Source of the DNA: a virus
Reading direction: 5' to 3' (one strand)
IMG/VR virus record: IMGVR_UViG_3300035180_001563
Coordinates: 1 to 64,000 of that record
Length of the DNA: 64,000 bases
Part shown: positions 1 to 64,000 of the stretch, piece after piece
How positions within the stretch are numbered: the stretch's first letter is position 1
Layout of the letters: each line of letters begins with the position of its first letter
Notes under the pieces: model-generated
Seen by the model: the letters and a program-made list of their open reading frames with translations, nothing else
What the model was told of the DNA's origin: nothing
Databases searched by the model: none
Made by a program: the position numbers and the translations under genes

Positions 1-169
1 CAGTTTCAGGCCATTTGTTGACCACATCTCTGTACATATCATTACGATAAATACCTTCCATTCCACGATTGTAACAATATCGTACGACAGACGACAGTTG
101 TTTTTGTAACTGTTCAATCGTTTGGATGTTGTCATCCATCGTGACAAAAGGTAGTTTAATCGTGATCAT
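1..169 (-). CDS. 5' part of unidentified protein, runs off window edge
   Basis: The frame opens at an ATG at 169 and stays open to base 1, giving about 56 N-terminal residues. The segment around LSSVVRYCYNRGMEG, with its aromatic-Asn-Arg/Ala pattern, resembles the N-terminal region of TnpB/IS605 OrfB-type proteins, but the catalytic part is outside the window. No strong Shine-Dalgarno is seen before the ATG. The family is an inference from one short motif. The existence of the gene rests on the open frame and the neighbouring minus-strand genes. Confidence 0.45.
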   Translation of the reverse strand, partial: MITIKLPFVTMDDNIQTIEQLQKQLSSVVRYCYNRGMEGIYRNDMYRDVVNKWPET

Positions 170-313
170 TCGCAGGTTTACTCAGTTCAGTTGCTAGTGA
201 AGAGATTCTTAGATAACTTAGAGTCTCCTGTTGTCATGTACCTCATATTATACAACCCATGTTGACATATTACTCATAAGTATATATGGTTGTATTTGTG
301 AGAGATAAAGAAA

Positions 314-565
314 TTAATATTCTGGTGGTTTCTTTGAAATCCAATTAACAAACTTTTGAATTGTTTCATGCGTCAGAAGTCGGTCAATTGTGTTGTAATA
401 GTTAGCCAATTCACGTTCACTAAAGGTCGCATGAATGTTTCGATGACAGACACGATGAAGCATAACTCCATCTTTTCCTTTAAATGTTTTGGGTATTAGG
501 TGGTGAAAATCAACATTAATATCATTAAGGGGTCTTCCACATAAAGGACATTTATCTTCTGTCAT
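314..565 (-). CDS. Small HNH endonuclease
   Basis: An 83-residue protein with a compact HNH fold. A CPLCGR zinc knuckle (residues 6-11) is followed by the DFHHLIPK strand carrying the catalytic HH pair, then HRVCHRNIH, which supplies the second zinc pair and the final His. HNH proteins of this size are usual in phages and bacteria and act as nicking or double-strand DNases, sometimes in packaging or homing. Its ATG overlaps the stop of the upstream gene (562-873) in an ATGA junction, so translation is probably coupled. Homing versus housekeeping cannot be decided from the sequence. Confidence 0.85.
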   Translation of the reverse strand: MTEDKCPLCGRPLNDINVDFHHLIPKTFKGKDGVMLHRVCHRNIHATFSERELANYYNTIDRLLTHETIQKFVNWISKKPPEY

Positions 566-873
566 ATAACATCCATTTTCATTTGCTCGCTACGTTTTGA
601 CTGTACAAAAAACGTCATTCTTATTTTTGTTAATAACCGTACTGCTGATTCATGATTGTGTAATTTGATCACACTTTCAGTGGTGTGAGCATATTCACAT
701 GAGTTGGGTACAGTTAATGCTAACCTAAACGAAAAATCTTTATCACCAACAAAATCTTCAAGAGCAATCCAGAGAGATATGGTCTTGAGAGTCTCTTTTG
801 GGTTATTCTTAACTTTAACTCCAAACAAAGCACCCTTCAGAAGCACTTGTCTTGATTCGTTTGTTAATTCCAC
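562..873 (-). CDS. Conserved-looking hypothetical protein
   Basis: A 103-residue product that I do not recognise. It starts with GTG at 873 and its stop overlaps the start of the HNH gene, suggesting a two-gene unit. It has alternating hydrophobic strands (VLLKGALFGVKV, FSFRLALTV), a C-terminal basic stretch, no cysteine motif and no membrane segment. A small beta-rich soluble protein is likely. No function is assigned. Confidence 0.6.
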   Translation of the reverse strand: MELTNESRQVLLKGALFGVKVKNNPKETLKTISLWIALEDFVGDKDFSFRLALTVPNSCEYAHTTESVIKLHNHESAVRLLTKIRMTFFVQSKRSEQMKMDVI

Positions 874-894
874 AAATCACGTGACCTAAACAGT

Positions 895-1161
895 TTACTC
901 ATTAAAGTCGTCGTCACCATCATCGTCTTCGGACCACTTACCGTAAACAATTTCTGATTCAATTATGACTTCTTTGTTACATGCTGACATCATCCGCTCC
1001 AAAGTTTGTTTGATGTCCTCAACAGTTTCACCAGATACTCCAACCGCATACTTAGTCATGCCGGCGATCTCATTGTTGTCATTGTAATATACTTCATGAA
1101 TCTCATAAAAAGGTTCTCCATGATCATCAAACAACACAACACGGTGATTCCAATGGCTCAT
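895..1161 (-). CDS. Small acidic hypothetical protein
   Basis: 88 residues. The N-terminal half (NHRVVLFDDHGEPFYEIHEVYY) looks like a beta-hairpin domain. The C-terminus is a strongly acidic tail (EDDDGDDDFNE). Its ATG overlaps the stop of the upstream TraR-like gene (ATGA-type junction), so the two are probably translated together. The family is not recognised by name, although short proteins of this build are common in T4-like phages. Confidence 0.65.
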   Translation of the reverse strand: MSHWNHRVVLFDDHGEPFYEIHEVYYNDNNEIAGMTKYAVGVSGETVEDIKQTLERMMSACNKEVIIESEIVYGKWSEDDDGDDDFNE

Positions 1162-1460
1162 CCGAATATTCCTAGACCAGAATATGTACCTGTTAATTTA
1201 CGCTTACGTTCAGCTTGTTCGTCAAAATATTCTTGACAATCAACGCAAAATTTGGCTGTGGGATTAGCACGTTGACGCTCAACTGGGATAAGTATCCCAC
1301 ATTCTACACATTCTTTATTTGGATCAACTAACTTTTCTGCTTCTTCTTTTGTTCCTTGAAACACCTTAGAACGAACAGCGTTCACACCATTCTCTCGTTC
1401 AAATTGTTCCAACTTTTCAGCTAATTCAGCTTCGTCAAAAACTTCTGTATTTGCAGTCAT
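1158..1460 (-). CDS. TraR/DksA-type zinc-finger protein
   Basis: The start at ATG 1460 is preferred over an upstream TTG because AGGAG lies 8 nt before it; the product is about 100 residues. A helical acidic N-terminus precedes a four-cysteine finger: CVECG, then IPVERQRANP, then CVDCQ. This is the layout of the TraR/DksA C-terminal domain, where the finger binds RNA polymerase in the secondary channel. In phages and plasmids such short forms modulate transcription. Binding to host polymerase is inferred from the family. Confidence 0.8.
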   Translation of the reverse strand: MTANTEVFDEAELAEKLEQFERENGVNAVRSKVFQGTKEEAEKLVDPNKECVECGILIPVERQRANPTAKFCVDCQEYFDEQAERKRKLTGTYSGLGIFG

Positions 1461-1650
1461 ACAAACTCCTATATTAATCAATTAAATTACCCTCTATCGT
1501 ATGAGGTGTGAATGTAATATACACATTACCCTAACGAATGACAACATATTTATTAAACAGCATAAATAAAAGACACTGTTTTAAATATTTAAATCAATCA
1601 AAAATCAATAGAGGGTCAGCAGCCCCTTCTCATCATCACAGATTTGATGG

Positions 1651-1656
1651 TATAAT
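1651..1656 (+). promoter_or_regulatory. Probable -10 box for the plus-strand hydrolase gene
   Basis: TATAAT lies 25 nt before the ATG of the SleB-like gene. AAGGAG (1665-1670) follows as its ribosome-binding site. No good -35 hexamer is seen at 16-18 nt, so either an activator is needed or the box is used by a modified polymerase. Confidence 0.45.
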
Positions 1657-1675
1657 TTAAGAAAAAGGAGTTATT

Positions 1676-2218
1676 ATGAATGGGATTATATTGTCTCTAT
1701 TTTTACTAACGACCTCCAGTCTTGTATACTCAGATGATACCCATCAGTATCATGAAAAAAAGTTGGAGTTGAAACAACTAGTTGCATCAAACGAAGAAAC
1801 GTTTAGAAAACAACAAGGATGTTTGGCAAAAACAATATATTTTGAAGCTTCAGATCACGAAAAAGCGCAAATTGCGGTAGCTAACGTGGTAATTAATAGA
1901 GCTGAAAATGAAGATTATCCAGTTTCAATATGTGGAGTTGTACAACAAAAGACGCGAACACCAAGAGGAAAAACTATTTGTCAGTTTTCTTATCAGTGTG
2001 AAACACATAAACAGATCGTAGAGGATTCTGATCGTTGGGAGAGTGCTCAAGAAATTGCTATTAGATTGTTATCGTCGATCGTTGATGGGAGCAGAGATGA
2101 TAACACTGAAGGAGCCACTCATTTTCACGACATTCGTGTATATCCTAACTGGGCTCGATCTCATGAATTCATTAGAACTCTGAAAACCTCATCTCTATCA
2201 TTTTATAAAAAAAGATAA
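1676..2218 (+). CDS. Secreted SleB-like cell-wall hydrolase
   Basis: A 180-residue protein with a signal peptide (hydrophobic core ILSLFLLTTSSLV, likely cleavage near residue 19), followed by a Hydrolase_2/SleB domain. That domain shows LAKTIYFEAS, in which the Glu is the expected catalytic acid, AVANVVINRAEN, and a later region with CQFSYQC and GATHFHD. The family are lytic transglycosylases or amidases acting on peptidoglycan. In a phage it could serve lysis or envelope remodelling in the periplasm. It is one of few plus-strand genes and has its own promoter and Shine-Dalgarno, so it is expressed separately from the flanking minus-strand operons. Confidence 0.85.
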   Translation: MNGIILSLFLLTTSSLVYSDDTHQYHEKKLELKQLVASNEETFRKQQGCLAKTIYFEASDHEKAQIAVANVVINRAENEDYPVSICGVVQQKTRTPRGKTICQFSYQCETHKQIVEDSDRWESAQEIAIRLLSSIVDGSRDDNTEGATHFHDIRVYPNWARSHEFIRTLKTSSLSFYKKR

Positions 2219-2227
2219 TTAAAGAAA

Positions 2228-2413
2228 TTAATATCCATCTTTATACCATCCACCTCCTTTAAGATGGAACGCTGTTGGGAAGGACGGCTTTTTACAAAGT
2301 GTATCCTTCCCACATACTGGACATTTAATAGGTTCTGGATGTTCTGTTTGTACTTTTTCTAGACGATCTTCACTGTGTTTACATAGTGAACATTCGTATG
2401 AATATAACGGCAT
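2228..2413 (-). CDS. FmdB-type zinc-ribbon protein
   Basis: 61 residues with MPLYSYECSLCKH at the N-terminus and CPVCGK in the middle: the CxxC...CxxC single zinc ribbon of the FmdB/CXXC-CXXC-SSSS regulatory family. It ends with the GGGWYKDGY tail typical of that family. These small proteins are poorly understood and are usually called putative regulators. It lies just downstream of the QueD-like gene, with an AGGATA ribosome site. Confidence 0.85.
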   Translation of the reverse strand: MPLYSYECSLCKHSEDRLEKVQTEHPEPIKCPVCGKDTLCKKPSFPTAFHLKGGGWYKDGY

Positions 2414-2423
2414 TCAATGTATC

Positions 2424-3392
2424 CTATTGTAAAAGCTCAACTGCACCTTTCGAAAGTCCTTCACTGATATAAACAGTAGTTACTCCTGCATTACGGAGTT
2501 GGTCACCATACTTCATTTTAACATACGCAGCCAAGAATTCAACTGTTGTTTCAGTGGGAAGCACTACGATCTTATGTTTTTCGGTGTTTAATACCAAATT
2601 GAATCTACCTCTTTGCGTTGTGGAATACCCAATTGTAATAGTATCGTTATCAGTAGCAATAACATTATCTTGTCGAACAAACACAGTGTCATCTAATTCA
2701 GCAGCGATTTCTGTTAGTAAATATCGAATCACAGGTGCTCGCACATCTCCAATTTCAATGTCAGTATGAATATATGAACGATGACCGTGAGCAATGTTTT
2801 GACAGCCATAAGAAGTTGAGTCTTTTAATCCATGCACATAATGGAACGGTCTCGTTTCGACGTTGAATGTAAGATGTTCATCGACAGTATTAACACACTG
2901 TGTTTCCACATTAATGAGAGGATATAGTTGAGAAAGTTGTCGTTGAACTAACTCCGTAAATGCTGCACCGATATAATCGAGATGGTGTGATGGATTCTTT
3001 GATTCTACTCGAGAAATGTATCGAACAGCATTTGAAGGTAAGTCTATTTTTAAACTAGGAGTTTCAATGTGAACCATCTCGTAATTGTCTGGTACATATT
3101 CATTAATAGCCGAATAACCCTCAATTACCCATAGTTTATGATCATAACCATTTATCAAAGGATTTGATAAATGTTGATCAATCACCTTCTTGATATCTTT
3201 CTTAATTGTTGAAAAATCCACCACTACTTTTTCAACATCATCTGGTTTTCCAGCTACGATAAAATTTGGATTGAAAGATCCACCACGAACACAACCTTTG
3301 TCATCAATATATGCATGATCAACCACCGAAATTTGATTCAAGAAAATCCTAGACGTTGTTGGTTCTTCTAACTTTGCAATATTTGTAAGCAC
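2424..3392 (-). CDS. queD-like: QueD/PTPS-like protein with two tandem domains
   Basis: 322 residues, GTG start with GGAG 7 nt upstream. The 6-pyruvoyl-tetrahydropterin synthase fold appears twice. Domain 1 (about 10-130) has DHAYIDDKGCVRGGSFNPNF, VVDFSTIKK and GYDHKLW. Domain 2 (about 170-320) has FHYVHGLKDSTSYGC followed by NIAHGHRSYIH, which matches the Cys plus HxH zinc and catalytic cluster of QueD. Known QueD makes 6-carboxytetrahydropterin for 7-deazaguanine synthesis. At about 120 residues, a normal QueD is one third of this length. Domain 1 appears to have lost the His cluster, so it may be structural. With QueE nearby it suggests 7-deazaguanine modification of DNA or tRNA. Confidence 0.75.
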   Translation of the reverse strand: MLTNIAKLEEPTTSRIFLNQISVVDHAYIDDKGCVRGGSFNPNFIVAGKPDDVEKVVVDFSTIKKDIKKVIDQHLSNPLINGYDHKLWVIEGYSAINEYVPDNYEMVHIETPSLKIDLPSNAVRYISRVESKNPSHHLDYIGAAFTELVQRQLSQLYPLINVETQCVNTVDEHLTFNVETRPFHYVHGLKDSTSYGCQNIAHGHRSYIHTDIEIGDVRAPVIRYLLTEIAAELDDTVFVRQDNVIATDNDTITIGYSTTQRGRFNLVLNTEKHKIVVLPTETTVEFLAAYVKMKYGDQLRNAGVTTVYISEGLSKGAVELLQ

Positions 3393-3418
3393 TTTTTATC
3401 TCCATTTTTATTTTATTA

Positions 3419-3424
3419 ATTATA
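3419..3424 (-). promoter_or_regulatory. -10 box upstream of the QueD-like gene
   Basis: On the minus strand this reads TATAAT within GTATAATTAAT, 27 nt before the GTG. The same GTATAATnAA context recurs before queE, gp44 and the 28.7-29.2 kb gene. The -35 is weak here. Confidence 0.4.
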
Positions 3425-3428
3425 CTGT

Positions 3429-4385
3429 TTAAACATAAATTTGACTAACTGATTGTTTTGATCTTATACGACGAAGTGTTTCTGCCACAACATTACTTAT
3501 AGATATTTGTCGTATCTTTTTATTTGTAAGTAACGGAATAGTATCAGTTACAACCAACTCGTCTAGCTGTGATTCATTGATAGTTTGATAAGCAGCATTC
3601 GAAAGTACGGGGTGAGTGACATATGCAACAACCTTAATTGCACCGTGATTTTTTAAAGCAGCCGCCGCTTTACATAAAGTTCCACCAGAATCAATAATGT
3701 CATCAATCATAACACAAACTTTCCCGTCAACATCACCAATGATATTCATAACTTCCGATTCACCAGCTTTTGGGCGACGTTTATCAACGATGGCTAGTTG
3801 TGTTTCTCCATTTAACTGACTTGCAATCTGTCTAGACCTAGCTACACCACCAACATCAGGAGAGACAACGATAATATTCTTCTGTTCAATCTCTTTTCTG
3901 TAGATTAGTTTAATATCTCTAATGAATTCAACTGAGGCAGACACATTCGTGAATGGGATTGTAAAAAAACCTTGTTGTTGAAGAGAGTGAATATCAACAG
4001 AAACGATATGGTCAATACCAGCAGACTGTATCATGTCAGCAATGAGTCTTGACGTTATTGGGCCACGACTAAATCCAGGTCGTCGATCTTGACGAGAATA
4101 GCTGTAATATGGAACAATAGCGATGATTCGTTTAGCTGCTGCTCGACGAAGTGCATCTGTTATTACTAACAATTCCATGAGATTATCATTAACAGGAGCA
4201 CAAGTAGATTGTATAACAAAAACAGTATTGCCCCTAACTGTTTCATCAATCTCAACTGATGTCTCACCGTCATTAAATTTTCCAACTCGCATCTTTCCCA
4301 GGACTAAACCCATTTTATCTGCAATCTTTGATGCTAACTCTATATTAGAATTTCCTGCAAACACTTTTACATTTACCAATGACAT
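3429..4385 (-). CDS. prs: Ribose-phosphate pyrophosphokinase
   Basis: 318 residues, the usual full length of bacterial PRPP synthetase. Visible motifs are NDNLMELLVITDALRRA (flexible ATP-binding region), PYYSYSRQDR, VSVDIHS (divalent metal/ATP), VSPDVGGVARSR, and the PRPP-binding loop VMIDDIIDSGGT. It converts ribose-5-phosphate and ATP to PRPP for nucleotide and NAD synthesis. In several large phages this gene accompanies a nicotinamide phosphoribosyltransferase and supports NAD regeneration; no such partner is in this window. AGGGTG serves as the ribosome site. Confidence 0.93.
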   Translation of the reverse strand: MSLVNVKVFAGNSNIELASKIADKMGLVLGKMRVGKFNDGETSVEIDETVRGNTVFVIQSTCAPVNDNLMELLVITDALRRAAAKRIIAIVPYYSYSRQDRRPGFSRGPITSRLIADMIQSAGIDHIVSVDIHSLQQQGFFTIPFTNVSASVEFIRDIKLIYRKEIEQKNIIVVSPDVGGVARSRQIASQLNGETQLAIVDKRRPKAGESEVMNIIGDVDGKVCVMIDDIIDSGGTLCKAAAALKNHGAIKVVAYVTHPVLSNAAYQTINESQLDELVVTDTIPLLTNKKIRQISISNVVAETLRRIRSKQSVSQIYV

Positions 4386-4418
4386 ATATCACCCTGTTTT
4401 TATTTAATTGTTGAAACT

Positions 4419-4535
4419 TTAGTAATCTTTATATTTTTGTAAATCGTTGGTTATGAAATCTAATCCGAGTTTGATTAATAGTGCTGAATGTATCCCTATA
4501 ATAAGTATAACTAATGCTCTTATCAATACACTCAC
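4419..4535 (-). CDS. Small single-pass membrane protein
   Basis: A 38-residue frame starting GTG at 4535, with AGGA 5 nt upstream, and ending TAA at 4419. Residues 4-24 (LIRALVILIIGIHSALLIKLG) form one hydrophobic helix. A polar basic tail (NDLQKYKDY) follows. It sits in the gap between queE and prs, in the same orientation and close to both. The ribosome site, membrane pattern and position argue for a real gene; the function is unknown. Confidence 0.6.
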   Translation of the reverse strand: MSVLIRALVILIIGIHSALLIKLGLDFITNDLQKYKDY

Positions 4536-4556
4536 AATGTTCCTATTAGTAAACAA

Positions 4557-5432
4557 TTACGTTCCTACTTTATTTCCCCACACATCTAAGTGTACACGAT
4601 GACAATATGTCAGACCTCGTTCAATACACATACGAGCCACGTCTGCTGCAATGGTGTCTTGCTGGGTGGTCACACAACTCATTGGCATGATAAACACATT
4701 ATTATCAGGTATAACACCTGCATTCCAATACTCCTGCATTGCACGCCCAACTTCTTCAAACTCTTCTTCGTTTGGTCCACACACAAACTTGAAGTACTGT
4801 TCTCCACGCTTAACTTGTTGTTGTGCAACAGCAACTTCAGGCTTGATTGCATCTTCCCACTTTTCACCACTGGCGCGAAGTTTGGGGGAATTTGAGAATG
4901 TGATTTTTCTTCCAGGTTTCCACCAACTATTTAAGGCGTTGACAAATTCACTACGAAGAGGAACAGAGCAATTTGTTTCAATAAGGATGTGTTGACAGTC
5001 TTCCATTAAAGGGTGGTTCAGCAAAACAATAATCTGTTTTTGGAACAAAAGTGGTTCACCACCAGTAATCGAAAATATAACTGGTTGATTTGTGGTTGGG
5101 TGTATCCAAGATTTGTGAGGAATCGTGTTTAACAATTCCTCAACCACTTTATTTTCATCTCCAGTAAACCACATATGTTCAAATTCTTTATTTACTGAAT
5201 ATTGACTATCACACCCACACTCAATTAGGGGAAGTTGTTGGAGTGAAGAATAATCTTTGGGGTTAAACGTTAGTGGTGCATAACCCTCTTTAGTTTTTTT
5301 ATTTGCTGGATTATTAAATCCAGCACAGGTGAAATTACATTTTGCAAAACGAAGGTATGTTGTCGGACGACCAGCATAAATAGCTTCGCCTTCTATAGAG
5401 GAAAAAATTTCGGACCAAGTGAATTTTGCCAT
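4557..5432 (-). CDS. queE-like: QueE-like radical SAM 7-carboxy-7-deazaguanine synthase
   Basis: 291 residues, AGGAG 6 nt before ATG. The N-terminus (EIFSSIEGEAIYAGRPTTYL) is the QueE opening. Cysteines at 32 and 36 (CNFTC) match the first two ligands of the 4Fe-4S CxxxC motif. The third is displaced by an insertion of about 35 residues to the CGCDSQYS block at 72-79, which matches the CDTxYs segment that normally follows directly. SITGGEPLL (about 121-129) is the SAM-binding GGE motif. It would make the deazaguanine ring precursor from QueD product. A second insertion-type QueE exists in E. coli, but there the extra loop is in the first gap. Confidence 0.82.
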   Translation of the reverse strand: MAKFTWSEIFSSIEGEAIYAGRPTTYLRFAKCNFTCAGFNNPANKKTKEGYAPLTFNPKDYSSLQQLPLIECGCDSQYSVNKEFEHMWFTGDENKVVEELLNTIPHKSWIHPTTNQPVIFSITGGEPLLFQKQIIVLLNHPLMEDCQHILIETNCSVPLRSEFVNALNSWWKPGRKITFSNSPKLRASGEKWEDAIKPEVAVAQQQVKRGEQYFKFVCGPNEEEFEEVGRAMQEYWNAGVIPDNNVFIMPMSCVTTQQDTIAADVARMCIERGLTYCHRVHLDVWGNKVGT

Positions 5433-5463
5433 TGACGGCTCCTATAAAACCAACTTATAATTA

Positions 5464-5492
5464 ATTATACTGTCTACTATTTAGAAAAACAA
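5464..5492 (-). promoter_or_regulatory. Sigma70-like promoter for queE
   Basis: On the minus strand it reads TTGTTT, a 17-nt spacer, then TATAAT, 32 nt before the queE ATG. Four of six -35 bases match consensus. It lies just left of the start of the divergent endonuclease gene. Confidence 0.55.
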
Positions 5493-5497
5493 CTACA

Positions 5498-7387
5498 ATG
5501 AATGAACAAATCAAATACAATACACTAATACAAAGATACCATAATTCTTATACAGGTAAAATTAAAACTCAACATCCAGAATTTTATGATTTTATTGTTA
5601 ATATGACTGCCTTTTTACCTCCTAGTGTTACCACAACACAACGGTTGTGGCATATTCATAACAATCTGTTTAGTGTTCCCCTATGTAAAACATGTAATAC
5701 TCCTGTGAATTGGGATATTGTTAAACAAGATTATAGAAAGTATTGTTGTAGAATGTGTAGTCCAAAAAAATCAGCAGAGGATCATGGAACACCTCCACAG
5801 TGTAATAACTCAAACTGTACTGAATTAGTACACTGGAACTCAAATACAAAAAAGTGGAATAATACATGTTCACATAAATGTAAAGAGGAATTATCGAGGA
5901 ATACTATGTCTTCTCTGGAGGAAATGAACAGTGTGTTATCTGCACTCCCATCTGATTATAATTATAGAAATTTTATAGCTGAACACCGAAGTGTTGTGAA
6001 TCGTATTCACTATGAAACAACACACCTACCAACTTCATATCAAATCAAAAAACGCATAGGTTGGTTGTTGGGAAGAACCAAAACAAAGCGTGAAATAATC
6101 AACACCGCCATAACATCACTCGATATTACTAACGAAGAAGATATACTGTCTTCGTTGAGGTATGCAAGAGCACTTATTTCCTCACAACTAAAAAAAGATT
6201 GCTTAATTTGTGGTGCACCAAGACAATATAATTCCAAAACCGGAAGATTTAGAAAATACTGTGGAGACGGGTGTGCCGAAAAACACAAAAAACAAATTTT
6301 ATTAAAACAATTTGTTAAAAAATTAACAGTTCTAACCCATAAAAAGTTTGGTCCTTCAAATAAAAATCATGACAATCGGTTGAACAGTTATGAATGGTTA
6401 TATGATCATCATTACAATAAAAAGTGGTCAAAACAACGAATATCCAAAGAGTTAAATGTCGACAAAGAGACTATAACAAACAGATTTAACTTGTTAGGAA
6501 TAACTTCAATACGACATTCTTCTAATAATGCTGAACAGGAAATTGTTGATTTTTTGAAATCAATATACAACGATCAGATTATACTTAATACAAGAACAAT
6601 AATTGGTCCTAAAGAACTTGACATATTTCTTCCAAACGAACAACTTGCTATAGAATATTGTGGTTTGTATTGGCACAGTGATGTCCACGACAGGATTACA
6701 CGATCGTATCATAAACAAAAATATCAATTATGCAAAAAACAAGGAATCCGGCTAATTACCATTTTTGAAGATGAATGGTTACACCATCCTGATATCGTTA
6801 AATCCAAACTGAAGAGATTGTTAAAAATAAACGATCAAAACACAGTATATGCGAGGAACACAAAAGTTATACAACTTAGTTCTACACAGTATAAACCCTT
6901 TTTAAACGAATTTCATATTCAGGGGAATAAAGATGGGTCTGTTGTATATGGGTTGACCACAGCAGATCAAATCGTTGCTGTTGTTGTGTTCAAACAACTT
7001 AAACCAAATACTTGGTCTATAGAAAGATATGCCACAAGCATTAATGTTCCAGGAGGTTTTACTAAATTGTTGTCTTATTTCCAAAAACATCACACATGGA
7101 ATCAAATAATAACATTTGCAGATTTAAGATGGAGTGAGGGTGATTTATACAAACTGGCCGGATTTACTATTGAAACAATTATTCCACCTGATTATTCCTA
7201 CATAAACCAAACAACAACGACAAGACATCATAAGTTTGGATATAGACATAAATTTTTATCAACTAAATTAGCAAAATATGATAAAAATGTAAGCGAGGCA
7301 GAAAACATGAAAAATAATAACATTTATAGGATATGGGACTGTGGGAAAATAAAATATGTAATCAACATTAACCAACTTTCTATTTAA
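5498..7387 (+). CDS. Vsr-like homing endonuclease with GNAT-like tail (copy 1)
   Basis: 629 residues, the longest family member and the only one on the plus strand. N-terminal zinc knuckles occur at about 66-90 (CKTCNTPVNW...YCCRMC), 107-128 (CNNSNC...CSHKC) and 240-265 (CLICGAP...YCGDGC). A helix-turn-helix follows (KKWSKQRISKELNVDKETI). The nuclease core has ELDIFLP, AIEYCGLYWHSD and GIRLITIFEDEW, a pattern like Vsr/EDxHD endonucleases. A C-terminal domain (HIQGNKDGS, ERYATSINVPGGF, TFADLRWSEG, PDYSY) has GNAT-like spacing. It ends in RIWDCGKIKY. It is inserted between queE and the PDF-like gene against the local transcription direction. Confidence 0.82.
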   Translation: MNEQIKYNTLIQRYHNSYTGKIKTQHPEFYDFIVNMTAFLPPSVTTTQRLWHIHNNLFSVPLCKTCNTPVNWDIVKQDYRKYCCRMCSPKKSAEDHGTPPQCNNSNCTELVHWNSNTKKWNNTCSHKCKEELSRNTMSSLEEMNSVLSALPSDYNYRNFIAEHRSVVNRIHYETTHLPTSYQIKKRIGWLLGRTKTKREIINTAITSLDITNEEDILSSLRYARALISSQLKKDCLICGAPRQYNSKTGRFRKYCGDGCAEKHKKQILLKQFVKKLTVLTHKKFGPSNKNHDNRLNSYEWLYDHHYNKKWSKQRISKELNVDKETITNRFNLLGITSIRHSSNNAEQEIVDFLKSIYNDQIILNTRTIIGPKELDIFLPNEQLAIEYCGLYWHSDVHDRITRSYHKQKYQLCKKQGIRLITIFEDEWLHHPDIVKSKLKRLLKINDQNTVYARNTKVIQLSSTQYKPFLNEFHIQGNKDGSVVYGLTTADQIVAVVVFKQLKPNTWSIERYATSINVPGGFTKLLSYFQKHHTWNQIITFADLRWSEGDLYKLAGFTIETIIPPDYSYINQTTTTRHHKFGYRHKFLSTKLAKYDKNVSEAENMKNNNIYRIWDCGKIKYVININQLSI

Positions 7388-7424
7388 TTTTCACCACCAA
7401 TCTCTCTTCAAATTCTCTAAAAAT

Positions 7425-7775
7425 TTAGACTCCTAATTCATATAAAGCATGTCTTACACAACTCGCTAATTTATCAACAAGAATCACTGATTGTGGTTTG
7501 CCTGACATATTGTTGTACTCAATAACTAATTTGTTTTCTACATCAAAAACCACAGCTGGATTTATCATCATCATAACACCAAAATTTTGAGACGATCCAT
7601 CTACTGCAATCAGGGGTTGATTAACACCAATATCTGGAGCAATAATATATTCCAAATTATGATACTGCATTGTTTCTAGCATGTCTCTAAACGTATTTGC
7701 TAATGAAACGTCTGTTTTTGTAATTTTATCGAGAGGGATTTGGTTGAGTTGTGGAACCAGTTCTTTAATAGCCAT
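7425..7775 (-). CDS. Peptide-deformylase-like protein lacking catalytic motifs
   Basis: 116 residues, GGAG before the ATG. The layout follows peptide deformylase: FRDMLETMQYHN, then IIAPDIGVNQPLIAV in place of the GxGLAAPQIG motif, then MINPAVVF. Where deformylases have EGCLS and QHExDH, this protein has EYNNMSG and VRHALYELGV, so the metal-binding Cys and the HExxH are gone and the chain ends early. Active deformylases occur in several phages. This looks like an inactive relative, possibly kept as a binding protein. An alternative is an unrelated hypothetical with chance similarity. Confidence 0.6.
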   Translation of the reverse strand: MAIKELVPQLNQIPLDKITKTDVSLANTFRDMLETMQYHNLEYIIAPDIGVNQPLIAVDGSSQNFGVMMMINPAVVFDVENKLVIEYNNMSGKPQSVILVDKLASCVRHALYELGV

Positions 7776-8049
7776 ATTATTCTCCGTTATTATTATAGTT
7801 GTAAGAGTATTTACTCTAGAAATAATACTATGAATTCATAATATGGGCAACGAAAAGTGGTAGTAATCAGGCTGGAGCGTCAATGAGGTATAGGCTCTTG
7901 ACTCCTACTTTCCTATACTGCGAATTAGGTAGGATTTAATCTGATAATCCAGAAGAGTTTAGAAAGATATCCTAGGAATATATTTCTTGTGATCATACGA
8001 TCAGGTGGTCGTATTCACATTCAATTTGGATTTGCTTGTATTACATGTT
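7776..8049. other. Gene-free stretch between PDF-like gene and tRNAs
   Basis: I see no convincing reading frame. A short inverted repeat (ATACGA...TCGTAT, about 7995-8014) and a CCTATACTG/AATTAGGTAGG imperfect repeat (about 7910-7935) could form weak hairpins in the tRNA precursor transcript. No homology is recognised. Confidence 0.4.
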
Positions 8050-8153
8050 TGGTGCTGAATGTCGGATTCGAACTGACGACCTATCGCTTGTTCAGAATCC
8101 TCTCTAGAAGACTCTCAACAAGGCGATGGCTCTACCAACTGAGCTAATTCAGC
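8050..8153 (-). tRNA. tRNA-Thr(UGU) with a 28-nt insertion in the anticodon loop
   Basis: Acceptor GCTGAAT/ATTCAGC, discriminator A and encoded CCA, D arm GCTC-AGTTGGTA-GAGC, T arm GTCAG-TTCGAAT-CCGAC and anticodon stem ATCGC/GCGAT are all intact. A normal loop would be CTTGTAA, but CTTGT and the final AA are separated by 28 nt (about 8093-8120). The insert extends the hairpin: TTGTT pairs with AACAA and AGAGTC with GATTCT. Without the insert it is an ordinary bacterial tRNA-Thr body. As written it would not decode. Confidence 0.75.
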
Positions 8154-8172
8154 AATCTTTACTACAAAATTA

Positions 8173-8247
8173 TGGTGGAGGTACGGGGAATCAAACCCCG
8201 AATTTCTGCGTGCAAGGCAGATGTGTTCTCGTTAGCACTATACCCCC
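8173..8247 (-). tRNA. tRNA-Ala(UGC)
   Basis: Acceptor GGGGGTA/TACCTCC, anticodon stem TCTGC/GCAGA with loop CTTGCAC (anticodon TGC), T arm GGGG-TTTGATT-CCCC, discriminator A, CCA encoded. The HNH gene follows 3 nt away on its 5' side. Confidence 0.88.
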
Positions 8248-8250
8248 ATA

Positions 8251-8466
8251 TTACTTACCCCAAAAATCTTTTGATATAAGCAACACTTCTATTTCTTTTT
8301 TCCACCTTGAATGCATCATTTTGTGATGGTTTGAACATAGTGGAATTAAATTATCTAGATCATTATTTCCATGATTACCATCTAAATGATGGATTTCTAA
8401 TATTTTATCATGCCCACAGGCATAACAAAACAAGCGGATGTAACTTTCGATGTGGGCATGCTCCAC
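8251..8466 (-). CDS. HNH endonuclease inside the tRNA cluster
   Basis: 71 residues with GTG start at 8466. The motif order is FCYACGHD, then EIHHLDGNHGNNDLDNLIPLC, then SNHHKMMH: a complete zinc-stabilised HNH core and little else. The gene fits between tRNA-Ala and a tRNA with only a few bases on each side and has no clear ribosome site. Tiny HNH frames among phage tRNAs usually behave as mobile or homing elements; that reading is inference. Confidence 0.78.
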   Translation of the reverse strand: MEHAHIESYIRLFCYACGHDKILEIHHLDGNHGNNDLDNLIPLCSNHHKMMHSRWKKEIEVLLISKDFWGK

Positions 8467-8472
8467 TGAATC

Positions 8473-8555
8473 TGGTGCTGGAGGTGAGACTCGAACTCAC
8501 GGAGGTTTCCCGACGGCTTACAAAACCGTTGCAATTGCCACTATGCGACTCCAGC
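8473..8555 (-). tRNA. tRNA with anticodon UGU and long variable arm (copy A)
   Basis: Acceptor GCTGGAG/CTCCAGC, discriminator A, CCA encoded. Anticodon stem ACGGT/GCCGT with loop TTTGTAA gives anticodon TGT (Thr). The variable region is about 12 nt and can pair GG...CC, as in class II tRNAs (Leu, Ser, Tyr), which conflicts with Thr. The D stem is only about 3 bp. It is identical over 83 nt to the element at 8711-8793. The amino acid identity is therefore uncertain. Confidence 0.75.
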
Positions 8556-8605
8556 AAACATAAAGAAGTATATATAGTTTTTACTTCTAACACAACAAAA
8601 AATTT

Positions 8606-8709
8606 AATAGTATTGGATGGATTCGAACCATCGGCTTGGGCTTATAGAGCAGCGTATTGGTCCTTCACCATGAGCTCGTCCCCTCTCTACCACTGATGTA
8701 CAATACCAT
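8606..8709 (-). other. tRNA-like element with abnormal middle
   Basis: The ends look like a tRNA: GTATTG/CAATAC acceptor (extendable to about 10 bp outward, one G-T), D-loop-like AGTGGTAGAG, and a perfect T arm GATGG-TTCGAAT-CCATC. Between them no 5-7-5 anticodon arm can be drawn. Instead GAGC/GCTC and TGGT/ACCA pairs enclose a larger structure. There is no encoded CCA. It is either a decayed tRNA or a tRNA with an insertion similar in kind to the one at 8050-8153. Confidence 0.5.
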
Positions 8710-8710
8710 T

Positions 8711-8793
8711 TGGTGCTGGAGGTGAGACTCGAACTCACGGAGGTTTCCCGACGGCTTACAAAACCGTTGCAATTGCCACTATGCGACTCCAGC
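8711..8793 (-). tRNA. tRNA with anticodon UGU and long variable arm (copy B)
   Basis: An exact 83-nt duplicate of 8473-8555, with the same TTTGTAA loop, type-II-like variable arm and encoded CCA. The two copies flank the tRNA-like element at 8606-8709, consistent with a recent tandem duplication. Confidence 0.75.
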
Positions 8794-8875
8794 AAAACTA
8801 TGTAAAACATTATATCTGACTTTTATTCCTTAGACAACCGTTTGCACTACCGGACTGCACTACACTCTGAACTTT

Positions 8876-9115
8876 TCACCGTGTATTTGATGGCCACACG
8901 TCAACAGGTCTACTGTCACCATAAACTATCACATGTACAGTATATAAAAACATCAAATCTGATAGTATTTCTAGTTCAAACCCCTGTCTCGATGTTCGTT
9001 CCATTAAATACAAACTATCGAAGTATGTATAAAAGTGTTGTTTTCCCCACAAAGCGATTAGTCTATCGACTATATGAGGATATAATACTTCTATATCTGC
9101 AACCACACTCTTCAT
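8876..9115 (-). CDS. Hypothetical protein
   Basis: 79 residues, ATG at 9115 with GAGGA 7 nt upstream. It is mostly helical and amphipathic: VLYPHIVDRLIALWGKQ, FYTYFDSLYLME, then FELEILSDLMFLYTVHVIVY. No zinc or membrane signature is certain. The family is not recognised. The ribosome site and protein-like composition support a real gene between the two tRNA groups. Confidence 0.6.
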   Translation of the reverse strand: MKSVVADIEVLYPHIVDRLIALWGKQHFYTYFDSLYLMERTSRQGFELEILSDLMFLYTVHVIVYGDSRPVDVWPSNTR

Positions 9116-9178
9116 TTGTGTTCCTCAAAAGCTGTTATTTATGTGAAAAGTATACAACACATAAAACACAAAATCAAC

Positions 9179-9547
9179 TCATGCAAACAGAGAAATTGTG
9201 TGATCGACATTGTCTGGCTGTGTGTATGTATTTGCAACACTGGAAGAGGTAGTGTTTTGGGTATTTTCTACAATACTTGGTGTTGATACCAAATCAGACC
9301 CATTAACTTTGGTTGTTTTATTTGTTAAATTTTTTACTGCAGTTTCAAATATATGTTGTATAGGAGGAGATATCTGTCCTAAATTAACAACATACCCCTC
9401 TTGCTTAGCTGCAAAAACTTCTGCTTGTGCTTGTAATCTCATGATTTCAGCATCAACACCTTTGAGAGAATTTTGAATAGTTGTAGTCTCATAGTGGTTA
9501 TTTGCTATAAATTGATTAACAGCTTGTTTAAATTTAAGGTCAGTAAT
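9179..9547 (-). CDS. Small hypothetical protein with disrupted start region
   Basis: The coding frame KITDLKFKQAVNQF... continues upstream of the first in-frame ATG (9442) to about 9550 but has no standard start there. An ATG at 9576, overlapping the stop of the previous gene (ATGA), reads only MKIIFA then stops. Removing 23 nt between two ATT triplets would join ATG AAA to ATT ACT GAC and give MKITDLKFKQ. The protein is helical at the N-terminus with a Ser/Thr/Asn-rich C-terminus. A decayed start, a sequence error or translational bypassing are all possible. Confidence 0.55.
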   Translation of the reverse strand: MTDLKFKQAVNQFIANNHYETTTIQNSLKGVDAEIMRLQAQAEVFAAKQEGYVVNLGQISPPIQHIFETAVKNLTNKTTKVNGSDLVSTPSIVENTQNTTSSSVANTYTQPDNVDHTISLFA

Positions 9548-9572
9548 CTTTACGGTTAGGCAAAAATAATTT

Positions 9573-9812
9573 TCATTGCATCATCTTATATGCTTCTTCT
9601 CCACTAATAACCTTTTTAGTTACAGTCGCATTAATTTCTTTACCAGTCATGTACTTACGTGCTTCAAGCGAAGAGTCAAACGGTCCAATAAGTGTTGGTT
9701 CCACAGTATCCATATACACGTAGAACTTATCTTTTTTAATTCCCCTAGCATCAATAACATTGGTTCGTTTTAAGTTATAAACAGTTTCGGATATGATGTC
9801 AGCTAGTTTCAT
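9573..9812 (-). CDS. Small protein with MKLxDIxSE leader
   Basis: 79 residues, AGGA before ATG and a CATAAATA late-type box 25 nt upstream. The N-terminus MKLADIISE matches the leader shared with 11079-11486 and 13495-13687. It ends at a possible I-x-E site for a gp21-type prohead protease. The rest has a beta-rich pattern with YVYMDTVEPTLIGPFDSSLEARKYM. It may be an internal head protein injected with DNA; this is inference from the leader and the late promoter. Confidence 0.65.
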   Translation of the reverse strand: MKLADIISETVYNLKRTNVIDARGIKKDKFYVYMDTVEPTLIGPFDSSLEARKYMTGKEINATVTKKVISGEEAYKMMQ

Positions 9813-9836
9813 TTTAGTTTTTCCTGTATTTGTACA

Positions 9837-9844
9837 TATTTATG
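9837..9844 (-). promoter_or_regulatory. Late-type promoter box CATAAATA
   Basis: Seven of eight bases match the T4 late -10 TATAAATA on the minus strand, 25 nt before the ATG at 9812. Confidence 0.5.
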
Positions 9845-9847
9845 CTC

Positions 9848-9922
9848 TGGGGTGCCCAACCGGGTTTGAACCGGTGATGACGGAATCACAATCCGTAGTG
9901 TTACCACTACACTATGGGCACC
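9848..9922 (-). tRNA. tRNA-His(GUG)
   Basis: Acceptor GTGCCCA/TGGGCAC with the diagnostic extra G-1 opposite C73, encoded CCA, anticodon stem ACGGA/TCCGT and loop TTGTGAT (GTG). T arm CCGG-TTCAAAC-CCGG. A clean histidine tRNA. Confidence 0.93.
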
Positions 9923-9931
9923 ATTAACACA

Positions 9932-10978
9932 TCACAATAAGGTCGTCATTAATTTTTTCCAAACTTTAGATGTTTTATTTGAGTACGATTTCAAATTCAA
10001 ATAGTGTATATAACGATTAAAAATAGACATTTCATATGATCTCACCAATGCACGTTCTATAGAGTATTGGTCAGTTGGATCAGCAATAAACCACGAAGAT
10101 GCCCATGGAACTTCATTGCTTACAACAACAGGAACACCAACGTTAACCAAATCCGCAGCTACAATATTAAAAGTCTCACTAAATGATACTTGCATACCAA
10201 CATCCATAGTTGCACACAGTTTAAGAAAATCATCTCTAACCATCCAGGTATGCTCTATCAATTCATGTCCATTTTGAGATTGTCTATCAAACAATCGACG
10301 GAGGTTGTGAAGGATTGGTTCACCTTTCATTTCTAATCGATTTGCATTAATGTGAAATTTGAGTTTTTTTCCTAACATATTTGCAACATGAATTGCAGCT
10401 AAGGCTTGTTGTAAGTGATTTTTTAAAGGTCGGATAGCCCCAAAACATCCAATGTTAATATACTCTGATTTTGTATTGATGATATGTGTTAGTGTATTGT
10501 CAATTGGGTAATAATTAGGCATGTATATGAATTTTGACTCTAACTTCTGTGGAAGATGTAACTTACACAAACTAGACATCATTCTTGGTGAATTTACACC
10601 AACAAATACATTAGCATAATCTAAGTAATCGGTTATCCAAGCATAAGCAATACCTTCTTGTGCCATGAATGGTACTTCGCTGTGAATTCTAACTACCCAC
10701 TTTACTGTCGGATGAAGTTTTTGGAGGATTTCAAATTTATCCGGAACCACCCACAAGGCTTCAATTATAACAACTTTTGGTTTATGTTGAGTCACGATCC
10801 GATCTATACAGTTATTATCAACAGCAACTTCAACTTCAGAAGAAATCCCCATCCCATTTAACATATCATTCACATATGACGCCGAATTCAGCAAACCTGT
10901 AGATAATCCTTTTGGTTCATCAAAGTGTTTGACACCATAACTTTCTTTTCTTTTTAAAATAAACAGCACGTCAGACAT
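9932..10978 (-). CDS. GT-B fold glycosyltransferase
   Basis: About 348 residues. The ATG at 10978 is chosen because AAGGAG lies 6 nt before it. The N-terminal half has a Rossmann-like start (MSDVLFILKRK) and VVIIEALWV. The C-terminal half has NIGCFGAIRPLKNHLQALA-type nucleotide-sugar binding sequence, KFHINANR and SFSETFNIVAADLVNVGVPVV, which is the family GT4 E-x7-E-like donor site. It transfers a sugar to an unknown acceptor: phage DNA, a virion protein or host surface. A GATAAATA late box lies 23 nt upstream, favouring a virion or modification role. Confidence 0.82.
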   Translation of the reverse strand: MSDVLFILKRKESYGVKHFDEPKGLSTGLLNSASYVNDMLNGMGISSEVEVAVDNNCIDRIVTQHKPKVVIIEALWVVPDKFEILQKLHPTVKWVVRIHSEVPFMAQEGIAYAWITDYLDYANVFVGVNSPRMMSSLCKLHLPQKLESKFIYMPNYYPIDNTLTHIINTKSEYINIGCFGAIRPLKNHLQQALAAIHVANMLGKKLKFHINANRLEMKGEPILHNLRRLFDRQSQNGHELIEHTWMVRDDFLKLCATMDVGMQVSFSETFNIVAADLVNVGVPVVVSNEVPWASSWFIADPTDQYSIERALVRSYEMSIFNRYIHYLNLKSYSNKTSKVWKKLMTTLL

Positions 10979-11000
10979 TTTAGTCTCCTTGGTAAACACT

Positions 11001-11008
11001 TATTTATC
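11001..11008 (-). promoter_or_regulatory. Late-type promoter box GATAAATA
   Basis: Minus-strand match to TATAAATA (7/8), 23 nt before the glycosyltransferase ATG at 10978. Confidence 0.5.
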
Positions 11009-11078
11009 AAAGATATGGAGGTGCTTTAAAATATATTTTTGGTAGATATCCCCAAAATGGGATACTAAAAATATAACA

Positions 11079-11486
11079 CTACACTTGTGCAGATAGTTGT
11101 GTATTTCTTGAATTGTCTAATGCTTTATTTCTTTGAATATTGCGTTTTGTTTTATTTTGATTTGGAGTTAACCACTGCAAATTCTTAACACTGTTGTTTC
11201 TGGTATTGTGGTCAATATGATCCACCTCCATATCTGCAGCTTTAGGTGAACCCAGAAAGGCGAAGGCGACAATCCGACTAACGCGAACATGTTTACTTAC
11301 ATTATTTGCATGTAAATGCACCCGCATATATGGATTTTTTTTATCATTTCCAAAATGTTCTTCTTGAGCTAAGAGTTTCTTTGTTTTTGCCGATCGAACT
11401 TTTCCAGATCTTGATACTTCATATCCTGGCCAACCAACAACGGGCTTCCAGGTACTTTCTGCTTCAAATAGATCAATCAATTTCAT
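11079..11486 (-). CDS. NUMOD4-HNH homing endonuclease with MKLIDLFE leader
   Basis: 135 residues. WKPVVGWPGYEVSRSGKVRS (12-31) is the NUMOD4 DNA-binding motif. The HNH core follows: MEVDHIDHNTRNNSVKNLQW, with LTPNQN after it (HNH_3 type). The first ten residues MKLIDLFEAE are outside the endonuclease and match the leader of two neighbouring small proteins, including an L-x-E site. A perfect TATAAATA box lies 25 nt before the ATG and AGGA is the ribosome site. Late expression plus the leader suggest that it may be packaged in the head. Confidence 0.85.
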   Translation of the reverse strand: MKLIDLFEAESTWKPVVGWPGYEVSRSGKVRSAKTKKLLAQEEHFGNDKKNPYMRVHLHANNVSKHVRVSRIVAFAFLGSPKAADMEVDHIDHNTRNNSVKNLQWLTPNQNKTKRNIQRNKALDNSRNTQLSAQV

Positions 11487-11510
11487 TTTGTACGTCCTGT
11501 TAACATATTG

Positions 11511-11518
11511 TATTTATA
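11511..11518 (-). promoter_or_regulatory. Late promoter TATAAATA
   Basis: A perfect minus-strand match, 25 nt before the ATG of the NUMOD4-HNH gene. Confidence 0.65.
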
Positions 11519-11836
11519 TGGATGAACAACATAACAACAATTTAAGAATACTGATAACTTGATGTGCATATTCTTTACCATACACGTCAATCAATGTATA
11601 TTCAATTTTATCAATTGTTGTTTTTATGTTCCATCCATGATCCGTGGATACTTTATAAAATTCCAACCAATCCACTACACAATCATGCTCTTTAATTTGA
11701 TCTACAATAATGTCAAGAGGAATACCAAGAGCCTCTGAGTGTTTGAACACATCTAACCCGTTTATTACTCGTTTTCCGTCCGTAGTTATACCAACTTGTC
11801 TTAATCCGTAGTGTTTTTTCCATTTGCGTTTAGCAT
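11514..11836 (-). CDS. Hypothetical protein reached by a possible -1 frameshift
   Basis: A strong ribosome site (AGGAGG, 8-nt spacer) precedes ATG 11836, but that frame ends after 11 codons. Codons 6-8 are GGA AAA AAC, containing the slippery heptamer A AAA AAC. A -1 slip there enters a long frame (KKHYGLRQVGITTDGKRV..., then DIIVDQIKEHDCVVDWLEFY...) that runs to 11514 and gives about 107 residues in all. Without a slip, the only formal start in the long frame is GTG 11750. One missing A in an original A7 run, or a sequencing error, would give the same picture. No known family. Confidence 0.55.
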
Positions 11837-11864
11837 CTCCCTACCCTCCTTGTCGTTAAAAGTT

Positions 11865-11938
11865 TGGAGCTTGATGAGAGAATCGAACTCTCACAGCATT
11901 CATACCAAGAATGTAGTCTACCATTAACCTAATCAAGC
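11865..11938 (-). tRNA. tRNA-Thr(GGU)
   Basis: Acceptor GCTTGAT/ATCAAGC, discriminator T, CCA encoded. Anticodon stem CATTC/GAATG, loop TTGGTAT (GGT). T arm GAGAG-TTCGATT-CTCTC. Confidence 0.87.
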
Positions 11939-11946
11939 ATATCGTT

Positions 11947-12023
11947 TGGAGGTGATGGCCGGAATCGAACCGGCATGATCCTTGTTATGAGCAAGGCGGT
12001 ATTACCTTTTCACCCACATCACC
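11947..12023 (-). tRNA. tRNA with CAU anticodon (Met or Ile2)
   Basis: Acceptor GGTGATG/CATCACC, CCA encoded, anticodon stem CCTTG/CAAGG, loop CTCATAA. The elongator Met and lysidine-modified Ile forms cannot be separated by eye. It does not look like an initiator, because the first acceptor pair is G-C. Confidence 0.9.
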
Positions 12024-12025
12024 AA

Positions 12026-12099
12026 TGGCAGACCACCAGGGAATTGAACCCCGTCCAACGGCTTTGGAGGCCGCGGTGCTTCCGTAACACTTGTGGTCT
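12026..12099 (-). tRNA. tRNA-Trp(CCA)
   Basis: Acceptor AGACCAC/GTGGTCT, discriminator G as expected for Trp, CCA encoded. Anticodon stem GCGGC/GCCGT, loop CTCCAAA. Confidence 0.9.
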
Positions 12100-12131
12100 A
12101 TTAAGTTAAAGCACAATATTTTATTATCATT

Positions 12132-12207
12132 TGGGGGGGCATACTCAGATTTGAACTGAGTCCAACGGAATCACAATCCGCGATGCTGCCATTACACCAT
12201 ACGCCCC
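12132..12207 (-). tRNA. Second tRNA-His-like gene (GUG)
   Basis: Acceptor GGGGCGT/ATGCCCC, discriminator C, CCA encoded, loop TTGTGAT with the same GCGGA/TCCGT anticodon stem style as tRNA-His at 9848. A G-1 is not clearly separable because four G face a run of seven C at the 3' end. Confidence 0.78.
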
Positions 12208-12216
12208 ATTGAAACA

Positions 12217-12299
12217 TTGATTGTAGCGGAATCGAACCAACTAGCCTGTGACACAGACCTACTACCAACTCAGTTGCTTGCAAGTCAACTTTACAATCA
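12217..12299 (-). tRNA. Atypical tRNA, possibly Asp(GUC)
   Basis: Acceptor TGATTGT/ACAATCA is perfect, with no CCA encoded. A loop GTGTCAC between weak stems suggests a GUC anticodon. Between the acceptor and a D-loop-like AGTTGGTAG there is an extra hairpin (GTTG...CAAC), and the variable/T-stem region is about 4 nt short. It may be a rearranged or decaying tRNA, and the identity is tentative. Confidence 0.45.
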
Positions 12300-12302
12300 G
12301 TG

Positions 12303-12376
12303 TGGAGCCATCTGTCAGAATCGAACTGACGTATCAACGGTACGAAGGTTGTGTAATACCACTATACGAAGACGGC
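12303..12376 (-). tRNA. tRNA-Thr(CGU)
   Basis: Acceptor GCCGTCT/AGATGGC, discriminator T, CCA encoded. D arm GTAT...ATTAC, T arm GTCAG-TTCGATT-CTGAC. Loop TTCGTAC on CAACC/CGTTG (one C-C mismatch) gives anticodon CGT. The body resembles phage Gly tRNAs, so identity from the anticodon alone carries some doubt. Confidence 0.75.
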
Positions 12377-12386
12377 ATATTAAAAT

Positions 12387-12461
12387 TGGTGCTCCAGCGA
12401 GGATTCGAACCCCGTTCCACTTCCTTACAAGAGAAGGCTTCACCGTCAAAGTTTCTGAAGC
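12387..12461 (-). tRNA. tRNA-Thr(UGU)
   Basis: Acceptor GCTTCAG/CTGGAGC, discriminator A, CCA encoded. Anticodon stem CTTCT/GGAAG with loop CTTGTAA. A conventional class I tRNA, and so the likely working UGU reader beside the interrupted copy at 8050. Confidence 0.85.
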
Positions 12462-12470
12462 TTATGTTTT

Positions 12471-12507
12471 TGGTAGGTAGACGATCTCAGAATCGAAAGA
12501 CTACCTA
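12471..12507 (-). other. tRNA minihelix remnant
   Basis: TAGGTAG and CTACCTA form a perfect 7-bp acceptor followed by CCA. Between them lie only about 20 nt containing TTCGATT, the T-loop sequence. The D and anticodon arms are absent. This is what remains when a tRNA loses its middle; it could also still act as a minimal CCA-bearing helix. Confidence 0.5.
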
Positions 12508-12523
12508 TAATGATTCTATTAGG

Positions 12524-12597
12524 TAGGGCCCCGCGGAATCGAACCGCGACCATCTGCTTTTCAGACAAGCATGCTCACCAGTTTACACCAGAGCCCT
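12524..12597 (-). tRNA. tRNA-Gln(CUG)
   Basis: Acceptor AGGGCTC/GGGCCCT, discriminator A; CCA is not encoded (CCT follows). Anticodon stem TGCTT/AAGCA is perfect and its loop GTCTGAA gives CTG. T arm CGCGG-TTCGATT-CCGCG. Confidence 0.8.
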
Positions 12598-12668
12598 ATA
12601 AATTAATTCGCTCGTCATTTAGGTTGATCAAGACCTCTTAATGAAAGAGTAGCTTACTCTCCAGTCGT

Positions 12669-12739
12669 ATTCGGGGTGGGAATCGAACCTCACTCCTGCC
12701 CCACATATAGAGGCCGTGCAACCATTACACTAAACCGAA
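12669..12739 (-). tRNA. tRNA-Ile(UAU) with A33
   Basis: D stem GTGT/GCAC and anticodon stem GCCTC/GGGGC place the loop as TATATGT, giving anticodon TAT but A instead of T at position 33. The acceptor pairs at TTCGG/CCGAA and the T stem has a bulge. No CCA. The loop or stem may be decayed, so isoleucine identity is by anticodon only. Confidence 0.6.
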
Positions 12740-12759
12740 AGTTGTCTTGCTTGCGAATT

Positions 12760-12834
12760 TGGCACCGTGTATGGGAATTGAACCCATCTCATCAGCTTGA
12801 AGGGCTGAGGATCTCACCAGAAATCCAACACGGT
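12760..12834 (-). tRNA. tRNA-Glu(UUC) with C33
   Basis: Acceptor ACCGTGT/ACACGGT, discriminator G as in Glu tRNAs, CCA encoded. Anticodon stem TCAGC/GCTGA, loop CCTTCAA: anticodon TTC but C at position 33 where nearly all tRNAs have U. Otherwise regular. Confidence 0.82.
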
Positions 12835-12907
12835 ATTAATTTTTTGTATTGATTATTGCCAAGGATGTTGCTAACTACACCCTTGTGACTTCTACCAGTA
12901 CACTGTT

Positions 12908-12982
12908 TGGTGGAGGCCCAGGAAATCGAATCCTTGTAGACACAAACATTGCAAGTGTTTGCCATAACCCATTACTGCCCCC
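12908..12982 (-). tRNA. Second tRNA-Ala(UGC), shortened D arm
   Basis: Acceptor GGGGGC/GCCTCC (seventh pair mismatched), discriminator A, CCA encoded. Anticodon stem AAACA/TGTTT, loop CTTGCAA (TGC). Only about 15 nt separate acceptor and anticodon stem, about four fewer than normal, so the D arm is reduced, and the variable region is longer. Confidence 0.7.
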
Positions 12983-12988
12983 ATTGGT

Positions 12989-13067
12989 TGGTCCGAATGG
13001 TCAGCATCGAACTGACATGAATATCTCCGCTCCGGACGGAGTGGCTTACCAATTAGCCCACACTCGG
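12989..13067 (-). tRNA. tRNA-Pro(CGG) with C33
   Basis: Acceptor CCGAGTG/CATTCGG with C1 as in proline tRNAs, discriminator A, CCA encoded. D arm GGCT-AATTGGTA-AGCC. Anticodon stem CTCCG/CGGAG, loop TCCGGAG: anticodon CGG preceded by C33. Confidence 0.75.
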
Positions 13068-13083
13068 ATTGTAAAGTTGTTTG

Positions 13084-13156
13084 TCGGTCACACAAGCTTC
13101 GAACTTGCACCTTCCTCGCCCCAAACGAGGTGGACTTCCTATTATCCCAATGACCG
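13084..13156 (-). tRNA. tRNA-Pro(UGG)
   Basis: Acceptor CGGTCAT/GTGACCG, discriminator A followed by CAA rather than CCA. Anticodon stem CCTCG/CGAGG, loop TTTGGGG (TGG, normal T33). D stem GGA/TCC. The outer bases extend the acceptor helix by a few pairs. Confidence 0.82.
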
Positions 13157-13190
13157 ACAAACAACTCTAATGTTTATATCGAATTTGTTT

Positions 13191-13267
13191 GTCTAGCGGG
13201 GAGACTTGAACTCCCATGATAACCGCACTCCAGATGCGGTGGCTTACCAAATTAGCCAACCGCTAGA
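13191..13267 (-). tRNA. tRNA with UGG anticodon and C33 (Pro-like)
   Basis: Acceptor TCTAGCG/CGCTAGA sits inside a perfect helix that continues outward for about eight more pairs (TTTGTTTG/CAAACAAA). Anticodon stem CCGCA/TGCGG, loop TCTGGAG: TGG with C33. D arm close to that of the tRNA at 12989. It is the first tRNA in the direction of transcription. Confidence 0.72.
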
Positions 13268-13317
13268 CAAACAAATCCAAATTTTTAATGAACAGGTTAA
13301 AACATTTACGGCAGACA

Positions 13318-13350
13318 AAAAGAAGGGCCACTTTTTGGTGTGGCCCTTGG
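13318..13350 (-). terminator. Intrinsic terminator before the tRNA array
   Basis: On the minus strand AAGGGCCAC and GTGGCCCTT pair around an 8-nt loop and are followed by CTTTTTG. It would end transcripts coming from the small genes at 13.4-14.2 kb. Confidence 0.75.
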
Positions 13351-13373
13351 AAACTTTCTGGAAAAATTCTTAT

Positions 13374-13475
13374 TTAATCTTCCCAACCCTCTCCAAGGGC
13401 ACACACAGGCATCGCTGGGGCAGTCCATGCCTCTGCGGGTGTATGCTCAAAAGTAAAAAAGGTTGCAAATGTCAT
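13374..13475 (-). CDS. Very small protein (33 residues)
   Basis: ATG 13475 with GGAG 9 nt upstream. The product starts MTFATFFTFEHTPAEAW and ends CALGEGWED. It lies directly after the frameshifted gene at 13495 and directly before the terminator at 13318, so it is the last gene of a short operon. Composition and position look coding, but no family is known. Confidence 0.5.
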   Translation of the reverse strand: MTFATFFTFEHTPAEAWTAPAMPVCALGEGWED

Positions 13476-13494
13476 TTAGTAAATCTCCAATAAA

Positions 13495-13687
13495 TTAGGT
13501 TTTGTTAAGCTTTTGCTCAACTGTTGAATCAACTATATATAATCTATTTATAAAAGTCAACGAAAAGTTTTTTATTTTTCTTAAAAAATACTTTTTCTTA
13601 AATTCGGGATATTTCATTCCATCTAAGTCTTGTTTAACCTGTGCTTCTAACTTTTTTGTCTGTTCAAACAAGATCTCTAAGTTTCAT
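13495..13687 (-). pseudogene. Small MKLRDLVE-leader gene with an early +1 frame break
   Basis: ATG 13687 reads MKLRDLV then TGA. Skipping one T at GTT TGA A continues as EQTKKLEAQVKQDLDGMKYPEF... to a TAA at 13495, about 62 residues, Lys-rich and helical. The repaired N-terminus MKLRDLVE matches the leader of 9573-9812 and 11079-11486. GTT TGA resembles the CTT TGA +1 site of prfB, so programmed frameshifting is possible. A plain mutation or a sequencing error in the T run is as likely. Confidence 0.5.
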
Positions 13688-13770
13688 AGATGAATTTAGA
13701 GTAACAAAAGGTTATGGACGTTATCCTGCAAATTTCTCTGTGCCGGAAGCTGCGTTCCCAAATCGATGAT

Positions 13771-14157
13771 CTATCGGATGTGACAATTTTTCAATGATTG
13801 TTCAATTCCTACACTAATTAGATAATGACTGTCAACATAATGAGGATTGGCCTTAATAAGTGATGAGGCTAATTCCTCAGCTTTATTAACTGTTGTAAGC
13901 ACATCGTTGATATGATACTGAGCTTGATGTTCTCTTTTGTCGTTTAACACTGTAAACACCCAAAAAACCTCATTAGTGTTTTGATCCATCTCAATATCAA
14001 ATTCAATATACCATCCAGGTTGATGAAGATACATCAAAGCATGAACAAACATAGAAGCAACTTCTTCTATGGTTTTGCCGTACTCATTTTGAAGACCCTG
14101 ATTGAGGTCTTCTTGAAATTCAAAATTAAGTTGTGGTTCTGTACTTTCGTTATTCAC
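13771..14157 (-). CDS. Hypothetical protein
   Basis: GTG 14157 is chosen as start because GGAG lies 7 nt before it; a TTG at 14178 is the longer option. About 128 residues. The centre has a beta-sheet pattern (YIEFDIEMDQN, VFWVFTVLND) flanked by helices. The acidic N-terminus is Glu/Asn-rich. No recognised domain. Confidence 0.65.
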   Translation of the reverse strand: MNNESTEPQLNFEFQEDLNQGLQNEYGKTIEEVASMFVHALMYLHQPGWYIEFDIEMDQNTNEVFWVFTVLNDKREHQAQYHINDVLTTVNKAEELASSLIKANPHYVDSHYLISVGIEQSLKNCHIR

Positions 14158-14223
14158 AAACGAACTCCAAATTTTCAATACTATAATACAATAATCTGAG
14201 GTATACTACAAATATTTAAATTT

Positions 14224-14649
14224 TTACACAGCTGCAAGAATCGTATTAATACGGTCTTGAGTCAAAAGTCCTGCTGAAACCAATGCAGCCATACCGGCAA
14301 TTGTTTCTGGATCGGTTACATCGATCGATTCCGCAATCTTAAACATGTCTAACCATACCTCTACTGGCACAATGGTTTTAGCTGCTGTGTATATACTTTG
14401 GAGCTCAGCTGTTGTAAAACGTTTCATTATTTCTAATTTTGTGAATACGGTATGTACATTACTTGGGCTGACGTACTCATTATCAGCGTATGTGTTATCT
14501 GGTTGTCTGAACTGACCCATCGTTACCGTATCAGGTGCATCAACAATTATAATGTCTGAACCTAATATGCTATTTTGTTCAACATATTCTGATGCAGATG
14601 AGACTGTTAGTATTTCAACGATTTGATCTTTGTGTAAACGTACAAGCAT
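14224..14649 (-). CDS. Tail-fibre-associated small protein (paralogue of 45565-45993)
   Basis: 141 residues directly downstream of an adhesin gene, AAGGA before ATG. The C-terminal 80 residues (VFTKLEIMKRFTTAELQSIY, then DPETIAGMAALVSAGLL) correspond to ITKFQFRQLFTLAERV and NPNTIAGVQMLEQLGLI in the protein at 45565. Both sit at the 3' side of fibre genes, as tail-fibre assembly or accessory proteins do. A chaperone or attachment role is inference. Confidence 0.7.
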   Translation of the reverse strand: MLVRLHKDQIVEILTVSSASEYVEQNSILGSDIIIVDAPDTVTMGQFRQPDNTYADNEYVSPSNVHTVFTKLEIMKRFTTAELQSIYTAAKTIVPVEVWLDMFKIAESIDVTDPETIAGMAALVSAGLLTQDRINTILAAV

Positions 14650-14660
14650 TGTAGTATCCT

Positions 14661-16130
14661 TTATGATGTCTTGATAATTGCGTCCAACATACCAGCTGGT
14701 ACCGCACCCAGTGTTGTGCTTGGTGTTATCTTATAAATTGCTGTTCTCGTTTGAGTTTGCATATTCTGGTAAAATAGTGTAGGAGTAGACGTGGCATTAT
14801 AAAACATTCCTGGTCCATTAGCAGCAATACCAGAACTGAGTTTTGTTGCATATGTGTAATATGAAGGGAATGTCATTTCATTTGCGGATGAGTATGCTAC
14901 TGATAAACCATTATCAACTGAGCTATACGAAGATAATATTGGTGCATACGTTGAATTATCACCAAGAACCAGTTTATCTCCATATAAGAACGAAGCAGAA
15001 GACGGGTTCGTTCCGGTGATGGATGAACTTATGGAATTAAGTACTAGAGATCCTACTGATAGCGTCCAATTATCACCATATTTCACAATTGATGTATTAG
15101 ATGAGTTTGACATAACCCATGTAGTTGAGGCTGTGGATACTCCTGGTGAAATTGACGTGGTGGGGTTACTATATGTAGTACCATTTGCGATTTCAGTACC
15201 ACTAAATACAACATTATTTGAACCATAATCTGTAGCAAATATGTCTCCACTTAGATACAGATACGAACCAACACCCGAGTTAACAACAAAACTACCAACA
15301 TATTGTTGTTTACCGACCAAGCTTGCTCCTGTCATGTTTATATTATTTGACATTCTCCAACCAAAACGAGTAGGTCCATACGTACAGTTGCCAACAGAAT
15401 TAATTAAATTACCACCCCAAACCCATGAACCACTAACAGTTGGTGTATCTGAGTACACATAACTAATATACCAAGGATAATTATTCGTACTCGTGCCATC
15501 ATATGCAGAAACAATCGAATAACATCTTACTGAAGAAAATGAAAATATAGGACCAAAAAAGTGTACACTCATATTTTGTGGTAGAGAATTGATTGTTCCA
15601 AACGTCGTCGCTGCAGACCATGATACTCCAAGATTAGTACTCGTATAGTATCCTATATAACTAGTAGATGAATATGCAGAAGCTTGTAAAAATATCGTGT
15701 TGGATATAGGATTGTAGTTTAATTTAAGATTGTCATAATAAACCCAGAGCGATGTATTGATAGATACAGAAGATGAATTTGTTATCCAGGTATTTCCACT
15801 ATCATTTGAATACATTATTCGAACATATAGAGTCGTAGACCCAACTATTCTGTACGTTCCAAACACAAGAAAACCAGTTTGTGGATCATAATAACCATTT
15901 TCAAACTGTGACCATGTTTGTCCATCAGCAGGATCATCTGTGAATATCTGAGTCATTTGAGGAGTTGGAGTTGTAACTCCATACAAAGATGTATCACCGG
16001 CGGGGTTTAGTGACTGAATTGCTTTCCAACCAGTTGGAGGATTTTCTCTATTGGGGTATCCTCGTATGATTGACCCTTTAGGTAAGCCTCCACTACCACC
16101 TTGACTATAAAATTGCGTTAATGTACTCAC
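14661..16130 (-). CDS. Putative tail adhesin with Asp-box (BNR) repeats
   Basis: 489 residues, GTG start with AGGAG. The sequence is rich in Ser, Thr, Tyr and Gly. Repeats such as YSNDSGNTW and STNLGVSWS match the SxDxGxTW Asp-box of sialidase-type beta-propellers. LPKGSIIRGYPNRENPPTGW near the start resembles a short attachment region. A receptor-binding or glycan-recognising fibre tip is likely; enzymatic activity is not shown. A perfect TATAAATA box lies 28 nt upstream. Confidence 0.72.
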   Translation of the reverse strand: MSTLTQFYSQGGSGGLPKGSIIRGYPNRENPPTGWKAIQSLNPAGDTSLYGVTTPTPQMTQIFTDDPADGQTWSQFENGYYDPQTGFLVFGTYRIVGSTTLYVRIMYSNDSGNTWITNSSSVSINTSLWVYYDNLKLNYNPISNTIFLQASAYSSTSYIGYYTSTNLGVSWSAATTFGTINSLPQNMSVHFFGPIFSFSSVRCYSIVSAYDGTSTNNYPWYISYVYSDTPTVSGSWVWGGNLINSVGNCTYGPTRFGWRMSNNINMTGASLVGKQQYVGSFVVNSGVGSYLYLSGDIFATDYGSNNVVFSGTEIANGTTYSNPTTSISPGVSTASTTWVMSNSSNTSIVKYGDNWTLSVGSLVLNSISSSITGTNPSSASFLYGDKLVLGDNSTYAPILSSYSSVDNGLSVAYSSANEMTFPSYYTYATKLSSGIAANGPGMFYNATSTPTLFYQNMQTQTRTAIYKITPSTTLGAVPAGMLDAIIKTS

Positions 16131-16157
16131 AACAGCTCCTTTTTACTAATTACATTT

Positions 16158-16165
16158 TATTTATA
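16158..16165 (-). promoter_or_regulatory. Late promoter TATAAATA
   Basis: A perfect minus-strand match 28 nt before the GTG at 16130. It overlaps the 3' end of the upstream fibre gene. Confidence 0.7.
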
Positions 16166-17663
16166 TTAAAACCCACCCTGGATTTGTTGTATTTCCTGAG
16201 TATTGTAATCCAAAGCTGGCATTTGATACGTCAACAGTCATAGAACCTGACACACCCATTATCCGACATGTTCCGTATGGGATTATTGTACATGTGAGTG
16301 TTCCACTTAAGTTTACAAATCTCACTATATCTCCAGTTACTGGGGCAGAAGGTAATGATAAAGCAACAGAAGCAGTTGCAACATATGTTATTCCAGCAAC
16401 AGCTGTTATGTTTGTACTTATCAAAGATATAGGACTATTGCTCTGTGGATGTTTCCATGTAAGTGGTGTTGGGTCAGTGGCACCATTCCACGTTAGACAC
16501 GTAAACAGATCTGACATTGGGGGGGCTGGAATAAATCCAGTTACTCCTGCAGACGTTTGATAAACAATATTAAATGAGTCTCCACCCATAATGTTTGTTG
16601 TTGAACCAGCAGACCCAGTAGTATTTTGATTTAATGTTGGAATATCAGCTGCAGTAATTGCTCTAAATGTTGGTGTTCCTGATGATCCACTGGGGGCAGC
16701 GAAAAAATAATTGGCTGTTTGTGATCCTATTGCAGCAATAACATCAGATGAATTAATGTTAGATCCAGTTGTAACTAATCCCTTGTTATTAACGGTAACT
16801 TTGCTATATGTTCCACTAACAACCCCAGAACTATTCAAAGATGTAATAATAGTGCCTGTACCAGAACCAACAACATCTCCCGATAAAGTTATATGTTGAC
16901 TACTTGCAGTATTATCAACATATAACTTATTGACTACATCTGAATCATTGACAAATCCACCAGTTGGTGTAGGAATCGTTACTCCAGTGTCAAGAGTCAT
17001 CGTTAAACTTCCAGTCATAGTACTTCCAGTTAACTGTACATATTTTGCATCAGCTTGAGCTACTGTTATACTTCCTGACCCACCAACTGCAATGATTATC
17101 CAGGCTCCTTCGTTCGAATAAACACTCATAGTATCATTACTTGTGTTAAACCATAGTTGACCTGCTATTGGGTTCATCGGAGGAGTTGAATTTGCGTAAT
17201 GTTCCAACATATGTAAGAAGTTTTTATTTAATACTTCTCCATAATTTAAGGCACCTCGACCAGGCAACGATAAACATGTTTGGTTGTTAATTTCATTTTT
17301 TGGAGCAATCAGAGGAGCTCTTGATGTATCTGTAAAATCTATGTAGTATCCAGAAACTATAACATCCACATTTGGATTTAATATTGGTAACGGATATATG
17401 GATTGATCTATACCAGATCCGGCTAGTGATTGATTTGTAACTACTTTCGTGATTAGATTTACAGGATCGTACGTTGACGATAGAACGCTGAGATTTGTAC
17501 AATTTTTTAGTGTTATGTTAGTTAATGGATTGATTATATCAAATAAAGACCCAGGTTGAAATATTGCTGTCACGTCTCCAAAATCTACTATTGTGATTGT
17601 ATTTGTAACTATATCAACTTTTGTTTGTATGTCAACATGAAAAGAACGAGCACTAATAGTCAT
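16161..17663 (-). CDS. Tail fibre/baseplate-type structural protein
   Basis: 500 residues, GGAGGA before ATG. The N-terminal 100 residues form a beta domain. RGALNYGEVLNKNFLHMLEHYANSTPP and GQLWFNTSND are a block found in all neighbouring fibre proteins. One NKLYVD repeat follows, then a repetitive glycine/threonine-rich shaft and a beta C-terminus. It probably forms part of the fibre or its baseplate link. The 4-nt gap to the upstream fibre gene implies a shared transcript. Confidence 0.72.
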   Translation of the reverse strand: MTISARSFHVDIQTKVDIVTNTITIVDFGDVTAIFQPGSLFDIINPLTNITLKNCTNLSVLSSTYDPVNLITKVVTNQSLAGSGIDQSIYPLPILNPNVDVIVSGYYIDFTDTSRAPLIAPKNEINNQTCLSLPGRGALNYGEVLNKNFLHMLEHYANSTPPMNPIAGQLWFNTSNDTMSVYSNEGAWIIIAVGGSGSITVAQADAKYVQLTGSTMTGSLTMTLDTGVTIPTPTGGFVNDSDVVNKLYVDNTASSQHITLSGDVVGSGTGTIITSLNSSGVVSGTYSKVTVNNKGLVTTGSNINSSDVIAAIGSQTANYFFAAPSGSSGTPTFRAITAADIPTLNQNTTGSAGSTTNIMGGDSFNIVYQTSAGVTGFIPAPPMSDLFTCLTWNGATDPTPLTWKHPQSNSPISLISTNITAVAGITYVATASVALSLPSAPVTGDIVRFVNLSGTLTCTIIPYGTCRIMGVSGSMTVDVSNASFGLQYSGNTTNPGWVLI

Positions 17664-17666
17664 TTG

Positions 17667-19118
17667 TTATCCTCCAAATACTAAAAATTCAACTAATTCA
17701 CCACCTGTAAGTATAAGAGGAGATGTAAAAGTTATTTGTGTTGTGGTTGTTTCAGTATAAGAGTTTGTTACGTATGCTTTCACTCCGTTGATAAAAACCC
17801 AAAGATGATTTGTTCCAATTGTATAACTGAATGGTAGGTTGAACACAGTTTGCCCAGCGCCTGCAGTAATCACTATTCGTTTAATATCTGCGACTGTTGA
17901 AATAGACGTGTCAACATATGATTTGGATACAGCCCCATTCGGATCAACAGTTGGGGTTGAGTTGAGAACTATATCTCCAGTCATAGTTCCCCCACTTTTA
18001 GTTAAAAATAACAAGTTAGCTGATATGGTGTCGACATATAAAGACAAGTTATTATCAACATACTGTTTTGTTACTGCACCGAGAGTAGATGTTGGGTCTG
18101 CATTGAGAATCAATGCTCCGTTCATCGTGTCTCCAGCTAAATTAACTGGCGTAAATCCTAGGTTGTTTTGTTTTGTTCCTAAAACTGTTGTGACATTTGT
18201 GTCGAGTGTAGATACACTAACATCAACATATTGCTTCGTTGCTGCCCCCAAACCAGTGATTGGATCGGCGTTGAGGATTAATGAGCCAGTCATTGTACTA
18301 CCATTTAACTGAACATATCGTCCATCAGCAAATACCTGCGATATACCACTAACGGAAACTGCTGCAGTAATTGAATTATCAACATATTGTTTTGTGGCAG
18401 CTTCGAGATTATTATTTGGATCTGCGTGTAATGTAAGTGTTCCGGATAACGTTCCACCATTTATGTGGAGATATAAACCATCTGCTTGAGATTGCGTAAA
18501 TTCTCCAAGCACAGTTGTGTTAATCGCATTAATTATAGTTGTATCAACATATTGTTTTGTAGCGGCATCGTATAAACCTGATGGATCCGAACTAAGTGTT
18601 AACGTTCCAGATAAAGTTCCACCGTTTATGTGGAGATATAAACCATCTGCTTGGGTTTGCGTAAAATCAGAACTTTCAAGAGCTGCTATAGATGAATCAA
18701 CATATTGTTTTGTAGCGGCTTGAAGAGATGACGTTGGATCCCCATTAAGTATTAGGTTACCAGAGAGAACTCCTCCTCCAAGGATAGTTACAACTCCATC
18801 CCAACCCAAACCATCTCTGTATATGTTTAAAATACCTGCACTGTTATTATACCACAATTGACCAACAGTAGGATAGACAGGTGGAGTTCCATTGCTTGCA
18901 AAATTTTCAAGCAAGTAAATGAAATTTTCTTGAACAAGATCACCGTATTCAGGGACACCTTTGCCTAAAATCAAAAGAGATGTGGAAGCGGTTAGTGAAT
19001 TAAATTCCCCCCCATGTAGAGAGGAATTTAGGGGGGCGCTGGGACCATCCGTTTTATATTCGGGGATGGTAAAAGGAAGCTTTAATGTTGAATCTGTAAA
19101 GTTGATTGTATACGCCAT
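17667..19118 (-). CDS. Tail fibre protein with six DP-AATKQYVD repeats
   Basis: 483 residues. After an N-terminal GQLWYNN block it carries six copies of an approximately 50-residue unit built on L-x-x-DP-x5-AATKQYVD, alternating with ADGLYLHINGGTLSGTLTL segments, then an IVITAGAGQTVFNLPF-type tip. Such repeats are typical of trimeric phage fibre shafts. A CATAAATA late box lies 31 nt upstream. Confidence 0.78.
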   Translation of the reverse strand: MAYTINFTDSTLKLPFTIPEYKTDGPSAPLNSSLHGGEFNSLTASTSLLILGKGVPEYGDLVQENFIYLLENFASNGTPPVYPTVGQLWYNNSAGILNIYRDGLGWDGVVTILGGGVLSGNLILNGDPTSSLQAATKQYVDSSIAALESSDFTQTQADGLYLHINGGTLSGTLTLSSDPSGLYDAATKQYVDTTIINAINTTVLGEFTQSQADGLYLHINGGTLSGTLTLHADPNNNLEAATKQYVDNSITAAVSVSGISQVFADGRYVQLNGSTMTGSLILNADPITGLGAATKQYVDVSVSTLDTNVTTVLGTKQNNLGFTPVNLAGDTMNGALILNADPTSTLGAVTKQYVDNNLSLYVDTISANLLFLTKSGGTMTGDIVLNSTPTVDPNGAVSKSYVDTSISTVADIKRIVITAGAGQTVFNLPFSYTIGTNHLWVFINGVKAYVTNSYTETTTTQITFTSPLILTGGELVEFLVFGG

Positions 19119-19148
19119 ATTATATTGTGCTTAATGTTAATCACAATA

Positions 19149-19156
19149 TATTTATG
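19149..19156 (-). promoter_or_regulatory. Late-type promoter box CATAAATA
   Basis: Minus-strand late box (7/8), 31 nt before the fibre gene ATG at 19118. Confidence 0.55.
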
Positions 19157-19182
19157 CTTATAGGCAACAAACGTAAAACAAC

Positions 19183-19827
19183 CTAAGATGTCCAAACTAT
19201 GGCGTGAATTACATCAGCATTTGTTTGAGAAGGTTCTTCGGAGACGCTGGCAATTTGTGTCTTTAAAGTACTTAAATGTTTACGTTGAGTTTCTATATAT
19301 CTTAACATATCTTCATTTAATACACGGACTTGATTAGCAGTGTGTGGTTTTAATGTCCAACTAGCGTTGTCATTAGGGACGGAACACCAAACCAACACAC
19401 TCCAATCTGCAGGGTTTGTTGGATTCATCGAAGCTGATACAGCAGTTAATAAATTTTGTTGATCGATTGGAGATGACCCATAAAAATAAGAAGATCCAAT
19501 AGCACTGCTAACAAAACCAGATACACATGCTGCTGAACAACAACTATTCAACATCGATATTTTGTTAATTTTAATATGTGGTATATTGGGAAGTGTGGTT
19601 ACTACACCATTCAGATAATATGTTGAACTTTCTTGAAGCATCCCATTGAGGGTTTCACTGTTTGAATTAAACGTTTGTAATAACTTAGTTATAACATCTG
19701 GATCTGATATAATTTTATAATTTTGAGGTTTGGAATCAACTAAAGATTGCAAATCATCATCTAATATTCCAACAATTGTAATTATTAGATTTGTTGTTGG
19801 ATCTGTGAATATTACTAATTGGTTCAT
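19183..19827 (-). CDS. Probable tail-fibre accessory protein (DUF4376-like C-terminus)
   Basis: About 214 residues. The ATG at 19827 (MNQLVIF) is preferred because it follows the upstream fibre gene's stop almost directly and an AGGCGA site precedes it. The first part (LVIFTDPTTNLIITIVG) is a small beta domain. The C-terminal half with INKISMLNSCCSAACVSG and IDQQNLLTAV resembles the DUF4376 region of tail-fibre assembly proteins. It ends in a coiled region with RKHLSTLKTQIASV. Fibre attachment or folding is inferred. Confidence 0.65.
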   Translation of the reverse strand: MNQLVIFTDPTTNLIITIVGILDDDLQSLVDSKPQNYKIISDPDVITKLLQTFNSNSETLNGMLQESSTYYLNGVVTTLPNIPHIKINKISMLNSCCSAACVSGFVSSAIGSSYFYGSSPIDQQNLLTAVSASMNPTNPADWSVLVWCSVPNDNASWTLKPHTANQVRVLNEDMLRYIETQRKHLSTLKTQIASVSEEPSQTNADVIHAIVWTS

Positions 19828-19829
19828 GA

Positions 19830-21437
19830 TTATTCGCCTATGACAGTAAATATAGTTTTTAGAGATATTTTGGTAAGGGTAACCCATGATGATTGAGCCA
19901 TAGCATATGCTTGAATCGTCACTCTAATCGGTGTGTTCGCAGGTAAAGCAGGATAGTTCCACTCGAACGGATCTTGGAAAACGCTTCCTGTTGAGGTGTA
20001 GTAAGCTGGCATACTATAATCATTAGGAAAAGTTACATTCCATGCTTTTGTATATCCTGGAGGAGAGTCTACCGAGTAACCTTGTGCATCAACAGATACA
20101 TAACCAGAAAAAGTTCCAGTAGAATCTGTAGCTTGTCCCCATCGACCATCGGAAGAGTTTGGTATTATAACCCATGTTCCTCCTACATACTTCTCCATCT
20201 TTACATAATGACCTGCTACTGTTACAGTTGAGCCACTAAATGTATGATTACTTGTAACATTCAAATTTACACGACAGGTTTGAGGACACGTAAAGGTGAA
20301 TATATTCTGCCCACATAATGTAGAGGCATATGGATATAGACCAGAGTACCATCCACTACCAGCAGAATACATAGGATGGTTTCTGTATGTGGAACTATAT
20401 ATAGGCACAAACGAATTCGTAAACGTTGAAGGTGTAGTTGTATTCCATGCTCCTACCCCATAACATATACTGCCACTTCCCAACCAAGCTGAGGTTGGTG
20501 CAAACATCTTGTATACTTTATTTTTAAACATTGGGTTTGTTGCATCCCAAGGAGTAGCAAGAACACTAGTTATGCGACCACTATTGTCAATTACAAGTTC
20601 TTGTATATTCCCATAACTCCCTGCAGCTACACCTGACGGTGCTAGAGTTGTTGAAACTGTTATGGTCCCTGTTCCAGATGGTGTTACTGTTCCTGTTACA
20701 TCCCCATTAAGAGTAAGGGTTCTATTAGCCAGCGAATCTACATATTGTTTTGTTGCAGCTCCCAAGTTGGCTGTTGGATTTGCACTTAAAATCAACAAAC
20801 CAGACATTGTAGAGCCAGACAATTTAACATATGTATTCCCAGCAACCGTACCAGCACCCGTAATTGCTACATCAACATACTGTTTTGTAGCAGCACCTAA
20901 ACTAGTGGTTGGATCAGAATGTAAGGTTAAATTTCCCAACAATGTTCCACCAGTTAATGGTAGATAGTTTGACGTGGTGTTGGTGACAAGTGTATCAACG
21001 TAAAGTTTCGTTGCAGCCCCTAAACTGGTAGTTGGATCAGCATTCAGGGTCAAATCCCCTGACATTGTTCCACCAGTTTTTTGTAAATATCTTAGATCTG
21101 CATCTGTTTGTGAAATTCCTGAAATTGAGGACCAAGACAAGGTTGTATCATACACCTTCAACAAATTGTGTCCCGAATCAAACCAAAGTTGTCCTATGGT
21201 TGGAAGTATTGGAGGTGTGTTATTAGCAAAATGTTCTAATAACCGAATCCAGTTCTCATTTGCTTTTTCCCCGTAACGAAGATAGCCCATTCCAAACAAG
21301 TTGATAGATGTATGACATTTTTGTGGATTAGTTGCAAATAAGTCTGGTCCATCATAGTCACCAGGGGCTATTTGAAACGGACTCTTACCAGACAAAGCAG
21401 GATTTTGAAAATCAATTGTGTAAACAGTGCCAATCAT
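19830..21437 (-). CDS. Tail fibre protein with three DP-AATKQYVD repeats
   Basis: 535 residues, AAGGAA before ATG. The N-terminus has the RYGEKANENWIRLLEHFANN and IGQLWFDSGH blocks shared with the other fibres, then three shaft repeats. The C-terminal 200 residues form a beta-rich domain (YSAGSGWYSGLYP, VNLNVTSNHTFSGSTVTV) that could be the receptor tip. Two late boxes lie upstream. Confidence 0.75.
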   Translation of the reverse strand: MIGTVYTIDFQNPALSGKSPFQIAPGDYDGPDLFATNPQKCHTSINLFGMGYLRYGEKANENWIRLLEHFANNTPPILPTIGQLWFDSGHNLLKVYDTTLSWSSISGISQTDADLRYLQKTGGTMSGDLTLNADPTTSLGAATKLYVDTLVTNTTSNYLPLTGGTLLGNLTLHSDPTTSLGAATKQYVDVAITGAGTVAGNTYVKLSGSTMSGLLILSANPTANLGAATKQYVDSLANRTLTLNGDVTGTVTPSGTGTITVSTTLAPSGVAAGSYGNIQELVIDNSGRITSVLATPWDATNPMFKNKVYKMFAPTSAWLGSGSICYGVGAWNTTTPSTFTNSFVPIYSSTYRNHPMYSAGSGWYSGLYPYASTLCGQNIFTFTCPQTCRVNLNVTSNHTFSGSTVTVAGHYVKMEKYVGGTWVIIPNSSDGRWGQATDSTGTFSGYVSVDAQGYSVDSPPGYTKAWNVTFPNDYSMPAYYTSTGSVFQDPFEWNYPALPANTPIRVTIQAYAMAQSSWVTLTKISLKTIFTVIGE

Positions 21438-21463
21438 GAAAAAATTCCTTGATTATGTTATTA

Positions 21464-21480
21464 TATTTATGTTATTTATA
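21464..21480 (-). promoter_or_regulatory. Tandem late promoters CATAAATA and TATAAATA
   Basis: Two late boxes on the minus strand, at 21464-21471 and 21473-21480, 27 and 36 nt before the fibre ATG at 21437. The second also covers the end of the upstream gene. Confidence 0.65.
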
Positions 21481-22180
21481 AATCTAATTCCTTAACCAAT
21501 TTGTCCATGTACAGTTTGTCTTCGGCCCTACTCTCAAATTTTTGTTTCCAATACGAAAACCGAACTAGTTGACTTAAAATTAACTGTTCTTCCTTAGTCA
21601 TTAGTTCCATTTTCACCATAAATTTTTTACTTCTTAATAATATCCACGGAGATAACTTTCGTTCGCGGATCAATTGAATTATTTCACTTCCTGTTAAAAT
21701 ATCAAATATTTCTCCAATATCACATTCAGCAACATCTGACATTTTTTCAATCGTTTTTATTGTTATACCAGCCTGCTTTTTTGGAGACAATTTTCTATCC
21801 AAATATTCTAAATAAAATGTGTACATCTCATCTTTTGTCCAATGTGCAGGTAATATTCCTTTATCATTCATCATCTTTATGAACAATTCAGTTTCTGATA
21901 TTTTGAATTTTTTAACGAACTCAGCAAATTTCATAAATGGTTTATATTGTTTTGAATTGATAAAAGAATCCATGCTCGGAGCTGTTCGTTTTTTTGTAGT
22001 GAACCACAATTCATATAATATGAATGCAGCTTGACCAACTGGACTCTTGGAGTCTTCAATCCGTTTCATTTTTTCACATTTATGAGACAAAAATCCAGTA
22101 TCTGTTTTGAAATCTTTCCCACAGTGATGACATGTTAGAATGTTTGTGAATATGTTGCTATCATTACTCATTAGGTTCAT
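21476..22180 (-). CDS. Hypothetical protein with C2H2-like finger
   Basis: 234 residues. Residues 16-34 (LTCHHCGKDFKTDTGFLSHK) are a classical C2H2-type finger followed by Cys. The remainder is long and helical with many Lys/Glu, including KFAEFVKKFKISETELF. It lies 3 nt below the gp62-like gene, so it belongs to the replication operon. DNA or RNA binding is likely from the finger; the function is unknown. Confidence 0.65.
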   Translation of the reverse strand: MNLMSNDSNIFTNILTCHHCGKDFKTDTGFLSHKCEKMKRIEDSKSPVGQAAFILYELWFTTKKRTAPSMDSFINSKQYKPFMKFAEFVKKFKISETELFIKMMNDKGILPAHWTKDEMYTFYLEYLDRKLSPKKQAGITIKTIEKMSDVAECDIGEIFDILTGSEIIQLIRERKLSPWILLRSKKFMVKMELMTKEEQLILSQLVRFSYWKQKFESRAEDKLYMDKLVKELDL

Positions 22181-22182
22181 TT

Positions 22183-22659
22183 TTAAACGGTTCTACATTT
22201 TAACTCAGATTTTACCTTTTGAATCTCATCTTTTTGTAAACCTTGTTGCTCTGCAAACTGTAGTATAGTGTCATTGGATAGTAAAGAATATACCTCGTTT
22301 GCCTGCTGTGTACTATAACCATAATGATTACATATGACTTTGATGCTGTGTTTGTGTTTGTGTGAAGTTGATTTCACTTTCATCCATTTATATTTTTGTG
22401 GTTTTACTGTACATATTGTCATAAGTTTATACAATAAATCTGGATGTTTATTTAAAGTGAATATAAATGGATTGACAAACTCACTCAACATGACAATCTG
22501 AGCTGGATCGCTAGTACCAGATTGCCAACGAGTTGTAACAAGAGGGATAAATCCCTTTCGTTCTTCCTCTTCTAAATTACTATAAAATTCATAGTTTTTC
22601 TTATTTAGTTGATTAAGAACGAGGAATATGTCAAGTTTATACTTCTTTGTGTCGCCCAT
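22183..22659 (-). CDS. 62: Clamp-loader small subunit, gp62-like
   Basis: 158 residues, started at ATG 22659 (MGDTKKYKLDIFLVLNQL) after an AAGG site; T4 gp62 has 187. The YEFYSNLEEEERKGFIPLVT, TRWQSG, IVMLSEFVNPFIFTL and PDLLYKLM segments match the gp62 family layout of cyanophage and vibriophage proteins. It would join the gp44 subunits to load the sliding clamp. Unlike T4, three unrelated genes lie between gp44 and this gene. Confidence 0.75.
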   Translation of the reverse strand: MGDTKKYKLDIFLVLNQLNKKNYEFYSNLEEEERKGFIPLVTTRWQSGTSDPAQIVMLSEFVNPFIFTLNKHPDLLYKLMTICTVKPQKYKWMKVKSTSHKHKHSIKVICNHYGYSTQQANEVYSLLSNDTILQFAEQQGLQKDEIQKVKSELKCRTV

Positions 22660-23035
22660 CACTACCTTCTTCGAGAGCTGTAACATTTACTCTTTCTTCC
22701 TCAGATACTGGTTTCATCGTCTTTTCACAGAACTTACAAGTTACAGTTTCAGTTATTTCATTATACACCAACATATCATATGGGTGAATACATTCTTCTG
22801 TCATAACGACTCGTAATTCTGAGATTTCATCATATGTTGGTTGCATTTTTGCTCGAATTTCCATTATCTTATCTTCAAGTGGTCTAAGCAACTTGACTAA
22901 TTTTTCCATGTTATTACGTTTTCGTTCCCATGCTGTTTTTTCACTTCTAGTTGCATGATTAGAAACAGCCTCAAATATATTGCGAACCGTTGCTTGTTCA
23001 GGTGTTTCAAATTCTGGTTTCTTTACTCTTGACAT
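22637..23035 (-). CDS. Small zinc-motif protein of the replication operon
   Basis: About 132 residues from ATG 23035, with GGAG 6 nt before. A helical basic first half (ATRSEKTAWERKRNNMEKLV) precedes a C-terminal motif EECIHPYDMLVYNE...CKFCEK with three Cys and one His, likely one zinc site. Its end overlaps the start of the gp62-like gene, implying coupled translation. Function not known. Confidence 0.65.
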   Translation of the reverse strand: MSRVKKPEFETPEQATVRNIFEAVSNHATRSEKTAWERKRNNMEKLVKLLRPLEDKIMEIRAKMQPTYDEISELRVVMTEECIHPYDMLVYNEITETVTCKFCEKTMKPVSEEERVNVTALEEGSDGRHKEV

Positions 23036-23037
23036 TA

Positions 23038-23658
23038 TTAACTCCAATCATGTAAGCGACTGAATGCCTTAGCAATTGAATTGGCAGCAGTAGGAATATC
23101 ATTATTAACGTGGTTTGTTTTAGTTAAAGAATCAATTTCAAGTTGTTTTAAGCTAATTATCTTTTCTAATTGTTCCACTTTTGCAGTTAGAGCAGAGATA
23201 GAATGTTTTGATATTGTTTCCCAAAAAATTGTTACAGCTATATCAGGTTTATAGTTTGCACCATATGAATTTTTAATTGCGACTAATGGTGTTTGAGTGG
23301 TTGATGCTGTAACTAATCCGGGGTATGGAGCAATACCAACATATTGTACTGTATTTGTCTGTAAGTTATTGTCAGTATGATATGTTCGTTTATTGCGATT
23401 TACTTGTGAATCATCATTACATGCCATTTCTTGTAGTGTTTTTGATGTGAATGTTTGTTTTGATGCTGCATCTGGGTTGGAAAAAGTACTGAAACACTCA
23501 GCGTCAAACTCAGCTCTGAAAGAAGTGTTGTTTTTTTGCTCTGTTGGTTCGTAAGAAACCTTCCAATTAGCCCTATTTTCAGGGGCTTGTGATACTGGTT
23601 GCTCCATCAGAGTTACACTCCAAGGAGTAATTGTTCCATACCATTGTTCTTCTATCAT
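23038..23658 (-). CDS. Hypothetical protein between gp44 and gp62 genes
   Basis: 206 residues, AGGAG before ATG. The N-terminus EEQWYGTITPWSVTLMEQP is distinctive. The middle is polar and beta-rich. Residues about 155-185 (ISALTAKVEQLEKIISLKQL) form a coiled coil. It has no catalytic motif. The neighbouring genes are replication genes, so it may be expressed early or middle. Confidence 0.6.
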   Translation of the reverse strand: MIEEQWYGTITPWSVTLMEQPVSQAPENRANWKVSYEPTEQKNNTSFRAEFDAECFSTFSNPDAASKQTFTSKTLQEMACNDDSQVNRNKRTYHTDNNLQTNTVQYVGIAPYPGLVTASTTQTPLVAIKNSYGANYKPDIAVTIFWETISKHSISALTAKVEQLEKIISLKQLEIDSLTKTNHVNNDIPTAANSIAKAFSRLHDWS

Positions 23659-23671
23659 TATATTCTCCTAA

Positions 23672-24601
23672 TTAAAGTTGTCCGAGACGGATTAAACAAG
23701 CTGCCATACAGATTTCTGGATCAGCTGATAGTGCATGTTTATAAAGTTGTTCAGCAATGATTACAATACCTTCTTCCCATCGTTCAGTGTTTTGAAATTT
23801 CGGAGCACGAGACAAATTCTCATATAAAAATTTATATAAGTCTTCCCACTCTTCACCAGAAACATTCTCACACACCAATTCTCTAGCCGATGCCCATCTA
23901 TCTAATTGAATTAAGTCAATTAATTCAAACATATAATCACCAACTTCTCCCTGTGATGTGAGTGTTTGAAGGATTCCATTATGGGAATTTTGTTGCATCA
24001 AATGAATTATTTTACGAATGTCTGGATAACCAACAGAAACATACTTATCCAACGTCTGGAGATCGAATTTGATTTTTTCACCGATGAGAATTGTAGCGAC
24101 ATATTCAGTCACGTTATTACGATCTGCCGCTTTAAACCTGAAATGCTGACAACGAGACCGTACTGCTGGAATTATTTTATTTTCATAATTGCATGTTAAA
24201 ATAAATCTAGATACGTCAGCATATTCTTCCATAATCACTCGAAGAACAGCTTGTCCATTAGGAGTAATATAGTCCGCTTCTTCAAGTAACACTACTTTAT
24301 AATCACCCATCGCATAGGTGGTAATAAAACCTTTGATCTTTTCACGTATAACATCAACACTATTTTCATCTGAAGCATTGATAATTAAAATGTCTGTTTC
24401 ATCTATTTCACACTGAGAAATAAGAATCTTTGCTATTGTGGTTTTACCAGTTCCTTGTGTTCCCGATAATAACAAATGAGGGATTGATTTAGTTTCAACC
24501 ATCCGTGTAAACGACTGTTGTTGTTTTTCATCGTGGAATACGTATTCGTCTAAAGTCTTTGGCCTATATTTCTCCACCCAAAGTGTTTCAAGCTGTGACA
24601 T
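23672..24601 (-). CDS. 44: Sliding-clamp loader ATPase, gp44
   Basis: 309 residues, close to T4 gp44 (319). LWVEKYRPKTLDEYVF is the conserved opening. GTQGTGKTT (47-55) is Walker A, VVLLEEADY is Walker B, and VRSRCQHFRF is the SRC trans-acting arginine motif. Helical lid and collar regions follow. It acts as a tetramer with gp62 to load the gp45 clamp for replication and late transcription. Confidence 0.93.
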   Translation of the reverse strand: MSQLETLWVEKYRPKTLDEYVFHDEKQQQSFTRMVETKSIPHLLLSGTQGTGKTTIAKILISQCEIDETDILIINASDENSVDVIREKIKGFITTYAMGDYKVVLLEEADYITPNGQAVLRVIMEEYADVSRFILTCNYENKIIPAVRSRCQHFRFKAADRNNVTEYVATILIGEKIKFDLQTLDKYVSVGYPDIRKIIHLMQQNSHNGILQTLTSQGEVGDYMFELIDLIQLDRWASARELVCENVSGEEWEDLYKFLYENLSRAPKFQNTERWEEGIVIIAEQLYKHALSADPEICMAACLIRLGQL

Positions 24602-24627
24602 AAGTTAACCTCTATAATCTATGTTTA

Positions 24628-24655
24628 ATTATACTTGATTTTTTCAAAAAATCAA
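24628..24655 (-). promoter_or_regulatory. Promoter embedded in a palindrome upstream of gp44
   Basis: On the minus strand TTGATT, a 16-nt spacer and TATAAT precede the gp44 ATG by 27 nt. Bases 24635-24655 form a perfect 21-nt palindrome covering the -35 and spacer. The palindrome could act as an operator, or as a terminator for the membrane-protein gene that ends at 24659. Confidence 0.5.
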
Positions 24656-24658
24656 TAG

Positions 24659-25561
24659 TTAACTTGTTGACCTTATATCAGAGATTAATTGATTTTTTCT
24701 ATGTAACTGTTGGATGTGCTCATCGGTATCAACTGCTGGCAAATTACTATGTGTAGATTGTTTTATCTCTTCTGAGATTAACATCTTTATTTCTTCTGCT
24801 GTTAGACTAGATTCAGTATTTAACTCGACTGGTTTTTCTGGTATAACTGGTGGTGCGTTTAACAAAGCTTCCTGTTGTTCTTCTTTTCTAATTCTCAATG
24901 CGACGTTAACTCCAATCGTTAATGCTACTGCTAGTGGGTCAAATACAACAATTAATAATAATATGATATATTTGGTTGCATCATCAATGTCTTTACCAAA
25001 AGCTTTAGCTATATAAACGATCGGTCCTGTATGTGCTTGAGTTGATATTAACTGGGTACTCAGCTGTTGTATTTGACTTGTAAGTTCAGGTATACGGCTA
25101 TTGATAGTCTTAAGTTCAGGACCAAACGACTTCATTAACTGTTGTCTTCCTTTTATTGTATTTGTAGGCAGTAACTGAATTTGTTTATCAATTTCTGCTT
25201 TTCTATCGGAAAGTCTTTGCTGTTCTTGTTTTAAAAGTTCAACTTTTGTTTCAGATTGTTTGAGATTGATAGTATCAGCCTGATATCCGATAGATAGCAT
25301 ACCAAAAATACCAACCGAAGTAATAACCATCAACATTAACACAGCAACAACTAAGTAACTACGCAAAACCCACCCCAATTTTGCCCAATATCTATATAAA
25401 AAAGAAGCTGCAACTAGCTTTCCAGCTTCAAGAGATGCTCCCATAATTAATACAGGAGTCACCATTCCTTGAAATAATTGGGCTAATCCATATACACTAA
25501 AAAATGCGGCAGTTCCTGCAATTGATAGTGTAGATAAAAAGAGGATCGCAATAAAAAACAT
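24659..25561 (-). CDS. Integral membrane protein with coiled-coil loop
   Basis: 300 residues. Hydrophobic helices occur at about 1-20, 30-50 and 69-91 and again at about 195-220 (YIILLLIVVFDPLAVALTIG). Between the third and fourth lies a long coiled coil (VELLKQEQQRLSDRKAEIDKQ). A polar C-terminal tail of about 70 residues ends the chain. It would span the inner membrane with a large loop. It is known in T4-like marine phages as a hypothetical protein; a role in superinfection or membrane anchoring is speculation. Confidence 0.75.
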   Translation of the reverse strand: MFFIAILFLSTLSIAGTAAFFSVYGLAQLFQGMVTPVLIMGASLEAGKLVAASFLYRYWAKLGWVLRSYLVVAVLMLMVITSVGIFGMLSIGYQADTINLKQSETKVELLKQEQQRLSDRKAEIDKQIQLLPTNTIKGRQQLMKSFGPELKTINSRIPELTSQIQQLSTQLISTQAHTGPIVYIAKAFGKDIDDATKYIILLLIVVFDPLAVALTIGVNVALRIRKEEQQEALLNAPPVIPEKPVELNTESSLTAEEIKMLISEEIKQSTHSNLPAVDTDEHIQQLHRKNQLISDIRSTS

Positions 25562-25566
25562 ATCAG

Positions 25567-25866
25567 TTATTCTTCTCTAATTGCAATAATTTCTTTTTCG
25601 ATTGTTCTCCACACTTTATGACCATTAAATTCGATACCTTCTGTCCAACGAAGAGGTTCAATCAACACTTCCATATCAACTTCAATGTTTTCAACACGAG
25701 GGCCTGTTGCAAGAACCTTTCCCCAACGAGCACTACTGGTACTATCGCTCATGGATTTAAAAATAATGCCAGTTTCAGTTTTATTTGTAAATCCTTTTTC
25801 ATTCACATCATCTAAAAATACAAAAAGAATTGAATCTCCTATTGCTCGTAGTGTTTGCTGTTCCAT
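25567..25866 (-). CDS. 31: GroES-like co-chaperonin (gp31-type)
   Basis: 99 residues from ATG 25866 after GAGGAA. The GroES fold is visible: TLRAIGDSILFVFLDD, the GFTNKTETGIIFKS mobile-loop region, ARWGKVLATGPR, then VLIEPLRWT and KEIIAIREE. Phage gp31 replaces GroES so that host GroEL can fold the large capsid protein. Overlap with upstream and downstream frames suggests an operon. Confidence 0.85.
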   Translation of the reverse strand: MEQQTLRAIGDSILFVFLDDVNEKGFTNKTETGIIFKSMSDSTSSARWGKVLATGPRVENIEVDMEVLIEPLRWTEGIEFNGHKVWRTIEKEIIAIREE

Positions 25867-25867
25867 G

Positions 25868-26119
25868 TTATTCCTCAACTGTGGTTGTTGGTTCGGGGTT
25901 ATTTTGTGACACCTCTGTTGTCACTAAAGTGACAGGTTGAGAAGATGTTTTAACTATCTTCCGCTTAGCTCTTTTATCTAAAAAATTTTCAGGTTTCTTT
26001 ACTTCTATTAATGAAACATCTTTCACCTGTTTATCTTTTTTTCCAATCAATTGTGCCTTGATTGCAAGCATGTCAAAATCAACAGCCACCCCTCTAGCAC
26101 TCCTCACTGTTTTACCCAT
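25868..26119 (-). CDS. Small basic phage protein upstream of gp31 gene
   Basis: 83 residues from ATG 26119 (MGKTVRSARGVAVDFDML), with GGAG 7 nt before. Basic N-terminus, Lys-rich middle, and a disordered Thr/Glu tail. The SARGVAVDFDMLAIKAQ block recurs in T4-like phages as a hypothetical protein. A CATAAATA box lies 27 nt upstream. Confidence 0.65.
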   Translation of the reverse strand: MGKTVRSARGVAVDFDMLAIKAQLIGKKDKQVKDVSLIEVKKPENFLDKRAKRKIVKTSSQPVTLVTTEVSQNNPEPTTTVEE

Positions 26120-26145
26120 CTCCACTCTCCTTTTATTTTAATTAG

Positions 26146-26153
26146 TATTTATG
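26146..26153 (-). promoter_or_regulatory. Late-type promoter box CATAAATA
   Basis: Minus-strand late box 27 nt before the ATG at 26119, in the gap after the endonuclease gene. Confidence 0.5.
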
Positions 26154-26172
26154 ATATTAAATCATACATGAA

Positions 26173-27777
26173 CTACAGGGTTAACACAAACCGTTTTAAT
26201 CCACAGTCCCATATCCTGGGTATATTCTTACAATTTTCAGATTCACTCAAAGTTGGATTATATTTGGTTCCTAAAATTGATGGAAGATGTTTGTGTCTAA
26301 AATTGAATTTATGAATTCTTCTATTACCAACAACATAACGATAGTCAGGCTTAATTGTTTTATCACACACGAAACCTGTTTTTTCATACAAAGTACCATT
26401 ACTCCAACGTCGGTCAGCAAAAGTAACGATTTGGGTATACAATTCTTGTTTTTTTATATATTTTAATATTTTACCCAACCCCCCAACCACAAGAGTACTT
26501 GTAGCATACCGGTTTAACTCTAATCGACGATTACCCAACTGCTTAAATCCTGCACAAGCAACCATAACACCATCAGCAAACAAACCTATATTCAGTGAAC
26601 TTTTCCCATCCCCCATCAAATGATACTTTTCAAAAAATGGTTTTTTATCTGTAGTTACTTGTCGTATGTTGCATGCTTTTGCATAAACTTTATTACCACT
26701 AATGTTATTGAGAACATATGATATTGTATTGAATATAATATCTTTTCTGAATATCCACTCATCTTCGAATATTGTTATCAATCGAATACCAAGTTTATTA
26801 CACATGTCTAATTTATTTAAGTGATAGTTTGGTGTAATACGCTCAACACTATTACTATGCCAATATAACCCACAGTACTCAAAAGCAACTTTTTTTGAAG
26901 GTATGTACACGTCCAGTTCATATGGATATATTACGGATCGTACATTACTTTGTGCATCTGGACATATATTATAAACATACTCAAACAATTCACGTTCACC
27001 AACAGATACACTAAACCTCTTAGGTTGTATATTGTGAAATTTTAACCACCGAAGAACAGTATTCTGATCAACCTCTAAAGTTAATGCAATCTTTGATGCA
27101 GGCTGTTGATCTAATATGTGTGCTTGATATAAATAATTATAATCCTTTAATAAATCCAACACATCTGAACCGTAGTGTTTTTGCGTTTGAGAATCTACCT
27201 GATATAACTCATTCCAAAACTGTTTGTTATTATGTTTGAACACGTCTGTTTTAAAATAATTATCTTGTCCATATCGTGCAATTAAAATATTTTTTATCTT
27301 TTCAGGATTTGCTCTTAACCAAGTAACGTCTCCATATCGTTCTATATTTGTATGTCGAATCTGTTCCTTGACTTTCTCTGTTTTTCGCACATTGTCAACT
27401 CCATACAACTCCATACAAGTCTTCTGTATCTTAGTTATATTATTTTTACTTCCATATTTCAACACTTTAGTTTTCTGTATTTTTTGTTGAACGTTAACAC
27501 TTTTTCTAGAATTATCCACCCCATATTTTTCAATACAAGCTTTTTTGTATTTGTCTTTCCATGTGGGATCTTGGTTTCTACATTTAGCAGAGCAATATGT
27601 ACGATACTTTCCCAGAGAATTATCCCAGTTTACGGGATTTGAGTTACAAATTAAACACATTTGAATTGTATGTATTTGATTTATTATGTGCCATTTTCGT
27701 TGAGCTTTTTTAGCATCAATAGGCAAAAAATTTGTAAGTGTAATCAATTCTTCTTTAGGTATATTAAGATCAATCAT
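26173..27777 (-). CDS. Vsr-like homing endonuclease with GNAT-like tail (copy 2)
   Basis: 534 residues. A CLICNS...YCSAKC zinc finger (about 39-63) is followed by four YG repeats (KYGVDN, KYGSKN, LYGVDN, RYG...), then a helix-turn-helix (QPASKIALTLEVDQNTVLRW), then ELDVYIP, AFEYCGLYWHSN and GIRLITIFEDEW. The GNAT-like tail has YHLMGDGKSS, NRYATSTLVVGGLGK, TFADRRWSNG and PDYRYV. It ends RIWDCGLKRF. Its ATG overlaps the last codons of the DnaE-like gene, so it rides on that gene's translation. Confidence 0.82.
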   Translation of the reverse strand: MIDLNIPKEELITLTNFLPIDAKKAQRKWHIINQIHTIQMCLICNSNPVNWDNSLGKYRTYCSAKCRNQDPTWKDKYKKACIEKYGVDNSRKSVNVQQKIQKTKVLKYGSKNNITKIQKTCMELYGVDNVRKTEKVKEQIRHTNIERYGDVTWLRANPEKIKNILIARYGQDNYFKTDVFKHNNKQFWNELYQVDSQTQKHYGSDVLDLLKDYNYLYQAHILDQQPASKIALTLEVDQNTVLRWLKFHNIQPKRFSVSVGERELFEYVYNICPDAQSNVRSVIYPYELDVYIPSKKVAFEYCGLYWHSNSVERITPNYHLNKLDMCNKLGIRLITIFEDEWIFRKDIIFNTISYVLNNISGNKVYAKACNIRQVTTDKKPFFEKYHLMGDGKSSLNIGLFADGVMVACAGFKQLGNRRLELNRYATSTLVVGGLGKILKYIKKQELYTQIVTFADRRWSNGTLYEKTGFVCDKTIKPDYRYVVGNRRIHKFNFRHKHLPSILGTKYNPTLSESENCKNIPRIWDCGLKRFVLTL

Positions 27778-28333
27778 GAATAAAATCTTCTATGGGTAAT
27801 TGAAATTTCACACAATCAATATCATGAATTCCAATCAGATATAGTATATATGAAGAAACCGAACTTCCACGACCTACCCCCCACACCACATTATTTTGTT
27901 CAAATACATCCATAACGTAAATCATTAATCGTAAAACAGGAAATAAATTTTTTGTTTTGAATAATTTCAATTCCATTCTAGTTCGATCAATTCTTGCCTC
28001 ACTGTCAAGTGCAGTCATTCCATGAATTTCAGATTCCAAAGCCTCAACTATAAATTCCGATACGCTGATTTTGTGATATGATTTTTCAATCATCCAATCA
28101 AATTGAAGCGGTTTAATATTGGTTTTAACCTCAATTTTCTGATCGCTAGTTAACACTAAGTCGTTATATTTTTCCAAGTCACGAGTAAGTTCTGTTGTAA
28201 AAAGTGACTTTACAGGAACCCCCTGTACAATAAGTTTTTCAATTTCTAATGGAGATACAGAGATATCTCCATCGTACCACAACACTCTATCATTTAATTT
28301 TGTATTAAATAAATGTTGATCTGTAATTTCCAT
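27770..28333 (-). CDS. DnaE-like fragment protein
   Basis: 187 residues. The C-terminal segment VVWGVGRGSSVSSYILYLIG followed by HDIDCVKFQLPIEDF matches the GRGSAAGSLVAYxLGIT block of bacterial DNA polymerase III alpha palm domains. The catalytic aspartates lie outside this piece. T4-like marine phages carry such a short DnaE-like protein alongside their own family B polymerase; its role is unknown. The chain ends where the relatives end, so it is not cut by the endonuclease that follows. Confidence 0.7.
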   Translation of the reverse strand: MEITDQHLFNTKLNDRVLWYDGDISVSPLEIEKLIVQGVPVKSLFTTELTRDLEKYNDLVLTSDQKIEVKTNIKPLQFDWMIEKSYHKISVSEFIVEALESEIHGMTALDSEARIDRTRMELKLFKTKNLFPVLRLMIYVMDVFEQNNVVWGVGRGSSVSSYILYLIGIHDIDCVKFQLPIEDFIHD

Positions 28334-28667
28334 TTGATGTGTCTATGTCAGGTGTTTTTGGTGTATCAAAGTGGGGTGGAGTTGCCGGTGGAGCAATGTA
28401 TGTGGACACTTTCGGTGATTGTGAAGGTCTCGGTATAATTGGTGATTCATCAAACTGTGATTGAGGTATGGATGGACCAGCAACTACATTTCGATGTGTG
28501 TAGTTAGTTGGAATTGGATTTACTACAACTTCTTCAATTAAGTTAATTTTATCGCGAATCTTCTGCCATTGAATCGGACTTGGTGTCCAACCAGTTTCTT
28601 GCATATCTTCAACACCCTGCAACCATGATTTAAAATCTTTCAGTGAGATTGTTTCTACTTCATTCAT
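28305..28667 (-). CDS. Small conserved phage protein with proline-rich tail
   Basis: 120 residues. The first 45 (ISLKDFKSWLQGVEDMQ, then WTPSPIQWQKIRDKINLIEE) form a helical domain that I recognise as recurring in phages without known function. The rest is a Pro/Ser-rich linker. Its 3' end overlaps the DnaE-like start by 29 nt. Confidence 0.68.
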   Translation of the reverse strand: MNEVETISLKDFKSWLQGVEDMQETGWTPSPIQWQKIRDKINLIEEVVVNPIPTNYTHRNVVAGPSIPQSQFDESPIIPRPSQSPKVSTYIAPPATPPHFDTPKTPDIDTSNGNYRSTFI

Positions 28668-28681
28668 TATTATTTTCCTTT

Positions 28682-29167
28682 TTAAAAAAGATCCCCAACG
28701 ATCATTTCTTTAAGATATTTACTGTACGTATCGATGGAGGATACGCTGATCCAAAAATCAGGTGCAACTGGATGACAAAGCATTTGGTGTTTATTTAACG
28801 ATGGTCCCACGTGTTTATATTGTGGGAAATAATCTACTGGAGTTGCTTTGATCGGTGCTACTCGTGGAGATGATATACTACTTCCCATCAGCGTGTGTGT
28901 ATTTCCTGTTAATTCAGAAATTTTAACTGCATCAATTTGAGTTGTTTCAGTATCATATACAATCACAAACCAATTTGTTGGTAATGTAAAAGTAAATCCG
29001 AGAACATCCAAGACAATAGCTGGTGAATGTATTTCTTCGAGCATTGTAATTGGTGCTAGTGTAAAATCTCTTAACTCAAGATCTAGTACCCACATAAACG
29101 ATGAAGCCAAAGGAGTGTAGATACTATCTAAAATGATTGGTTTTGTATTTTCGTTATAAATTAACAT
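28682..29167 (-). CDS. Hypothetical protein conserved in T4-like marine phages
   Basis: 161 residues, AGGAAG before ATG. FTLPTNWFVIVYDTETTQID and YKHVGPSLNKHQMLCHPVAP are strongly patterned. ISVSSIDTYSKYLKEM closes the chain. A mixed alpha/beta globular protein with no catalytic motif. A good TTGATT-17-TATAAT promoter lies 24 nt upstream. Confidence 0.65.
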   Translation of the reverse strand: MLIYNENTKPIILDSIYTPLASSFMWVLDLELRDFTLAPITMLEEIHSPAIVLDVLGFTFTLPTNWFVIVYDTETTQIDAVKISELTGNTHTLMGSSISSPRVAPIKATPVDYFPQYKHVGPSLNKHQMLCHPVAPDFWISVSSIDTYSKYLKEMIVGDLF

Positions 29168-29190
29168 ATACTTCCTTATTATAGTTATTG

Positions 29191-29219
29191 ATTATACATA
29201 TATTATGGTTTATAATCAA
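29191..29219 (-). promoter_or_regulatory. Sigma70-like promoter
   Basis: On the minus strand TTGATT, a 17-nt spacer and TATAAT, 24 nt before the ATG at 29167. It is the best minus-strand -35/-10 pair seen in the window. Confidence 0.65.
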
Positions 29220-29648
29220 CTATTCATTGTGTTGTAGTACAGAAAACACTTTCTTATGACTTACTGATAAAAAATTCAATTCTTCTTGGTTTAGTGATTC
29301 TCGTAATTTACGGACAACATCATTCAAAATTGTTAACTCTTTTTCAAAAGTTAGTTTCCGTTCAAACAACACGTTCAAAAACTGTGATAGATGTATCTCA
29401 AATGTTTCAAAACTGAAATCATCTATATTATTACAATTGAAGCTATATGTATTTTTATCAATATCACATTCAAGAAAAAACACAAATTCTGAAATTTCTG
29501 GTCCAGAAAAGTTTATATCTTTTCCCAGTGGTGTAGAAAATTTATATGCAAGATATTCTCCAGACTGGAGAAATCTATCAAGACTCATTTTTTCAGCTGC
29601 TGTTAATTTTGACAATACAACTAATAAACGTAAGAATTTATTTTTCAT
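29220..29648 (-). CDS. Hypothetical helical protein
   Basis: 142 residues, MKNKFLRLLVVLSKL start, no clear ribosome site. Predominantly helical with a central acidic beta portion (FFLECDIDKNTYSFNC) and a charged coil at the end (FEKELTILNDVVRKLRESL). No family recognised. It follows a terminator and is followed by a promoter, so it may form its own unit. Confidence 0.55.
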   Translation of the reverse strand: MKNKFLRLLVVLSKLTAAEKMSLDRFLQSGEYLAYKFSTPLGKDINFSGPEISEFVFFLECDIDKNTYSFNCNNIDDFSFETFEIHLSQFLNVLFERKLTFEKELTILNDVVRKLRESLNQEELNFLSVSHKKVFSVLQHNE

Positions 29649-29660
29649 TTTGAATAAGAA

Positions 29661-29696
29661 GAGAGATATCCGATTAGTATAACCGGATATCCTCTC
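29661..29696 (-). terminator. Hairpin between structural block and hypothetical gene
   Basis: GATATCCG and CGGATATC pair around an 11-nt loop and extend with GAGAG/CTCTC after a bulge. On the minus strand it is followed by a pyrimidine-rich run (TCTCTCTTCTTATTC). It lies just below the gene ending at 29720. Confidence 0.55.
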
Positions 29697-29719
29697 AGTG
29701 TCAACTACAATATTGTCAT

Positions 29720-30136
29720 CTACGAAGTAAATACGATTATTGCTCTACCTGCAACATTGGAGATGAATGTTACTGTAACTGTATTTGCGTCGATAACATT
29801 GAAACTATCTGGAATTATCTGATGTCCAGCATCATCATACACAATGGCAATACAATCAAGTGAGTTTAAATTATGTGTAATTGTCCAAACACTAGCAGCT
29901 GGAGTTTGTGTATAATTGTAGCTTTTTGGAATCATACCACTACCCAGACCAGGAATGGTAATACCTTGAACAACACCAGAAATGCGACCAAGAACCTGGC
30001 CATCTGTTAAGGGGACGAAATCCAACTGTCTTGGTCCAGCTCCACGACGGACTGGAATTGTTTCTTGGGCCGGATCAGTAGCAACCCATGGTCTACGAGG
30101 AAGTTCAACCTGGATAAAATCTTCAAATGCGCTCAT
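29720..30136 (-). CDS. Virion-type protein (tail or neck accessory)
   Basis: 138 residues, GGGAG before ATG; the start overlaps the stop of the fibre-like gene. The N-terminal half is proline/arginine rich (FIQVELPRRPWV, IPVRRGAGPRQL). The C-terminal half VWTITHNLNSLDCIAIVYDD...IIPDSF...NTVTVTF is the beta-sandwich module also found at the end of the 42113-44812 fibre. It is probably a fibre or baseplate component. Confidence 0.65.
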   Translation of the reverse strand: MSAFEDFIQVELPRRPWVATDPAQETIPVRRGAGPRQLDFVPLTDGQVLGRISGVVQGITIPGLGSGMIPKSYNYTQTPAASVWTITHNLNSLDCIAIVYDDAGHQIIPDSFNVIDANTVTVTFISNVAGRAIIVFTS

Positions 30137-31854
30137 TATGCTGTCTCCCCAATAGTAATTTGCAGTGTTCCTGTTGTGTTAGCTCCAGCAAAGTCGGCAT
30201 CTGTCAATAAGAACCAATTTGACGGTGAACCACTGAACACAAAATTAGAATAATTCTGGAATGGTTCCGCTCCTACAGTGTAAACCAAAGCACTACCATC
30301 AACTAATGACCAACCCTTTTGAAATTGAGATAAATCAGTTCCTCTGTATGTAAATGGGTCAGCTGTACCTGCGTATTCAACTACAACTTTCGTTGGATCT
30401 TCGATAACAACACCCAAATCAACGACTTGCTCTAAAGCTCCAATCGTAACATTTCTTGTGGTGAATCCACCAACAGTATAGTTCTGTCCAGCAGTAATTG
30501 TTGGTGACGTGAATGTTGAATTAGCAAGGTTGACAACAGATGTTACTCCAAACGTTTGAGCTCCCTTTGGATCTGTATCTGCAATGTTCAGTGTTGCTGT
30601 CCATGTGATTCCACTTCCTGTAAACGACGTCAAAGTACCTGAAGTAGCTGTCACAATCGGTGCTGACAACAATCTCTGAGAAGCAGTGAGTGTTACTGTA
30701 TATGACTGTCCAGGAGTTGGGGATGAAACCAATCTCGGCGGGGTTCCAGTAATAGTAAAAGCGACTGTTGGTGCTATATTTGCAATATTCACTGAAGTTG
30801 AAGCTGTTGCAGATGATCCGTTGGTAGATTTAGTTGCAGTAATCGTATAATTATTTGTACCATAAACATAATTGCCTCCTACACGAGTTGCTGATTTCGA
30901 AGCTGAATATGTTGATGGATTAGCTACTGACAAATCAGCACTTGACGTATAAGATATCGATGTATAATTTGTAACCGTGGACGTTACAGTTGCAACTTCG
31001 GAACCTTTCAGTGCAGATTGACCAGCTGGATACGTTACAGTGAATCCTCCAATTGTTGGAATTACTTGATCCAAAGTTATTTGATTTGATGAGGTTATGT
31101 TTGTACCAAATGTTCCAAAAGAATTTTTTGCTTTAGCTGTTACACTTTGTAGTCCAGATAAGCTACTCACTGTAAATTGTACTGTAAATGTCTTGTACCC
31201 AACACCACCTGAATCTGCTACTCCAAGTGAACCTCCTGTCGTAGTTGTCGTAAATGTTCCTGAACCAACCGCCCCAGAACTACTCAGTAGATCTACTTCT
31301 GATGCTGTATTTGCAACAGTACCTGACACTGTCATTACGTCACCAACTTTTGCTGTTGTTTGTGAACCTGGGTAAGATCCAATCGTGAACGATTGAATGG
31401 ACGGCGCTGCCGCTGCTCTGTGAATAAGGACTTGGGCAACCGAACCTGTGCTAGATGTTATGTATACTATACGATCCGCAACCACTTCAATATCTGCATA
31501 CCCATAATACGATCGTTTATCTGTGGAGATTTCAGTAAGTGTAGCTACTACCCCAGGTCCTGGTGTTGTGTCCACGGTAACGACTGGGGAGTAAAATGCT
31601 GCTCCACCTTCCGCTAAAAAAGTAACTCTAACAAGTGCTGTATCGGATGTTGCTTCTGCAATAACTGCGTTTGAAGGAGTCGTTCCATCTACATACACTT
31701 TCGTTCCAACGATCCCCGTTGAGGTAGCTGAAACATCTGTAACAAAAAGACCTGCTCCTGAAGAAGTGATCGAAGCATCAACATATCGCTTTGTTGCTGC
31801 TTCCATGTCATTTTGAGGATCTCGGGTCAATACCGCTCCTTGATGAATTTTCAT
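30136..31854 (-). CDS. Long Ig-like structural protein
   Basis: 572 residues, AGGAG before ATG. After one DPQNDMEAATKRYVD repeat at residues 12-26, the sequence is a series of beta-rich Ser/Thr/Val modules with Ig-like character (VGDVMTVSGTVANTASEVDL, TVTSTVTNYTSISY, PTPGQSYTVTLTASQ). Such proteins decorate phage tails or heads and bind surfaces weakly. Its position with 29720-30136 as a two-gene unit suggests joint assembly. Confidence 0.7.
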   Translation of the reverse strand: MKIHQGAVLTRDPQNDMEAATKRYVDASITSSGAGLFVTDVSATSTGIVGTKVYVDGTTPSNAVIAEATSDTALVRVTFLAEGGAAFYSPVVTVDTTPGPGVVATLTEISTDKRSYYGYADIEVVADRIVYITSSTGSVAQVLIHRAAAAPSIQSFTIGSYPGSQTTAKVGDVMTVSGTVANTASEVDLLSSSGAVGSGTFTTTTTGGSLGVADSGGVGYKTFTVQFTVSSLSGLQSVTAKAKNSFGTFGTNITSSNQITLDQVIPTIGGFTVTYPAGQSALKGSEVATVTSTVTNYTSISYTSSADLSVANPSTYSASKSATRVGGNYVYGTNNYTITATKSTNGSSATASTSVNIANIAPTVAFTITGTPPRLVSSPTPGQSYTVTLTASQRLLSAPIVTATSGTLTSFTGSGITWTATLNIADTDPKGAQTFGVTSVVNLANSTFTSPTITAGQNYTVGGFTTRNVTIGALEQVVDLGVVIEDPTKVVVEYAGTADPFTYRGTDLSQFQKGWSLVDGSALVYTVGAEPFQNYSNFVFSGSPSNWFLLTDADFAGANTTGTLQITIGETA

Positions 31855-31910
31855 ATTGTAATCTCCTGATAATATAAAATATGTTATTTCATGTTTACAT
31901 ATTTGTGTGT

Positions 31911-31918
31911 TATTTATG
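31911..31918 (-). promoter_or_regulatory. Late-type promoter box CATAAATA
   Basis: Minus-strand late box 57 nt before the ATG at 31854, at the end of uvsW. Confidence 0.4.
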
Positions 31919-31929
31919 TTGCAATAATT

Positions 31930-33444
31930 TTACCTTATTATTTCCACATTTTCTGAATATTCAACAAGTAACTTTTTATACTTATAATGTGCACCTTTAT
32001 AATATTTTATTCTTTTTGTTAAGTGATCTTTTGAATATTTTAAGTTACCACAAATGTCTATTATATCTACACTGTCTTTATCTTTACCTTTACGAAGACC
32101 ACGTCCTATAGTTTGTATTGTTCTGACAAATGACTTACCTCCATCAACATAACATAAATTGAAAATTCTGTCGATACTCAACCCAACGCCAGCAATTTGT
32201 ACTGTTGCAATAACAATAAGGTCATCATTTGTTTCAAAAAGATCATATACACGTTGTCTAACCTCTTGTTTATCCTTTCCATACAGAAACGTTGAATTGG
32301 GTATTAGTTTTGCAAGTCTTTTACCAACAATCACACTACTGACTAAACAAAGAACATTACCTTTTTGAGCAGATCCCTTTTCGACAATAAAGCTAGCAAT
32401 CCAACTCCAGCGAAGTTTATCGCTGTTCAAAAATGCTATTTCATTATCGTATGTAATTTTTTCATCTGGGTCTTTAGTAGTTTCATTCTGCTCCATCAAC
32501 TGTTCAATTCTGCGTTGGTCATCTAATTGAACAACAGTTATGTTTGGGATAGATAACCACCCACTACTTATCAATGTAGACGCAGCTATCGTATATCTCA
32601 CTGGGCCTAAACTTAAGCGAACCATCAAAGAATCGACTTTATGGTCAGGTAATGTTCCTGTGAGACCGAAACGATGTACAATATGTTTTCCATATTCGTT
32701 AATCAGACCTCCTATTACACTCGCTTTAGCTCCATGGCATTCATCAATGACAATCACATTAAATTTACTTATTAGCTGAGGATAGTTTTGGAGAGACTGC
32801 CACGTCGAAATTATATGTATATGGTCAAGATCTTTATTATCACCACTATATTCCCCAACATCCAATCCAAGCAATTTGAATTCTCTGATTGTTTGACTAA
32901 CAAGGGAAATGGAGGGAACAATAGTGATTGATTTCAGTCCATGTTTTCCGTAATTATCAACTAGAGCAGCATTTATACTCGTTTTACCTGCTCCAGTTCC
33001 TGCAATTATAATACCAAAACCGTGTTCAAATAATTGATTCAATGAGTCGACTTGATATGGTCGCACTTCCCACGGTTCATCTGTTTTCGGATTTATAATA
33101 TGAGAAAAGTATTCAGAATCAATCTGATCAACTTCGGTGAAATCGTTTAATCTCTTATCATTGATTTCAATTTTGTATCCAAATGATTTAATTTTTGGAA
33201 CTAATTCGTCCAATAAGTTGACATATGTATGTCCATCATCAGTAAAGAATTTTTTCTTCCCATCCCAAACTCCCAACTTGTATTTTGGCTGGAAAAAATA
33301 TCCTTTCACATGAAGCGCATATTCTTCAACGAAAAAATCTGAATGATCTTTGTGTAAACCGGATATTATACAATGAACTTCGTCTTGTAACGTAATTCTT
33401 ACTTTTTTAACAAACGTTTGTTCAACGAGACGCACAATATCCAT
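31930..33444 (-). CDS. uvsW: UvsW recombination helicase
   Basis: About 504 residues (T4 UvsW 502). The start is taken at ATG 33444, whose A is shared with the upstream stop (TGATG) and which follows GGTGG. Superfamily 2 motifs: GTGAGKTS (Walker A), VIDECHGAK (motif II), FGLTGT (motif III), QTIGRGLRKGKD (motif VI). UvsW unwinds R-loops and branched DNA, shutting off origin replication and driving recombination-dependent replication. The upstream neighbours are an endonuclease and uvsY. Confidence 0.92.
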   Translation of the reverse strand: MDIVRLVEQTFVKKVRITLQDEVHCIISGLHKDHSDFFVEEYALHVKGYFFQPKYKLGVWDGKKKFFTDDGHTYVNLLDELVPKIKSFGYKIEINDKRLNDFTEVDQIDSEYFSHIINPKTDEPWEVRPYQVDSLNQLFEHGFGIIIAGTGAGKTSINAALVDNYGKHGLKSITIVPSISLVSQTIREFKLLGLDVGEYSGDNKDLDHIHIISTWQSLQNYPQLISKFNVIVIDECHGAKASVIGGLINEYGKHIVHRFGLTGTLPDHKVDSLMVRLSLGPVRYTIAASTLISSGWLSIPNITVVQLDDQRRIEQLMEQNETTKDPDEKITYDNEIAFLNSDKLRWSWIASFIVEKGSAQKGNVLCLVSSVIVGKRLAKLIPNSTFLYGKDKQEVRQRVYDLFETNDDLIVIATVQIAGVGLSIDRIFNLCYVDGGKSFVRTIQTIGRGLRKGKDKDSVDIIDICGNLKYSKDHLTKRIKYYKGAHYKYKKLLVEYSENVEIIR

Positions 33445-34913
33445 CAATGTTCCACCTCAAGAATCCACACCATATTTCCACAATCCCAGATTCTATCATA
33501 ATTATTATTTTTCATATTTTCCCACTCTGTTGCATTTTCATCAACAAACTCGAGAATATTTTTTAATTTATGTTTTTGAAATTTTTGTCTTGAGTATAAC
33601 ACTAGAGCATTGTTACACTTAAAATATTTGTAATTTGGTGATGAATCATGTGTATGTTTAAAACCTAATTGTTTGTAAAGATTTCCGGCTGACCAACGCT
33701 TGTCAGCATATGATATTATAGAGCGGGGGTTATATTTTTTGATAAACACATTTAATAATTTACCTGCTCCTCCAACAACACTTGTGTTTAGTTTGGATGA
33801 AAACCGTAGTAGCTCATAAGATATATTTGAATTAAATCTTGAGCGACAAAAAGACATAGCAGATACTAGTTCATCATCAACATATAACCCATATGTTACT
33901 AGAGCACGTCCGTTTCCCTGTAAATGAGTTTCATTAAAAAACATTTTACTATTATAATGATCAAGCTCCAACACTTTACAATTTCGGGCATATATTTTTG
34001 CAGTTTGTGACTTGAACAATTGTTTTATTCTTGACTGCACGATTTGTTTATTATACAACCACTCACTTTCGAGTATTTGTATCAAAGTAAATCCTGCTCG
34101 TTCACACAACAACCGTTTGTGCTCATGGTATGATTTATTTTTTCCTCCAAATTGTTCACTGTGCCAAATATTTCCATTGTACTCTATACACAGGTTATGT
34201 GAGTATGATACAATATCTATCTCGTATGGGTGAATTAAATTACGGACATTCGTCTTTATAGTGGGATCTAATTCTCTCACAAAGTCAGCAATTTCTTGTT
34301 CTTGAAGTGAGGTTTTAAAATGTTTTGTTGGTATACCATACTTCTGAAATCTTGCCCAAACTGTACTAACTGAAACTCCCAATTCAGATGCAATCTCAGT
34401 CAACGTTAAATTATTGTCCCGATTTTGTGTTTCTAACCAACTCCTGGTATCTAGTAAATTCAAACTATCTGCACAAATATTTTGTTGCTTTGGGTGTATT
34501 TGTGCTTTAGTACGTTCAACATAACATGAAGGACAACCCGATTTACACATTATATGATTTTTTAGGGAAGTGTTAAACGTTCCATGAGTGGGACATATAA
34601 TATCTACGTTATCTTTAGTATAACGAACATCATCGTTTATCATAGAATAGTCATAAGTACCAACGCCGTGTATTGATTCAGCTTGCGCAATTAAATCTAA
34701 TACATTTCGTTTTCTATTATAAAAAGAACACTTAGGACACCCTTCTCCGTTTAAGTGAGAAAACACTCGCTTTTCGAAAAATCCATGCTTTGGACACAAA
34801 ATTCGTACTCTTGATAACACACCATTATCAACAACACTATAATCATAGTTATACGTATGATTATAGCGAATTTCGGCTTTTGTAATAAATTCTTCAGTTG
34901 TTATTTTTTTCAT
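33444..34913 (-). CDS. Vsr-like homing endonuclease with GNAT-like tail (copy 3)
   Basis: 489 residues. The N-terminus differs from the other copies. It has two DUF723-type repeats (YDYSVVDNG...CPKHGFF...GCPKCS and YDYSMIND...CPTHGTF...GCPSCY) in place of YG repeats. A helix-turn-helix follows (LTLTEIASELGVSVSTVWAR), then EIDIVSY, CIEYNGNIWHSE and GFTLIQILESEW. The GNAT-like tail has THLQGNGRALVTYG, SYADKRWSAG and ends RIWDCGNMVW. It sits exactly between uvsY and uvsW with no free bases on either side. Confidence 0.85.
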   Translation of the reverse strand: MKKITTEEFITKAEIRYNHTYNYDYSVVDNGVLSRVRILCPKHGFFEKRVFSHLNGEGCPKCSFYNRKRNVLDLIAQAESIHGVGTYDYSMINDDVRYTKDNVDIICPTHGTFNTSLKNHIMCKSGCPSCYVERTKAQIHPKQQNICADSLNLLDTRSWLETQNRDNNLTLTEIASELGVSVSTVWARFQKYGIPTKHFKTSLQEQEIADFVRELDPTIKTNVRNLIHPYEIDIVSYSHNLCIEYNGNIWHSEQFGGKNKSYHEHKRLLCERAGFTLIQILESEWLYNKQIVQSRIKQLFKSQTAKIYARNCKVLELDHYNSKMFFNETHLQGNGRALVTYGLYVDDELVSAMSFCRSRFNSNISYELLRFSSKLNTSVVGGAGKLLNVFIKKYNPRSIISYADKRWSAGNLYKQLGFKHTHDSSPNYKYFKCNNALVLYSRQKFQKHKLKNILEFVDENATEWENMKNNNYDRIWDCGNMVWILEVEH

Positions 34914-35378
34914 TTAATTAATAAAATAATCAGATGCCTCTGAAGTTACTAATCTCGTTATATTATTTAGCGAATATCCTCTTGCTTTAAAAGCGTCAAC
35001 AACTGAGACATATTGATCATACATATCTTTCAATTCCAAGTACAATTCGTACACACTTAAATATGATGGCTCGTGGTTGATGTATTGTTCTTTGTCTTTA
35101 GATTGAAGTTCTCTTGAATAATTTTCTGTATAATCTTTCCACAATTTACCTCTTGTTCGGTGAACCTGAGCTTCCACATAGTCAAGAGCAGATTTTAATT
35201 CTGCCCTACGAGAATCATAAAACACCAACCACCCAGGTTGTTCGTTGTTAGCTACAACAAGTTGCTTTCCTTTGAGGCGAAGATGATCCTCAAATCCAGC
35301 TAGATCGTTCTCGTAAACTTCTAATACTTTAACAACATTTGTGATGTTTTCATGTAGTAATTCTAGAGGTCTATTCAT
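34914..35378 (-). CDS. uvsY: UvsY-like recombination mediator
   Basis: 154 residues (T4 UvsY 137), largely helical. The end VVDAFKARGYSLNNITRL aligns with ALDAIKSRGFAIKHIQDM of T4 UvsY. RRAELKSALDYVEAQVHRTR and RGKLWKDY are conserved in cyanophage forms. UvsY loads UvsX onto gp32-covered DNA. In T4 uvsY and uvsW are adjacent; here the endonuclease gene has been inserted between them. Confidence 0.85.
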   Translation of the reverse strand: MNRPLELLHENITNVVKVLEVYENDLAGFEDHLRLKGKQLVVANNEQPGWLVFYDSRRAELKSALDYVEAQVHRTRGKLWKDYTENYSRELQSKDKEQYINHEPSYLSVYELYLELKDMYDQYVSVVDAFKARGYSLNNITRLVTSEASDYFIN

Positions 35379-35379
35379 T

Positions 35380-35862
35380 TTAGTGTAGAGTTCGTTTTAT
35401 TTTTATTGTTGCACGATTATCCTTGATATCATCATCTGGATCAACATCACCGTCGTCATCTTCAATATCTGTGATATTATATCGTTGCAACAAACCACTT
35501 ACCCTTTCAAACAATTCAACTTCCCTAGCCACTCGACTTGAATCTCGTTGTTTAAAAAATTCAAGTATCTTCTCTTTAGATTGTTGTTTTATAACTTCGA
35601 TTGGAATCCCTACAGTCAAGACGCGGTGTTTTTTATCTTGTTGTAATGATGGCATCTTTGCTACAATTACGAGCAGTTCGTTAGATAAATCAATACTTTC
35701 CCACTCCATTTCATGCGCATTCTGTTCGAGGTATTCAATAATCGCCTCAAACACAAAGTCAATTTTCTTTGCAATTCCACTGGTTGCTCGTTGGTGTACA
35801 AAATTACGTTTGTTTATAGCATCTACAATCTCTGTAACAAATTCATCTGTTAATGCCGACAT
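35380..35862 (-). CDS. Hypothetical protein upstream of uvsY
   Basis: 160 residues, AGGAG before ATG, 1 nt from uvsY. Helical N-terminal domain (FVFEAIIEYLEQNAHEMEW), a VLTVGIPIEVIKQ strand-helix, then an acidic stretch (DIEDDDGDVDPDDDIKD) and a basic end. Conserved-looking but without known function. An AATAAATA box lies 21 nt upstream. Confidence 0.6.
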   Translation of the reverse strand: MSALTDEFVTEIVDAINKRNFVHQRATSGIAKKIDFVFEAIIEYLEQNAHEMEWESIDLSNELLVIVAKMPSLQQDKKHRVLTVGIPIEVIKQQSKEKILEFFKQRDSSRVAREVELFERVSGLLQRYNITDIEDDDGDVDPDDDIKDNRATIKIKRTLH

Positions 35863-35882
35863 CAGAAACTCCTATTTTTGGA

Positions 35883-35890
35883 TATTTATT
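35883..35890 (-). promoter_or_regulatory. Late-type promoter box AATAAATA
   Basis: Minus-strand late-type box (7/8), 21 nt before the ATG at 35862. Confidence 0.4.
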
Positions 35891-35927
35891 CCAAAATAGG
35901 AGTGTGTCCAAATACAGGTGCATTTTA

Positions 35928-36989
35928 TTACCAAACCGTGTCTTGTATCTGCATTATTGTGTTAGCAACATACGTCACATTTACTTGACTTGGAAGATGT
36001 GTTTTTTTAACTGCTTCGTTAACTTCATTATTCATATGATCTGCATATTCGATGATTTGTTCATATGACCAAGCTCCATTACGAATCGACAATAACTCTT
36101 GAGCATCTGGTCTCTTAACTTTAATAACACCTTCTGTTAAAGCTTCATATCCCATTCGCAGTAGCCGAACCAAGTGCATTGCATGTTTTGTATCATAACC
36201 AAATTGTTCTTCAAGGGAAGAACGAGCAACATTTCGGTTCTGTTTCCATGTCCAATAATTTTTCCAATTTGTGTGTGCTTCTTCAAATTGTTTAGAATTA
36301 ATTTTAACAATCAATTCTGGAGTTTTTCCTTTTCTTGTTACAGTTTTTAACACAAAACTTGACATATTATCAAAATAAACCTTTTCATGGACAATTGGGT
36401 TACCGTTCTTATCCTTCCAACACGAACCTTTTTCGCTAAACAAAGCATATAAATTATCACCTAAACTCAATGCAGAATATCCATTAAATGGAACGGTTTT
36501 ATTCCATTCCAAATTACTGGTGAAGTTATAAACAATACTAACATGATCAAGCTGTTGTGGAGCTTGAACTGGTTGTGGATTATTGACCCATTTGTTGTGA
36601 CCTTTAATACGTTTTAACTGAGAAAATCCATATCCGGTTGTAGAGAACGCAATTTTTTTCGTTAACAAGTTTCCCCGAGCTTGACGAAGAATTTCATATC
36701 CTGGGGAAGAAAAAATCAAATCTTGTCCAGCTGTCCATAACAATTCTACCACATTTGGATTTTGTTCAACAGCCAACTTCATGAATTTATTCAATTCAAA
36801 AAATTTAATATCCCCATCAGGAAGCTCTATTTCTTCAACGTCAAAAAACGGAGTACGGATGCTAATTTGATCAGCAACAAATATTCCACGGATGTCTACA
36901 TCTGATGTTGGAAGATTCGTTCCATATGCTCTTGAGCCTGCATACATCTCTACAACTTTGTTCCGATCTAAAACTTTTTTCATATCCAT
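35928..36989 (-). CDS. RlaP-type nucleotidyltransferase
   Basis: 353 residues, GGAAA before ATG. AGSRAYGTNLPTSDVDIRGI (residues 17-36) is the GS-x-DxD active site of DNA-polymerase-beta-fold nucleotidyltransferases of the RlaP (RNA ligase associated) family. A third Asp-bearing strand lies near ELPDGDIKFFELNKF. A helical C-terminal domain follows (HAMHLVRLLRMGYEAL). Members often accompany RNA ligases in RNA repair; none is in this window, but a large tRNA array is. The substrate is unknown. Confidence 0.82.
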   Translation of the reverse strand: MDMKKVLDRNKVVEMYAGSRAYGTNLPTSDVDIRGIFVADQISIRTPFFDVEEIELPDGDIKFFELNKFMKLAVEQNPNVVELLWTAGQDLIFSSPGYEILRQARGNLLTKKIAFSTTGYGFSQLKRIKGHNKWVNNPQPVQAPQQLDHVSIVYNFTSNLEWNKTVPFNGYSALSLGDNLYALFSEKGSCWKDKNGNPIVHEKVYFDNMSSFVLKTVTRKGKTPELIVKINSKQFEEAHTNWKNYWTWKQNRNVARSSLEEQFGYDTKHAMHLVRLLRMGYEALTEGVIKVKRPDAQELLSIRNGAWSYEQIIEYADHMNNEVNEAVKKTHLPSQVNVTYVANTIMQIQDTVW

Positions 36990-37038
36990 TTTTAGTTTCC
37001 AAATTAATTAAGTTGAAGAAATAAAGTAAATCATTTAC

Positions 37039-37299
37039 TCAACTATGTCTACGATTTACTACACCATGCTGTTCTAAACACGCAAACCCTGTTGCAACGA
37101 CCTGAAGAATTTCAAGTAGAGCATCACTATCACCATTTTTCATCCAAGCATCTTCAGCTTCAATCAACTCCTTTTTCATAATCAATAACCAGTTTGGAAT
37201 TGTGTGAATTTTTTGTTCAATAGTCCCCCACTTCAAATCTTGATATGTGCGTTCTGCTATAATAGCGTTTATCACATCTGTTCTAGGCACATTGTTCAT
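37039..37299 (-). CDS. MazG-like / NTP pyrophosphohydrolase-type protein
   Basis: 86 residues, GGAG before ATG. INAIIAERTYQDLKWGT, WLLIMKKELIEAEDAW and ALLEILQVVATGFACLEQHG give the helical E-x2-x-E...E pattern of short phage MazG-like proteins, which bind Mg and hydrolyse dNTPs or alarmones. The activity is inferred. Its start overlaps the stop of endonuclease copy 4 in an ATGA-type junction. Confidence 0.72.
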   Translation of the reverse strand: MNNVPRTDVINAIIAERTYQDLKWGTIEQKIHTIPNWLLIMKKELIEAEDAWMKNGDSDALLEILQVVATGFACLEQHGVVNRRHS

Positions 37300-38993
37300 G
37301 TTATGGTCTCCATTAAATTTGATTTTATGAATCGTATTTTACCACAATCCCATATCCGAATACAACCATTAATATCACAATTAACTCTTTCACTCAGTAG
37401 TGGATCAAAATTCTGAAGTTTTTTAGATAAAAACTTCCTTCTGTAATTAAATTTATGAACTCGTTTATTGTTTTCAATATAATAATAATCTGGTTTTAAT
37501 AATTTATTAAATACAAACCCGTTATTAACGTATAACTCTCCAACACTCCATCGACAATCTGCAAATGTAATTATTTGTTTCCATGTATGATTGTTACAAA
37601 AATGAGAAATTAATTTAGAAAACCCACCAGGAACGATTGTTGATGTTGCATATCGATTTAACACGAATGTGCCATTGGACTGTTTGATGAATGTTATTGC
37701 TGCTACGATGCTCTCTTTATATTTTAATCCATAACTAATCGAACCAGGACCATCTCCCTGAATGTGATATTTTTCAAAAAACTCACGTTTTTGGTAATAT
37801 TCAAGTGGCACAATAATGGTTTTTCTAGCAAATATTGAGTTCTGATGATCTTCTTGAATAATATGAAGAATTTTTTGTTTTATTATATCTGTTTGATAAA
37901 TCCACTCATCTGAAAATATTGTCAATAACCTAATCTTGTGTTCGGTACACCGATCCAATTTTTCTTTATGAAAGTTTGGTGTTTTAAATTTGTCACTGTG
38001 CCAATATAACCCGTTATATTCAATTGCGACATTATAGTCCGGAAGAAATATATCAAGTTCGTGTGGTGCAATAATTTGCCTATTACCAGTCACAAATTTG
38101 ATATTATGTTCAGCTAAAAAATCTGTTATTTGACTCTCTTGATAACTATGAGCATAATAGCGCACATCAATAGAAAATTTTAACATTCTTGTTGATATTA
38201 ATTTTTCATCCTTTAAACCTAATTCTGTAGCAATTTGTTGAAGTGGTTTTCTAAGTGTGTGATGTTGATTTATCAACCATTCTTTATTTGTTAATTTTTC
38301 CAATACATCACTAGAAAAATTGTCATATCTATGTTCCTGTTGTTTATGTTTTACATAATCCAGCTTTGACGTAGATGTAACACCATACTTATACATAATT
38401 GTATCATGTGCTACTTGTTGTACAGCTTTACTTTGAAGGGGAAAATCAACTCCGTATAATCTTTGATTAGTTGATTGGCGTTGATATTTGCCACTATCTG
38501 ACTGTTGATGATATTCTGTTCCGTATAAGTTCATGTTTGTTTCACGGGCTTTGGCTTTTACTATTTCATTTTGGGTTGGATACTCTACTCCATACTTAAT
38601 TAAACACGTTTTCTTATACTTGGCCTTAACTGTATCAGTTGTTCTTGGGTGACCCCCATACCTCGTGTTATTTGTGTCTGATATTTGTTGTTTTTTATCA
38701 GGTGAGTTGTTACTACAATACGTACTACAGTATTGTCTGTATCCAGTTGTATTATTGAATTTAACTATATTATTACCACACACCAAACACACTGGGTGTT
38801 TGGTGATATTATGCATTATGCAATACAGTCGTTCTGATAAAGAGGTCGCAAGTGAACCTTGTGTAAATGAGTATATCGCCTGTCGTAAATCTGGGAGGTT
38901 TTCAAGTATTTTACGTCCAGATGAATTTACTCTACCAGACTTCAATATAATGTTGAAGAGTTTTAATTGGGCGATCAACTCTTCTCGTGACAT
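37296..38993 (-). CDS. Vsr-like homing endonuclease with GNAT-like tail (copy 4)
   Basis: 565 residues. A CLVCGN...YCSTYCS finger (about 69-95) precedes five YG repeats of about 25 residues (RYGGHP, KYGVEYP, LYGTEYH, LYGVDFP, KYGVTS). A helix-turn-helix (LRKPLQQIATELGLKDEKLI) is followed by ELDIFLP, AIEYNGLYWHSD and IRLLTIFSDEW. Note Ser for Glu in the usual FEDEW. The GNAT-like tail has YHIQGDGPGS, NRYATSTIVPGGFSKL and TFADCRWSVG, ending RIWDCGKIRF. It is inserted between uvsX and the MazG-like gene; its ATG touches the uvsX stop. Confidence 0.83.
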   Translation of the reverse strand: MSREELIAQLKLFNIILKSGRVNSSGRKILENLPDLRQAIYSFTQGSLATSLSERLYCIMHNITKHPVCLVCGNNIVKFNNTTGYRQYCSTYCSNNSPDKKQQISDTNNTRYGGHPRTTDTVKAKYKKTCLIKYGVEYPTQNEIVKAKARETNMNLYGTEYHQQSDSGKYQRQSTNQRLYGVDFPLQSKAVQQVAHDTIMYKYGVTSTSKLDYVKHKQQEHRYDNFSSDVLEKLTNKEWLINQHHTLRKPLQQIATELGLKDEKLISTRMLKFSIDVRYYAHSYQESQITDFLAEHNIKFVTGNRQIIAPHELDIFLPDYNVAIEYNGLYWHSDKFKTPNFHKEKLDRCTEHKIRLLTIFSDEWIYQTDIIKQKILHIIQEDHQNSIFARKTIIVPLEYYQKREFFEKYHIQGDGPGSISYGLKYKESIVAAITFIKQSNGTFVLNRYATSTIVPGGFSKLISHFCNNHTWKQIITFADCRWSVGELYVNNGFVFNKLLKPDYYYIENNKRVHKFNYRRKFLSKKLQNFDPLLSERVNCDINGCIRIWDCGKIRFIKSNLMETIT

Positions 38994-40084
38994 TACTCTT
39001 CTTCAGCCTTTTTAAGGCGTTTTTTCTTAGAAGATTCTCCAGATGACATATCCACAACTTCATTGTCTCCAAGTTTCACTTGCAGAAATGCATCTGTTAA
39101 TGTTTCACATTGTGCCAAAATATCAGGTGCAAATTGATTGAAATTTTTGGATTGAAATTTTTCTTCTCCGAATTTATACCAAGACCCGTTCTGTTCTACT
39201 ACTCCCAACCCAACAGCAGCCTCTAACAAGCCATTATATGAATCCATACCAGTTTCATATGGGACCTCAATAGTAACACTCATAAATGGTCTACAAAATC
39301 TTGTTTTATACCCTTCACATTTCATACGTATGCCTTGGACATCACTAGGAGTGTCTCCTCGTAACTTTAACTTTGTCAGTAGTGTAATTTGGGACAGAGA
39401 ATATTTTACTGCATCATTTACAATCCATACTCCCTCACCGTTCATCACATCTTGATTCTTATATACTTGGTGTGTTACAATCATACTAATATTTTGATGT
39501 TTAATGGCATGCACGAATTGTCTCAAGACAGACTTCATCTGTTTGCTTCGTTGTCCTTGGTCGCCCTTGAGAACACCTTTATCAAAGTTTTCTTCTTCAG
39601 TTTCGGTCATGAGCATATCTAAACTATCTATAACAATCACTACTTTTGGTGCATTAGGATCTCCGATTCCATACTCTTTCTCATATGATTTAAGAAACGA
39701 CGACACATATTTTTGAGCTTGTGGAATAGTATCCAAATCTGCATGAATAAACATATCTTCACTAACGTCTACACCAATCTTGGAAGCAAACACTGCATCG
39801 AGTGCGTGTTCACTGTCTCCAACGACTGCAAATATTCCCTCTTTTTGTGCTTCTCTTATACAATTACAGGTAATAAACGTTTTTCCTGAGCCTGATGGGC
39901 CAGCGAAACAAACTATACGACCTTGGGGAATTCCCTTCAAAAAACTACCCGAAATAGTTTTATTTAAAGCGTAATTTCCAGTGGAGAACCAGTATCGAGG
40001 TGGCTCAGCAGCACCTATATCAATTCCTACTTTATCCATATCTTTAACAAAACCTTTAACAAACTCTGTTTTAAACTTTACCAT
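38993..40084 (-). CDS. uvsX: UvsX RecA-like recombinase
   Basis: 363 residues (T4 UvsX 391). GPSGSGKT (62-69) is Walker A, VVIVIDSLD is Walker B, and HQNISMIVTHQ is the L2-adjacent Gln motif. An acidic then basic tail (SSKKKRLKKAEEE) ends the chain, as in T4. It drives strand exchange in replication restart. Its ribosome site AGGAG lies inside the 3' end of the upstream endonuclease gene. Confidence 0.94.
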   Translation of the reverse strand: MVKFKTEFVKGFVKDMDKVGIDIGAAEPPRYWFSTGNYALNKTISGSFLKGIPQGRIVCFAGPSGSGKTFITCNCIREAQKEGIFAVVGDSEHALDAVFASKIGVDVSEDMFIHADLDTIPQAQKYVSSFLKSYEKEYGIGDPNAPKVVIVIDSLDMLMTETEEENFDKGVLKGDQGQRSKQMKSVLRQFVHAIKHQNISMIVTHQVYKNQDVMNGEGVWIVNDAVKYSLSQITLLTKLKLRGDTPSDVQGIRMKCEGYKTRFCRPFMSVTIEVPYETGMDSYNGLLEAAVGLGVVEQNGSWYKFGEEKFQSKNFNQFAPDILAQCETLTDAFLQVKLGDNEVVDMSSGESSKKKRLKKAEEE

Positions 40085-40991
40085 TTTTCATCTCCTGTTT
40101 TATTTTAGACCATTCACTACCCCAAATGGTGACTAAATTGTATCCATACTGTTTAATAAGTTGTTCTCTCAGCTGAGTCTCATTCCATAGTTGTTCAGCA
40201 GTTTTTGATAAAAACGAAAACGGAACATCTGCTGGATTTAACACATCTAAGTTTCCATGCCACATATCCCCATAAAATTCATACACTGTGTTAGTTTCTG
40301 GAATAAACCCATCAAAAAACACATGTTTCTTTCCCAATTGCTTATGTACTTGTCTTGTCTCTGGTTTGTCAGGGACTCCAACATAGTCTAACCACTCTTG
40401 TTCACTTTTGGATGCTACTCTGCTGCATTTTCTGCATCCACACCTAGCATTTATATGAGTATCAGGAACTTGACTGAATACTCCATGTTTTTTACATATT
40501 ATATTAACAGGAGTTTTACTATTGATATACTCTACTAAAGAATAATCATACATATCACCATGTGTGTTAATCGCTTTTTGAATAAATATGTCCTTTCCAC
40601 TTTTGTTATAAGTTTTACAATTAGGACACCCTACACCATATAAATGGTCATTGGGTTTTCTTAGAAAGTGCCCATGTTGTGGACATATTATCTGAACTTT
40701 TTGTTTATTGTGAATATACTCAACTAAAGAATAATCATATTTGTTATCATATAATAAATTGCATCTATCAATAAATGTTTGTGTAGATAACCGTTGATTA
40801 TCAGCCTTACAGTATTTGCAACCATATCCAGCTAAATGTTGATATGGCTTTTGTAAAAAAGGTCCATGTTTTCTACAAATAATAGTAACTGGTATATGAG
40901 AATTTTTATAGTTAACTAACGAATAATCGAACAACCCACCATGAATTATGTGGGCTTGTTCGATAAACACCTTTTCCGTTTTTTGTTGCAC
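40071..40991 (-). CDS. DUF723-repeat endonuclease between gene 32 and uvsX
   Basis: 306 residues, GTG start. Three tandem zinc-ribbon repeats at about 20-63, 82-124 and 142-180 each read YDYSLVxY...CxxHGxF...GCxxC. The C-terminal 100 residues hold FFDGFIPETNTVYEFYGDMWHGN and NLVTIWGSEW, the Vsr-like nuclease pattern (D...E-x-G-x-W-H...E-W). It lacks the GNAT-like tail and WDCG signature of the other copies. The stop overlaps uvsX by 14 nt. It is probably a homing endonuclease cutting uvsX or gene 32 of related phages. Confidence 0.82.
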   Translation of the reverse strand: MQQKTEKVFIEQAHIIHGGLFDYSLVNYKNSHIPVTIICRKHGPFLQKPYQHLAGYGCKYCKADNQRLSTQTFIDRCNLLYDNKYDYSLVEYIHNKQKVQIICPQHGHFLRKPNDHLYGVGCPNCKTYNKSGKDIFIQKAINTHGDMYDYSLVEYINSKTPVNIICKKHGVFSQVPDTHINARCGCRKCSRVASKSEQEWLDYVGVPDKPETRQVHKQLGKKHVFFDGFIPETNTVYEFYGDMWHGNLDVLNPADVPFSFLSKTAEQLWNETQLREQLIKQYGYNLVTIWGSEWSKIKQEMKNGKV

Positions 40992-41005
40992 GTGTTTATA
41001 AAGTA

Positions 41006-41953
41006 TTATTCACTATCTACCTTATTTGCCTTACGACGAGCACGAAGTCTTGCTAAAATTGCTTCCGGATCGTCATCATCACCATCAGAAGATGAGTCAG
41101 CAGGAGTAGATTCTACTTTATCTACTTTAGTTGTGGTTGGTTTCTTAGTAGATTTTTCAACGACATCCTTGATAGATGACACTTTAGTGACAGGTGTATC
41201 ATCAACATTTTCGGTGTTATCAGATCCCGAATTATCAGAGTTATATTCTTCCCCAGTCATTGCAGCTTTAAGCATTGCTTCAACTTTGTCTAAGCCTGGG
41301 TTCTTGGGAAGTAACGTAGATAAGTTGATAAGAGACGCTTCAACATGAGATACAGTTTCATCGTCAAGATCACTTGCACGTTTAGCGAATGAACTGCGTG
41401 AATAATCCGCATAGTCGCCACTTTGACGCTTTTTAATCATGAAGTTTGTTCCACCTTCATACAAATATGGGATTTCTTCCAAATCACCACTTTCAAAAGC
41501 GTCCTTAATTGCATCATAAATCTTACTACCTAACGCTAGATAACGAATTTTACCTTGGTGAGTTTCACCTGTTTCTTTATCCGCAGGTAGAGGATCTTCG
41601 ATTATCAATGCTTGAGCAATGTATTGCTTCTTACGCCAATATTTCTTACCGTTTGTTTTATCATCTTTCTTGTAAAAGGCAGCTGATACCTTACAAATTG
41701 GACAATCTTCACCATACATCTTAAGACATGGTACTGATTTATTTTCCCCATTAATACTTAAAGTATGCATTAATTTTTCAACTAAGAACCCCATTGGGTT
41801 TTCTTCATTTGCGTCAGGTAAAAAACGTACAGTTGATTGTTCTCCTACTTCCATATTCCAAAATGGGTAATAATTATTTTGTCCACCTTCGGTTGCGGTT
41901 TCGGATTTCTTGAATTGACTCTTGAGGTCATTTAATGAGAGTTTAGCCATTAT
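41006..41953 (-). CDS. 32: Single-stranded DNA-binding protein gp32
   Basis: About 315 residues from ATG 41953 with AAGGAG upstream (T4 gp32 301). The basic N-terminus SLNDLKSQFKK is the cooperativity (LAST-like) region. FWNMEVGEQSTVRFLPD is followed by the zinc ribbon HTLSINGENKSVPC...CPIC, then IEDPLPADKETGETHQGKIR and the acidic C-terminal tail. It coats ssDNA during replication and recombination with UvsX and UvsY. Confidence 0.94.
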   Translation of the reverse strand: MMAKLSLNDLKSQFKKSETATEGGQNNYYPFWNMEVGEQSTVRFLPDANEENPMGFLVEKLMHTLSINGENKSVPCLKMYGEDCPICKVSAAFYKKDDKTNGKKYWRKKQYIAQALIIEDPLPADKETGETHQGKIRYLALGSKIYDAIKDAFESGDLEEIPYLYEGGTNFMIKKRQSGDYADYSRSSFAKRASDLDDETVSHVEASLINLSTLLPKNPGLDKVEAMLKAAMTGEEYNSDNSGSDNTENVDDTPVTKVSSIKDVVEKSTKKPTTTKVDKVESTPADSSSDGDDDDPEAILARLRARRKANKVDSE

Positions 41954-42045
41954 TATTCTCCTTTTCACTTTTCTCGTGTTGTGATTGAATTCACTTTTAA
42001 ATAATACATTTTTTTCGCTTAGAGATCAAGGGTTATGATCACGGT

Positions 42046-42065
42046 TGTAGAAAATGATTTCTACA
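42046..42065 (-). promoter_or_regulatory. Hairpin in the gene 32 leader
   Basis: TGTAGAAA and TTTCTACA form a perfect 8-bp stem with a 4-nt loop, about 95 nt before the gp32 ATG and close to the expected start of a transcript from the CATAAATA box at 42070-42077. It may protect the mRNA 5' end or serve gp32 autoregulation, which in T4 uses a leader pseudoknot. Confidence 0.45.
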
Positions 42066-42069
42066 CATG

Positions 42070-42077
42070 TATTTATG
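42070..42077 (-). promoter_or_regulatory. Late-type promoter box CATAAATA
   Basis: Minus-strand late box upstream of the gene 32 leader. Confidence 0.5.
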
Positions 42078-42112
42078 TTAGTTATGAAAAACGTTACAAC
42101 AAAGTAATAGGG

Positions 42113-44812
42113 TCAAGATAATGATAATAACAAAATTTTCCCCGTAAACCCTACTGAGAACGTAATTTGCATGGTATTGTTATCTACAAACAATACTTGG
42201 ATTGGTATAATGGGAGTTTGTACTCCATTAACATCAACATATATATTATACATAATATCAGCTGAGTTTAAATTGTGGGTAATGATCCATATGTTAGAGT
42301 TGATTGTAATTATCTCTTTATATGATTTACTAATACCCAAACTCGATACTGAGTTATCAACATACTGCTTTGTTGCTGCATTTAAGTTGGATGTTGGGTC
42401 TCCAACCAAAGATAGATCACCAGTCATACTACCACCCGAGGTAGACAATCGCGTTGCAGTAGTGACATCAACATATTGTCTTGTTGCTGCACCCAGACTA
42501 TTTATTGGGTCTCGATATAAAATTAAATCACCAGTCATAACATCTCCACCCCTGTTCACATAGGAGCCAATGTTTTGACTTACTTGAGTGTCAACATACT
42601 GTTTTGTTGCAGCTTCGAGAGCAGTGTGAGGATCTGAGGCTAGTTGTAATATCCCTGTCAACGTTCCACCTGTTAGGCTTAGATATAACTGATCAGCAAT
42701 AACTTGACTCAAACCTCCACCTAGTGTTACGTTACTAACCTGTGTGTCAACGTATAATTTCGATGCTGCTTCTAAACCATATTGTGGATCACCTTGCAAC
42801 ATCAAATGACCATTTACAGTAAGATCCCCAGAAACGGTATCCCCCGTTTTTTTAACATACAAACCGTCGGTTTGTGTTTGTGTGAGATATAAACTTGTGG
42901 CAGTAGTTTCAGAAGTTGTTATAGCATTATCAACATATTGTTTTGTTGCTGCTCCATAACTAGTGGTTGGATTTCCGGATAAAATCAACAACCCGTTCAT
43001 TGTGTCTCCAGAAATGTTTACTGGAGTAAAACCAAGCGTATTAATTAAATCAACTGATGTTTGGTTAGTCCCAGACGTAACTAAACCATTAACATTAACA
43101 GTTACTGAGTTATAAGTTCCTGGAATAATACCTGAGCTTGATAGAGTCGTTACAATTGACCCAGTTCCTGAACCGGATACTGCACCTGATAATGTAATTG
43201 GTTGATTTGGGGATGAACTGATTGAACTATCAACATAATGTTTTGTCGCTGCACCGTTGTTTACAACTGGATCTCCCGATAGAACCAGCAACCCAGTCAT
43301 TACATCTCCAGCTTTGTTAATTGGAGTAAAGTTTAGGGCAGTAGTAACGTCTGAGTTACTGAGAGAGTTTCCTACTGTTACCAATCCCTTGGAGTTCACT
43401 GTGATTTTTGAATAAACTCCTGGTGTTACACCAGAATTAGCTAACGTTGTCGAAAAAATAGAAGTTCCTGAACCTGTAACATCACCAACCATTGTAATTA
43501 GTTTATTTGGTATATTATCAACATACTGTTTTGTAGCAGGTTGCATTGCTGATGATGGGTCTGAGTTTAACGTTAAAGGACCTGTTAAAGTTCCACCGGA
43601 AATGTTTAATTTGATATCATCCAATTCTTGCAAATTCTGTTGAACAGTAGTGGCACTTAAATCGGTATATGCAACTGTCGAAACAGTAGAAGCTGTATGT
43701 GTATGAGCTAAGGGTGTTCTTGCATTTGAATTTCGTGGGTCGTTATCACCAACAGCCACAGGGTTTAATGGATCTGTTGCTTCAACGGATAATTTAACAA
43801 CTCCAGTAATGGTAGATGATGCTTTTTGAGTTCCAAGACCAGGATCACCTTTAGGTCCAGTTAAACCAGCTGGGCCAACCGCACCTAAACCCTGCATAAA
43901 CATTATTGTTGTTTTGGATGTTACTCGAGCGATGGGGACTTGTGTTGGTCTAAAAGAATTGATAATAGCAGGATCGATATCTGTTAATGATCCGTTTGTA
44001 TCTACCCAAAGTGGAGCATTTATTGTTGTCCAGTTCCACCCAGGATTCGTTATAATTCCCTGAAATATGACTGGGGTTACTTGATCGTAGGTAGCAGATT
44101 TAATACACATCATTAATACAGATGATGATGTATCTTCATAATTTGCCAATCTAATGCGGTTGAAATCTGAGTATGTGACTACGGAGAACGATGAGATGTT
44201 TTCATTTGCCTGAGCAAACGTAATATCTGTTTCAAGTCTATTTGACATCTCAAATGTTCCATCAACAAACCATTGGTCTTCAGATGAAAAGAATGTGTTA
44301 TCAGATTTTTTGAGAGCTGAACCCAATCCATCAAACAATATTCTTCCTGATTTATAACTCACATTTGATCCTACTTGAGTTCCAGGTTGATTTAATACAA
44401 GAGTCGTTCCATTAAGAAGGGCGCCAGCGAATACTCGGATACACTCGACCCAACGAATACTATCCCAAAAACGCATCTTGTTTGCAGTCGTATCAAACCA
44501 GTGTTGATTCAATTGGGGGGAGGGAGGGTTTGTAGCGCTAACAATTGGTTGAACACTAGTGAAACCAAATGTTCTCACTGCTGTGTTTTTATTAATATCC
44601 CAATACAACCAACTTGAATCTGTTGAGGATAAATTTGTCCAAGCTGCTATTGTTACTTGACTTGAGGGTTCTGTGAACATATATTCTGCAGTGCCAAAAG
44701 AGGCTGTGAACACTGCAGGACTACTTCCCACGTTAAGATTAACTGTTGTTCCTGTTTTAGTAAGAAAGTCTGACTGACTTTGAACTATACCTTGTCTAAA
44801 AGATAGTAACAT
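42113..44812 (-). CDS. Long tail fibre protein, seven shaft repeats and collagen-like segment
   Basis: 899 residues. An N-terminal beta domain ends in the PSPQLNQHWFDTTANKMRFW block. A collagen-like GPAGLTGPKGDPG lies at about residue 310. Seven DP-AATKQYVD shaft repeats follow between about 400 and 850. The tip module is IWIITHNLNSADIMYNIYVD...NTMQITF. It probably forms a trimeric long fibre. A perfect TATAAATA box lies 31 nt upstream. Confidence 0.8.
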   Translation of the reverse strand: MLLSFRQGIVQSQSDFLTKTGTTVNLNVGSSPAVFTASFGTAEYMFTEPSSQVTIAAWTNLSSTDSSWLYWDINKNTAVRTFGFTSVQPIVSATNPPSPQLNQHWFDTTANKMRFWDSIRWVECIRVFAGALLNGTTLVLNQPGTQVGSNVSYKSGRILFDGLGSALKKSDNTFFSSEDQWFVDGTFEMSNRLETDITFAQANENISSFSVVTYSDFNRIRLANYEDTSSSVLMMCIKSATYDQVTPVIFQGIITNPGWNWTTINAPLWVDTNGSLTDIDPAIINSFRPTQVPIARVTSKTTIMFMQGLGAVGPAGLTGPKGDPGLGTQKASSTITGVVKLSVEATDPLNPVAVGDNDPRNSNARTPLAHTHTASTVSTVAYTDLSATTVQQNLQELDDIKLNISGGTLTGPLTLNSDPSSAMQPATKQYVDNIPNKLITMVGDVTGSGTSIFSTTLANSGVTPGVYSKITVNSKGLVTVGNSLSNSDVTTALNFTPINKAGDVMTGLLVLSGDPVVNNGAATKHYVDSSISSSPNQPITLSGAVSGSGTGSIVTTLSSSGIIPGTYNSVTVNVNGLVTSGTNQTSVDLINTLGFTPVNISGDTMNGLLILSGNPTTSYGAATKQYVDNAITTSETTATSLYLTQTQTDGLYVKKTGDTVSGDLTVNGHLMLQGDPQYGLEAASKLYVDTQVSNVTLGGGLSQVIADQLYLSLTGGTLTGILQLASDPHTALEAATKQYVDTQVSQNIGSYVNRGGDVMTGDLILYRDPINSLGAATRQYVDVTTATRLSTSGGSMTGDLSLVGDPTSNLNAATKQYVDNSVSSLGISKSYKEIITINSNIWIITHNLNSADIMYNIYVDVNGVQTPIIPIQVLFVDNNTMQITFSVGFTGKILLLSLS

Positions 44813-44842
44813 AATGTGTTGTACTCACCATAATATTTTATA

Positions 44843-44850
44843 TATTTATA
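44843..44850 (-). promoter_or_regulatory. Late promoter TATAAATA
   Basis: A perfect minus-strand match 31 nt before the ATG of the 899-residue fibre gene. Confidence 0.7.
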
Positions 44851-44881
44851 AATTGTGCAACACAATGGTGGTGTTAGTGTT

Positions 44882-45541
44882 TTAGTGTCGTACTTCCCAG
44901 ACTACTTCAAAATCTGGACATTCATAAAATGTTTGTGGATCTAACCTCATACCATATTGAGCAATCATAGCTTCAAACTGTGCAAAGTTTTTATCATAGT
45001 CATTATCACCCATCAATGCAGCTCTAACCAATTCTACGCACGAGAGATTTTGATCTTGACTAAGATCAAAAAGAGTATCGTACGGCTTACCAAGTTCTGT
45101 TTTAGCTTTATCTAACGCTGCTGTCCAATCTTCAAGAGTCATATTTTTTGGTTTCAATAAAGCAACAGAGCTACATTGTTGATCAAATACGTCATTGAAT
45201 CCAGAATAATGAACACCAGTATCTGTAGATTCTATAAACCTGAAGTCATCAGTTGTATCAACAGTGTCTTCAAGGTTCATAAATGAATGTCCATAATATC
45301 CAGGTTTCTTAAATTTTGAAAGGATCCAGTGAGCTAATTGAATAAAATAAACCGAAAGGTGTCCACGATGCATTGATAATATCACATAATAATCTTTTGA
45401 TAACTTTTCATTGAGAGTGTCTCGTTCTGATTGAGTTAAAACTCGTTTTGAGTTCCAGTTAACTTTTCCAATCAACATAATGATTACACTCACAACTACA
45501 ACGTAAGTTCTCGAAAAGGACATTTTAATTTTATTAAACAT
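44882..45541 (-). CDS. Membrane-anchored permuted papain-like (YiiX/NlpC) amidase
   Basis: 219 residues. One N-terminal membrane helix (TYVVVVSVIIMLIG) precedes a cysteine-peptidase-like domain. It shows PGYYGHSFMNLE (likely catalytic His), FIESTDTGVHYSGF, KTELGKPYD and LSCVELVRAAL (likely nucleophile Cys 168 region). The order His before Cys is that of the circularly permuted NlpC/P60 group (YiiX type). Such enzymes cut peptidoglycan peptides or lipid/amide bonds. Between fibre genes it may help envelope penetration or superinfection control; both are inference. Confidence 0.72.
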   Translation of the reverse strand: MFNKIKMSFSRTYVVVVSVIIMLIGKVNWNSKRVLTQSERDTLNEKLSKDYYVILSMHRGHLSVYFIQLAHWILSKFKKPGYYGHSFMNLEDTVDTTDDFRFIESTDTGVHYSGFNDVFDQQCSSVALLKPKNMTLEDWTAALDKAKTELGKPYDTLFDLSQDQNLSCVELVRAALMGDNDYDKNFAQFEAMIAQYGMRLDPQTFYECPDFEVVWEVRH

Positions 45542-45564
45542 AGTGGATGTACTCCTTTGTATGA

Positions 45565-45993
45565 TTACACAGGTACGCGATTTGCAAGAACTTGAGCTGC
45601 TCTACCGACACCGATAAGTCCAAGTTGTTCTAACATTTGTACACCTGCGATTGTATTAGGGTTTGTTAATTGAACTTCTGCAGACAGCTCCATATCTTTT
45701 GCCATCGTCAATAAAATTGCCTTATAATTGGCTGGAATATTTGGATTTGACTGAACATTATCGATTCCAACACGTTCCGCTAAAGTAAACAACTGTCTAA
45801 ATTGAAACTTAGTAATAACAACTCCAGCAGCTATTTCTGGATTTGCTGCAATCCATGTATCTAGTGTAGTTTGATCAGGGATTGGAGCACCTGCATCCCA
45901 TATAAGATCTGCATAAACTGAACCATCTCCATTTGCGTGGCATTGAACGGCTGGAAATCCAACACTAATTGCCTGAATGTATGTCATTGTCAT
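45565..45993 (-). CDS. Tail-fibre-associated small protein (paralogue of 14224-14649)
   Basis: 142 residues, GGAG before ATG. N-terminal beta domain (AISVGFPAVQCHANGDGSVY), then ITKFQFRQLFTLAERVGIDN and NPNTIAGVQMLEQLGLI as in the paralogue. Proteins starting their second half with TKFQFRxLFT recur next to phage fibre genes. A CATAAATA box lies 40 nt upstream. Confidence 0.7.
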   Translation of the reverse strand: MTMTYIQAISVGFPAVQCHANGDGSVYADLIWDAGAPIPDQTTLDTWIAANPEIAAGVVITKFQFRQLFTLAERVGIDNVQSNPNIPANYKAILLTMAKDMELSAEVQLTNPNTIAGVQMLEQLGLIGVGRAAQVLANRVPV

Positions 45994-46032
45994 AAGTTTT
46001 TCTCCAATAATTGTAATATGTATATACCAGTG

Positions 46033-46040
46033 TATTTATG
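46033..46040 (-). promoter_or_regulatory. Late-type promoter box CATAAATA
   Basis: Minus-strand late box 40 nt before the ATG at 45993. Confidence 0.5.
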
Positions 46041-46055
46041 ATATGTGTTTGTAAT

Positions 46056-46739
46056 TTATGCTAATTCTGAAACAGTAACACCACTCTTAGCTAACATACC
46101 GTTGAAATTATTCCCTGTTGTGCCTGTTTGGCCAATATACCAAGTTCCAGTACCATTGCTTATACCGACTCTAATAGAGTAGGTTTGAGTTGATGTAGAT
46201 CCAGGTGTATCGATAAAATTAAATGGTAGAGTATAAATTAGAGTAGTTGTACTAATGCTTGCTCCGACAACACCAATACAAGTAGATCCTCTAAAAAATG
46301 CAGCTGTTAATTGTCTTGATGTTGTACTCAATGAGTAACAAAATGCCCCAGAGATATTAACATTACTAGTGGTATAGGTGGGGGTAATTGTGTGGGACCA
46401 TATTTGCGTTCCCATAGCTGTAGTTGGTGTGGTATTAGCTAATGTTATTGTTGATGTTCCTGTGGTTGCAGCTATATTAGAGAAAGTTTGTTGTATCGGT
46501 TGTCCGGACCCAACTACAGGAACACCTGCACTCAATAAGATCCACGATGCTCCATTATCTCTATAAATTAGGTTAGTGTCTGTTGTAATATACACGTTTC
46601 CAACGTTTCCTGCTGCTGGCAACGCAGAAAATATACCGGAAGTAATTTGGGGAGTATTTCCACCATTTAATAAAACAGGTGTTCCATTAACATCTGGAGT
46701 ATTAGCAAAACTATATGAGCCGAAGACTGGTGTTGACAT
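46056..46739 (-). CDS. Short fibre-like virion protein
   Basis: 227 residues, AGGAAA before ATG. SALPAAGNVGNVYITTDTNL followed by IYRDNGASWILL is the attachment-like block seen in small phage fibre and decoration proteins. A Thr/Ser-rich beta domain follows (IWSHTITPTYTTSNVNIS, TYSIRVGISNGTGTWYIG). It is probably a fibre tip or side decoration. It has its own late box and stands after a terminator. Confidence 0.65.
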   Translation of the reverse strand: MSTPVFGSYSFANTPDVNGTPVLLNGGNTPQITSGIFSALPAAGNVGNVYITTDTNLIYRDNGASWILLSAGVPVVGSGQPIQQTFSNIAATTGTSTITLANTTPTTAMGTQIWSHTITPTYTTSNVNISGAFCYSLSTTSRQLTAAFFRGSTCIGVVGASISTTTLIYTLPFNFIDTPGSTSTQTYSIRVGISNGTGTWYIGQTGTTGNNFNGMLAKSGVTVSELA

Positions 46740-46761
46740 TTGTTTTTTCCTATTTTATTAT

Positions 46762-46769
46762 TATTTATC
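46762..46769 (-). promoter_or_regulatory. Late-type promoter box GATAAATA
   Basis: Minus-strand late box 23 nt before the ATG at 46739, just after the terminator at 46788. Confidence 0.5.
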
Positions 46770-46787
46770 AATCTCTCGACTAAGAAA

Positions 46788-46812
46788 ACCCCAGATGCTT
46801 CAGCATTGGGGT
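46788..46812 (-). terminator. Intrinsic terminator after LamG gene
   Basis: ACCCCA...TGGGGT stem with an inner TGC/GCA pair and GAA loop region. On the minus strand it is followed by TTTTCTTAG. It closes the operon that ends at 46819. Confidence 0.75.
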
Positions 46813-46818
46813 AGTTCA

Positions 46819-47526
46819 CTACATTGGAGGTCTACTGTCTCCAGATATATAGCTAGCTGAATAAGTGAAATTAACTCCAGTGGCAGTACCGATTGGTGTT
46901 AGGTTATTTCCCTGTCCTGAATAATCTATTATTTTAGTAACGGTTGTTCCTGGGGCACCCTCATCGAATAACAAACTTGTTATTAAACCATATACCAACC
47001 CATCTTTATCTCCAGCAGTTGAATATGCCGTCAATATTTCATCCGCTGAAAGTACTCTATTAAAGTATGAGATGTCGTCAACTGAAAATGTACCTGTTTC
47101 ACTAACTCCACCACCTGGATAACCGTTTATATACACAGCTGTAATTGTACCAGCTTGTTGTGCTACAGTTGCAGAATTTACGAATTTTCCATTAATATAA
47201 ATACTGTGTGTTGTTCCATTGAAGGTATATGCAATGTGATTCCATGCATTTGATGTTGGTAATATTATATTATTAGATGAAACAAGTATAGTTCCACCCC
47301 ATGTCCACACATCAACATTACCATTTCCAGAACTTGTTCCAATTTGAATTGCAGTTCCACCACTAGTTGCTGTATTATATGTACCAACCATACTTATTTT
47401 ACTACCAGAACTAAAATTTGCATTAATCCAAGTCATTAACGTAACTGGTGTTAGAGCATTAATAGCTAGTGCTCCTGTTTGACTAGCCAAATGATAATCA
47501 ACTGCTCCTGGAGTTGTAATAGCCAT
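46819..47526 (-). CDS. LamG-type lectin-like tail protein
   Basis: 235 residues, AAGGA before ATG. The concanavalin/LamG_3 jelly-roll pattern is clear: TLMTWINANF, NAWNHIAYTFNGTTHSIYIN, GKFVNSA, and FSVDDISYFNRVLSADEILTAY. Such domains bind glycans, and in phages they sit on fibres or tail sheaths. The start ATTPGAVDYHL may be an attachment peptide. Confidence 0.8.
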   Translation of the reverse strand: MAITTPGAVDYHLASQTGALAINALTPVTLMTWINANFSSGSKISMVGTYNTATSGGTAIQIGTSSGNGNVDVWTWGGTILVSSNNIILPTSNAWNHIAYTFNGTTHSIYINGKFVNSATVAQQAGTITAVYINGYPGGGVSETGTFSVDDISYFNRVLSADEILTAYSTAGDKDGLVYGLITSLLFDEGAPGTTVTKIIDYSGQGNNLTPIGTATGVNFTYSASYISGDSRPPM

Positions 47527-47535
47527 ATCAGGTCC

Positions 47536-48618
47536 TTAAGTAAACTGAATAGTTATTTCTGACAATAACCAGTTATAAGCTAAATTACCACTCACACTCA
47601 CATTTCGTGTAATTTCCATTTGACATAAATTTCCTGCTGTCAGTGAGAGTGATGCAATGGAAAGTGTTTGTGAATAATATTGATAATATGCATTTGTTGG
47701 GACTGTGACAGTTGTCAGGTTTGTTGCAGCTGTCCATGCTCCGATCACAGCGTTATTGGGGATATTTCTAGTATAAACTTTAAGTTGTAAGTTAGCAGCT
47801 GATGCTGGTGCTGTTTGCGATCTTCCTTTGTAGGAAAACGTAACATTAGTAGCTCCTGCCGGTACAGGAACAAAGCACCCAACACCTTGTTCTACTGTGT
47901 TTGAAAATTGTCTAATATTCATAGCAGAAAAGGCAGGATCTACTGTTGTTGGCGCTAATGCATTTACAGTCCAGTCAGCTGTATTTGGTGAATCAAGACT
48001 AGTTGCAAAGTATGAGAGAGATCGTAATGGTGGTAACCCAGATATATCTGCTGCTGTTAGTGTTACATCTCCAATCCTTCCTGCTACAGATGTAACAGAA
48101 CTTGCTCCAGATCCAACCACAGTAAGTCCGTTTGCAATCACTACAACTCTAATACTGTGTGTGTTTCCTGTTACTGTAATCGTCGCTGAATTCGATGAGG
48201 TGAGAACTACCTTATCTGCTTGTATTAAAGTATTTGTGGTAGTATCGAACAATGATATAACCACATTTTGTGTTCCAAGATTATGACTTACAACGGCTGA
48301 ATATAAATTACCCGATACGAGTGTCCAAGAGGTAATTGTCGTAGAATAAGAGCTTGGAGTCGTTGCATTATTAACCCAAACACTCCCATTGTAAGTTAGA
48401 ACTTGTCCAGATATGGGTGAGGTTAAAGTAACATCAGATAACCCCGCTAATGCTTCTTGGGGTCCAATTTGAACAATAGAATCAGATCCATTATTCTTTT
48501 TAATATACATCTTACCATCGTAGGTGTTGATAGCAATCTCACCTAACTGAAGATCGGTTGTAGCTGGCACCTTTGCCGCCACAGACGATCTCTTAATTAA
48601 AATCGTATTTGTAGCCAT
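47536..48618 (-). CDS. Fibre/hinge-like structural protein
   Basis: 360 residues, AGGAG before ATG. NTILIKRSSVAAKVPATTDL followed by LGEIAINTYDGKMYIKKN is the N-terminal attachment block also present in the 48676 protein. VTSVAGRIGDVTLTAADISGL is a common phage shaft segment. The C-terminal 150 residues form a beta-sandwich (FVPVPAGATNVTFSYKGRS). It probably forms a fibre segment or tip. Confidence 0.72.
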   Translation of the reverse strand: MATNTILIKRSSVAAKVPATTDLQLGEIAINTYDGKMYIKKNNGSDSIVQIGPQEALAGLSDVTLTSPISGQVLTYNGSVWVNNATTPSSYSTTITSWTLVSGNLYSAVVSHNLGTQNVVISLFDTTTNTLIQADKVVLTSSNSATITVTGNTHSIRVVVIANGLTVVGSGASSVTSVAGRIGDVTLTAADISGLPPLRSLSYFATSLDSPNTADWTVNALAPTTVDPAFSAMNIRQFSNTVEQGVGCFVPVPAGATNVTFSYKGRSQTAPASAANLQLKVYTRNIPNNAVIGAWTAATNLTTVTVPTNAYYQYYSQTLSIASLSLTAGNLCQMEITRNVSVSGNLAYNWLLSEITIQFT

Positions 48619-48642
48619 TATATTCTCCTATATAGGAAACAC

Positions 48643-48664
48643 CTCCCGTATATACGGGAGGTTA
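48643..48664. repeat. Perfect 22-nt palindrome between fibre genes
   Basis: ACCTCCCGTATATACGGGAGGT is its own reverse complement in outline (9-bp stem, TATA centre). No U-run follows on either strand, so it may be an mRNA-processing or stability hairpin, or an attenuator, rather than a classical terminator. Confidence 0.55.
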
Positions 48665-48675
48665 CCACTTATTTA

Positions 48676-51600
48676 CTAGAACGTGCCACCATCAATAACC
48701 TGACCCACAATCATTGCATTTGTAATACCATAACCAGTCGTGGTTGTTGGTGTTGCAGTTACTTGTGAGAACGGAACAGTTAACGCTACGGCTGTACCAA
48801 TTGCAGTTACTAATCCTTTCGAGTTAACTGTGATTGGGTAATGATTTGCACCACCTGTGTTATACGTTCCTGCAACTACTCCACTATTCGCAAGTGTCAG
48901 AACAACTGAAGTGGTACCAGAACCAGTTGCATCACCAGTGAATGTGATATTTTGGTTTCCAGTCAAATAAGCAGTCGTAGATGCAGCAGTTACCTGACCT
49001 TGAGCATTTACTGTGAATGTGTTGTAACCAGAACCAGCGGTAACTGCGGTGTTAGTAATACTAAACGCATTTCCAGATAATGTTAAACCTGTTCCAGCTG
49101 TATACGTATTAGCTCCGGTAAACTGGGAGAACGTAATGTTTGTGGTTCCAACAGTGATTACGCCTGATACGTTTTCTGTCCAACCTGTACTTGCTAAGGT
49201 AGTACCTTGATCAACATACACAGCCATACCAGCGACTTGTGTTGAAGTTGTTGCATCTGTTGCACGACCCCAAGCACCTGTGGCAACAATATATATGCCA
49301 TTCTGTGAACCTGTTGTTTGATTCTTAACCAACACACGGTCCCCAGCAACAACAGCAACGCCATCAATTGTTTGTGTACCAGAAAGTGTTATATTTGCAG
49401 TTGTTGCAACACGAACTGCTTCTTTCCACGACAATCCAGCGACAGCATTATCAACATACTGTTTAGTAGCTGCACCAAGAACATTTACTGGATCTCCTGA
49501 AAGAACCAACAATCCGGTCATAGTGTCACCGGCTTTATTAACTGGTGTATATGCTAACGCTGTTGTAACATCACTAGATGTGAGTGTTACTGCACCAGTA
49601 CGTGTATTAAAGGACAATACACCAGTATTTCCAAACGTAATGTTGCCTGTTGCTCCTGAAACGCTAATACCAGAACCTGCAATTGCTGATAATACACCAG
49701 TGTTAGCAATCGTAACTGCCCCTGTTGCCCCGGAAACGCTAATACCAGAACCCGCTACATTTGACGTAACACCAGTATTGTTGATTGTAACTGTTCCTGT
49801 TCCATTAGAAACGTTAATTGCTGTTCCAGCTGTTACTGTTTTATATTCAAGTCCAGTTGCACCTGAATTGACTCCAAGAATCTGATTGGCTGCTCCAATT
49901 GAAGAAAGTCCAGTTCCACCATAACCTGTTGCAACTGTTGTTCCATTCCAGACACCAGATGTAACAGTTCCCAATGTAACTATAGAACTACTACCTGCAG
50001 CAGGTGCACGAGAGGTATCAGTTGGGTGAATATGATCTTGTCTTGCATACAAATATGAAGTACCGACTGCAACTGTTCCATCCATAATTGGATTAGCTGT
50101 ACCGGCTTGACCAAGAACAAACGCAGTAGTTGCAATTTGTGTTGAGTTAGTACTAACAGCTGCTGTTGGAGCAGATGGAGTTCCTGTAAATGTTGGAGAT
50201 GCTAATAATGCATACGAGGCTGCAGGTGTACCACCTAGATTGGTTGAATTTGAAGCTGTCCCAGAAATATTAATACTCCACGTTCCAGAAGCACCAGTAC
50301 CTGTCAATGTTGGAGCGTAAACTGAGTTAATATCAGTAATACCATAACCTGCAACTGTTGTGGGTTTACTTGTAATTGAACTCCATGCTGGTGTGATTGT
50401 TACTGCTGAACCAGTTGCTGTTACACGTCCTTTAGCATCTACAGTATATGGTGTAATTGCTGTTACACTATTGTTGTATGTTCCTGCAGTGACTCCACTA
50501 TTTGCAAGTGTTAATGTAATTGCTGTTGTTCCTGAACCAGTAGCATCACCAGACAATGTGATATTCTGGTTTCCAGTCAAATAAGCGGTTGTAGAAGCTG
50601 CTGTGACTTGACCTTGACTGTTAACTGTAAATGTATTATAACCAGAACCGGCGGTAACTGCGGTATTTGTAATACTGAAAGTGTTTCCAGATAATGTTAA
50701 GCCTGTTCCTGCAGAATATGTGCCAGAACCGGTAAATTGAGCAAATGCTAAACTTGTTGTCCCAACTGTAATTGCACCAGTTGTTGTTTGTGTCCACCCT
50801 GTATTTGCTAATGTGGAACCTTGATCAACATAAACCGTCAAACCTTGAATCTCTGTTCCTAAATCAGCATCTGTAGATCTTGTCCATGCACCAGAACCTG
50901 CAATGTAAATACCATTTTGAGATGCTGTTGTTTGATTTTTAACTAAAACACGATCACCAGCAATAGTAGTATACCCATCAATCGACTGTAATCCTGAAAG
51001 AGTTATGTTTGCAGTAGTTGCACACATAACAGCTTCTTTCCAAGAAAGACCTGCAATGGCATTATCCACATATTGTTTTGTGGCAGCACCTAAAGCTGCT
51101 GATGGATCTCCTGAAAGAACTAACAATCCAGTCATCGTATCGCCGGCTTTGTTAACTGGTGTATATGCTAACGCTGTTGTAATATCACTAGCGGTTACTG
51201 CAGTTGTTCCAGTAACAAGACCTTTGCCGTTTCTAGTAATTTTTAAGAAAGAACCTGAACCACTGTCGGTAATTGTTGCAAGAGTTGCTGTTATTGCTGT
51301 AGTACCTGACCCAGACACGTCTCCAGAAAGAGTAATTGTTTGGTTTCCAGACAATGGAGTATATCCAAGAGCTGTGCTGACATCTGAAGATGTTAATGTA
51401 ACAGCTCCTGTTCTACCAAATACAGACGTTACTGGAAAAGCAATCGCTGTAGCTGATGCTGCTGTTACTAAACCTTTACCATTTACTGTAAACGATCCTA
51501 CGTGTGTACTATCTCCAAATGTTCCTACGTTTGAGTTAACTGTTGCTAAGGTAAGAGAAACAGCGGCTCCACTAACTGAACCAGAAACATCACCAGAGTA

Positions 51601-51762
51601 TGTGTACAAACCAACCTGAATGACACTGTCTGTGCCATTATTGATGTGCATATACATCTTACCATCATATGTGTTTAACCCTACTTCACCGATAGCAATA
51701 TCTGTGATCGCAGGAATTTTTCCTGGGGTTGACGTTCGTTTTAAAAGAATCTGATTTGACAT
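48676..51762 (-). CDS. Giant tail fibre protein (1028 residues) with internal duplication
   Basis: AGGAG before ATG. NQILLKRTSTPGKIPAITDI plus IGEVGLNTYDGKMYMHIN is the attachment block. Two long near-copies of about 200 residues start at DTMTGLLVLSGDPSAALGAA and DTMTGLLVLSGDPVNVLGAA. Both continue through GLSWKEAV, ATTANITLSG, GDRVLVKNQTT, QNGIYI, GYNTFTVN and a SGDATGSGTT shaft. The KEAVxxATTANITLSG module is widespread in phage fibres. The high Thr/Gly/Ala content fits a trimeric beta shaft. Confidence 0.8.
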   Translation of the reverse strand: MSNQILLKRTSTPGKIPAITDIAIGEVGLNTYDGKMYMHINNGTDSVIQVGLYTYSGDVSGSVSGAAVSLTLATVNSNVGTFGDSTHVGSFTVNGKGLVTAASATAIAFPVTSVFGRTGAVTLTSSDVSTALGYTPLSGNQTITLSGDVSGSGTTAITATLATITDSGSGSFLKITRNGKGLVTGTTAVTASDITTALAYTPVNKAGDTMTGLLVLSGDPSAALGAATKQYVDNAIAGLSWKEAVMCATTANITLSGLQSIDGYTTIAGDRVLVKNQTTASQNGIYIAGSGAWTRSTDADLGTEIQGLTVYVDQGSTLANTGWTQTTTGAITVGTTSLAFAQFTGSGTYSAGTGLTLSGNTFSITNTAVTAGSGYNTFTVNSQGQVTAASTTAYLTGNQNITLSGDATGSGTTAITLTLANSGVTAGTYNNSVTAITPYTVDAKGRVTATGSAVTITPAWSSITSKPTTVAGYGITDINSVYAPTLTGTGASGTWSINISGTASNSTNLGGTPAASYALLASPTFTGTPSAPTAAVSTNSTQIATTAFVLGQAGTANPIMDGTVAVGTSYLYARQDHIHPTDTSRAPAAGSSSIVTLGTVTSGVWNGTTVATGYGGTGLSSIGAANQILGVNSGATGLEYKTVTAGTAINVSNGTGTVTINNTGVTSNVAGSGISVSGATGAVTIANTGVLSAIAGSGISVSGATGNITFGNTGVLSFNTRTGAVTLTSSDVTTALAYTPVNKAGDTMTGLLVLSGDPVNVLGAATKQYVDNAVAGLSWKEAVRVATTANITLSGTQTIDGVAVVAGDRVLVKNQTTGSQNGIYIVATGAWGRATDATTSTQVAGMAVYVDQGTTLASTGWTENVSGVITVGTTNITFSQFTGANTYTAGTGLTLSGNAFSITNTAVTAGSGYNTFTVNAQGQVTAASTTAYLTGNQNITFTGDATGSGTTSVVLTLANSGVVAGTYNTGGANHYPITVNSKGLVTAIGTAVALTVPFSQVTATPTTTTGYGITNAMIVGQVIDGGTF

Positions 51763-51781
51763 TTACTACTCCTATTTTTGG

Positions 51782-52114
51782 TTAAAATGTTCCTGCATCT
51801 AGTGATATTTCTATATTTTGTGCTGATATTAATTTCCCAGTTTGATCTACCGTAAACTGTCCAACAGAACTAGCAGTTCCATATGTACCTGCCAATATCC
51901 CACTTGCTGTTGCTGTTGATAATAAAACCCAATCTGTGTTAGTTTGTCCTGTTTTAAGGTACAACCCACTATCTGTTCCAAAAGAACGAAGGAATAGAGA
52001 TCCTTCAGGGGCCTCGTAACCGGTTACTGAAGGATCAATTGTGCCTTGCGTTATTAAAACATCATCACTTAATGATAATGTTTCAATTCTAAATGCACTG
52101 TCTATGTGAGCCAA
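51782..52114 (-). CDS. Small fibre-associated structural protein
   Basis: 110 residues, TTG start with AAGGAA upstream. FRIETLSLSDDVLITQGTID and GYEAPEGSLFLRSFGTDSGLY form the attachment-type block, followed by a GTASSVGQFTVDQTGKLIS shaft fragment like one unit of the giant fibre. It is probably a minor fibre or connector protein. Confidence 0.62.
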   Translation of the reverse strand: MAHIDSAFRIETLSLSDDVLITQGTIDPSVTGYEAPEGSLFLRSFGTDSGLYLKTGQTNTDWVLLSTATASGILAGTYGTASSVGQFTVDQTGKLISAQNIEISLDAGTF

Positions 52115-52136
52115 GGTTGTTTCCTTTTAAAAAAGA

Positions 52137-53336
52137 TTAAACTGCAGAAACGCGCTTGATCTTAACTTCCATGTTTGTTGTAGATGTTACTGTTAGCACT
52201 AAATCACCACCTGATACTGTAACAGCTGCTGCAATTCCAGCAACACCAACGCCAAGCCTTAAAATTCCATATTCGTTATAATCAACATCTGCACCATTAG
52301 TTGCACCTAATACTTCAAAAGAGGACATATTAGCAGGTGTTCCTGTTTGTGTTGCGTAAACGATCCATTTAGCAACAACCGCAGTAACTGTATCTGTAAT
52401 ACTTTGTGTACCAGTTCCAACAACTTTCTTACCAGACTGTTCAACATAATCTGCAAGTGCTTGAATATTAGAATCAACAGAACTACCAGCAGTGATGATT
52501 GTATTTGTAGTTACACCAGCACCAATCGCGGAATCCAATTGTGTCAATACGTTTGTGATACTTGTTGGAGAGGTAACATTGTTAAATGTTGCTCCTGCTG
52601 CATTAAATGTACCATTAGCATTAACTAAACCACCAACGGATGTTTCAATGGCATCAACTTCTGTTTGTACGTTATTAGATTGACCCTGTAATGTAGAAAT
52701 CTGACCATTAATCGTTGTAATACTTCCATTTATTGTGGTAATATCACCTTCTACTGTAGTCATACGACCAACAAATGCTGGATCAATTGTTATTACATAA
52801 CCCACATCAGAAGAACCTGACACTGCGATCAAATTTGCTGTACCCTGCACGTTCGAGTTTGTATTATCAATTATATCAACACCACCAGATGTATTCCAGA
52901 CTAAACCGTCACCTGCATTTGCATAGAAAGCTGTACCTGCTCCAACAACGAACCAACCTGATGTTGATGCCTTATAATAATCTCCAGCGTCTTTTCCATT
53001 TGTTGGGAGAGTTGCTAAATCAAAAGGAGTTACTTGTGCAACACCAGCTGTTAACACTCCAACATAATTAAACGCATTTCCTAAGTTTGTGATTTCTGTT
53101 TGAAGATTAGTAATCTGAGAATCTACATAACTGGATGCAGCTTGTTTGGACCACTTATTGGTACCTACTCCAGCAGTAATTTTTGTATATAAATCGCCAG
53201 AACTATGATCAAGATACAACGAACCTACGGGAGCCAAACTTGGGTCACCCGCTGCTCCTGGTACACCAGCACCTTCAAGAATTTGAATATTGTCTAATTC
53301 TAAACCTTTTGTAATACGAAACATTGATAAAGCCAT
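52137..53336 (-). CDS. Fibre/connector structural protein with coiled coils
   Basis: 399 residues, AGGAG before ATG. MFRITKGLELDNIQILEGAG and APVGSLYLDHSSGDLYTKI form the attachment block. ITNLQTEITNLGNAF and TTVEGDITTINGSITTINGQ are coiled-coil/heptad stretches. The last 90 residues (AVVAKWIVYATQTGTPANMS, AVTVSGGDLVLTVTS) match the C-terminal module of 53382-53732. Likely part of the fibre or a neck/whisker protein. Confidence 0.68.
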   Translation of the reverse strand: MALSMFRITKGLELDNIQILEGAGVPGAAGDPSLAPVGSLYLDHSSGDLYTKITAGVGTNKWSKQAASSYVDSQITNLQTEITNLGNAFNYVGVLTAGVAQVTPFDLATLPTNGKDAGDYYKASTSGWFVVGAGTAFYANAGDGLVWNTSGGVDIIDNTNSNVQGTANLIAVSGSSDVGYVITIDPAFVGRMTTVEGDITTINGSITTINGQISTLQGQSNNVQTEVDAIETSVGGLVNANGTFNAAGATFNNVTSPTSITNVLTQLDSAIGAGVTTNTIITAGSSVDSNIQALADYVEQSGKKVVGTGTQSITDTVTAVVAKWIVYATQTGTPANMSSFEVLGATNGADVDYNEYGILRLGVGVAGIAAAVTVSGGDLVLTVTSTTNMEVKIKRVSAV

Positions 53337-53381
53337 GATAAACTCACTCCTAAAAATTTGTTATTTGGTTAATAAATTCAA

Positions 53382-53732
53382 TTACGTTGTCTTTATATTT
53401 GCTATATTTATTACAAAATCAAAACTCTCATGGTTAATTACACTAATTGTAATCAGTCCGGATTGAATACTCACTTCAAGAGTAAAATTCAAACTATCTC
53501 CCACAATACCATATGAATTGTATGAAACGGTAGTTCCCACCTTAACTGCTAAAATTTCAAATGCTTGAGCTTTAGTATTTGGTTGATCTGTGATCGTTAC
53601 AATCCATTTAGCAGATATTCCACTACTTTGGACCAGTATCGTTTGTGTATTAGGAGGGACTGTGTATGTGCTTGGGTATCCCAAAACACTACCCAAGCCA
53701 CCTTGGACTGGTTTGGATAAAACTAATGGCAT
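53382..53732 (-). CDS. Small structural protein, tip module
   Basis: 116 residues, AAAGGA before ATG. VPPNTQTILVQSSGISAKWI, VTITDQPNTKAQAFEILAVK and SVQSGLITISVINHE repeat the C-terminal module of the 399-residue neighbour as a stand-alone protein. It is first in the direction of transcription of the 53.7-48.7 kb fibre operon. Confidence 0.65.
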   Translation of the reverse strand: MPLVLSKPVQGGLGSVLGYPSTYTVPPNTQTILVQSSGISAKWIVTITDQPNTKAQAFEILAVKVGTTVSYNSYGIVGDSLNFTLEVSIQSGLITISVINHESFDFVINIANIKTT

Positions 53733-53859
53733 GTCTTTCCTTTGTAAGGATGTTATTCGTTGTTAGTGTATTTACTTCACTTTTAAAATAATTATTAGAT
53801 TTGTTTAACAAATTTAATAGGTTAAAAACATACTTCGATTCTTCTTTGTGTTTGTAAAC

Positions 53860-53867
53860 AATAAATA
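53860..53867 (+). promoter_or_regulatory. Late-type promoter box AATAAATA, plus strand
   Basis: 31 nt before the ATG at 53899, on the plus strand, divergent from the fibre operon. Confidence 0.45.
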
Positions 53868-53898
53868 ATAAGAAACATTTTAAAAACAAGGAAGTCAA

Positions 53899-54522
53899 AT
53901 GAATGTCATCATTAGTTCATTCTTAACCCAAAACAACGAACCTGCGTTGGGTCTGTTACCTACAATACGTATTTGGAAAATAACTGAAACATCCCAAACA
54001 CTTGTAGTTCCTGGTAGTGGACCAGAACTAACAATGACTGAGGTTGGGGATGGTTTTTATAAATTTGATTTTACTGATACATTGGGGTTTAATTCATTAA
54101 ACACTTATGTTGCTAGAATTGATGGAGGAGTTGCATTGGATAGTACTGGAGAACGGTTCCAGGCTGTTAATATCGACCTCACTACTGCAGGTAATGCCAC
54201 TATCACACCAACAGATATCAGTACTATTGTTAATGGTGTATGGGATGCAACAGCAACAAACCATATGGTACCTGGAACAATGGGGTCATTTCAGAATGAA
54301 ACTCACGCGGATGCACAACAAACTTATATCAATGTGACTACAGCTATTAACCTAATGACAACATTATTAAAATATGAAAGAAATAGAACAAGAATAGATA
54401 AATCAGCCATGACGTTAACTGTTTACGATGATGATGGAATTACACCTATTGAAGTATTTAATCTTAGGGATTCTACGGGCAGTCCATCAGTCACTGAAGT
54501 ATGTGAACGACTTCCAGTATAA
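53899..54522 (+). CDS. Virion-type protein
   Basis: 207 residues, AAGGAAG before ATG. A beta domain (IISSFLTQNNEPALGLLPTI, GDGFYKFDFTD) is followed by NGVWDATATNHM and a helical region, then YDDDGITPIEVFNLRDSTG. The domain order resembles small structural proteins of T4-like marine phages, often predicted as neck or tail components. It begins a three-gene plus-strand unit. Confidence 0.62.
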   Translation: MNVIISSFLTQNNEPALGLLPTIRIWKITETSQTLVVPGSGPELTMTEVGDGFYKFDFTDTLGFNSLNTYVARIDGGVALDSTGERFQAVNIDLTTAGNATITPTDISTIVNGVWDATATNHMVPGTMGSFQNETHADAQQTYINVTTAINLMTTLLKYERNRTRIDKSAMTLTVYDDDGITPIEVFNLRDSTGSPSVTEVCERLPV

Positions 54523-54533
54523 AGGAAAATATT

Positions 54534-55001
54534 GTGGATTCTATGGGTGGCATTCTTCTAAAAGGTCTTGGTGCTCCAGCATGCTGTGGATTAATATTAG
54601 CACAATTTAATCTTGCTAAGTGTTGTCAATATACAGTCACTGTAACATCACCAATACAATATGATGGAGGATCTCGACCATTGGCTCCTGGAGAAATACA
54701 TCAGTTTTACACTCCAGTGAGTCCAACAGGAAGAGTAACACCTGGAATTAAACCATTAGAATATTTAACACCATACAATCCCCCAAGGCCGGTTGATAAA
54801 ATTGTCGTCGAGTTAAAGGTTAAGGACAAAGACCCAATCGTTAAGGAATATTACGTTCCTCAATATCACTCTAAAGTTATTTTACAAGTAACCAGATTTA
54901 CAGCGGGAACTGCAGGTATTATATCGGTATCAGTTACAAATTTAAAAAATGAGTTTAAGAAAAAAATACAAGTATTCATTGATAAATTCACCAAACGATA
55001 A
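54534..55001 (+). CDS. Virion-type protein, cysteine-rich N-terminus
   Basis: 155 residues from GTG with AAAGGA 7 nt upstream. The N-terminus GAPACCGLILAQFNLAKCCQ is Cys/Ala-rich and partly hydrophobic. The rest is basic with beta strands (DKIVVELKVKDKDPIVKEYYV). No family recognised. It is co-oriented with its neighbours with a 12-nt gap. Confidence 0.6.
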   Translation: MDSMGGILLKGLGAPACCGLILAQFNLAKCCQYTVTVTSPIQYDGGSRPLAPGEIHQFYTPVSPTGRVTPGIKPLEYLTPYNPPRPVDKIVVELKVKDKDPIVKEYYVPQYHSKVILQVTRFTAGTAGIISVSVTNLKNEFKKKIQVFIDKFTKR

Positions 55002-55004
55002 ATA
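54997..55004 (+). promoter_or_regulatory. Late-type promoter box GATAAATA, plus strand
   Basis: 19 nt before the ATG at 55023, overlapping the stop of the previous gene. Confidence 0.45.
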
Positions 55005-55022
55005 AACAAAAAAGGTTTAAAC

Positions 55023-55619
55023 ATGGACACTATTACCGTCAATCGTACAAAACAAACAACAGTGGAATTTGATTTAAGAGTTGAAGGAGCTTCTACAGAA
55101 GATGCCCGTTCCAGGCTTATAATTCATTGTGAAGGGTTTAATTTAATGTTTGATTGTAAGCGAGATTCTCAATCTACTTTCATAACTACTATTCCCCCTG
55201 TTTCTTTTCTCGATAGAGGAACTCATGATTGTAGCGTTGAAGTTATAATAAACGGTCAATTGTTTACTCCTCTGAAAGGTACTGTTATTGCTGTTGATGA
55301 CGTATCAGTTTCTGTGTCACCCAAATCAAACTCAAAAGATGAAAATAATGAGGAAGGTGAAGAATATGAAGAAGAGAAAGCTTCTCCTAAATCAATTTTA
55401 AATTATATGCAAAACCATGATGCTGTTGAGGAAGAAGAAACAGTAACTGAACATATTACCCCAATAATAAAAACACCAAGAAAGATTGAAAAGAAGAAGA
55501 AAAGTGTAGTTAATGAGAAGGAAGTTAAAGTACGACAAATTTTAGAGTCTATGGATCACCCCGTAAAGAAGAAAACAAGATCCATTTCTCTAAAAACTCT
55601 CACTTCAACAAAAAATTAA
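55023..55619 (+). CDS. T4-like conserved protein, possible prohead core component
   Basis: 198 residues. A beta-sandwich N-terminal half (VEFDLRVEGASTEDARSRLI, FNLMFDCKRDS, VEVIINGQLFTPLKGTVIAV) is conserved in T4-like phages. The second half is highly charged: acidic (EDENNEEGEEYEEE-type) then Lys-rich. Such charge-segregated tails are typical of scaffold or core proteins, but this role is inferred. It converges on the SWIM gene; the 3' ends overlap by 4 nt. Confidence 0.6.
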   Translation: MDTITVNRTKQTTVEFDLRVEGASTEDARSRLIIHCEGFNLMFDCKRDSQSTFITTIPPVSFLDRGTHDCSVEVIINGQLFTPLKGTVIAVDDVSVSVSPKSNSKDENNEEGEEYEEEKASPKSILNYMQNHDAVEEEETVTEHITPIIKTPRKIEKKKKSVVNEKEVKVRQILESMDHPVKKKTRSISLKTLTSTKN

Positions 55620-56128
55620 ATCACGATTCTCATGACTTCAAGTTGATCTATCAACTTGAACAAATGTTTACACATTCCAGGTTTGTGAGAAGGATTAACA
55701 TCGGGTCTGTTTGTTTTCTTTACGTACGGAGGAGGTGGATTTCCATCCAATGAATCTTTTTGATAATTGGTTTGAGCAAATCTGTAATAAAAATCCATAC
55801 AATTACACTTCACTTTAACGTCATTTACACCTGAATTGATGGGGTGAATGTTGTAACTGGTTCCATCGGAACCATCAAATGAAACTAATCTGTTCGATGG
55901 TTGTGTCTCATAAAAAACATTTTCAAACTCAATAGAACAGTTATATCTATGTCCTCCACTATTAGCAACAGCATCAACTTTAAGCACATTAGACTTAGTA
56001 TATGGCAGCAGTTTCACGTTTGAAATGTTTATAGAGCTTACTACCTTTTGCCTTTTGGATGTATCGGGAAATGCATCTTCCGACGACTTCTGTAAATTTT
56101 TAAGCGTAAGTTCTAGTAACGTTGTCAT
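55616..56128 (-). CDS. SWIM-type zinc-finger protein
   Basis: 170 residues, AGAGG before ATG. The first half is beta-rich. VKVKCNCMDFYYRFAQ, then KPGMCKHLFKLIDQL, give the CxCx(n)CxH SWIM zinc pattern with a long proline-rich insert (PPPPYVKKTNRPDVNPSHK). SWIM domains bind DNA or protein. Conserved in T4-like marine phages next to the terminase region; function unknown. A perfect TATAAATA box lies 19 nt upstream. Confidence 0.75.
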   Translation of the reverse strand: MTTLLELTLKNLQKSSEDAFPDTSKRQKVVSSINISNVKLLPYTKSNVLKVDAVANSGGHRYNCSIEFENVFYETQPSNRLVSFDGSDGTSYNIHPINSGVNDVKVKCNCMDFYYRFAQTNYQKDSLDGNPPPPYVKKTNRPDVNPSHKPGMCKHLFKLIDQLEVMRIVI

Positions 56129-56146
56129 ATGAAAACCTCTTTATTG

Positions 56147-56154
56147 TATTTATA
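56147..56154 (-). promoter_or_regulatory. Late promoter TATAAATA
   Basis: A perfect minus-strand match 19 nt before the SWIM gene ATG. Confidence 0.6.
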
Positions 56155-56167
56155 TCAAAAATAACTG

Positions 56168-56196
56168 TTGACTGATTTGTTTTTATGTTGTATAAT
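56168..56196 (+). promoter_or_regulatory. Strong sigma70-type promoter, antisense to terL
   Basis: TTGACT, a 17-nt spacer and TATAAT on the plus strand. Transcription would start near 56203 and run into the 3' end of the minus-strand terL C-half. No plus-strand gene follows. The 100 nt after it are AT-rich with an imperfect inverted/direct repeat (AAACTATTTTA, GTTTAAAACTATTTT). Confidence 0.6.
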
Positions 56197-56299
56197 TACA
56201 TTGTCCCACCCGCATGTAATAACTATATAATATTTAAACTATTTTAAAACCGTTTAAAACTATTTTTTAGTATTTAACAGTTCTCTTTACCCTAATTCA

Positions 56300-57472
56300 T
56301 TACATGCCCCCAAACGGATCAAAGCTGTTCGGATCATTTGGGTCAGTAAAAGTTCCTCTAGGCTTCACATGTCCATACCCCTGAGTATAAACCATTGGTG
56401 TACCCTGCTCAGTTTCATCATACTGCTCTTGGTCATATCCATCTTCAATCTCTTCCATTTGATATAACAATTCGAATGCTTTATCTTCAAACATTGAAAT
56501 CTCCTCAATTATACGAACAATGATTAATGTTGCTGAGATGGAATCATCAGTTGAACCATATTGTGCTGCATAAGTTCCCATCTTTCGCACATATGTCTTT
56601 AGTTCTGCAAGTAAAGGTTTTGATTTCACTCCCATTTTTCCTTTAGTGATCAACTCCTTTAGATTATTACATGCTTTAGCCTTCGATTTCCCGGTTGTAG
56701 TCATTCCCAAACGCCCCTTACCGACCTCTGATACGAAATGTGCTTCGGGTGGATTATCGTCATTCTGATAAAGAGCAATAATTCCTTCCCCAACACCATT
56801 ATTCTCAACAGAGAAGTAAGCTAATGCTCCTAATCGTTCAATTGACCTTATAGCATATTTCAGAGTTTTGTATAAATCAGATGAAGAAGTGGTATTTGAT
56901 CTAAATTCACCATATTGAATTAACGATGGAAACTCAAATATTTCTATTGAACTCATATCACTACCAGTCCCTGTAGATGGATCAACGCCAATTAAAAAGT
57001 TTTGACCTTTAGTTGGCGTGTCAAACCAATGAATTCCATATTGATCTGGTTCTGGTAAGTTTTTGGTGACAATATTGTTTAATACGTGAGAACTAATCAA
57101 CAAAGCATCTGACGATAGGAAATGACAATTATGTGATAATACCCCGTTTGTCATATATGTGTGAGTTTGGGAATTAATTATATCATAAACATCTTCAACC
57201 TTATTGAAATTCACACTTTCAACTTCCACCCGACTGTGATTGTCACCAACAAGCTCTATTCCTGGATAAAGATCTTGTGTGAATACTTCTTTTGATGTGT
57301 TATATTCAAAAAAACGATGATTATGAGTAACATCAATGTAGGTTTCATTTGTAAACTTAACCCGATAGGTTTTCTTATTTTGTTGTTTTCGAATTCCATC
57401 AAATTCAACAAAACCATGTTCGGATTTAATTTTTATCCCTATATTATTTTTAATGAACTCTAAATTTTCCAT
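56300..57472 (-). CDS. terL (17) C-part: Large terminase C-half with C-intein
   Basis: The ATG at 57472 (MENLEFIKNN) is preferred over 57511, because the earlier one lies in codons that encode the endonuclease C-terminus in another frame. Residues 1-115 are the C-intein: VTHNHRFF (block B, T-x-x-H), VEDVYDIINSQTHTYMTNG (block F), and VLSHN (block G, penultimate His, terminal Asn). The extein starts with Cys+1 (CHFLSSDALLI). Then comes the RNase-H-like nuclease: FLIGVDPSTGTGSDMSSIEI (first Asp), SVENNGVGEGI (Glu), and STDDSISATLI (late Asp). Trans-splicing with the N-half should restore gp17. Confidence 0.85.
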   Translation of the reverse strand: MENLEFIKNNIGIKIKSEHGFVEFDGIRKQQNKKTYRVKFTNETYIDVTHNHRFFEYNTSKEVFTQDLYPGIELVGDNHSRVEVESVNFNKVEDVYDIINSQTHTYMTNGVLSHNCHFLSSDALLISSHVLNNIVTKNLPEPDQYGIHWFDTPTKGQNFLIGVDPSTGTGSDMSSIEIFEFPSLIQYGEFRSNTTSSSDLYKTLKYAIRSIERLGALAYFSVENNGVGEGIIALYQNDDNPPEAHFVSEVGKGRLGMTTTGKSKAKACNNLKELITKGKMGVKSKPLLAELKTYVRKMGTYAAQYGSTDDSISATLIIVRIIEEISMFEDKAFELLYQMEEIEDGYDQEQYDETEQGTPMVYTQGYGHVKPRGTFTDPNDPNSFDPFGGM

Positions 57473-59000
57473 AACCAATTTTCCCACAATCCCACACTCT
57501 ATATATTCCATTATTTACACAATTTTGACTTTCTGACACCAATGGATCGTAGTGTTTTAAACGTTTTTTCAAACTTTTATGTCTAAAGTTAAATTTGTGA
57601 ACACGTTTACCTTGTTGGACATATTGGTAATCTGGTTTGAGTACTGTTATTACATCGAACCCATTACTCTTGTAAACCTGACCTGTGCTCCATCTATTAT
57701 CTGAAAATGTTGTTATTATGCGATAATCTGAATAATTGGTTTCAAAATTGTTTATTATCTTGGAGAATCCACCGATAACTCGTTGACTTGTGGCAAATCG
57801 AACAAGTTTATACTCATGGTTTTCATGCTTTGAAAATATGCTGGCGGCAACCAGTTCATTTGTGTTATTTCGTAATCCGATTACAATGCTTCCCTTACCA
57901 TCTCCCTGAACGTGGTTTAATTCAAAAAAACGTTTTCTGTCGGCCATCAAAATATTGTTGTCTATAGTGGTATTTCTTGCATACACGACTTGTTGAGTTG
58001 ACTTGTTTGTTAAATGTAGAATTTTGTTAAAAATTAGCTCTTTGTTTTTCCATTCATCCTCAAAAATAGTAAGTAATTGAATTCCTAATTCCTTACATCT
58101 TATATATTTTTGGTAATGGTAATTATTGTCTATCCGTTCATGTTTATCACTATGCCAATACAACCCACACAGTTCGATTGCTACATTAGCGTCGGGCAAA
58201 AAGAAATCAAGTTCTCTTGGCTTGATAACATCTCTATTATTTTTTGTAAAAACGATATTGTGTTCATTTAGAAAATCTGAAAGCTCCATCTCCCAATTTG
58301 AATGTTGGAACAATTTAGTTGAAAATCCATGTTTTTTAAGATGAACTCCAACTGTTCGATCTCCTACGTCCAATTCTTGAGCAATTACATATAAAGGTTT
58401 TTGTAAATTGTAATGTTGATCGTATAACCACTCTTTGTCATCCAATAACATTTTTGACTGTGGTGAAATTAACGAAGTACTGAAATTGTTGCAGTGATAT
58501 TTCTTATCTACCGTTACCTTTATTTTGTTTCTTATTATTGGTGAACTCCACGGATGTTCAACACCATATTTTGTGATATTTGTTAATTTTCTCTTTGTTG
58601 TGATTAGGTCAAGTTCTTCTTTACTTTTAGAACTCATCGTCTTTTTAAATTTGGCTCTAAAATTATCTAAATCAGATTTGGTTCTAAGTTCTTTAGAACT
58701 GGATATAGTGTTTCCTATACATTTACGGGATTTACATGTGCGTCCATACCTCATTTCATGTGGATCAAATGAACAAAGTGTTCCACATGAACAAATTTTT
58801 ATCATAGATGGGAATAATCTATCAAATAGTTCTTGATATGATGTAACGTTATGTGACTGGAGGTGTCGTAAAAATTGACCATTCTTACGACAATATGTGT
58901 TATTGTCTATAGGGGAAACTACATACTTTCCGACTAAATCTTCAGGTTTAACATTTGTGTTAGCTAGTTCCAGTGTGGGTTGATGTTGACAACAATTCAT
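57450..59000 (-). CDS. Vsr-like homing endonuclease with GNAT-like tail (copy 5), inside split terL
   Basis: About 516 residues from ATG 59000, which has GGAG 6 nt upstream and overlaps the end of the N-half. Zinc knuckles ICSCGTLC and CKSRKCIG, one YG repeat (KYGVEHPWSS), helix-turn-helix (LQKPLYVIAQELDVGDRTVG), then ELDFFLP, AIELCGLYWHSD and GIQLLTIFEDEW. GNAT-like tail NHVQGDGKGS, VRFATSQRVIGGFSK and TFSDNRWSTG, ending RVWDCGKIGYGKF. It occupies the gap between the two intein halves, the arrangement known from fractured phage genes. Confidence 0.87.
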   Translation of the reverse strand: MNCCQHQPTLELANTNVKPEDLVGKYVVSPIDNNTYCRKNGQFLRHLQSHNVTSYQELFDRLFPSMIKICSCGTLCSFDPHEMRYGRTCKSRKCIGNTISSSKELRTKSDLDNFRAKFKKTMSSKSKEELDLITTKRKLTNITKYGVEHPWSSPIIRNKIKVTVDKKYHCNNFSTSLISPQSKMLLDDKEWLYDQHYNLQKPLYVIAQELDVGDRTVGVHLKKHGFSTKLFQHSNWEMELSDFLNEHNIVFTKNNRDVIKPRELDFFLPDANVAIELCGLYWHSDKHERIDNNYHYQKYIRCKELGIQLLTIFEDEWKNKELIFNKILHLTNKSTQQVVYARNTTIDNNILMADRKRFFELNHVQGDGKGSIVIGLRNNTNELVAASIFSKHENHEYKLVRFATSQRVIGGFSKIINNFETNYSDYRIITTFSDNRWSTGQVYKSNGFDVITVLKPDYQYVQQGKRVHKFNFRHKSLKKRLKHYDPLVSESQNCVNNGIYRVWDCGKIGYGKFRVH

Positions 59001-59859
59001 ATAATTCTCCAATAGTACAAGTTTTTGTATTTCCTTGCACATCCTGTATTTCTATAATCGTATTTATACTGCAACACTCGTATTCTTGCAACCATTTGAG
59101 CTCACCAATTTTCGCTGTTTCTGTTCTTTTGAATTCCTCGTCTCGTCCAGGTGGTTCATTCCACTTAATCCAAGTTGAAACAAATCCATTTATGTCCAAC
59201 TCTGCACCTCTCCATAGTTGTGCAAAGAGGTTTGAGTCCCCATTTGGGGTTGATGTTATGATACATGCACCACCTGTTGACAGTGTTGGTGAAATAGAAG
59301 TCCAGAACAATTCTTGAATGTTTGGAGGTACGAAAGCAAACTCATCGCAATACAATAATGAGATTGACATACCACGACCAGAATCTTCTGTGGTTGCTTG
59401 AGATATAATACGGCTCCCATTATCAAAACCTATACTGTGTTTATTCCATTCATCATCAGCAACTCCCGGCTTTAACCACTGGGGTAGATTTTCGTAAGCT
59501 GTTCTAGCTCTTGATATCATTTCCATGGCATTACTGTTTTTATTTGACACTATCAATATAGTTTTATCTTCATGAAAAATAGCAAACCACAAAAGATATG
59601 CTGCTGAAGTTACAGATTTACCTGTCTGTCTTGCTGATAATACTATATTGAGTCGATTTCCATTATAACTATTGATTAACTGTTCTTGATATGGATATAG
59701 ATTGAATGGAACGATACCCTTCACAGGATGTTGAATTTTTACATAATGTTTAATGAAATATACAGGGTCAACAGAACATCTCAATAATTCATGAACTTGA
59801 TCGTTAGAATATTCAACAAGTTCATGAGCTCTTTTTATATACGGATTTTTTCTAGCCAT
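58960..59859 (-). CDS. terL (17) N-part: Large terminase N-half (ATPase) with N-intein
   Basis: 299 residues. The ATPase of T4 gp17 type has SARQTGKS (75-82, Walker A), TILIVSNKNSNAMEMISRAR, ISLLYCDEFAFV (Walker B) and ITSTPNGDSN (coupling motif). Extein ends at about residue 261 (KWLQEYE). The last 38 residues are a short N-intein: CCSINTIIEI (block A, Cys1, N5, T6) and TIGELYELL. In T4 the uninterrupted sequence is QEYEC followed by FL, which matches QEYE joined to CHFL of the C-half. The protein packages DNA with gp16 at the portal. Confidence 0.9.
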   Translation of the reverse strand: MARKNPYIKRAHELVEYSNDQVHELLRCSVDPVYFIKHYVKIQHPVKGIVPFNLYPYQEQLINSYNGNRLNIVLSARQTGKSVTSAAYLLWFAIFHEDKTILIVSNKNSNAMEMISRARTAYENLPQWLKPGVADDEWNKHSIGFDNGSRIISQATTEDSGRGMSISLLYCDEFAFVPPNIQELFWTSISPTLSTGGACIITSTPNGDSNLFAQLWRGAELDINGFVSTWIKWNEPPGRDEEFKRTETAKIGELKWLQEYECCSINTIIEIQDVQGNTKTCTIGELYELLSTSTHTGTS

Positions 59860-59883
59860 ACCCCAAACCCCATCATTTTGTTC

Positions 59884-59891
59884 TATTTATT
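59884..59891 (-). promoter_or_regulatory. Late-type promoter box AATAAATA
   Basis: Minus-strand late-type box 25 nt before the terL N-half ATG. Confidence 0.45.
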
Positions 59892-59909
59892 GTGTAAAAT
59901 AAAGGGGTA

Positions 59910-60332
59910 TCATTTGACAGTTGAGTCTTTCAACATTTTTAATAACTCATTTCTGTCCATTATTAAATTATTATTGACTGTTTTAGGTCCTGACTCTTTT
60001 GAATTTTTCTCTTTTGCAATTTTTAGTGCAGCCTTCTCCTTTGCCGCTGACAAAGCTGTATTCAAAAAAGCGTTAGCTACTTCCATATTACGTGCACTAT
60101 ACTTTGGGTCTGACTGTGTTAACAATCCAGCTTGGTCTGCAAAAGACGTCATAGCAGCATCATATACTTCTTGAAACTGACCTTCAATTTCCCTATCCTT
60201 CTCATCGTAAGAATCGATAACAACCATATCTGTTTGAACTTGCTCTACTGTAATTTCAGTAGTACCTCGTTCAATTCCAAATATAGCTTCTAGGGGATGT
60301 TCAACTGTTTTCGTTTCAATGATTGTTTTCAT
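59910..60332 (-). CDS. terS (16): Small terminase subunit, gp16-like
   Basis: 140 residues (T4 gp16 164), directly before terL. An acidic N-terminal region with EQVQTDMVVIDSYDEKDREI, the central helices EGQFQEVYDAAMTSFADQA and ARNMEVANAFLNTALSAAKE that form the ring, and a polar tail. It recognises phage DNA and stimulates the gp17 ATPase. A perfect TATAAATA box lies 28 nt upstream. Confidence 0.85.
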   Translation of the reverse strand: MKTIIETKTVEHPLEAIFGIERGTTEITVEQVQTDMVVIDSYDEKDREIEGQFQEVYDAAMTSFADQAGLLTQSDPKYSARNMEVANAFLNTALSAAKEKAALKIAKEKNSKESGPKTVNNNLIMDRNELLKMLKDSTVK

Positions 60333-60359
60333 TACAAAACACCTCTTGCAAATGTTTCG

Positions 60360-60367
60360 TATTTATA
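60360..60367 (-). promoter_or_regulatory. Late promoter TATAAATA
   Basis: A perfect minus-strand match 28 nt before the terS ATG, overlapping the end of the gp4 gene. Confidence 0.7.
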
Positions 60368-60369
60368 CC

Positions 60370-60819
60370 TTAATTTGTGAAGAGTTCTTTCTCAGTGAGG
60401 ATACGAAACACTACTCCATTATGATCACACCATCGTTTTGCACTTTCCCATTTTGCCACATTAATAGCATATGTTATTTGTTCGTAAAGGTTTGATCGTT
60501 TTGTAAGTTTAGTTTGACTTGCCGGCTTAATTTCAATTAACTCTTTATGCTCTTGACCATTTTTATCTTTAAATACAATAAAATAATCAGGAAAGTAATT
60601 ATGAACCTTCTGATCAGTACATTTAATATAAGGAATCGCTATAACTTCAGAACCCCAATAAGTAATATTTGGATTATTATCTAAGAATTTATTGAATTTT
60701 AATTCCCAAGAAGATCTGTACGTAATCTTATTAACATCTCCAATATATTTTTCAGGATGTTGTGGTTTATATAACCCCTGTAGATATGTTCGTTGCTTTT
60801 TAGGAGCTGGATCTTTCAT
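60370..60819 (-). CDS. 4: Head completion protein gp4
   Basis: 149 residues (T4 gp4 150). QGLYKPQHPEKYIGDVNKI, TYRSSWELKFNKFLD, YWGSEVIAIPYI, HNYFPDYFIVFKD and LIEIKPASQTK match the family. The E...D-x(n)-E-x-K signature gives it a TnsA-like PD-(D/E)xK nuclease fold. gp4 finishes the head after packaging and is needed to join head and tail. Its ATG overlaps the stop of the upstream gene. Confidence 0.9.
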   Translation of the reverse strand: MKDPAPKKQRTYLQGLYKPQHPEKYIGDVNKITYRSSWELKFNKFLDNNPNITYWGSEVIAIPYIKCTDQKVHNYFPDYFIVFKDKNGQEHKELIEIKPASQTKLTKRSNLYEQITYAINVAKWESAKRWCDHNGVVFRILTEKELFTN

Positions 60820-62210
60820 AATTTAGTTTTAAACATTCCTGACGTACTTTTAACCACACTGTTAACAACTGATTTAATTTCTGAATTAACTATCTTCACT
60901 GCCGTGTTTTTAATAACGTTTTCGATATTGGTGGGTTGTAGTAGTGAATTAACATTTATGTTGTGTATTGGTGAATAAGATTTATTGTTTGAGGTTGCAG
61001 TTTTTACTATAGACGTAATCGACATAGTACTAGCAATTTTGCTTAAATTAGCAGATGATGTTTGTGAATTCATGGTTTTACTAACAACAGCAGCCATACT
61101 TGTTGTATTGTTTGTGGAGGATCCAATACCTGATAACCCAACACCAGCTTGAACAGGTAATGTTTGTGAATTCATGGTTTTACTAACAGCAGCAGCCATA
61201 ATTGTTGTATTGTTTGTGGAGGATCCAATACCTGATAACCCAACACCAGCTTGAGTAGATGATATGACAGCATCAGACATCTTTTTTGTTTCGGCCACGT
61301 TATTAGATACAAACGTATTTAAACTAGTAGAGTTATTTAATAGTGTTGAAGAGGTTACTGCTTGTTGAGTACTACTTGTATTATTACCAGCTGAGTTATT
61401 AGTACTTAAATCTTGTACTGGAAATCCGAGATTATATACCATCCCTGGACATATCTCACTAAGAGCTGTAAGCTCACTCGAATCTGTAGTTGATTTGTGT
61501 GGTTCAATGTACATTCCATCATATACAAACTCAAATGTGATTGAGTTTGTAGCACTTTCAGTCATATTAAGTTCATCAAAGGCAATATTCGTAATTTTAG
61601 GATTGAAAAAACTATATACATCCATATACTGATTAGCATCAAATAAGTGGAATACTTGAATTTTGCTGAATATTGATGTCATGTTTTCAATAGGGCTTCC
61701 ATTCTCATTCAGAAAAAAACCACTAAATGGACTCTGTTGTAGAGTACCAAAACTAGCAGAAGAGAAATTTGAGTCACTTGGTGCTGATCCAATTGAAAAA
61801 TCGAGGCCTGAAGAAACATTTTCATAATTGGGAGTGGTTCCAGCTGAACCACTAATATTAAATATCGGACTTAAACTTCTAACATAATGAACCAATGTTC
61901 CCATAGAATTGGATCCCTTATCATCATGAACAGACATGCTTACAGGATTGTATTTAACTTGTTTTGGAACTTGAGTTTTAAAGTTATACAAATTTACATC
62001 CTCATGCTCTATTTCTATTTTAGGGCGTTCGAATTTGTAAACCAATGATCCAATGGACTTAACACCTCCAAAATACTGTTGAAATGGTTCGTTTATATAG
62101 AATGCTACCGCAAAAAGAAATTTCGATTTGGGAGTAAACGAATCCGATATGTCTGTAGCATATGGGGTCATAAAAAGTTGAGTTTTAGATGTTTGATCTG
62201 TTGTTGCCAT
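60816..62210 (-). CDS. Tail-tube-fold virion protein with C-terminal repeats
   Basis: 464 residues. The first 260 hold FLFAVAFYINEPFQQYFGG, KFERPKIEIEHEDVNLYN, VKYNPVSMSVHDDKGSN and SITFEFVYDGMYIE, the same topology as the gp19 tube protein downstream, as in gp54/gp48-type tube initiators or tube-like proteins of T4 relatives. Residues about 335-410 carry direct repeats of QAGVGLSGIGSSTNNTT and AAAVSKTMNSQT. The extension is Ser/Asn-rich and may be flexible. A GATAAATA box lies 28 nt upstream. Confidence 0.7.
   Translation of the reverse strand: MATTDQTSKTQLFMTPYATDISDSFTPKSKFLFAVAFYINEPFQQYFGGVKSIGSLVYKFERPKIEIEHEDVNLYNFKTQVPKQVKYNPVSMSVHDDKGSNSMGTLVHYVRSLSPIFNISGSAGTTPNYENVSSGLDFSIGSAPSDSNFSSASFGTLQQSPFSGFFLNENGSPIENMTSIFSKIQVFHLFDANQYMDVYSFFNPKITNIAFDELNMTESATNSITFEFVYDGMYIEPHKSTTDSSELTALSEICPGMVYNLGFPVQDLSTNNSAGNNTSSTQQAVTSSTLLNNSTSLNTFVSNNVAETKKMSDAVISSTQAGVGLSGIGSSTNNTTIMAAAVSKTMNSQTLPVQAGVGLSGIGSSTNNTTSMAAVVSKTMNSQTSSANLSKIASTMSITSIVKTATSNNKSYSPIHNINVNSLLQPTNIENVIKNTAVKIVNSEIKSVVNSVVKSTSGMFKTKL
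61058..61261. repeat. Two ~102-nt direct repeats inside the tube-like gene
   Basis: The stretches at about 61067-61158 and 61169-61260 are nearly identical and in frame. They encode the repeated GLSGIGSSTNNTT/VSKTMNSQT unit of the protein at 60816-62210. One base or codon differs at a few positions. Confidence 0.8.
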
Positions 62211-62237
62211 AATAAGGTTTATCTTATAAGTATTGAT

Positions 62238-62245
62238 TATTTATC
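62238..62245 (-). promoter_or_regulatory. Late-type promoter box GATAAATA
   Basis: Minus-strand late box 28 nt before the ATG at 62210, downstream of the tail-tube terminator. Confidence 0.5.
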
Positions 62246-62259
62246 AATACTGTACAAAA

Positions 62260-62290
62260 GAAAAAAGACCACTCAATGAGTGGTCTTTTT
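62260..62290 (-). terminator. Intrinsic terminator after tail-tube gene
   Basis: GACCACTCA and TGAGTGGTC pair with a short loop, flanked by A-runs and T-runs on both strands, so it works in either direction. Placed 16 nt after the gp19 stop. Confidence 0.85.
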
Positions 62291-62305
62291 GTTGAGTTAT
62301 GCTGA

Positions 62306-62914
62306 TTATAAACTCGAACTGCCTGTAGCGTTAGTACTCTCAATGTTGCTGGTTGTTCCATTAATTTCTTGGACAGCATGATCGTATCTTAACGTAGTAG
62401 TAATTTCTACCTTTTCATTTGCATTATAATCAAGTTCACCGTAGTTTACTTCTTTAATCCAAGCTCCTTGTAATGTCCATGTTTCGACAACACCTTGGTT
62501 ACCATCCAACATTTCAATAGTAGCAGTGAATTTATACATACTTCCAGTTGCTGTTGCTGGTAAAAATTGTCCATCGGCACCATCATCATTTGCAATAATG
62601 CGTTTTTGACCAGTTAATTGATTTTGCACTACCTGAGAAGCGGTTCCAGTTATGTCATCTTCAAATGTAACTGTGCATTCATTCCATTTATGCTTTCCAG
62701 CTACCCATGCTACTGAGTTGTAACGATGCAATTCAATTTCATCAAATGTTAACGTTGGTCTATTAAACTTAACAACTTGATAAGATAAAGGAGATGATGT
62801 TGTTCCATACATGTCCTTAAAGGTGATACGCCAGCGGTCCTTGTGTTTTGGATGAAGAATACCTGCTGGTCCAGCACCACCAATAGGAATACCAAAATCA
62901 TTAATTGTAGCCAT
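62306..62914 (-). CDS. 19: Tail tube protein gp19
   Basis: 202 residues (T4 gp19 163, longer in vibriophages). DRWRITFKDMYGT, YQVVKFNRPTLTFDEIELHR, HKWNECTVTFEDDITGTASQ, VETWTLQGAWIKEVNYGELD and VEITTTLRYDHAVQE follow the tube fold of this family. It polymerises into the inner tail tube. AGGAG before ATG and a CATAAATA box 40 nt upstream. Confidence 0.88.
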   Translation of the reverse strand: MATINDFGIPIGGAGPAGILHPKHKDRWRITFKDMYGTTSSPLSYQVVKFNRPTLTFDEIELHRYNSVAWVAGKHKWNECTVTFEDDITGTASQVVQNQLTGQKRIIANDDGADGQFLPATATGSMYKFTATIEMLDGNQGVVETWTLQGAWIKEVNYGELDYNANEKVEITTTLRYDHAVQEINGTTSNIESTNATGSSSL

Positions 62915-62953
62915 AATTTGCTCCTGTTAAAAATCAATAAAATGTGTTTAAAG

Positions 62954-62961
62954 TATTTATG
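62954..62961 (-). promoter_or_regulatory. Late-type promoter box CATAAATA
   Basis: Minus-strand late box 40 nt before the tail-tube ATG, just after the endonuclease stop. Confidence 0.55.
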
Positions 62962-62994
62962 TGCACAACAAAGAAAAGTACGCTTTTCTTGAGT

Positions 62995-64000
62995 TTATTC
63001 ATACACGAATTTATACTTCCCACAATCCCACACCCTAATAACTCCATTATTGTTACAGTTTTGTTTCTCGCTTAGATTAGTATCAAAATGGTTGAGTCGT
63101 TTTTCTAAAAACTTCCTTCTGAAATTGAATTTATGTATTCTGTTAAGTCCATCTAGTGAATATGTGTAATCCGGTGGAATGACTTCAACAAACTTCCACC
63201 CACAACGTTCATACATCTTTCCAACACTCCAACGAGCATCAGCGAAGCTGATTACTGGAATGTTAGAATTTTTGATGTTTTTAACAAAGTGTTTAAATAA
63301 TTTGTCAAAACCTCCAATTATGGTATGAGTGGTTGCATACCTGTTAAGATAGTAACATTCATCCCTGGAAATAAAGGACATTACTGCAACAATGACATTA
63401 TCATAATGTAGTGCTAAATTTATAGAACCTGGACCATTGCCCTGGATGTGATTTTTTTCAAAAAATTCTCTCTTTTCATGTGTTGTTATCGTTTTGATGG
63501 AACATTTTCTAGCATATGTAGTTTTTTCACTCAAATTAAGTAAGTGTAATATTTTTCTTTTAACTTGGTCTTTTCTAAATAACCACTCATCCTCAAAAAT
63601 GGTAAGAAGTTGTATATTTAGATTTTTACATAAATTGTGTTTATTTGAATGATACTGTTTATCTTTGTAAACATCAGAATGCCAATACACTCCACAATAT
63701 TCTATAGCTAAATTAAATGAGGGGATGTATATATCCAATTCTAATGGAGAAATAATAGATCTTGTATTTGTTTTAAACTGTATATTGTGTTCAATTAAAA
63801 ATTCAGCAATTTCTTTTTCTCCACTACTTCTTGAAAAATTCTTAATTTCAATATTGTGCCTTTTCATATATGTTGACACAATACTGACATCTACTCCAAC
63901 TATCGCGGCGATCTCTGTTAGTGTCCTTTGTTGAGTGTGATGTGTTAGATACAACCATGAAGCATCATTAAGTAAGTCAATTTGTTTTCCTTGTTGCCAT
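62995..64000 (-). CDS. Vsr-like homing endonuclease with GNAT-like tail (copy 6), N-terminus outside window
   Basis: The frame is open through the right edge (…IDLLNDASWLYLTHH…), so the zinc and repeat part is missing and a TTG near 63954 is not the true start. Seen here: helix-turn-helix (RTLTEIAAIVGVDVSIVSTY), ELDIYIP, AIEYCGVYWHSD, NIQLLTIFEDEW, HIQGNGPGS, NRYATTHTIIGGFDK, SFADARWSVG, PDYTYS, and the RVWDCGKYKF end. It lies upstream of the tail-tube gene, where T4 has the sheath gene 18. Confidence 0.85.
   Translation of the reverse strand, partial: WQQGKQIDLLNDASWLYLTHHTQQRTLTEIAAIVGVDVSIVSTYMKRHNIEIKNFSRSSGEKEIAEFLIEHNIQFKTNTRSIISPLELDIYIPSFNLAIEYCGVYWHSDVYKDKQYHSNKHNLCKNLNIQLLTIFEDEWLFRKDQVKRKILHLLNLSEKTTYARKCSIKTITTHEKREFFEKNHIQGNGPGSINLALHYDNVIVAVMSFISRDECYYLNRYATTHTIIGGFDKLFKHFVKNIKNSNIPVISFADARWSVGKMYERCGWKFVEVIPPDYTYSLDGLNRIHKFNFRRKFLEKRLNHFDTNLSEKQNCNNNGVIRVWDCGKYKFVYE

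Follow-up and report, generated by a model that had tools for sequence, protein, structure and literature searches.

Hef-like homing endonucleases carrying a Mom-like GNAT tail form a multicopy family in a phage genome

Our analysis of a 64,000 nt stretch of viral DNA (positions 1 to 64,000 of IMG/VR record IMGVR_UViG_3300035180_001563; hereafter the window) revealed a family of genes that lie within or between core phage genes, at positions where related phages show no interruption. Judged from sequence and structural models, the encoded proteins are built, in order, of variable DNA-binding modules, a helix-turn-helix, a predicted EDxHD/Vsr-like nuclease of the I-Bth0305I kind and a GNAT domain homologous to the Mom family. 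We interpret them as mobile Hef-like homing endonucleases whose C-terminal tail probably binds a cofactor and modifies DNA, although for this reading as a whole we consider the balance to be even.

Results

A preliminary description of the window, made from its letters alone, had proposed a six-member family joining a Vsr-like nuclease to a GNAT-like second half. All six ORFs are present, and their alignment covers nuclease and tail at 31–41 % identity to copy 1, with 50 invariant columns that include the motifs of that description. The count of six holds for the window, while the source record (122,193 bases, a phage of ~122 kb) carries ten tail-bearing copies, four of them outside the window at record positions ~73984–76218, 82602–84227, 114607–116334 and 119799–121667. 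Two boundaries were also revised, as copy 5 spans 57450–59042 and copy 6 extends past the window to 64434. Every window copy matched PHROG 3339, ‘homing endonuclease’, far beyond chance (E 1e-96 to 1e-115). Pairwise identity among the tails is only 30–52 %, which marks the copies as old rather than recent duplications. Their G+C content (0.31–0.33) is poorer than that of the window (0.36), and no near DNA match to window positions 55000–64000 was present in the phage collection searched.

Copy 1 (5498–7387, 629 aa) is the only one of the six on the plus strand. It adjoins queE, and its nuclease domain (approximately 6494–6838) is followed by the Mom-like GNAT tail (6839–7384). The same region holds QueD-like (PTPS), PRPP synthetase and QueE-like genes (2424–5432), which are possible parts of a 7-deazaguanine pathway, so that guanines in the DNA or tRNA of this phage may be modified. 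Fifteen predicted tRNA genes, including five tRNA-Thr, three tRNA-Pro and two tRNA-His, lie at 8173–13268, some of them perhaps degenerate.

The sites of copies 2, 3, 4 and 5 were compared with the related, collinear jumbo phages XacN1 and RAS14. All four sites were empty in both phages, with gene order uninterrupted, and no tail-bearing gene was found anywhere in either genome. Copy 2 (26173–27777, minus strand, 534 aa; tail 26176–26694, with a match to PHROG 1384 ‘Mom-like’ at E 2.4e-4) lies directly past a DNA-polymerase-like gene (27770–28333). Copy 3 (33444–34913, minus strand, 489 aa; tail 33447–34001) sits exactly between the uvsY-like (34914–35378) and helicase (31930–33447) genes, which overlap by 20 nt in XacN1. 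Copy 4 (37296–38993, minus strand, 565 aa) lies directly past uvsX/recA (38993–40084); its nuclease domain occupies residues ~270–384 (37842–38186) and its tail residues 385–565 (37299–37841). Copy 6, truncated at the end of the window (62995–63999, minus strand; tail 62998–63525), lies between the tail tube (62306–62914) and tail sheath genes and in full encodes 479 aa (record positions 62995–64434, equivalent to L171:995–2434).

Copy 5 (57450–59042, minus strand, 530 aa; tail 57453–57992) is flanked by the two halves of a terminase large subunit gene (56300–59859) that is fractured by a split intein whose N part is very short and whose C part is long. The N half (58960–59859, minus strand) ends in 38 aa of intein (58963–59076; CCSINTIIEIQD...), and the C half (56300–57511, minus strand) begins with 128 aa of intein (57128–57511) ending VLSHN/C. 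The intein signs are a C...SINTIIEIQD start and a ...TNGVLSHN/C end, with a Pfam intein match below the cut-off, and the terminase exteins, once joined, show no alignment gap where they meet. Homing endonucleases of the I-Bth0305I/EDxHD kind and ‘fractured genes’ were reportedly described by Dassa in 2009 and Taylor in 2011, and copy 5 likewise has half of an intein-split gene on either side.

Phage PA5oct was found to carry five tail-bearing genes. One lies past uvsX, at the junction of copy 4, and another between tail sheath and tail tube, at the junction of copy 6; the remaining three lie inside a split DNA polymerase gene (NC_071039 217500–222500, L270), past the major head protein and next to an HNH gene. 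We considered the same-site copies at uvsX and the tail tube as orthologues of those in the window and rejected this, as they are not each other's best matches; these two junctions were therefore perhaps reached independently.

The hef gene of phage U5 (AY262133), which lies between nrdA and nrdB, has 99.3 % DNA identity with a T-even member of the family found at that same position. Hef of U5, like the Hef-like free-standing homing endonucleases of PHROG 3339, shares its architecture with the window copies from end to end, but the GNAT core that the window copies retain is degenerate in U5 Hef, with D replaced by N and a seven-residue deletion. The suggestion in the preliminary description that these are homing endonucleases thus agrees with both the empty sites in XacN1 and RAS14 and membership of the Hef family, and we consider it very likely that the copies are mobile homing elements.

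The fusion of a nuclease to Mom was described in jumbo phages in 2021 (Iyer/Aravind) as restriction-modification-like (PMC7824862), in a text in which the word ‘homing’ does not appear. Those Mom-REase fusions are very probably the same proteins as the tail-bearing genes found here: the ‘five momylating enzymes’ given for PA5oct agree with the count of five tail-bearing genes in that phage. On that account the protein would be a one-chain weapon, the tail modifying phage DNA and the nuclease destroying unmodified DNA of the host or of rivals. The fusion itself and the PA5oct count fit this, and a homing endonuclease is reported to act in phage competition (PMC11620839). We nevertheless consider the weapon reading unlikely. 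The genes interrupt core genes or the junctions between them, the sites are empty in relatives and some junctions are common to distant phages, a gene order that favours homing; up to ten divergent copies occur per genome; NUMOD and group-I-intron-endonuclease-like modules are present; PADLOC calls are mainly ‘HEase’; and U5 Hef has been described as cutting nrdB (PMC2988022).

The N-termini are variable, as had been proposed. DUF7487 was matched in copies 2 and 4, and weakly in copy 5, and DUF723 in copy 3, whereas copy 1 gave only weak matches of zinc-binding type; together with helix-turn-helix matches, DUF7487 and DUF723 place DNA-binding modules upstream of the nuclease. Searched against PDB sequences, a profile built from 70 relatives returned a single match, the catalytic domain of I-Bth0305I (3R3P, E 7.8e-10), which is the only part of that enzyme in the solved chain. 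The AlphaFold model of the helix-turn-helix, nuclease and tail of copy 4 (pLDDT 94.3, pTM 0.85) matched both 3R3P and DNA-bound Vsr (1CW0) by fold comparison. Conserved nuclease residues in copy 4 are E312, D314, E325, H332, H342, K345 and 361–363; those of active-site type are present in all six window copies and are kept across 112 relatives at 99 % (H332), 93 % (D314) and 89 % (E325). Profile and fold therefore uphold the Vsr-like assignment and indicate homology with the EDxHD homing endonucleases.

EDxHD-like nucleases with repeat-type N-termini and no Mom-like tail were also observed, at 40071–40991 in the window and at record positions 69385–70506 and 113078–114052. The first has an N-terminus of the CapR/DUF723/DUF4379 kind and lies between the ssb and uvsX genes, which are adjacent in XacN1. 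In the passages of PMC12350094 consulted, CapR-like/EDxHD intron endonucleases have the N-terminal modules and nuclease type seen in this gene and in the copy at record positions 73984–76218; they are described there without a Mom-like tail, whereas the latter copy carries one.

The tail was examined by fold comparison because a direct sequence search of the PDB gave GNAT matches only, all of them weak. The model of the copy 4 tail, built on 112 relatives (mean pLDDT 95.4), found Mom, a DNA-modifying enzyme of phage Mu, as its top match in the PDB (8BV8, E 5e-8), followed by many GNAT acetyltransferases; among predicted viral structures it matched homing endonucleases and a Salmonella phage Mom. 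A profile of the tail aligned with a profile of 12 Mom proteins over the whole domain (168 columns, E 5.5e-17). The preliminary description had called the second half GNAT-like and possibly Mom-like, and had named an unrelated fold in such a comparison as the adverse outcome; the comparison instead yielded Mom and GNATs, and the Mom-like character extends along the entire tail domain. With the curated Pfam cut-off for Mom (PF25680, 27.1), none of the window copies gave a match; a relative of the HNH type, L106, scored 35.1 and passed, and the copy at record positions 73984–76218 scored 25.6, below it. Taken together, the fold and profile matches identify the tail as a Mom-like GNAT domain, and we regard family identity and tail fold as almost certain.

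Mom residues H58, R111, D149 and Y159 correspond to tail positions H26, R63, D95 and Y104 (H410, R447, D479 and Y488 of copy 4). Among 255 nearly complete divergent tails, R63 was conserved at 99.6 %, Y104 at 99 %, G72 at 98 % and D95 at 95 %; H26, Q28 and G29 were near-invariant, a figure inflated by the search patterns, which contained those residues. Mom Ser124, which is Ser/Thr in the 12 Moms aligned and is essential (the inactive mutant S124A is the crystal form 8BV8), has no conserved Ser/Thr counterpart in the tails, and Mom Tyr59 and Asn163 are likewise not conserved. The serine of GGxSK was tried as the equivalent of Ser124 and dropped, as the tails have S, G, D or T there and alignments place the position differently. 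The tails also differ from Mom of phage Mu in an extra C-terminal PxYxY...R(I/V)WDCG segment and in their fusion to a nuclease, seen in almost every complete protein examined. The tail therefore combines the Mom fold with part of the Mom pocket, but is not classed as Mom by function. The complete acyl-CoA pyrophosphate loop motif R/QxxGxG/A is lacking in most Vsr-type tails, including those of the window (6 of 198 tails outside the nuclease-swapped group have it), but is present, as RIPGIA, in 13 of the 15 tails of that group.

Some 220 non-redundant tails were sorted by the state of their domains. Nuclease and tail pocket were both intact in 178 complete proteins, and a further 13 combined an intact nuclease with N, S or H in place of D95. 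The Vsr-like domain was degenerate or replaced in fifteen tail-bearing proteins, and all 15 retained H, R, D and Y, indicating that the tail persists through exchanges of the cutting module. In eleven of these an HNH motif was recognized by pattern and by PHROG 559, with no Pfam HNH match for any of them. L254 (L254:1262–3052) is a homing endonuclease with GIY-YIG, NUMOD3 and NUMOD1 (Pfam E 6e-6 and 1e-13) in which the Vsr-like domain is degenerate and the Mom-like tail intact; the copy at record positions 73984–76218 and L083 combine a CapR/DUF4379-type N-terminus with an additional EDxHD-like nuclease; and in L088 there is just the degenerate Vsr-like domain. The reverse case is seen in L044:4809–5945 (minus strand), L091:425–1603 and L111:485–1615, where the EDxHD nuclease is intact and the GNAT core is lost, leaving a WDCG-like end; from its sequence, this extreme C-terminus may have a separate role.

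No clear stand-alone tail was found among the complete ORFs of viral contigs, the short ones being mostly contig ends; the nearest to one is the 272 aa protein L262 from Pedobacter yulinensis. A cellular origin was also considered and not adopted; one scan of genome contigs, with a narrow pattern, found two relatives. L262 and L261, from a Paludibacteraceae MAG, are rare tail relatives in bacterial assemblies; L261 has a pair of adjacent copies in which N takes the place of D95, and may represent a prophage or a contaminating phage contig.

Discussion

The main alternative to a modifying activity is that a Mom-derived domain has lost catalysis and serves only to recognize or grip DNA at the homing site; a tail that only recognizes sequence had already been raised in the preliminary description. 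NUMODs serve such DNA recognition in other homing endonucleases. The absence of Mom Ser124, Tyr59 and Asn163 points in this direction, as do the degenerate core of U5 Hef, the experimentally named member, and the three proteins that keep a WDCG-like end without a GNAT core. The nuclease-swapped proteins can be read similarly, since the degenerate Vsr domain and the tail stay together as a binding unit would. However, the near-invariance of H, R, D and Y at positions conserved in Mom, taken with the complete GNAT pyrophosphate-loop motif in the swapped forms, exceeds what a DNA grip alone would be expected to maintain. We consider a recognition-only tail a real possibility, roughly half as probable as its negation. 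That the tail is vestigial baggage from a gene fusion, with no present function, would fit its degeneration or loss in some lineages, but is highly improbable given that 255 divergent tails share pocket residues and that the tail has survived the exchange of the nuclease for at least three others.

Our preferred reading remains that of a homing endonuclease with a modifying tail. By analogy with homing endonucleases in general, the protein would bind the uninvaded allele over a long site, its nuclease would break that site and repair would copy the gene in. In the least certain step, the Mom-like tail would bind an acyl-CoA-like cofactor and modify bases at or near the recognized site; we see the arguments for and against cofactor binding and DNA modification as evenly poised. 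The modification might safeguard the phage's own DNA, a purpose that we infer and advance tentatively. It would not be needed for immunity at the terminase site at least, as the insertion itself already protects there. The decay of the tail in some lineages, U5 Hef included, indicates that homing does not require it and that its part is an accessory one. In its most specific form, which we offer as a conjecture with less than even support, the family would be a class of homing endonuclease with its own DNA-base acyltransferase, using a chemistry other than that of Mom (there being no Ser124) and marking the resident target, with the nuclease cutting unmarked alleles.

The nuclease–Mom fusion was already known, and some Acinetobacter phage records already carry the name ‘putative nuclease/acetyltransferase protein’. 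Our study adds that the two names are linked, that U5 Hef is a member and that the nuclease has been swapped. In the open-licence literature, outside which most subscription papers lie, we found no text linking Hef-like homing endonucleases with Mom, and the open-licence literature searched held no description of the tail fused to HNH, GIY-YIG/NUMOD or CapR-EDxHD nucleases.

In summary, what are apparently the same proteins have been given two names and two functions, as Hef-like homing endonucleases by annotators and as momylating restriction-modification enzymes in the 2021 survey. Their union in one family, with a tail kept through the nuclease swaps, makes DNA modification by a homing endonuclease directly testable. 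If such an endonuclease does modify and protect its own genome, homing immunity would not arise solely from disruption of the target site. The family would then represent a modular, selfish restriction-modification unit, in which a constant modification half is combined with an exchanged nuclease half (Vsr-like, HNH, GIY-YIG/NUMOD or CapR-EDxHD).

Follow-up and report, generated by a model that had tools for sequence, protein, structure and literature searches.

A 28-nt hairpin in the anticodon loop of phage tRNA genes: a candidate mini-intron family

The interrupted tRNA-Thr(UGU) gene and its phage

The window, that is, the whole stretch of DNA analysed here, comprises the first 64 kb of a 122,193-base IMG/VR record, which has no end repeats. 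A tRNA-Thr(UGU) gene with an interrupted anticodon loop is located at 8050-8153. The original prediction had given these coordinates exactly, and the gene itself was found on the minus strand. The features of the locus, and the evidence on which each is based, are as follows.

8050..8153, minus strand: interrupted tRNA-Thr(UGU) gene, 104 nt with the encoded CCA (8050-8052); Rfam RF00005, ARAGORN with introns, and alignment to the tRNA-Thr of phage CR9
8123..8127, minus strand: 5' strand of the anticodon stem (nucleotides 27-31, ATCGC); fold, and covariance model match at 8127-8083
8118..8122, minus strand: anticodon loop nucleotides 32-36 (CTTGT), with the anticodon UGU at 8120-8118; alignment to uninterrupted tRNA-Thr
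8090..8117, minus strand: 28-nt insert TGAGAGTCTTCTAGAGAGGATTCTGAAC between nucleotides 36 and 37; fold, ARAGORN, alignments, and covariance model
8103..8106, minus strand: apical loop of the insert, UAGA (UAAA, UAAC, and UAAU in relatives); folds
8088..8089, minus strand: nucleotides 37-38 (AA), paired with U34 and U33 in the predicted precursor; folds
8083..8087, minus strand: 3' strand of the anticodon stem (nucleotides 39-43, GCGAT); fold
12387..12461, minus strand: uninterrupted tRNA-Thr(UGU) of the same phage, with a weaker tRNA score; ARAGORN and Rfam

The gene is complete, and all arms of a tRNA-Thr are present as had been predicted, including the acceptor stem (GCTGAAT/ATTCAGC), the D arm (GCTC/GAGC), the anticodon stem (ATCGC/GCGAT), and a T arm with one A-C mismatch; the discriminator is A, followed by CCA. 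Rfam RF00005 (cut-off 29) recognized the cloverleaf over 8153..8053 with 56.1 bits, which ranks fourth by Rfam score among the 14 tRNAs of the window despite the 28 extra loop positions. The uninterrupted tRNA-Thr(UGU) expected at 12387 is also present, but it scored 36.8 bits only. ARAGORN without introns (the default bacterial mode) did not call the interrupted gene in the window; when introns were allowed, the gene was called with a 28-nt insert. The 28-nt element is therefore probably under-reported. The 28 extra nucleotides between CTTGT and AA, as originally read, were seen by ARAGORN, Rfam, and alignment alike.

The loop and its insert read CTTGT-TGAGAGTCTTCTAGAGAGGATTCTGAAC-AA. In the predicted fold, the inner helix of the insert (AGAGTCTTC/GAGGATTCT) has 9 bp and a UAGA loop; below it are a G-G mismatch, the helix TTGTT/AACAA, a bulged C32, and a normal 5-bp anticodon stem. 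The hairpin had been proposed to consist of TTGTT/AACAA and AGAGTC/GATTCT; the first of these helices was recovered, whereas the inner helix is longer than proposed. The anticodon arm with the insert has a folding energy of -23.3 kcal/mol, compared with -13.0 ± 3.1 kcal/mol for dinucleotide-shuffled inserts (n = 500), only one of which folded as well.

The tail sheath of the window phage shares 36% identity with those of NCTB and PaBG, both phages of about 258 kb, and the annotated relatives by this protein are Pseudomonas phages and phage NCTB. We infer that the record is a piece of a jumbo phage genome, and the 122 kb are probably not the whole of it. The first 25 kb of the window gave no megablast match in annotated phages, and no relatives were found for the deformylase-like ORF (7425-7775) neighbouring the tRNA gene.

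A family of inserts in viral tRNA genes

The nearest record found, G001 (IMGVR_UViG_3300020048_000168, 56 kb), has a tail sheath 72% identical to that of the window phage, and was located by this protein without reference to tRNAs. One of its 22 tRNAs, a tRNA-Arg(CCU), has the loop CTCCT, 28 nt, AA; its insert is predicted to form a 10-bp helix with a UAAC loop, and to extend 3 bp into the anticodon loop. A scan of 2.9 million viral contigs was performed for tRNA D and T arms spaced for an insert of about 28 nt, with the sequence and fold of the insert left free. The true cases include tRNA-Thr(UGU) in G003, tRNA-Pro(UGG) in G004 and G006 (27 nt in the latter), tRNA-Arg(CCU) in G002, a CAU tRNA with 29 nt in G005, and an ambiguous Pro-like case in G007. 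All of them fold into a hairpin running on from the anticodon arm. Since its anticodon is not clear, the Pro-like case (27 nt, L276/L321) did not enter the model. When these records were scanned for tRNAs, G005 yielded a tRNA-Asn(GUU) with a 28-nt insert, and longer hairpin inserts were seen in G003 (34 nt) and in a tRNA-Leu of G007 (32 nt). G001 and G005 share a source sample. The recurring length of 28 nt partly reflects the two scans that selected about 27-29 nt, and only the G001 and G005 Asn cases were found without a length condition; inserts of other kinds, of 24-40 nt, also exist in phage tRNAs.

Many matches of the length scans were set aside as class II tRNAs, tandem tRNAs, or chance. 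The pattern GGTAGAGC...AGGTC, used for the tRNA-Thr(UGU) insert in viral contigs, gave two chance matches, both ordinary tRNAs; the extended-stem pattern CGCCTTGTT...AACAAGCG was unspecific among the matches listed. Queries with the tRNAs against annotated phages gave partial or uninterrupted tRNA matches only, and thus no isolate with a 28-nt insert was found there. An assembly artefact was rejected, since the same element occurs in independent contigs. The original prediction had pointed to related phages as a check; in these the insert is neither absent nor random, and its hairpin, site, and length recur.

The borders of the insert could be fixed by alignment. The tRNA-Thr of Cronobacter phage CR9 aligned to both interrupted tRNA-Thr genes (window and G003) with one 28-nt gap, between nucleotides 36 and 37. 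The tRNA-Pro of Rhizobium phage RHph_N38 and of Escherichia phage Jgk1 aligned to that of G004 with a 28-nt gap at the same place, and the anticodon arm is identical on either side of it. The window and G004 inserts cannot be slid along the loop because the flanking letters differ.

The inserts of the window and G003 tRNA-Thr genes have the common frame TGA-N8-TARA-N8-TGAAC and differ at 9 of 28 letters, one in the apical loop and eight in the helix. The eight helix differences form four two-sided compensatory changes (G-C to A-U, A-U to U-A, U-A to C-G, and C-G to U-A), and there is no uncompensated one. Eight members were aligned with MAFFT by sequence only (alignment A1). Of the cells for the 11 hairpin pairs in this alignment, 90.8% hold a standard pair (72.7 ± 2.6% after shuffling), and two-sided changes occur in nine of the pairs. 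The covariation score reaches 0.656 versus 0.271 ± 0.052, with none of 500 shuffles as high, and falls to 0.09-0.26 when the partner is shifted by 1-3 columns. RNAalifold predicted the same helix. Complete pairing of the anticodon was found in only two of the eight predicted folds.

A covariance model was also built from the six non-Thr members, leaving out the window and G003 tRNA-Thr inserts. The window insert was its sole match in the 64 kb (33.5 bits, E = 3.7e-6), and the G003 Thr insert was recovered as well. The window insert thus belongs to the hairpin family defined here, as it matches a model built without it or its closest relative. Model R1 (all eight members; 35 viral records) recovered its members; its other matches with E < 0.1 were the reverse strands of members, the tRNA-Leu insert of G007, and one chance match. 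The weak match in G013 (E = 0.096) was discarded as it lies outside any tRNA, and R1 gave no match in G008.

These data bear on the idea that small mobile or template-switch hairpins have disabled the tRNA genes and have no function for the phage. The inserts are quasi-palindromic, a type that template switching can make, and several isoacceptors are struck at one site, as mobility would give. However, this explanation is unlikely in view of the helix being kept by compensatory changes, the intact tRNA bodies (56-59 bits in Rfam), and the length staying constant at 27-29 nt (the range selected by two of the scans) while the sequence diverges. Moreover, just two tRNAs are present in the 183 kb of G004, and one of them carries the insert and is otherwise intact.

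In the DNA read of G003, G004, G005 (both Asn and CAU), and G006, no other tRNA shares the anticodon of the interrupted one, which applies to five of the eight genes; the records are fragments, so this count is support rather than proof. The window, G001, and G002 also hold an uninterrupted tRNA with the same anticodon. The five sole genes argue against simple disablement. They also count against an unspliced decoy or shield, in which the long anticodon arm would be the mature form, and would occupy or resist anticodon nucleases or tRNA-sensing defences and take no part in decoding. The evasion of tRNA-targeting defences by phage tRNAs through changes of the anticodon loop is known (PMC10264068). 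The conserved hairpin and length would suit such a role, and in the three records with an uninterrupted partner the interrupted tRNA need not decode. However, a decoy would be expected to display its anticodon and not to bury it, and the insert lies at one exact point with both functional halves of the loop intact (CUUGU/AA and UUUGG/GA). A decoy is considered somewhat unlikely on balance.

Among the eight family tRNAs, six read ANN codons (Thr, Thr, Asn, Arg, Arg, and CAU), although the numbers are small; such tRNAs make up only about a third of all those listed for the same records. The ANN-decoding class carries t6A at position 37, which adjoins the insert.

Comparison with known introns and a possible route of removal

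Group I introns of bacterial tRNA genes also break the anticodon region, and they occur in bacteria and phages; however, these ribozymes span about 200 nt at the least. As previously noted, they are far longer than the insert, and 28 nt cannot hold a group I core. No Rfam intron match was found at the window tRNA, and a group I intron was ruled out by the length.

A bulge-helix-bulge consists of two 3-nt bulges on opposite strands, with a 4-bp helix between them, at the splice sites. The window fold shows no more than one bulged C and one G-G mismatch, and its insert lies at 36/37 and not at the canonical intron position 37/38. Cellular genomes were scanned for tRNA-Thr(UGU) with 8-38 extra nucleotides (one isoacceptor, with its commonest arm sequences); among 84,980 prokaryote genomes there were six matches, all from archaea, where such introns are known, and none from bacteria. 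The clear archaeal matches carry the insert after nucleotide 37. An archaeal-type intron, in a contig of an archaeal virus or in a gene taken from an archaeon, would agree with this distribution and with a site only one nucleotide off the canonical one. However, such an origin is extremely improbable given the fold, the tail sheath relatives, and the uninterrupted homologues, which come from phages of bacteria. The splicing endonuclease of the archaeal type (tRNA_int_endo, PF01974) was also absent from all 16 insert-bearing records (all insert types), whereas four archaeal controls were positive. Similarly, RtcB was found in none of these 16 records, and its positive controls were detected.

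The protein-spliced tRNA introns of archaea and eukaryotes (PMC4090602) resemble the 28-nt family: they are short, lie in the anticodon loop, and form a precursor helix that takes in the loop, and in both the structure is conserved rather than the sequence. The family differs in its position, in having no bulge-helix-bulge, and in that neither the endonuclease nor RtcB was found in its records.

The original prediction had overlooked a precedent in phages. 'Enigmatic introns' were described in the tRNAs of Lak phages by Devoto et al. in 2019, and one intron of a tRNA-Thr(TGT) may encode a tRNA (PMC6784885); later Lak work merely adapts tRNA calling to such introns (PMC8346664). There was no other mention of such phage tRNA introns in the literature searched, which covers few of the subscription journals. 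Like the window insert, the Lak introns lie in the anticodon region of phage tRNA genes, including tRNA-Thr(TGT); like the 28-nt family, they have been matched to no known class and have uninterrupted alleles in relatives. The inserts of the 28-nt family share a consensus fold, a simple hairpin located at 36/37, and occur in several isoacceptors and in other phages, whereas the Lak tRNA-Thr intron is described as possibly tRNA-encoding. The family is filed here as a new form of phage tRNA intron, different from the kind with an embedded tRNA.

To our knowledge, there is no enzyme known to splice such a tRNA insert in viruses of bacteria. ATP-dependent RNA ligase families (PF09414 or PF09511, E <= 0.001) were present in 12 of the 16 insert-bearing records and in 9 of 19 tRNA-bearing controls, which are generally larger records; the excess is in the expected direction and not significant. 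Six of the seven records G001-G007 have such a ligase; in G001 the PF09414 match lies at 52146-52604. No ligase, RtcB, or splicing endonuclease was found in the 122-kb record of the window phage, and the host may supply the enzymes.

The tRNA repair of phage T4, in which Pnkp and Rnl1 act after an anticodon nuclease, concerns the same loop, and joining-capable ligases are the kind found in most insert-bearing records; however, T4-type repair mends tRNAs that the host has cleaved, and no insert is taken out. A conditional tRNA might be imagined on this basis, in which a host anticodon nuclease or RNase III cuts the hairpin in defence and a phage ligase repairs it, so that the tRNA is switched on only under attack. 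The target loop and the ligase genes would fit, but no particular nuclease is tied to the borders, the idea is speculative, and the imperfect 19-bp helix is short for RNase III. It is considered quite unlikely.

The tRNA body is intact, the site and length of the insert are exact, and its hairpin covaries across phages and isoacceptors. The exact site, the near-constant length, the compensated structure, the loop drawn into the helix, and the intact body are features typical of a pre-tRNA intron that a protein reads by its structure and removes. Among the options first proposed (a minimal intron, a decoy, or a disabled tRNA), the intron is best supported by the recurrence and the compensation. 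The chance is judged about even that the 28-nt insert is a genuine tRNA mini-intron of a phage family, which would be cut out by a protein before the halves are ligated. In the precursor, the insert hairpin would stack on the anticodon stem and pair with the anticodon loop, and because of this pairing the precursor should not decode. A nuclease of the host or the phage might cleave both borders; an ATP-dependent RNA ligase of the Rnl1/Rnl2 kind, as in phage tRNA repair, might then join the halves, and the product would be a normal tRNA-Thr(UGU). Endonucleolytic release followed by Rnl-type ligation appears the likeliest route. It is tentatively suggested, as a broader possibility, that phages of bacteria have an undescribed protein-dependent splicing of a 28-nt hairpin at 36/37 in several tRNAs, which would work without a bulge-helix-bulge, an archaeal endonuclease, or RtcB, and probably with an Rnl-type ligase.

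As the element is too small for a known ribozyme, it points either to a phage splicing route outside those known or to an anticodon that is buried on purpose, and in either case the role of phage tRNAs would have to be seen differently. The eight sequences, the exact borders, and the covariance model make the question raised by the Lak phage report directly testable.

Other tRNA inserts and neighbouring genes

Several other unusual tRNA genes were observed. The window contains a tRNA-like gene at 8607-8708 (minus strand), called 'Pyl' by ARAGORN, with a 23-nt insert in the anticodon arm; its D stem is degenerate, and it lacks CCA. Six other viral contigs (L046, L095, L120, L256, L257, and L258) share its core CAYGGTGAAGGACCAA and T arm GATGGTTCGAATCCATC, there within well-formed tRNA-like genes, most of which have CCA. 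The G001 gene at 17982-18087 may be a diverged counterpart, and genes of this kind appear to encode a conserved tRNA-like RNA whose anticodon arm has been replaced. At 8473-8555 and 8711-8793 of the window (minus strand) there are two 83-nt tRNAs of identical sequence, with a UGU anticodon and a class II-like variable arm; a similarly built 87-nt tRNA with UGU occurs in G001 (L266, 5563-5649, minus strand). It would be unusual for a Leu/Ser-type body to read a Thr codon.

Other phage tRNAs also carry inserts. A homologous 30-nt insert (AGGTRTGATAAGTAARTTCAYAC...) follows U33, unlike the 28-nt family, at L059 1367-1469, L102 146-248, and L116 93-196 (minus strand); it interrupts tRNA-Asn(GUU) and tRNA-Lys(UUU) genes on separate contigs, and its hairpin shows a compensatory change. 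In the 236-kb record L013 (G008), three tRNAs (2224-2380, 3871-4023, and 5005-5159) have inserts of 79-84 nt, in each of which a small hairpin on the 5' side is accompanied by a T-arm-like one, unlike the 28-nt family. These fit the description of the possibly tRNA-encoding Lak intron, and it might be speculated that their T-arm/acceptor-like minihelix is a substrate of RNase P. Further anticodon-loop inserts of 24-40 nt, with other lengths and sequences and mostly with a hairpin, were found in L319, L322, L115 (7176-7284), L108 (6719-6824), L070 (2482-2576), L032 (8913-9017), and L092 (12864-12976). The longer inserts at L023 7451-7578 and L104 7076-7188 (minus strand) share a motif resembling AATCTGT...AGATTA(A/C)GTTCAGCAA, and are possibly a third insert family.

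The window also encodes four large paralogous HNH homing endonucleases (phrog_3339), at 5498-7387 on the plus strand and at 26173-27777, 37296-38993, and 57450-59042 on the minus strand; one of them adjoins the tRNA array. Moreover, QueD-like, PRPP synthetase, and QueE-like genes lie in a row at 2424-5432 (minus strand), which suggests a pathway for deazaguanine-type DNA or nucleotide modification.
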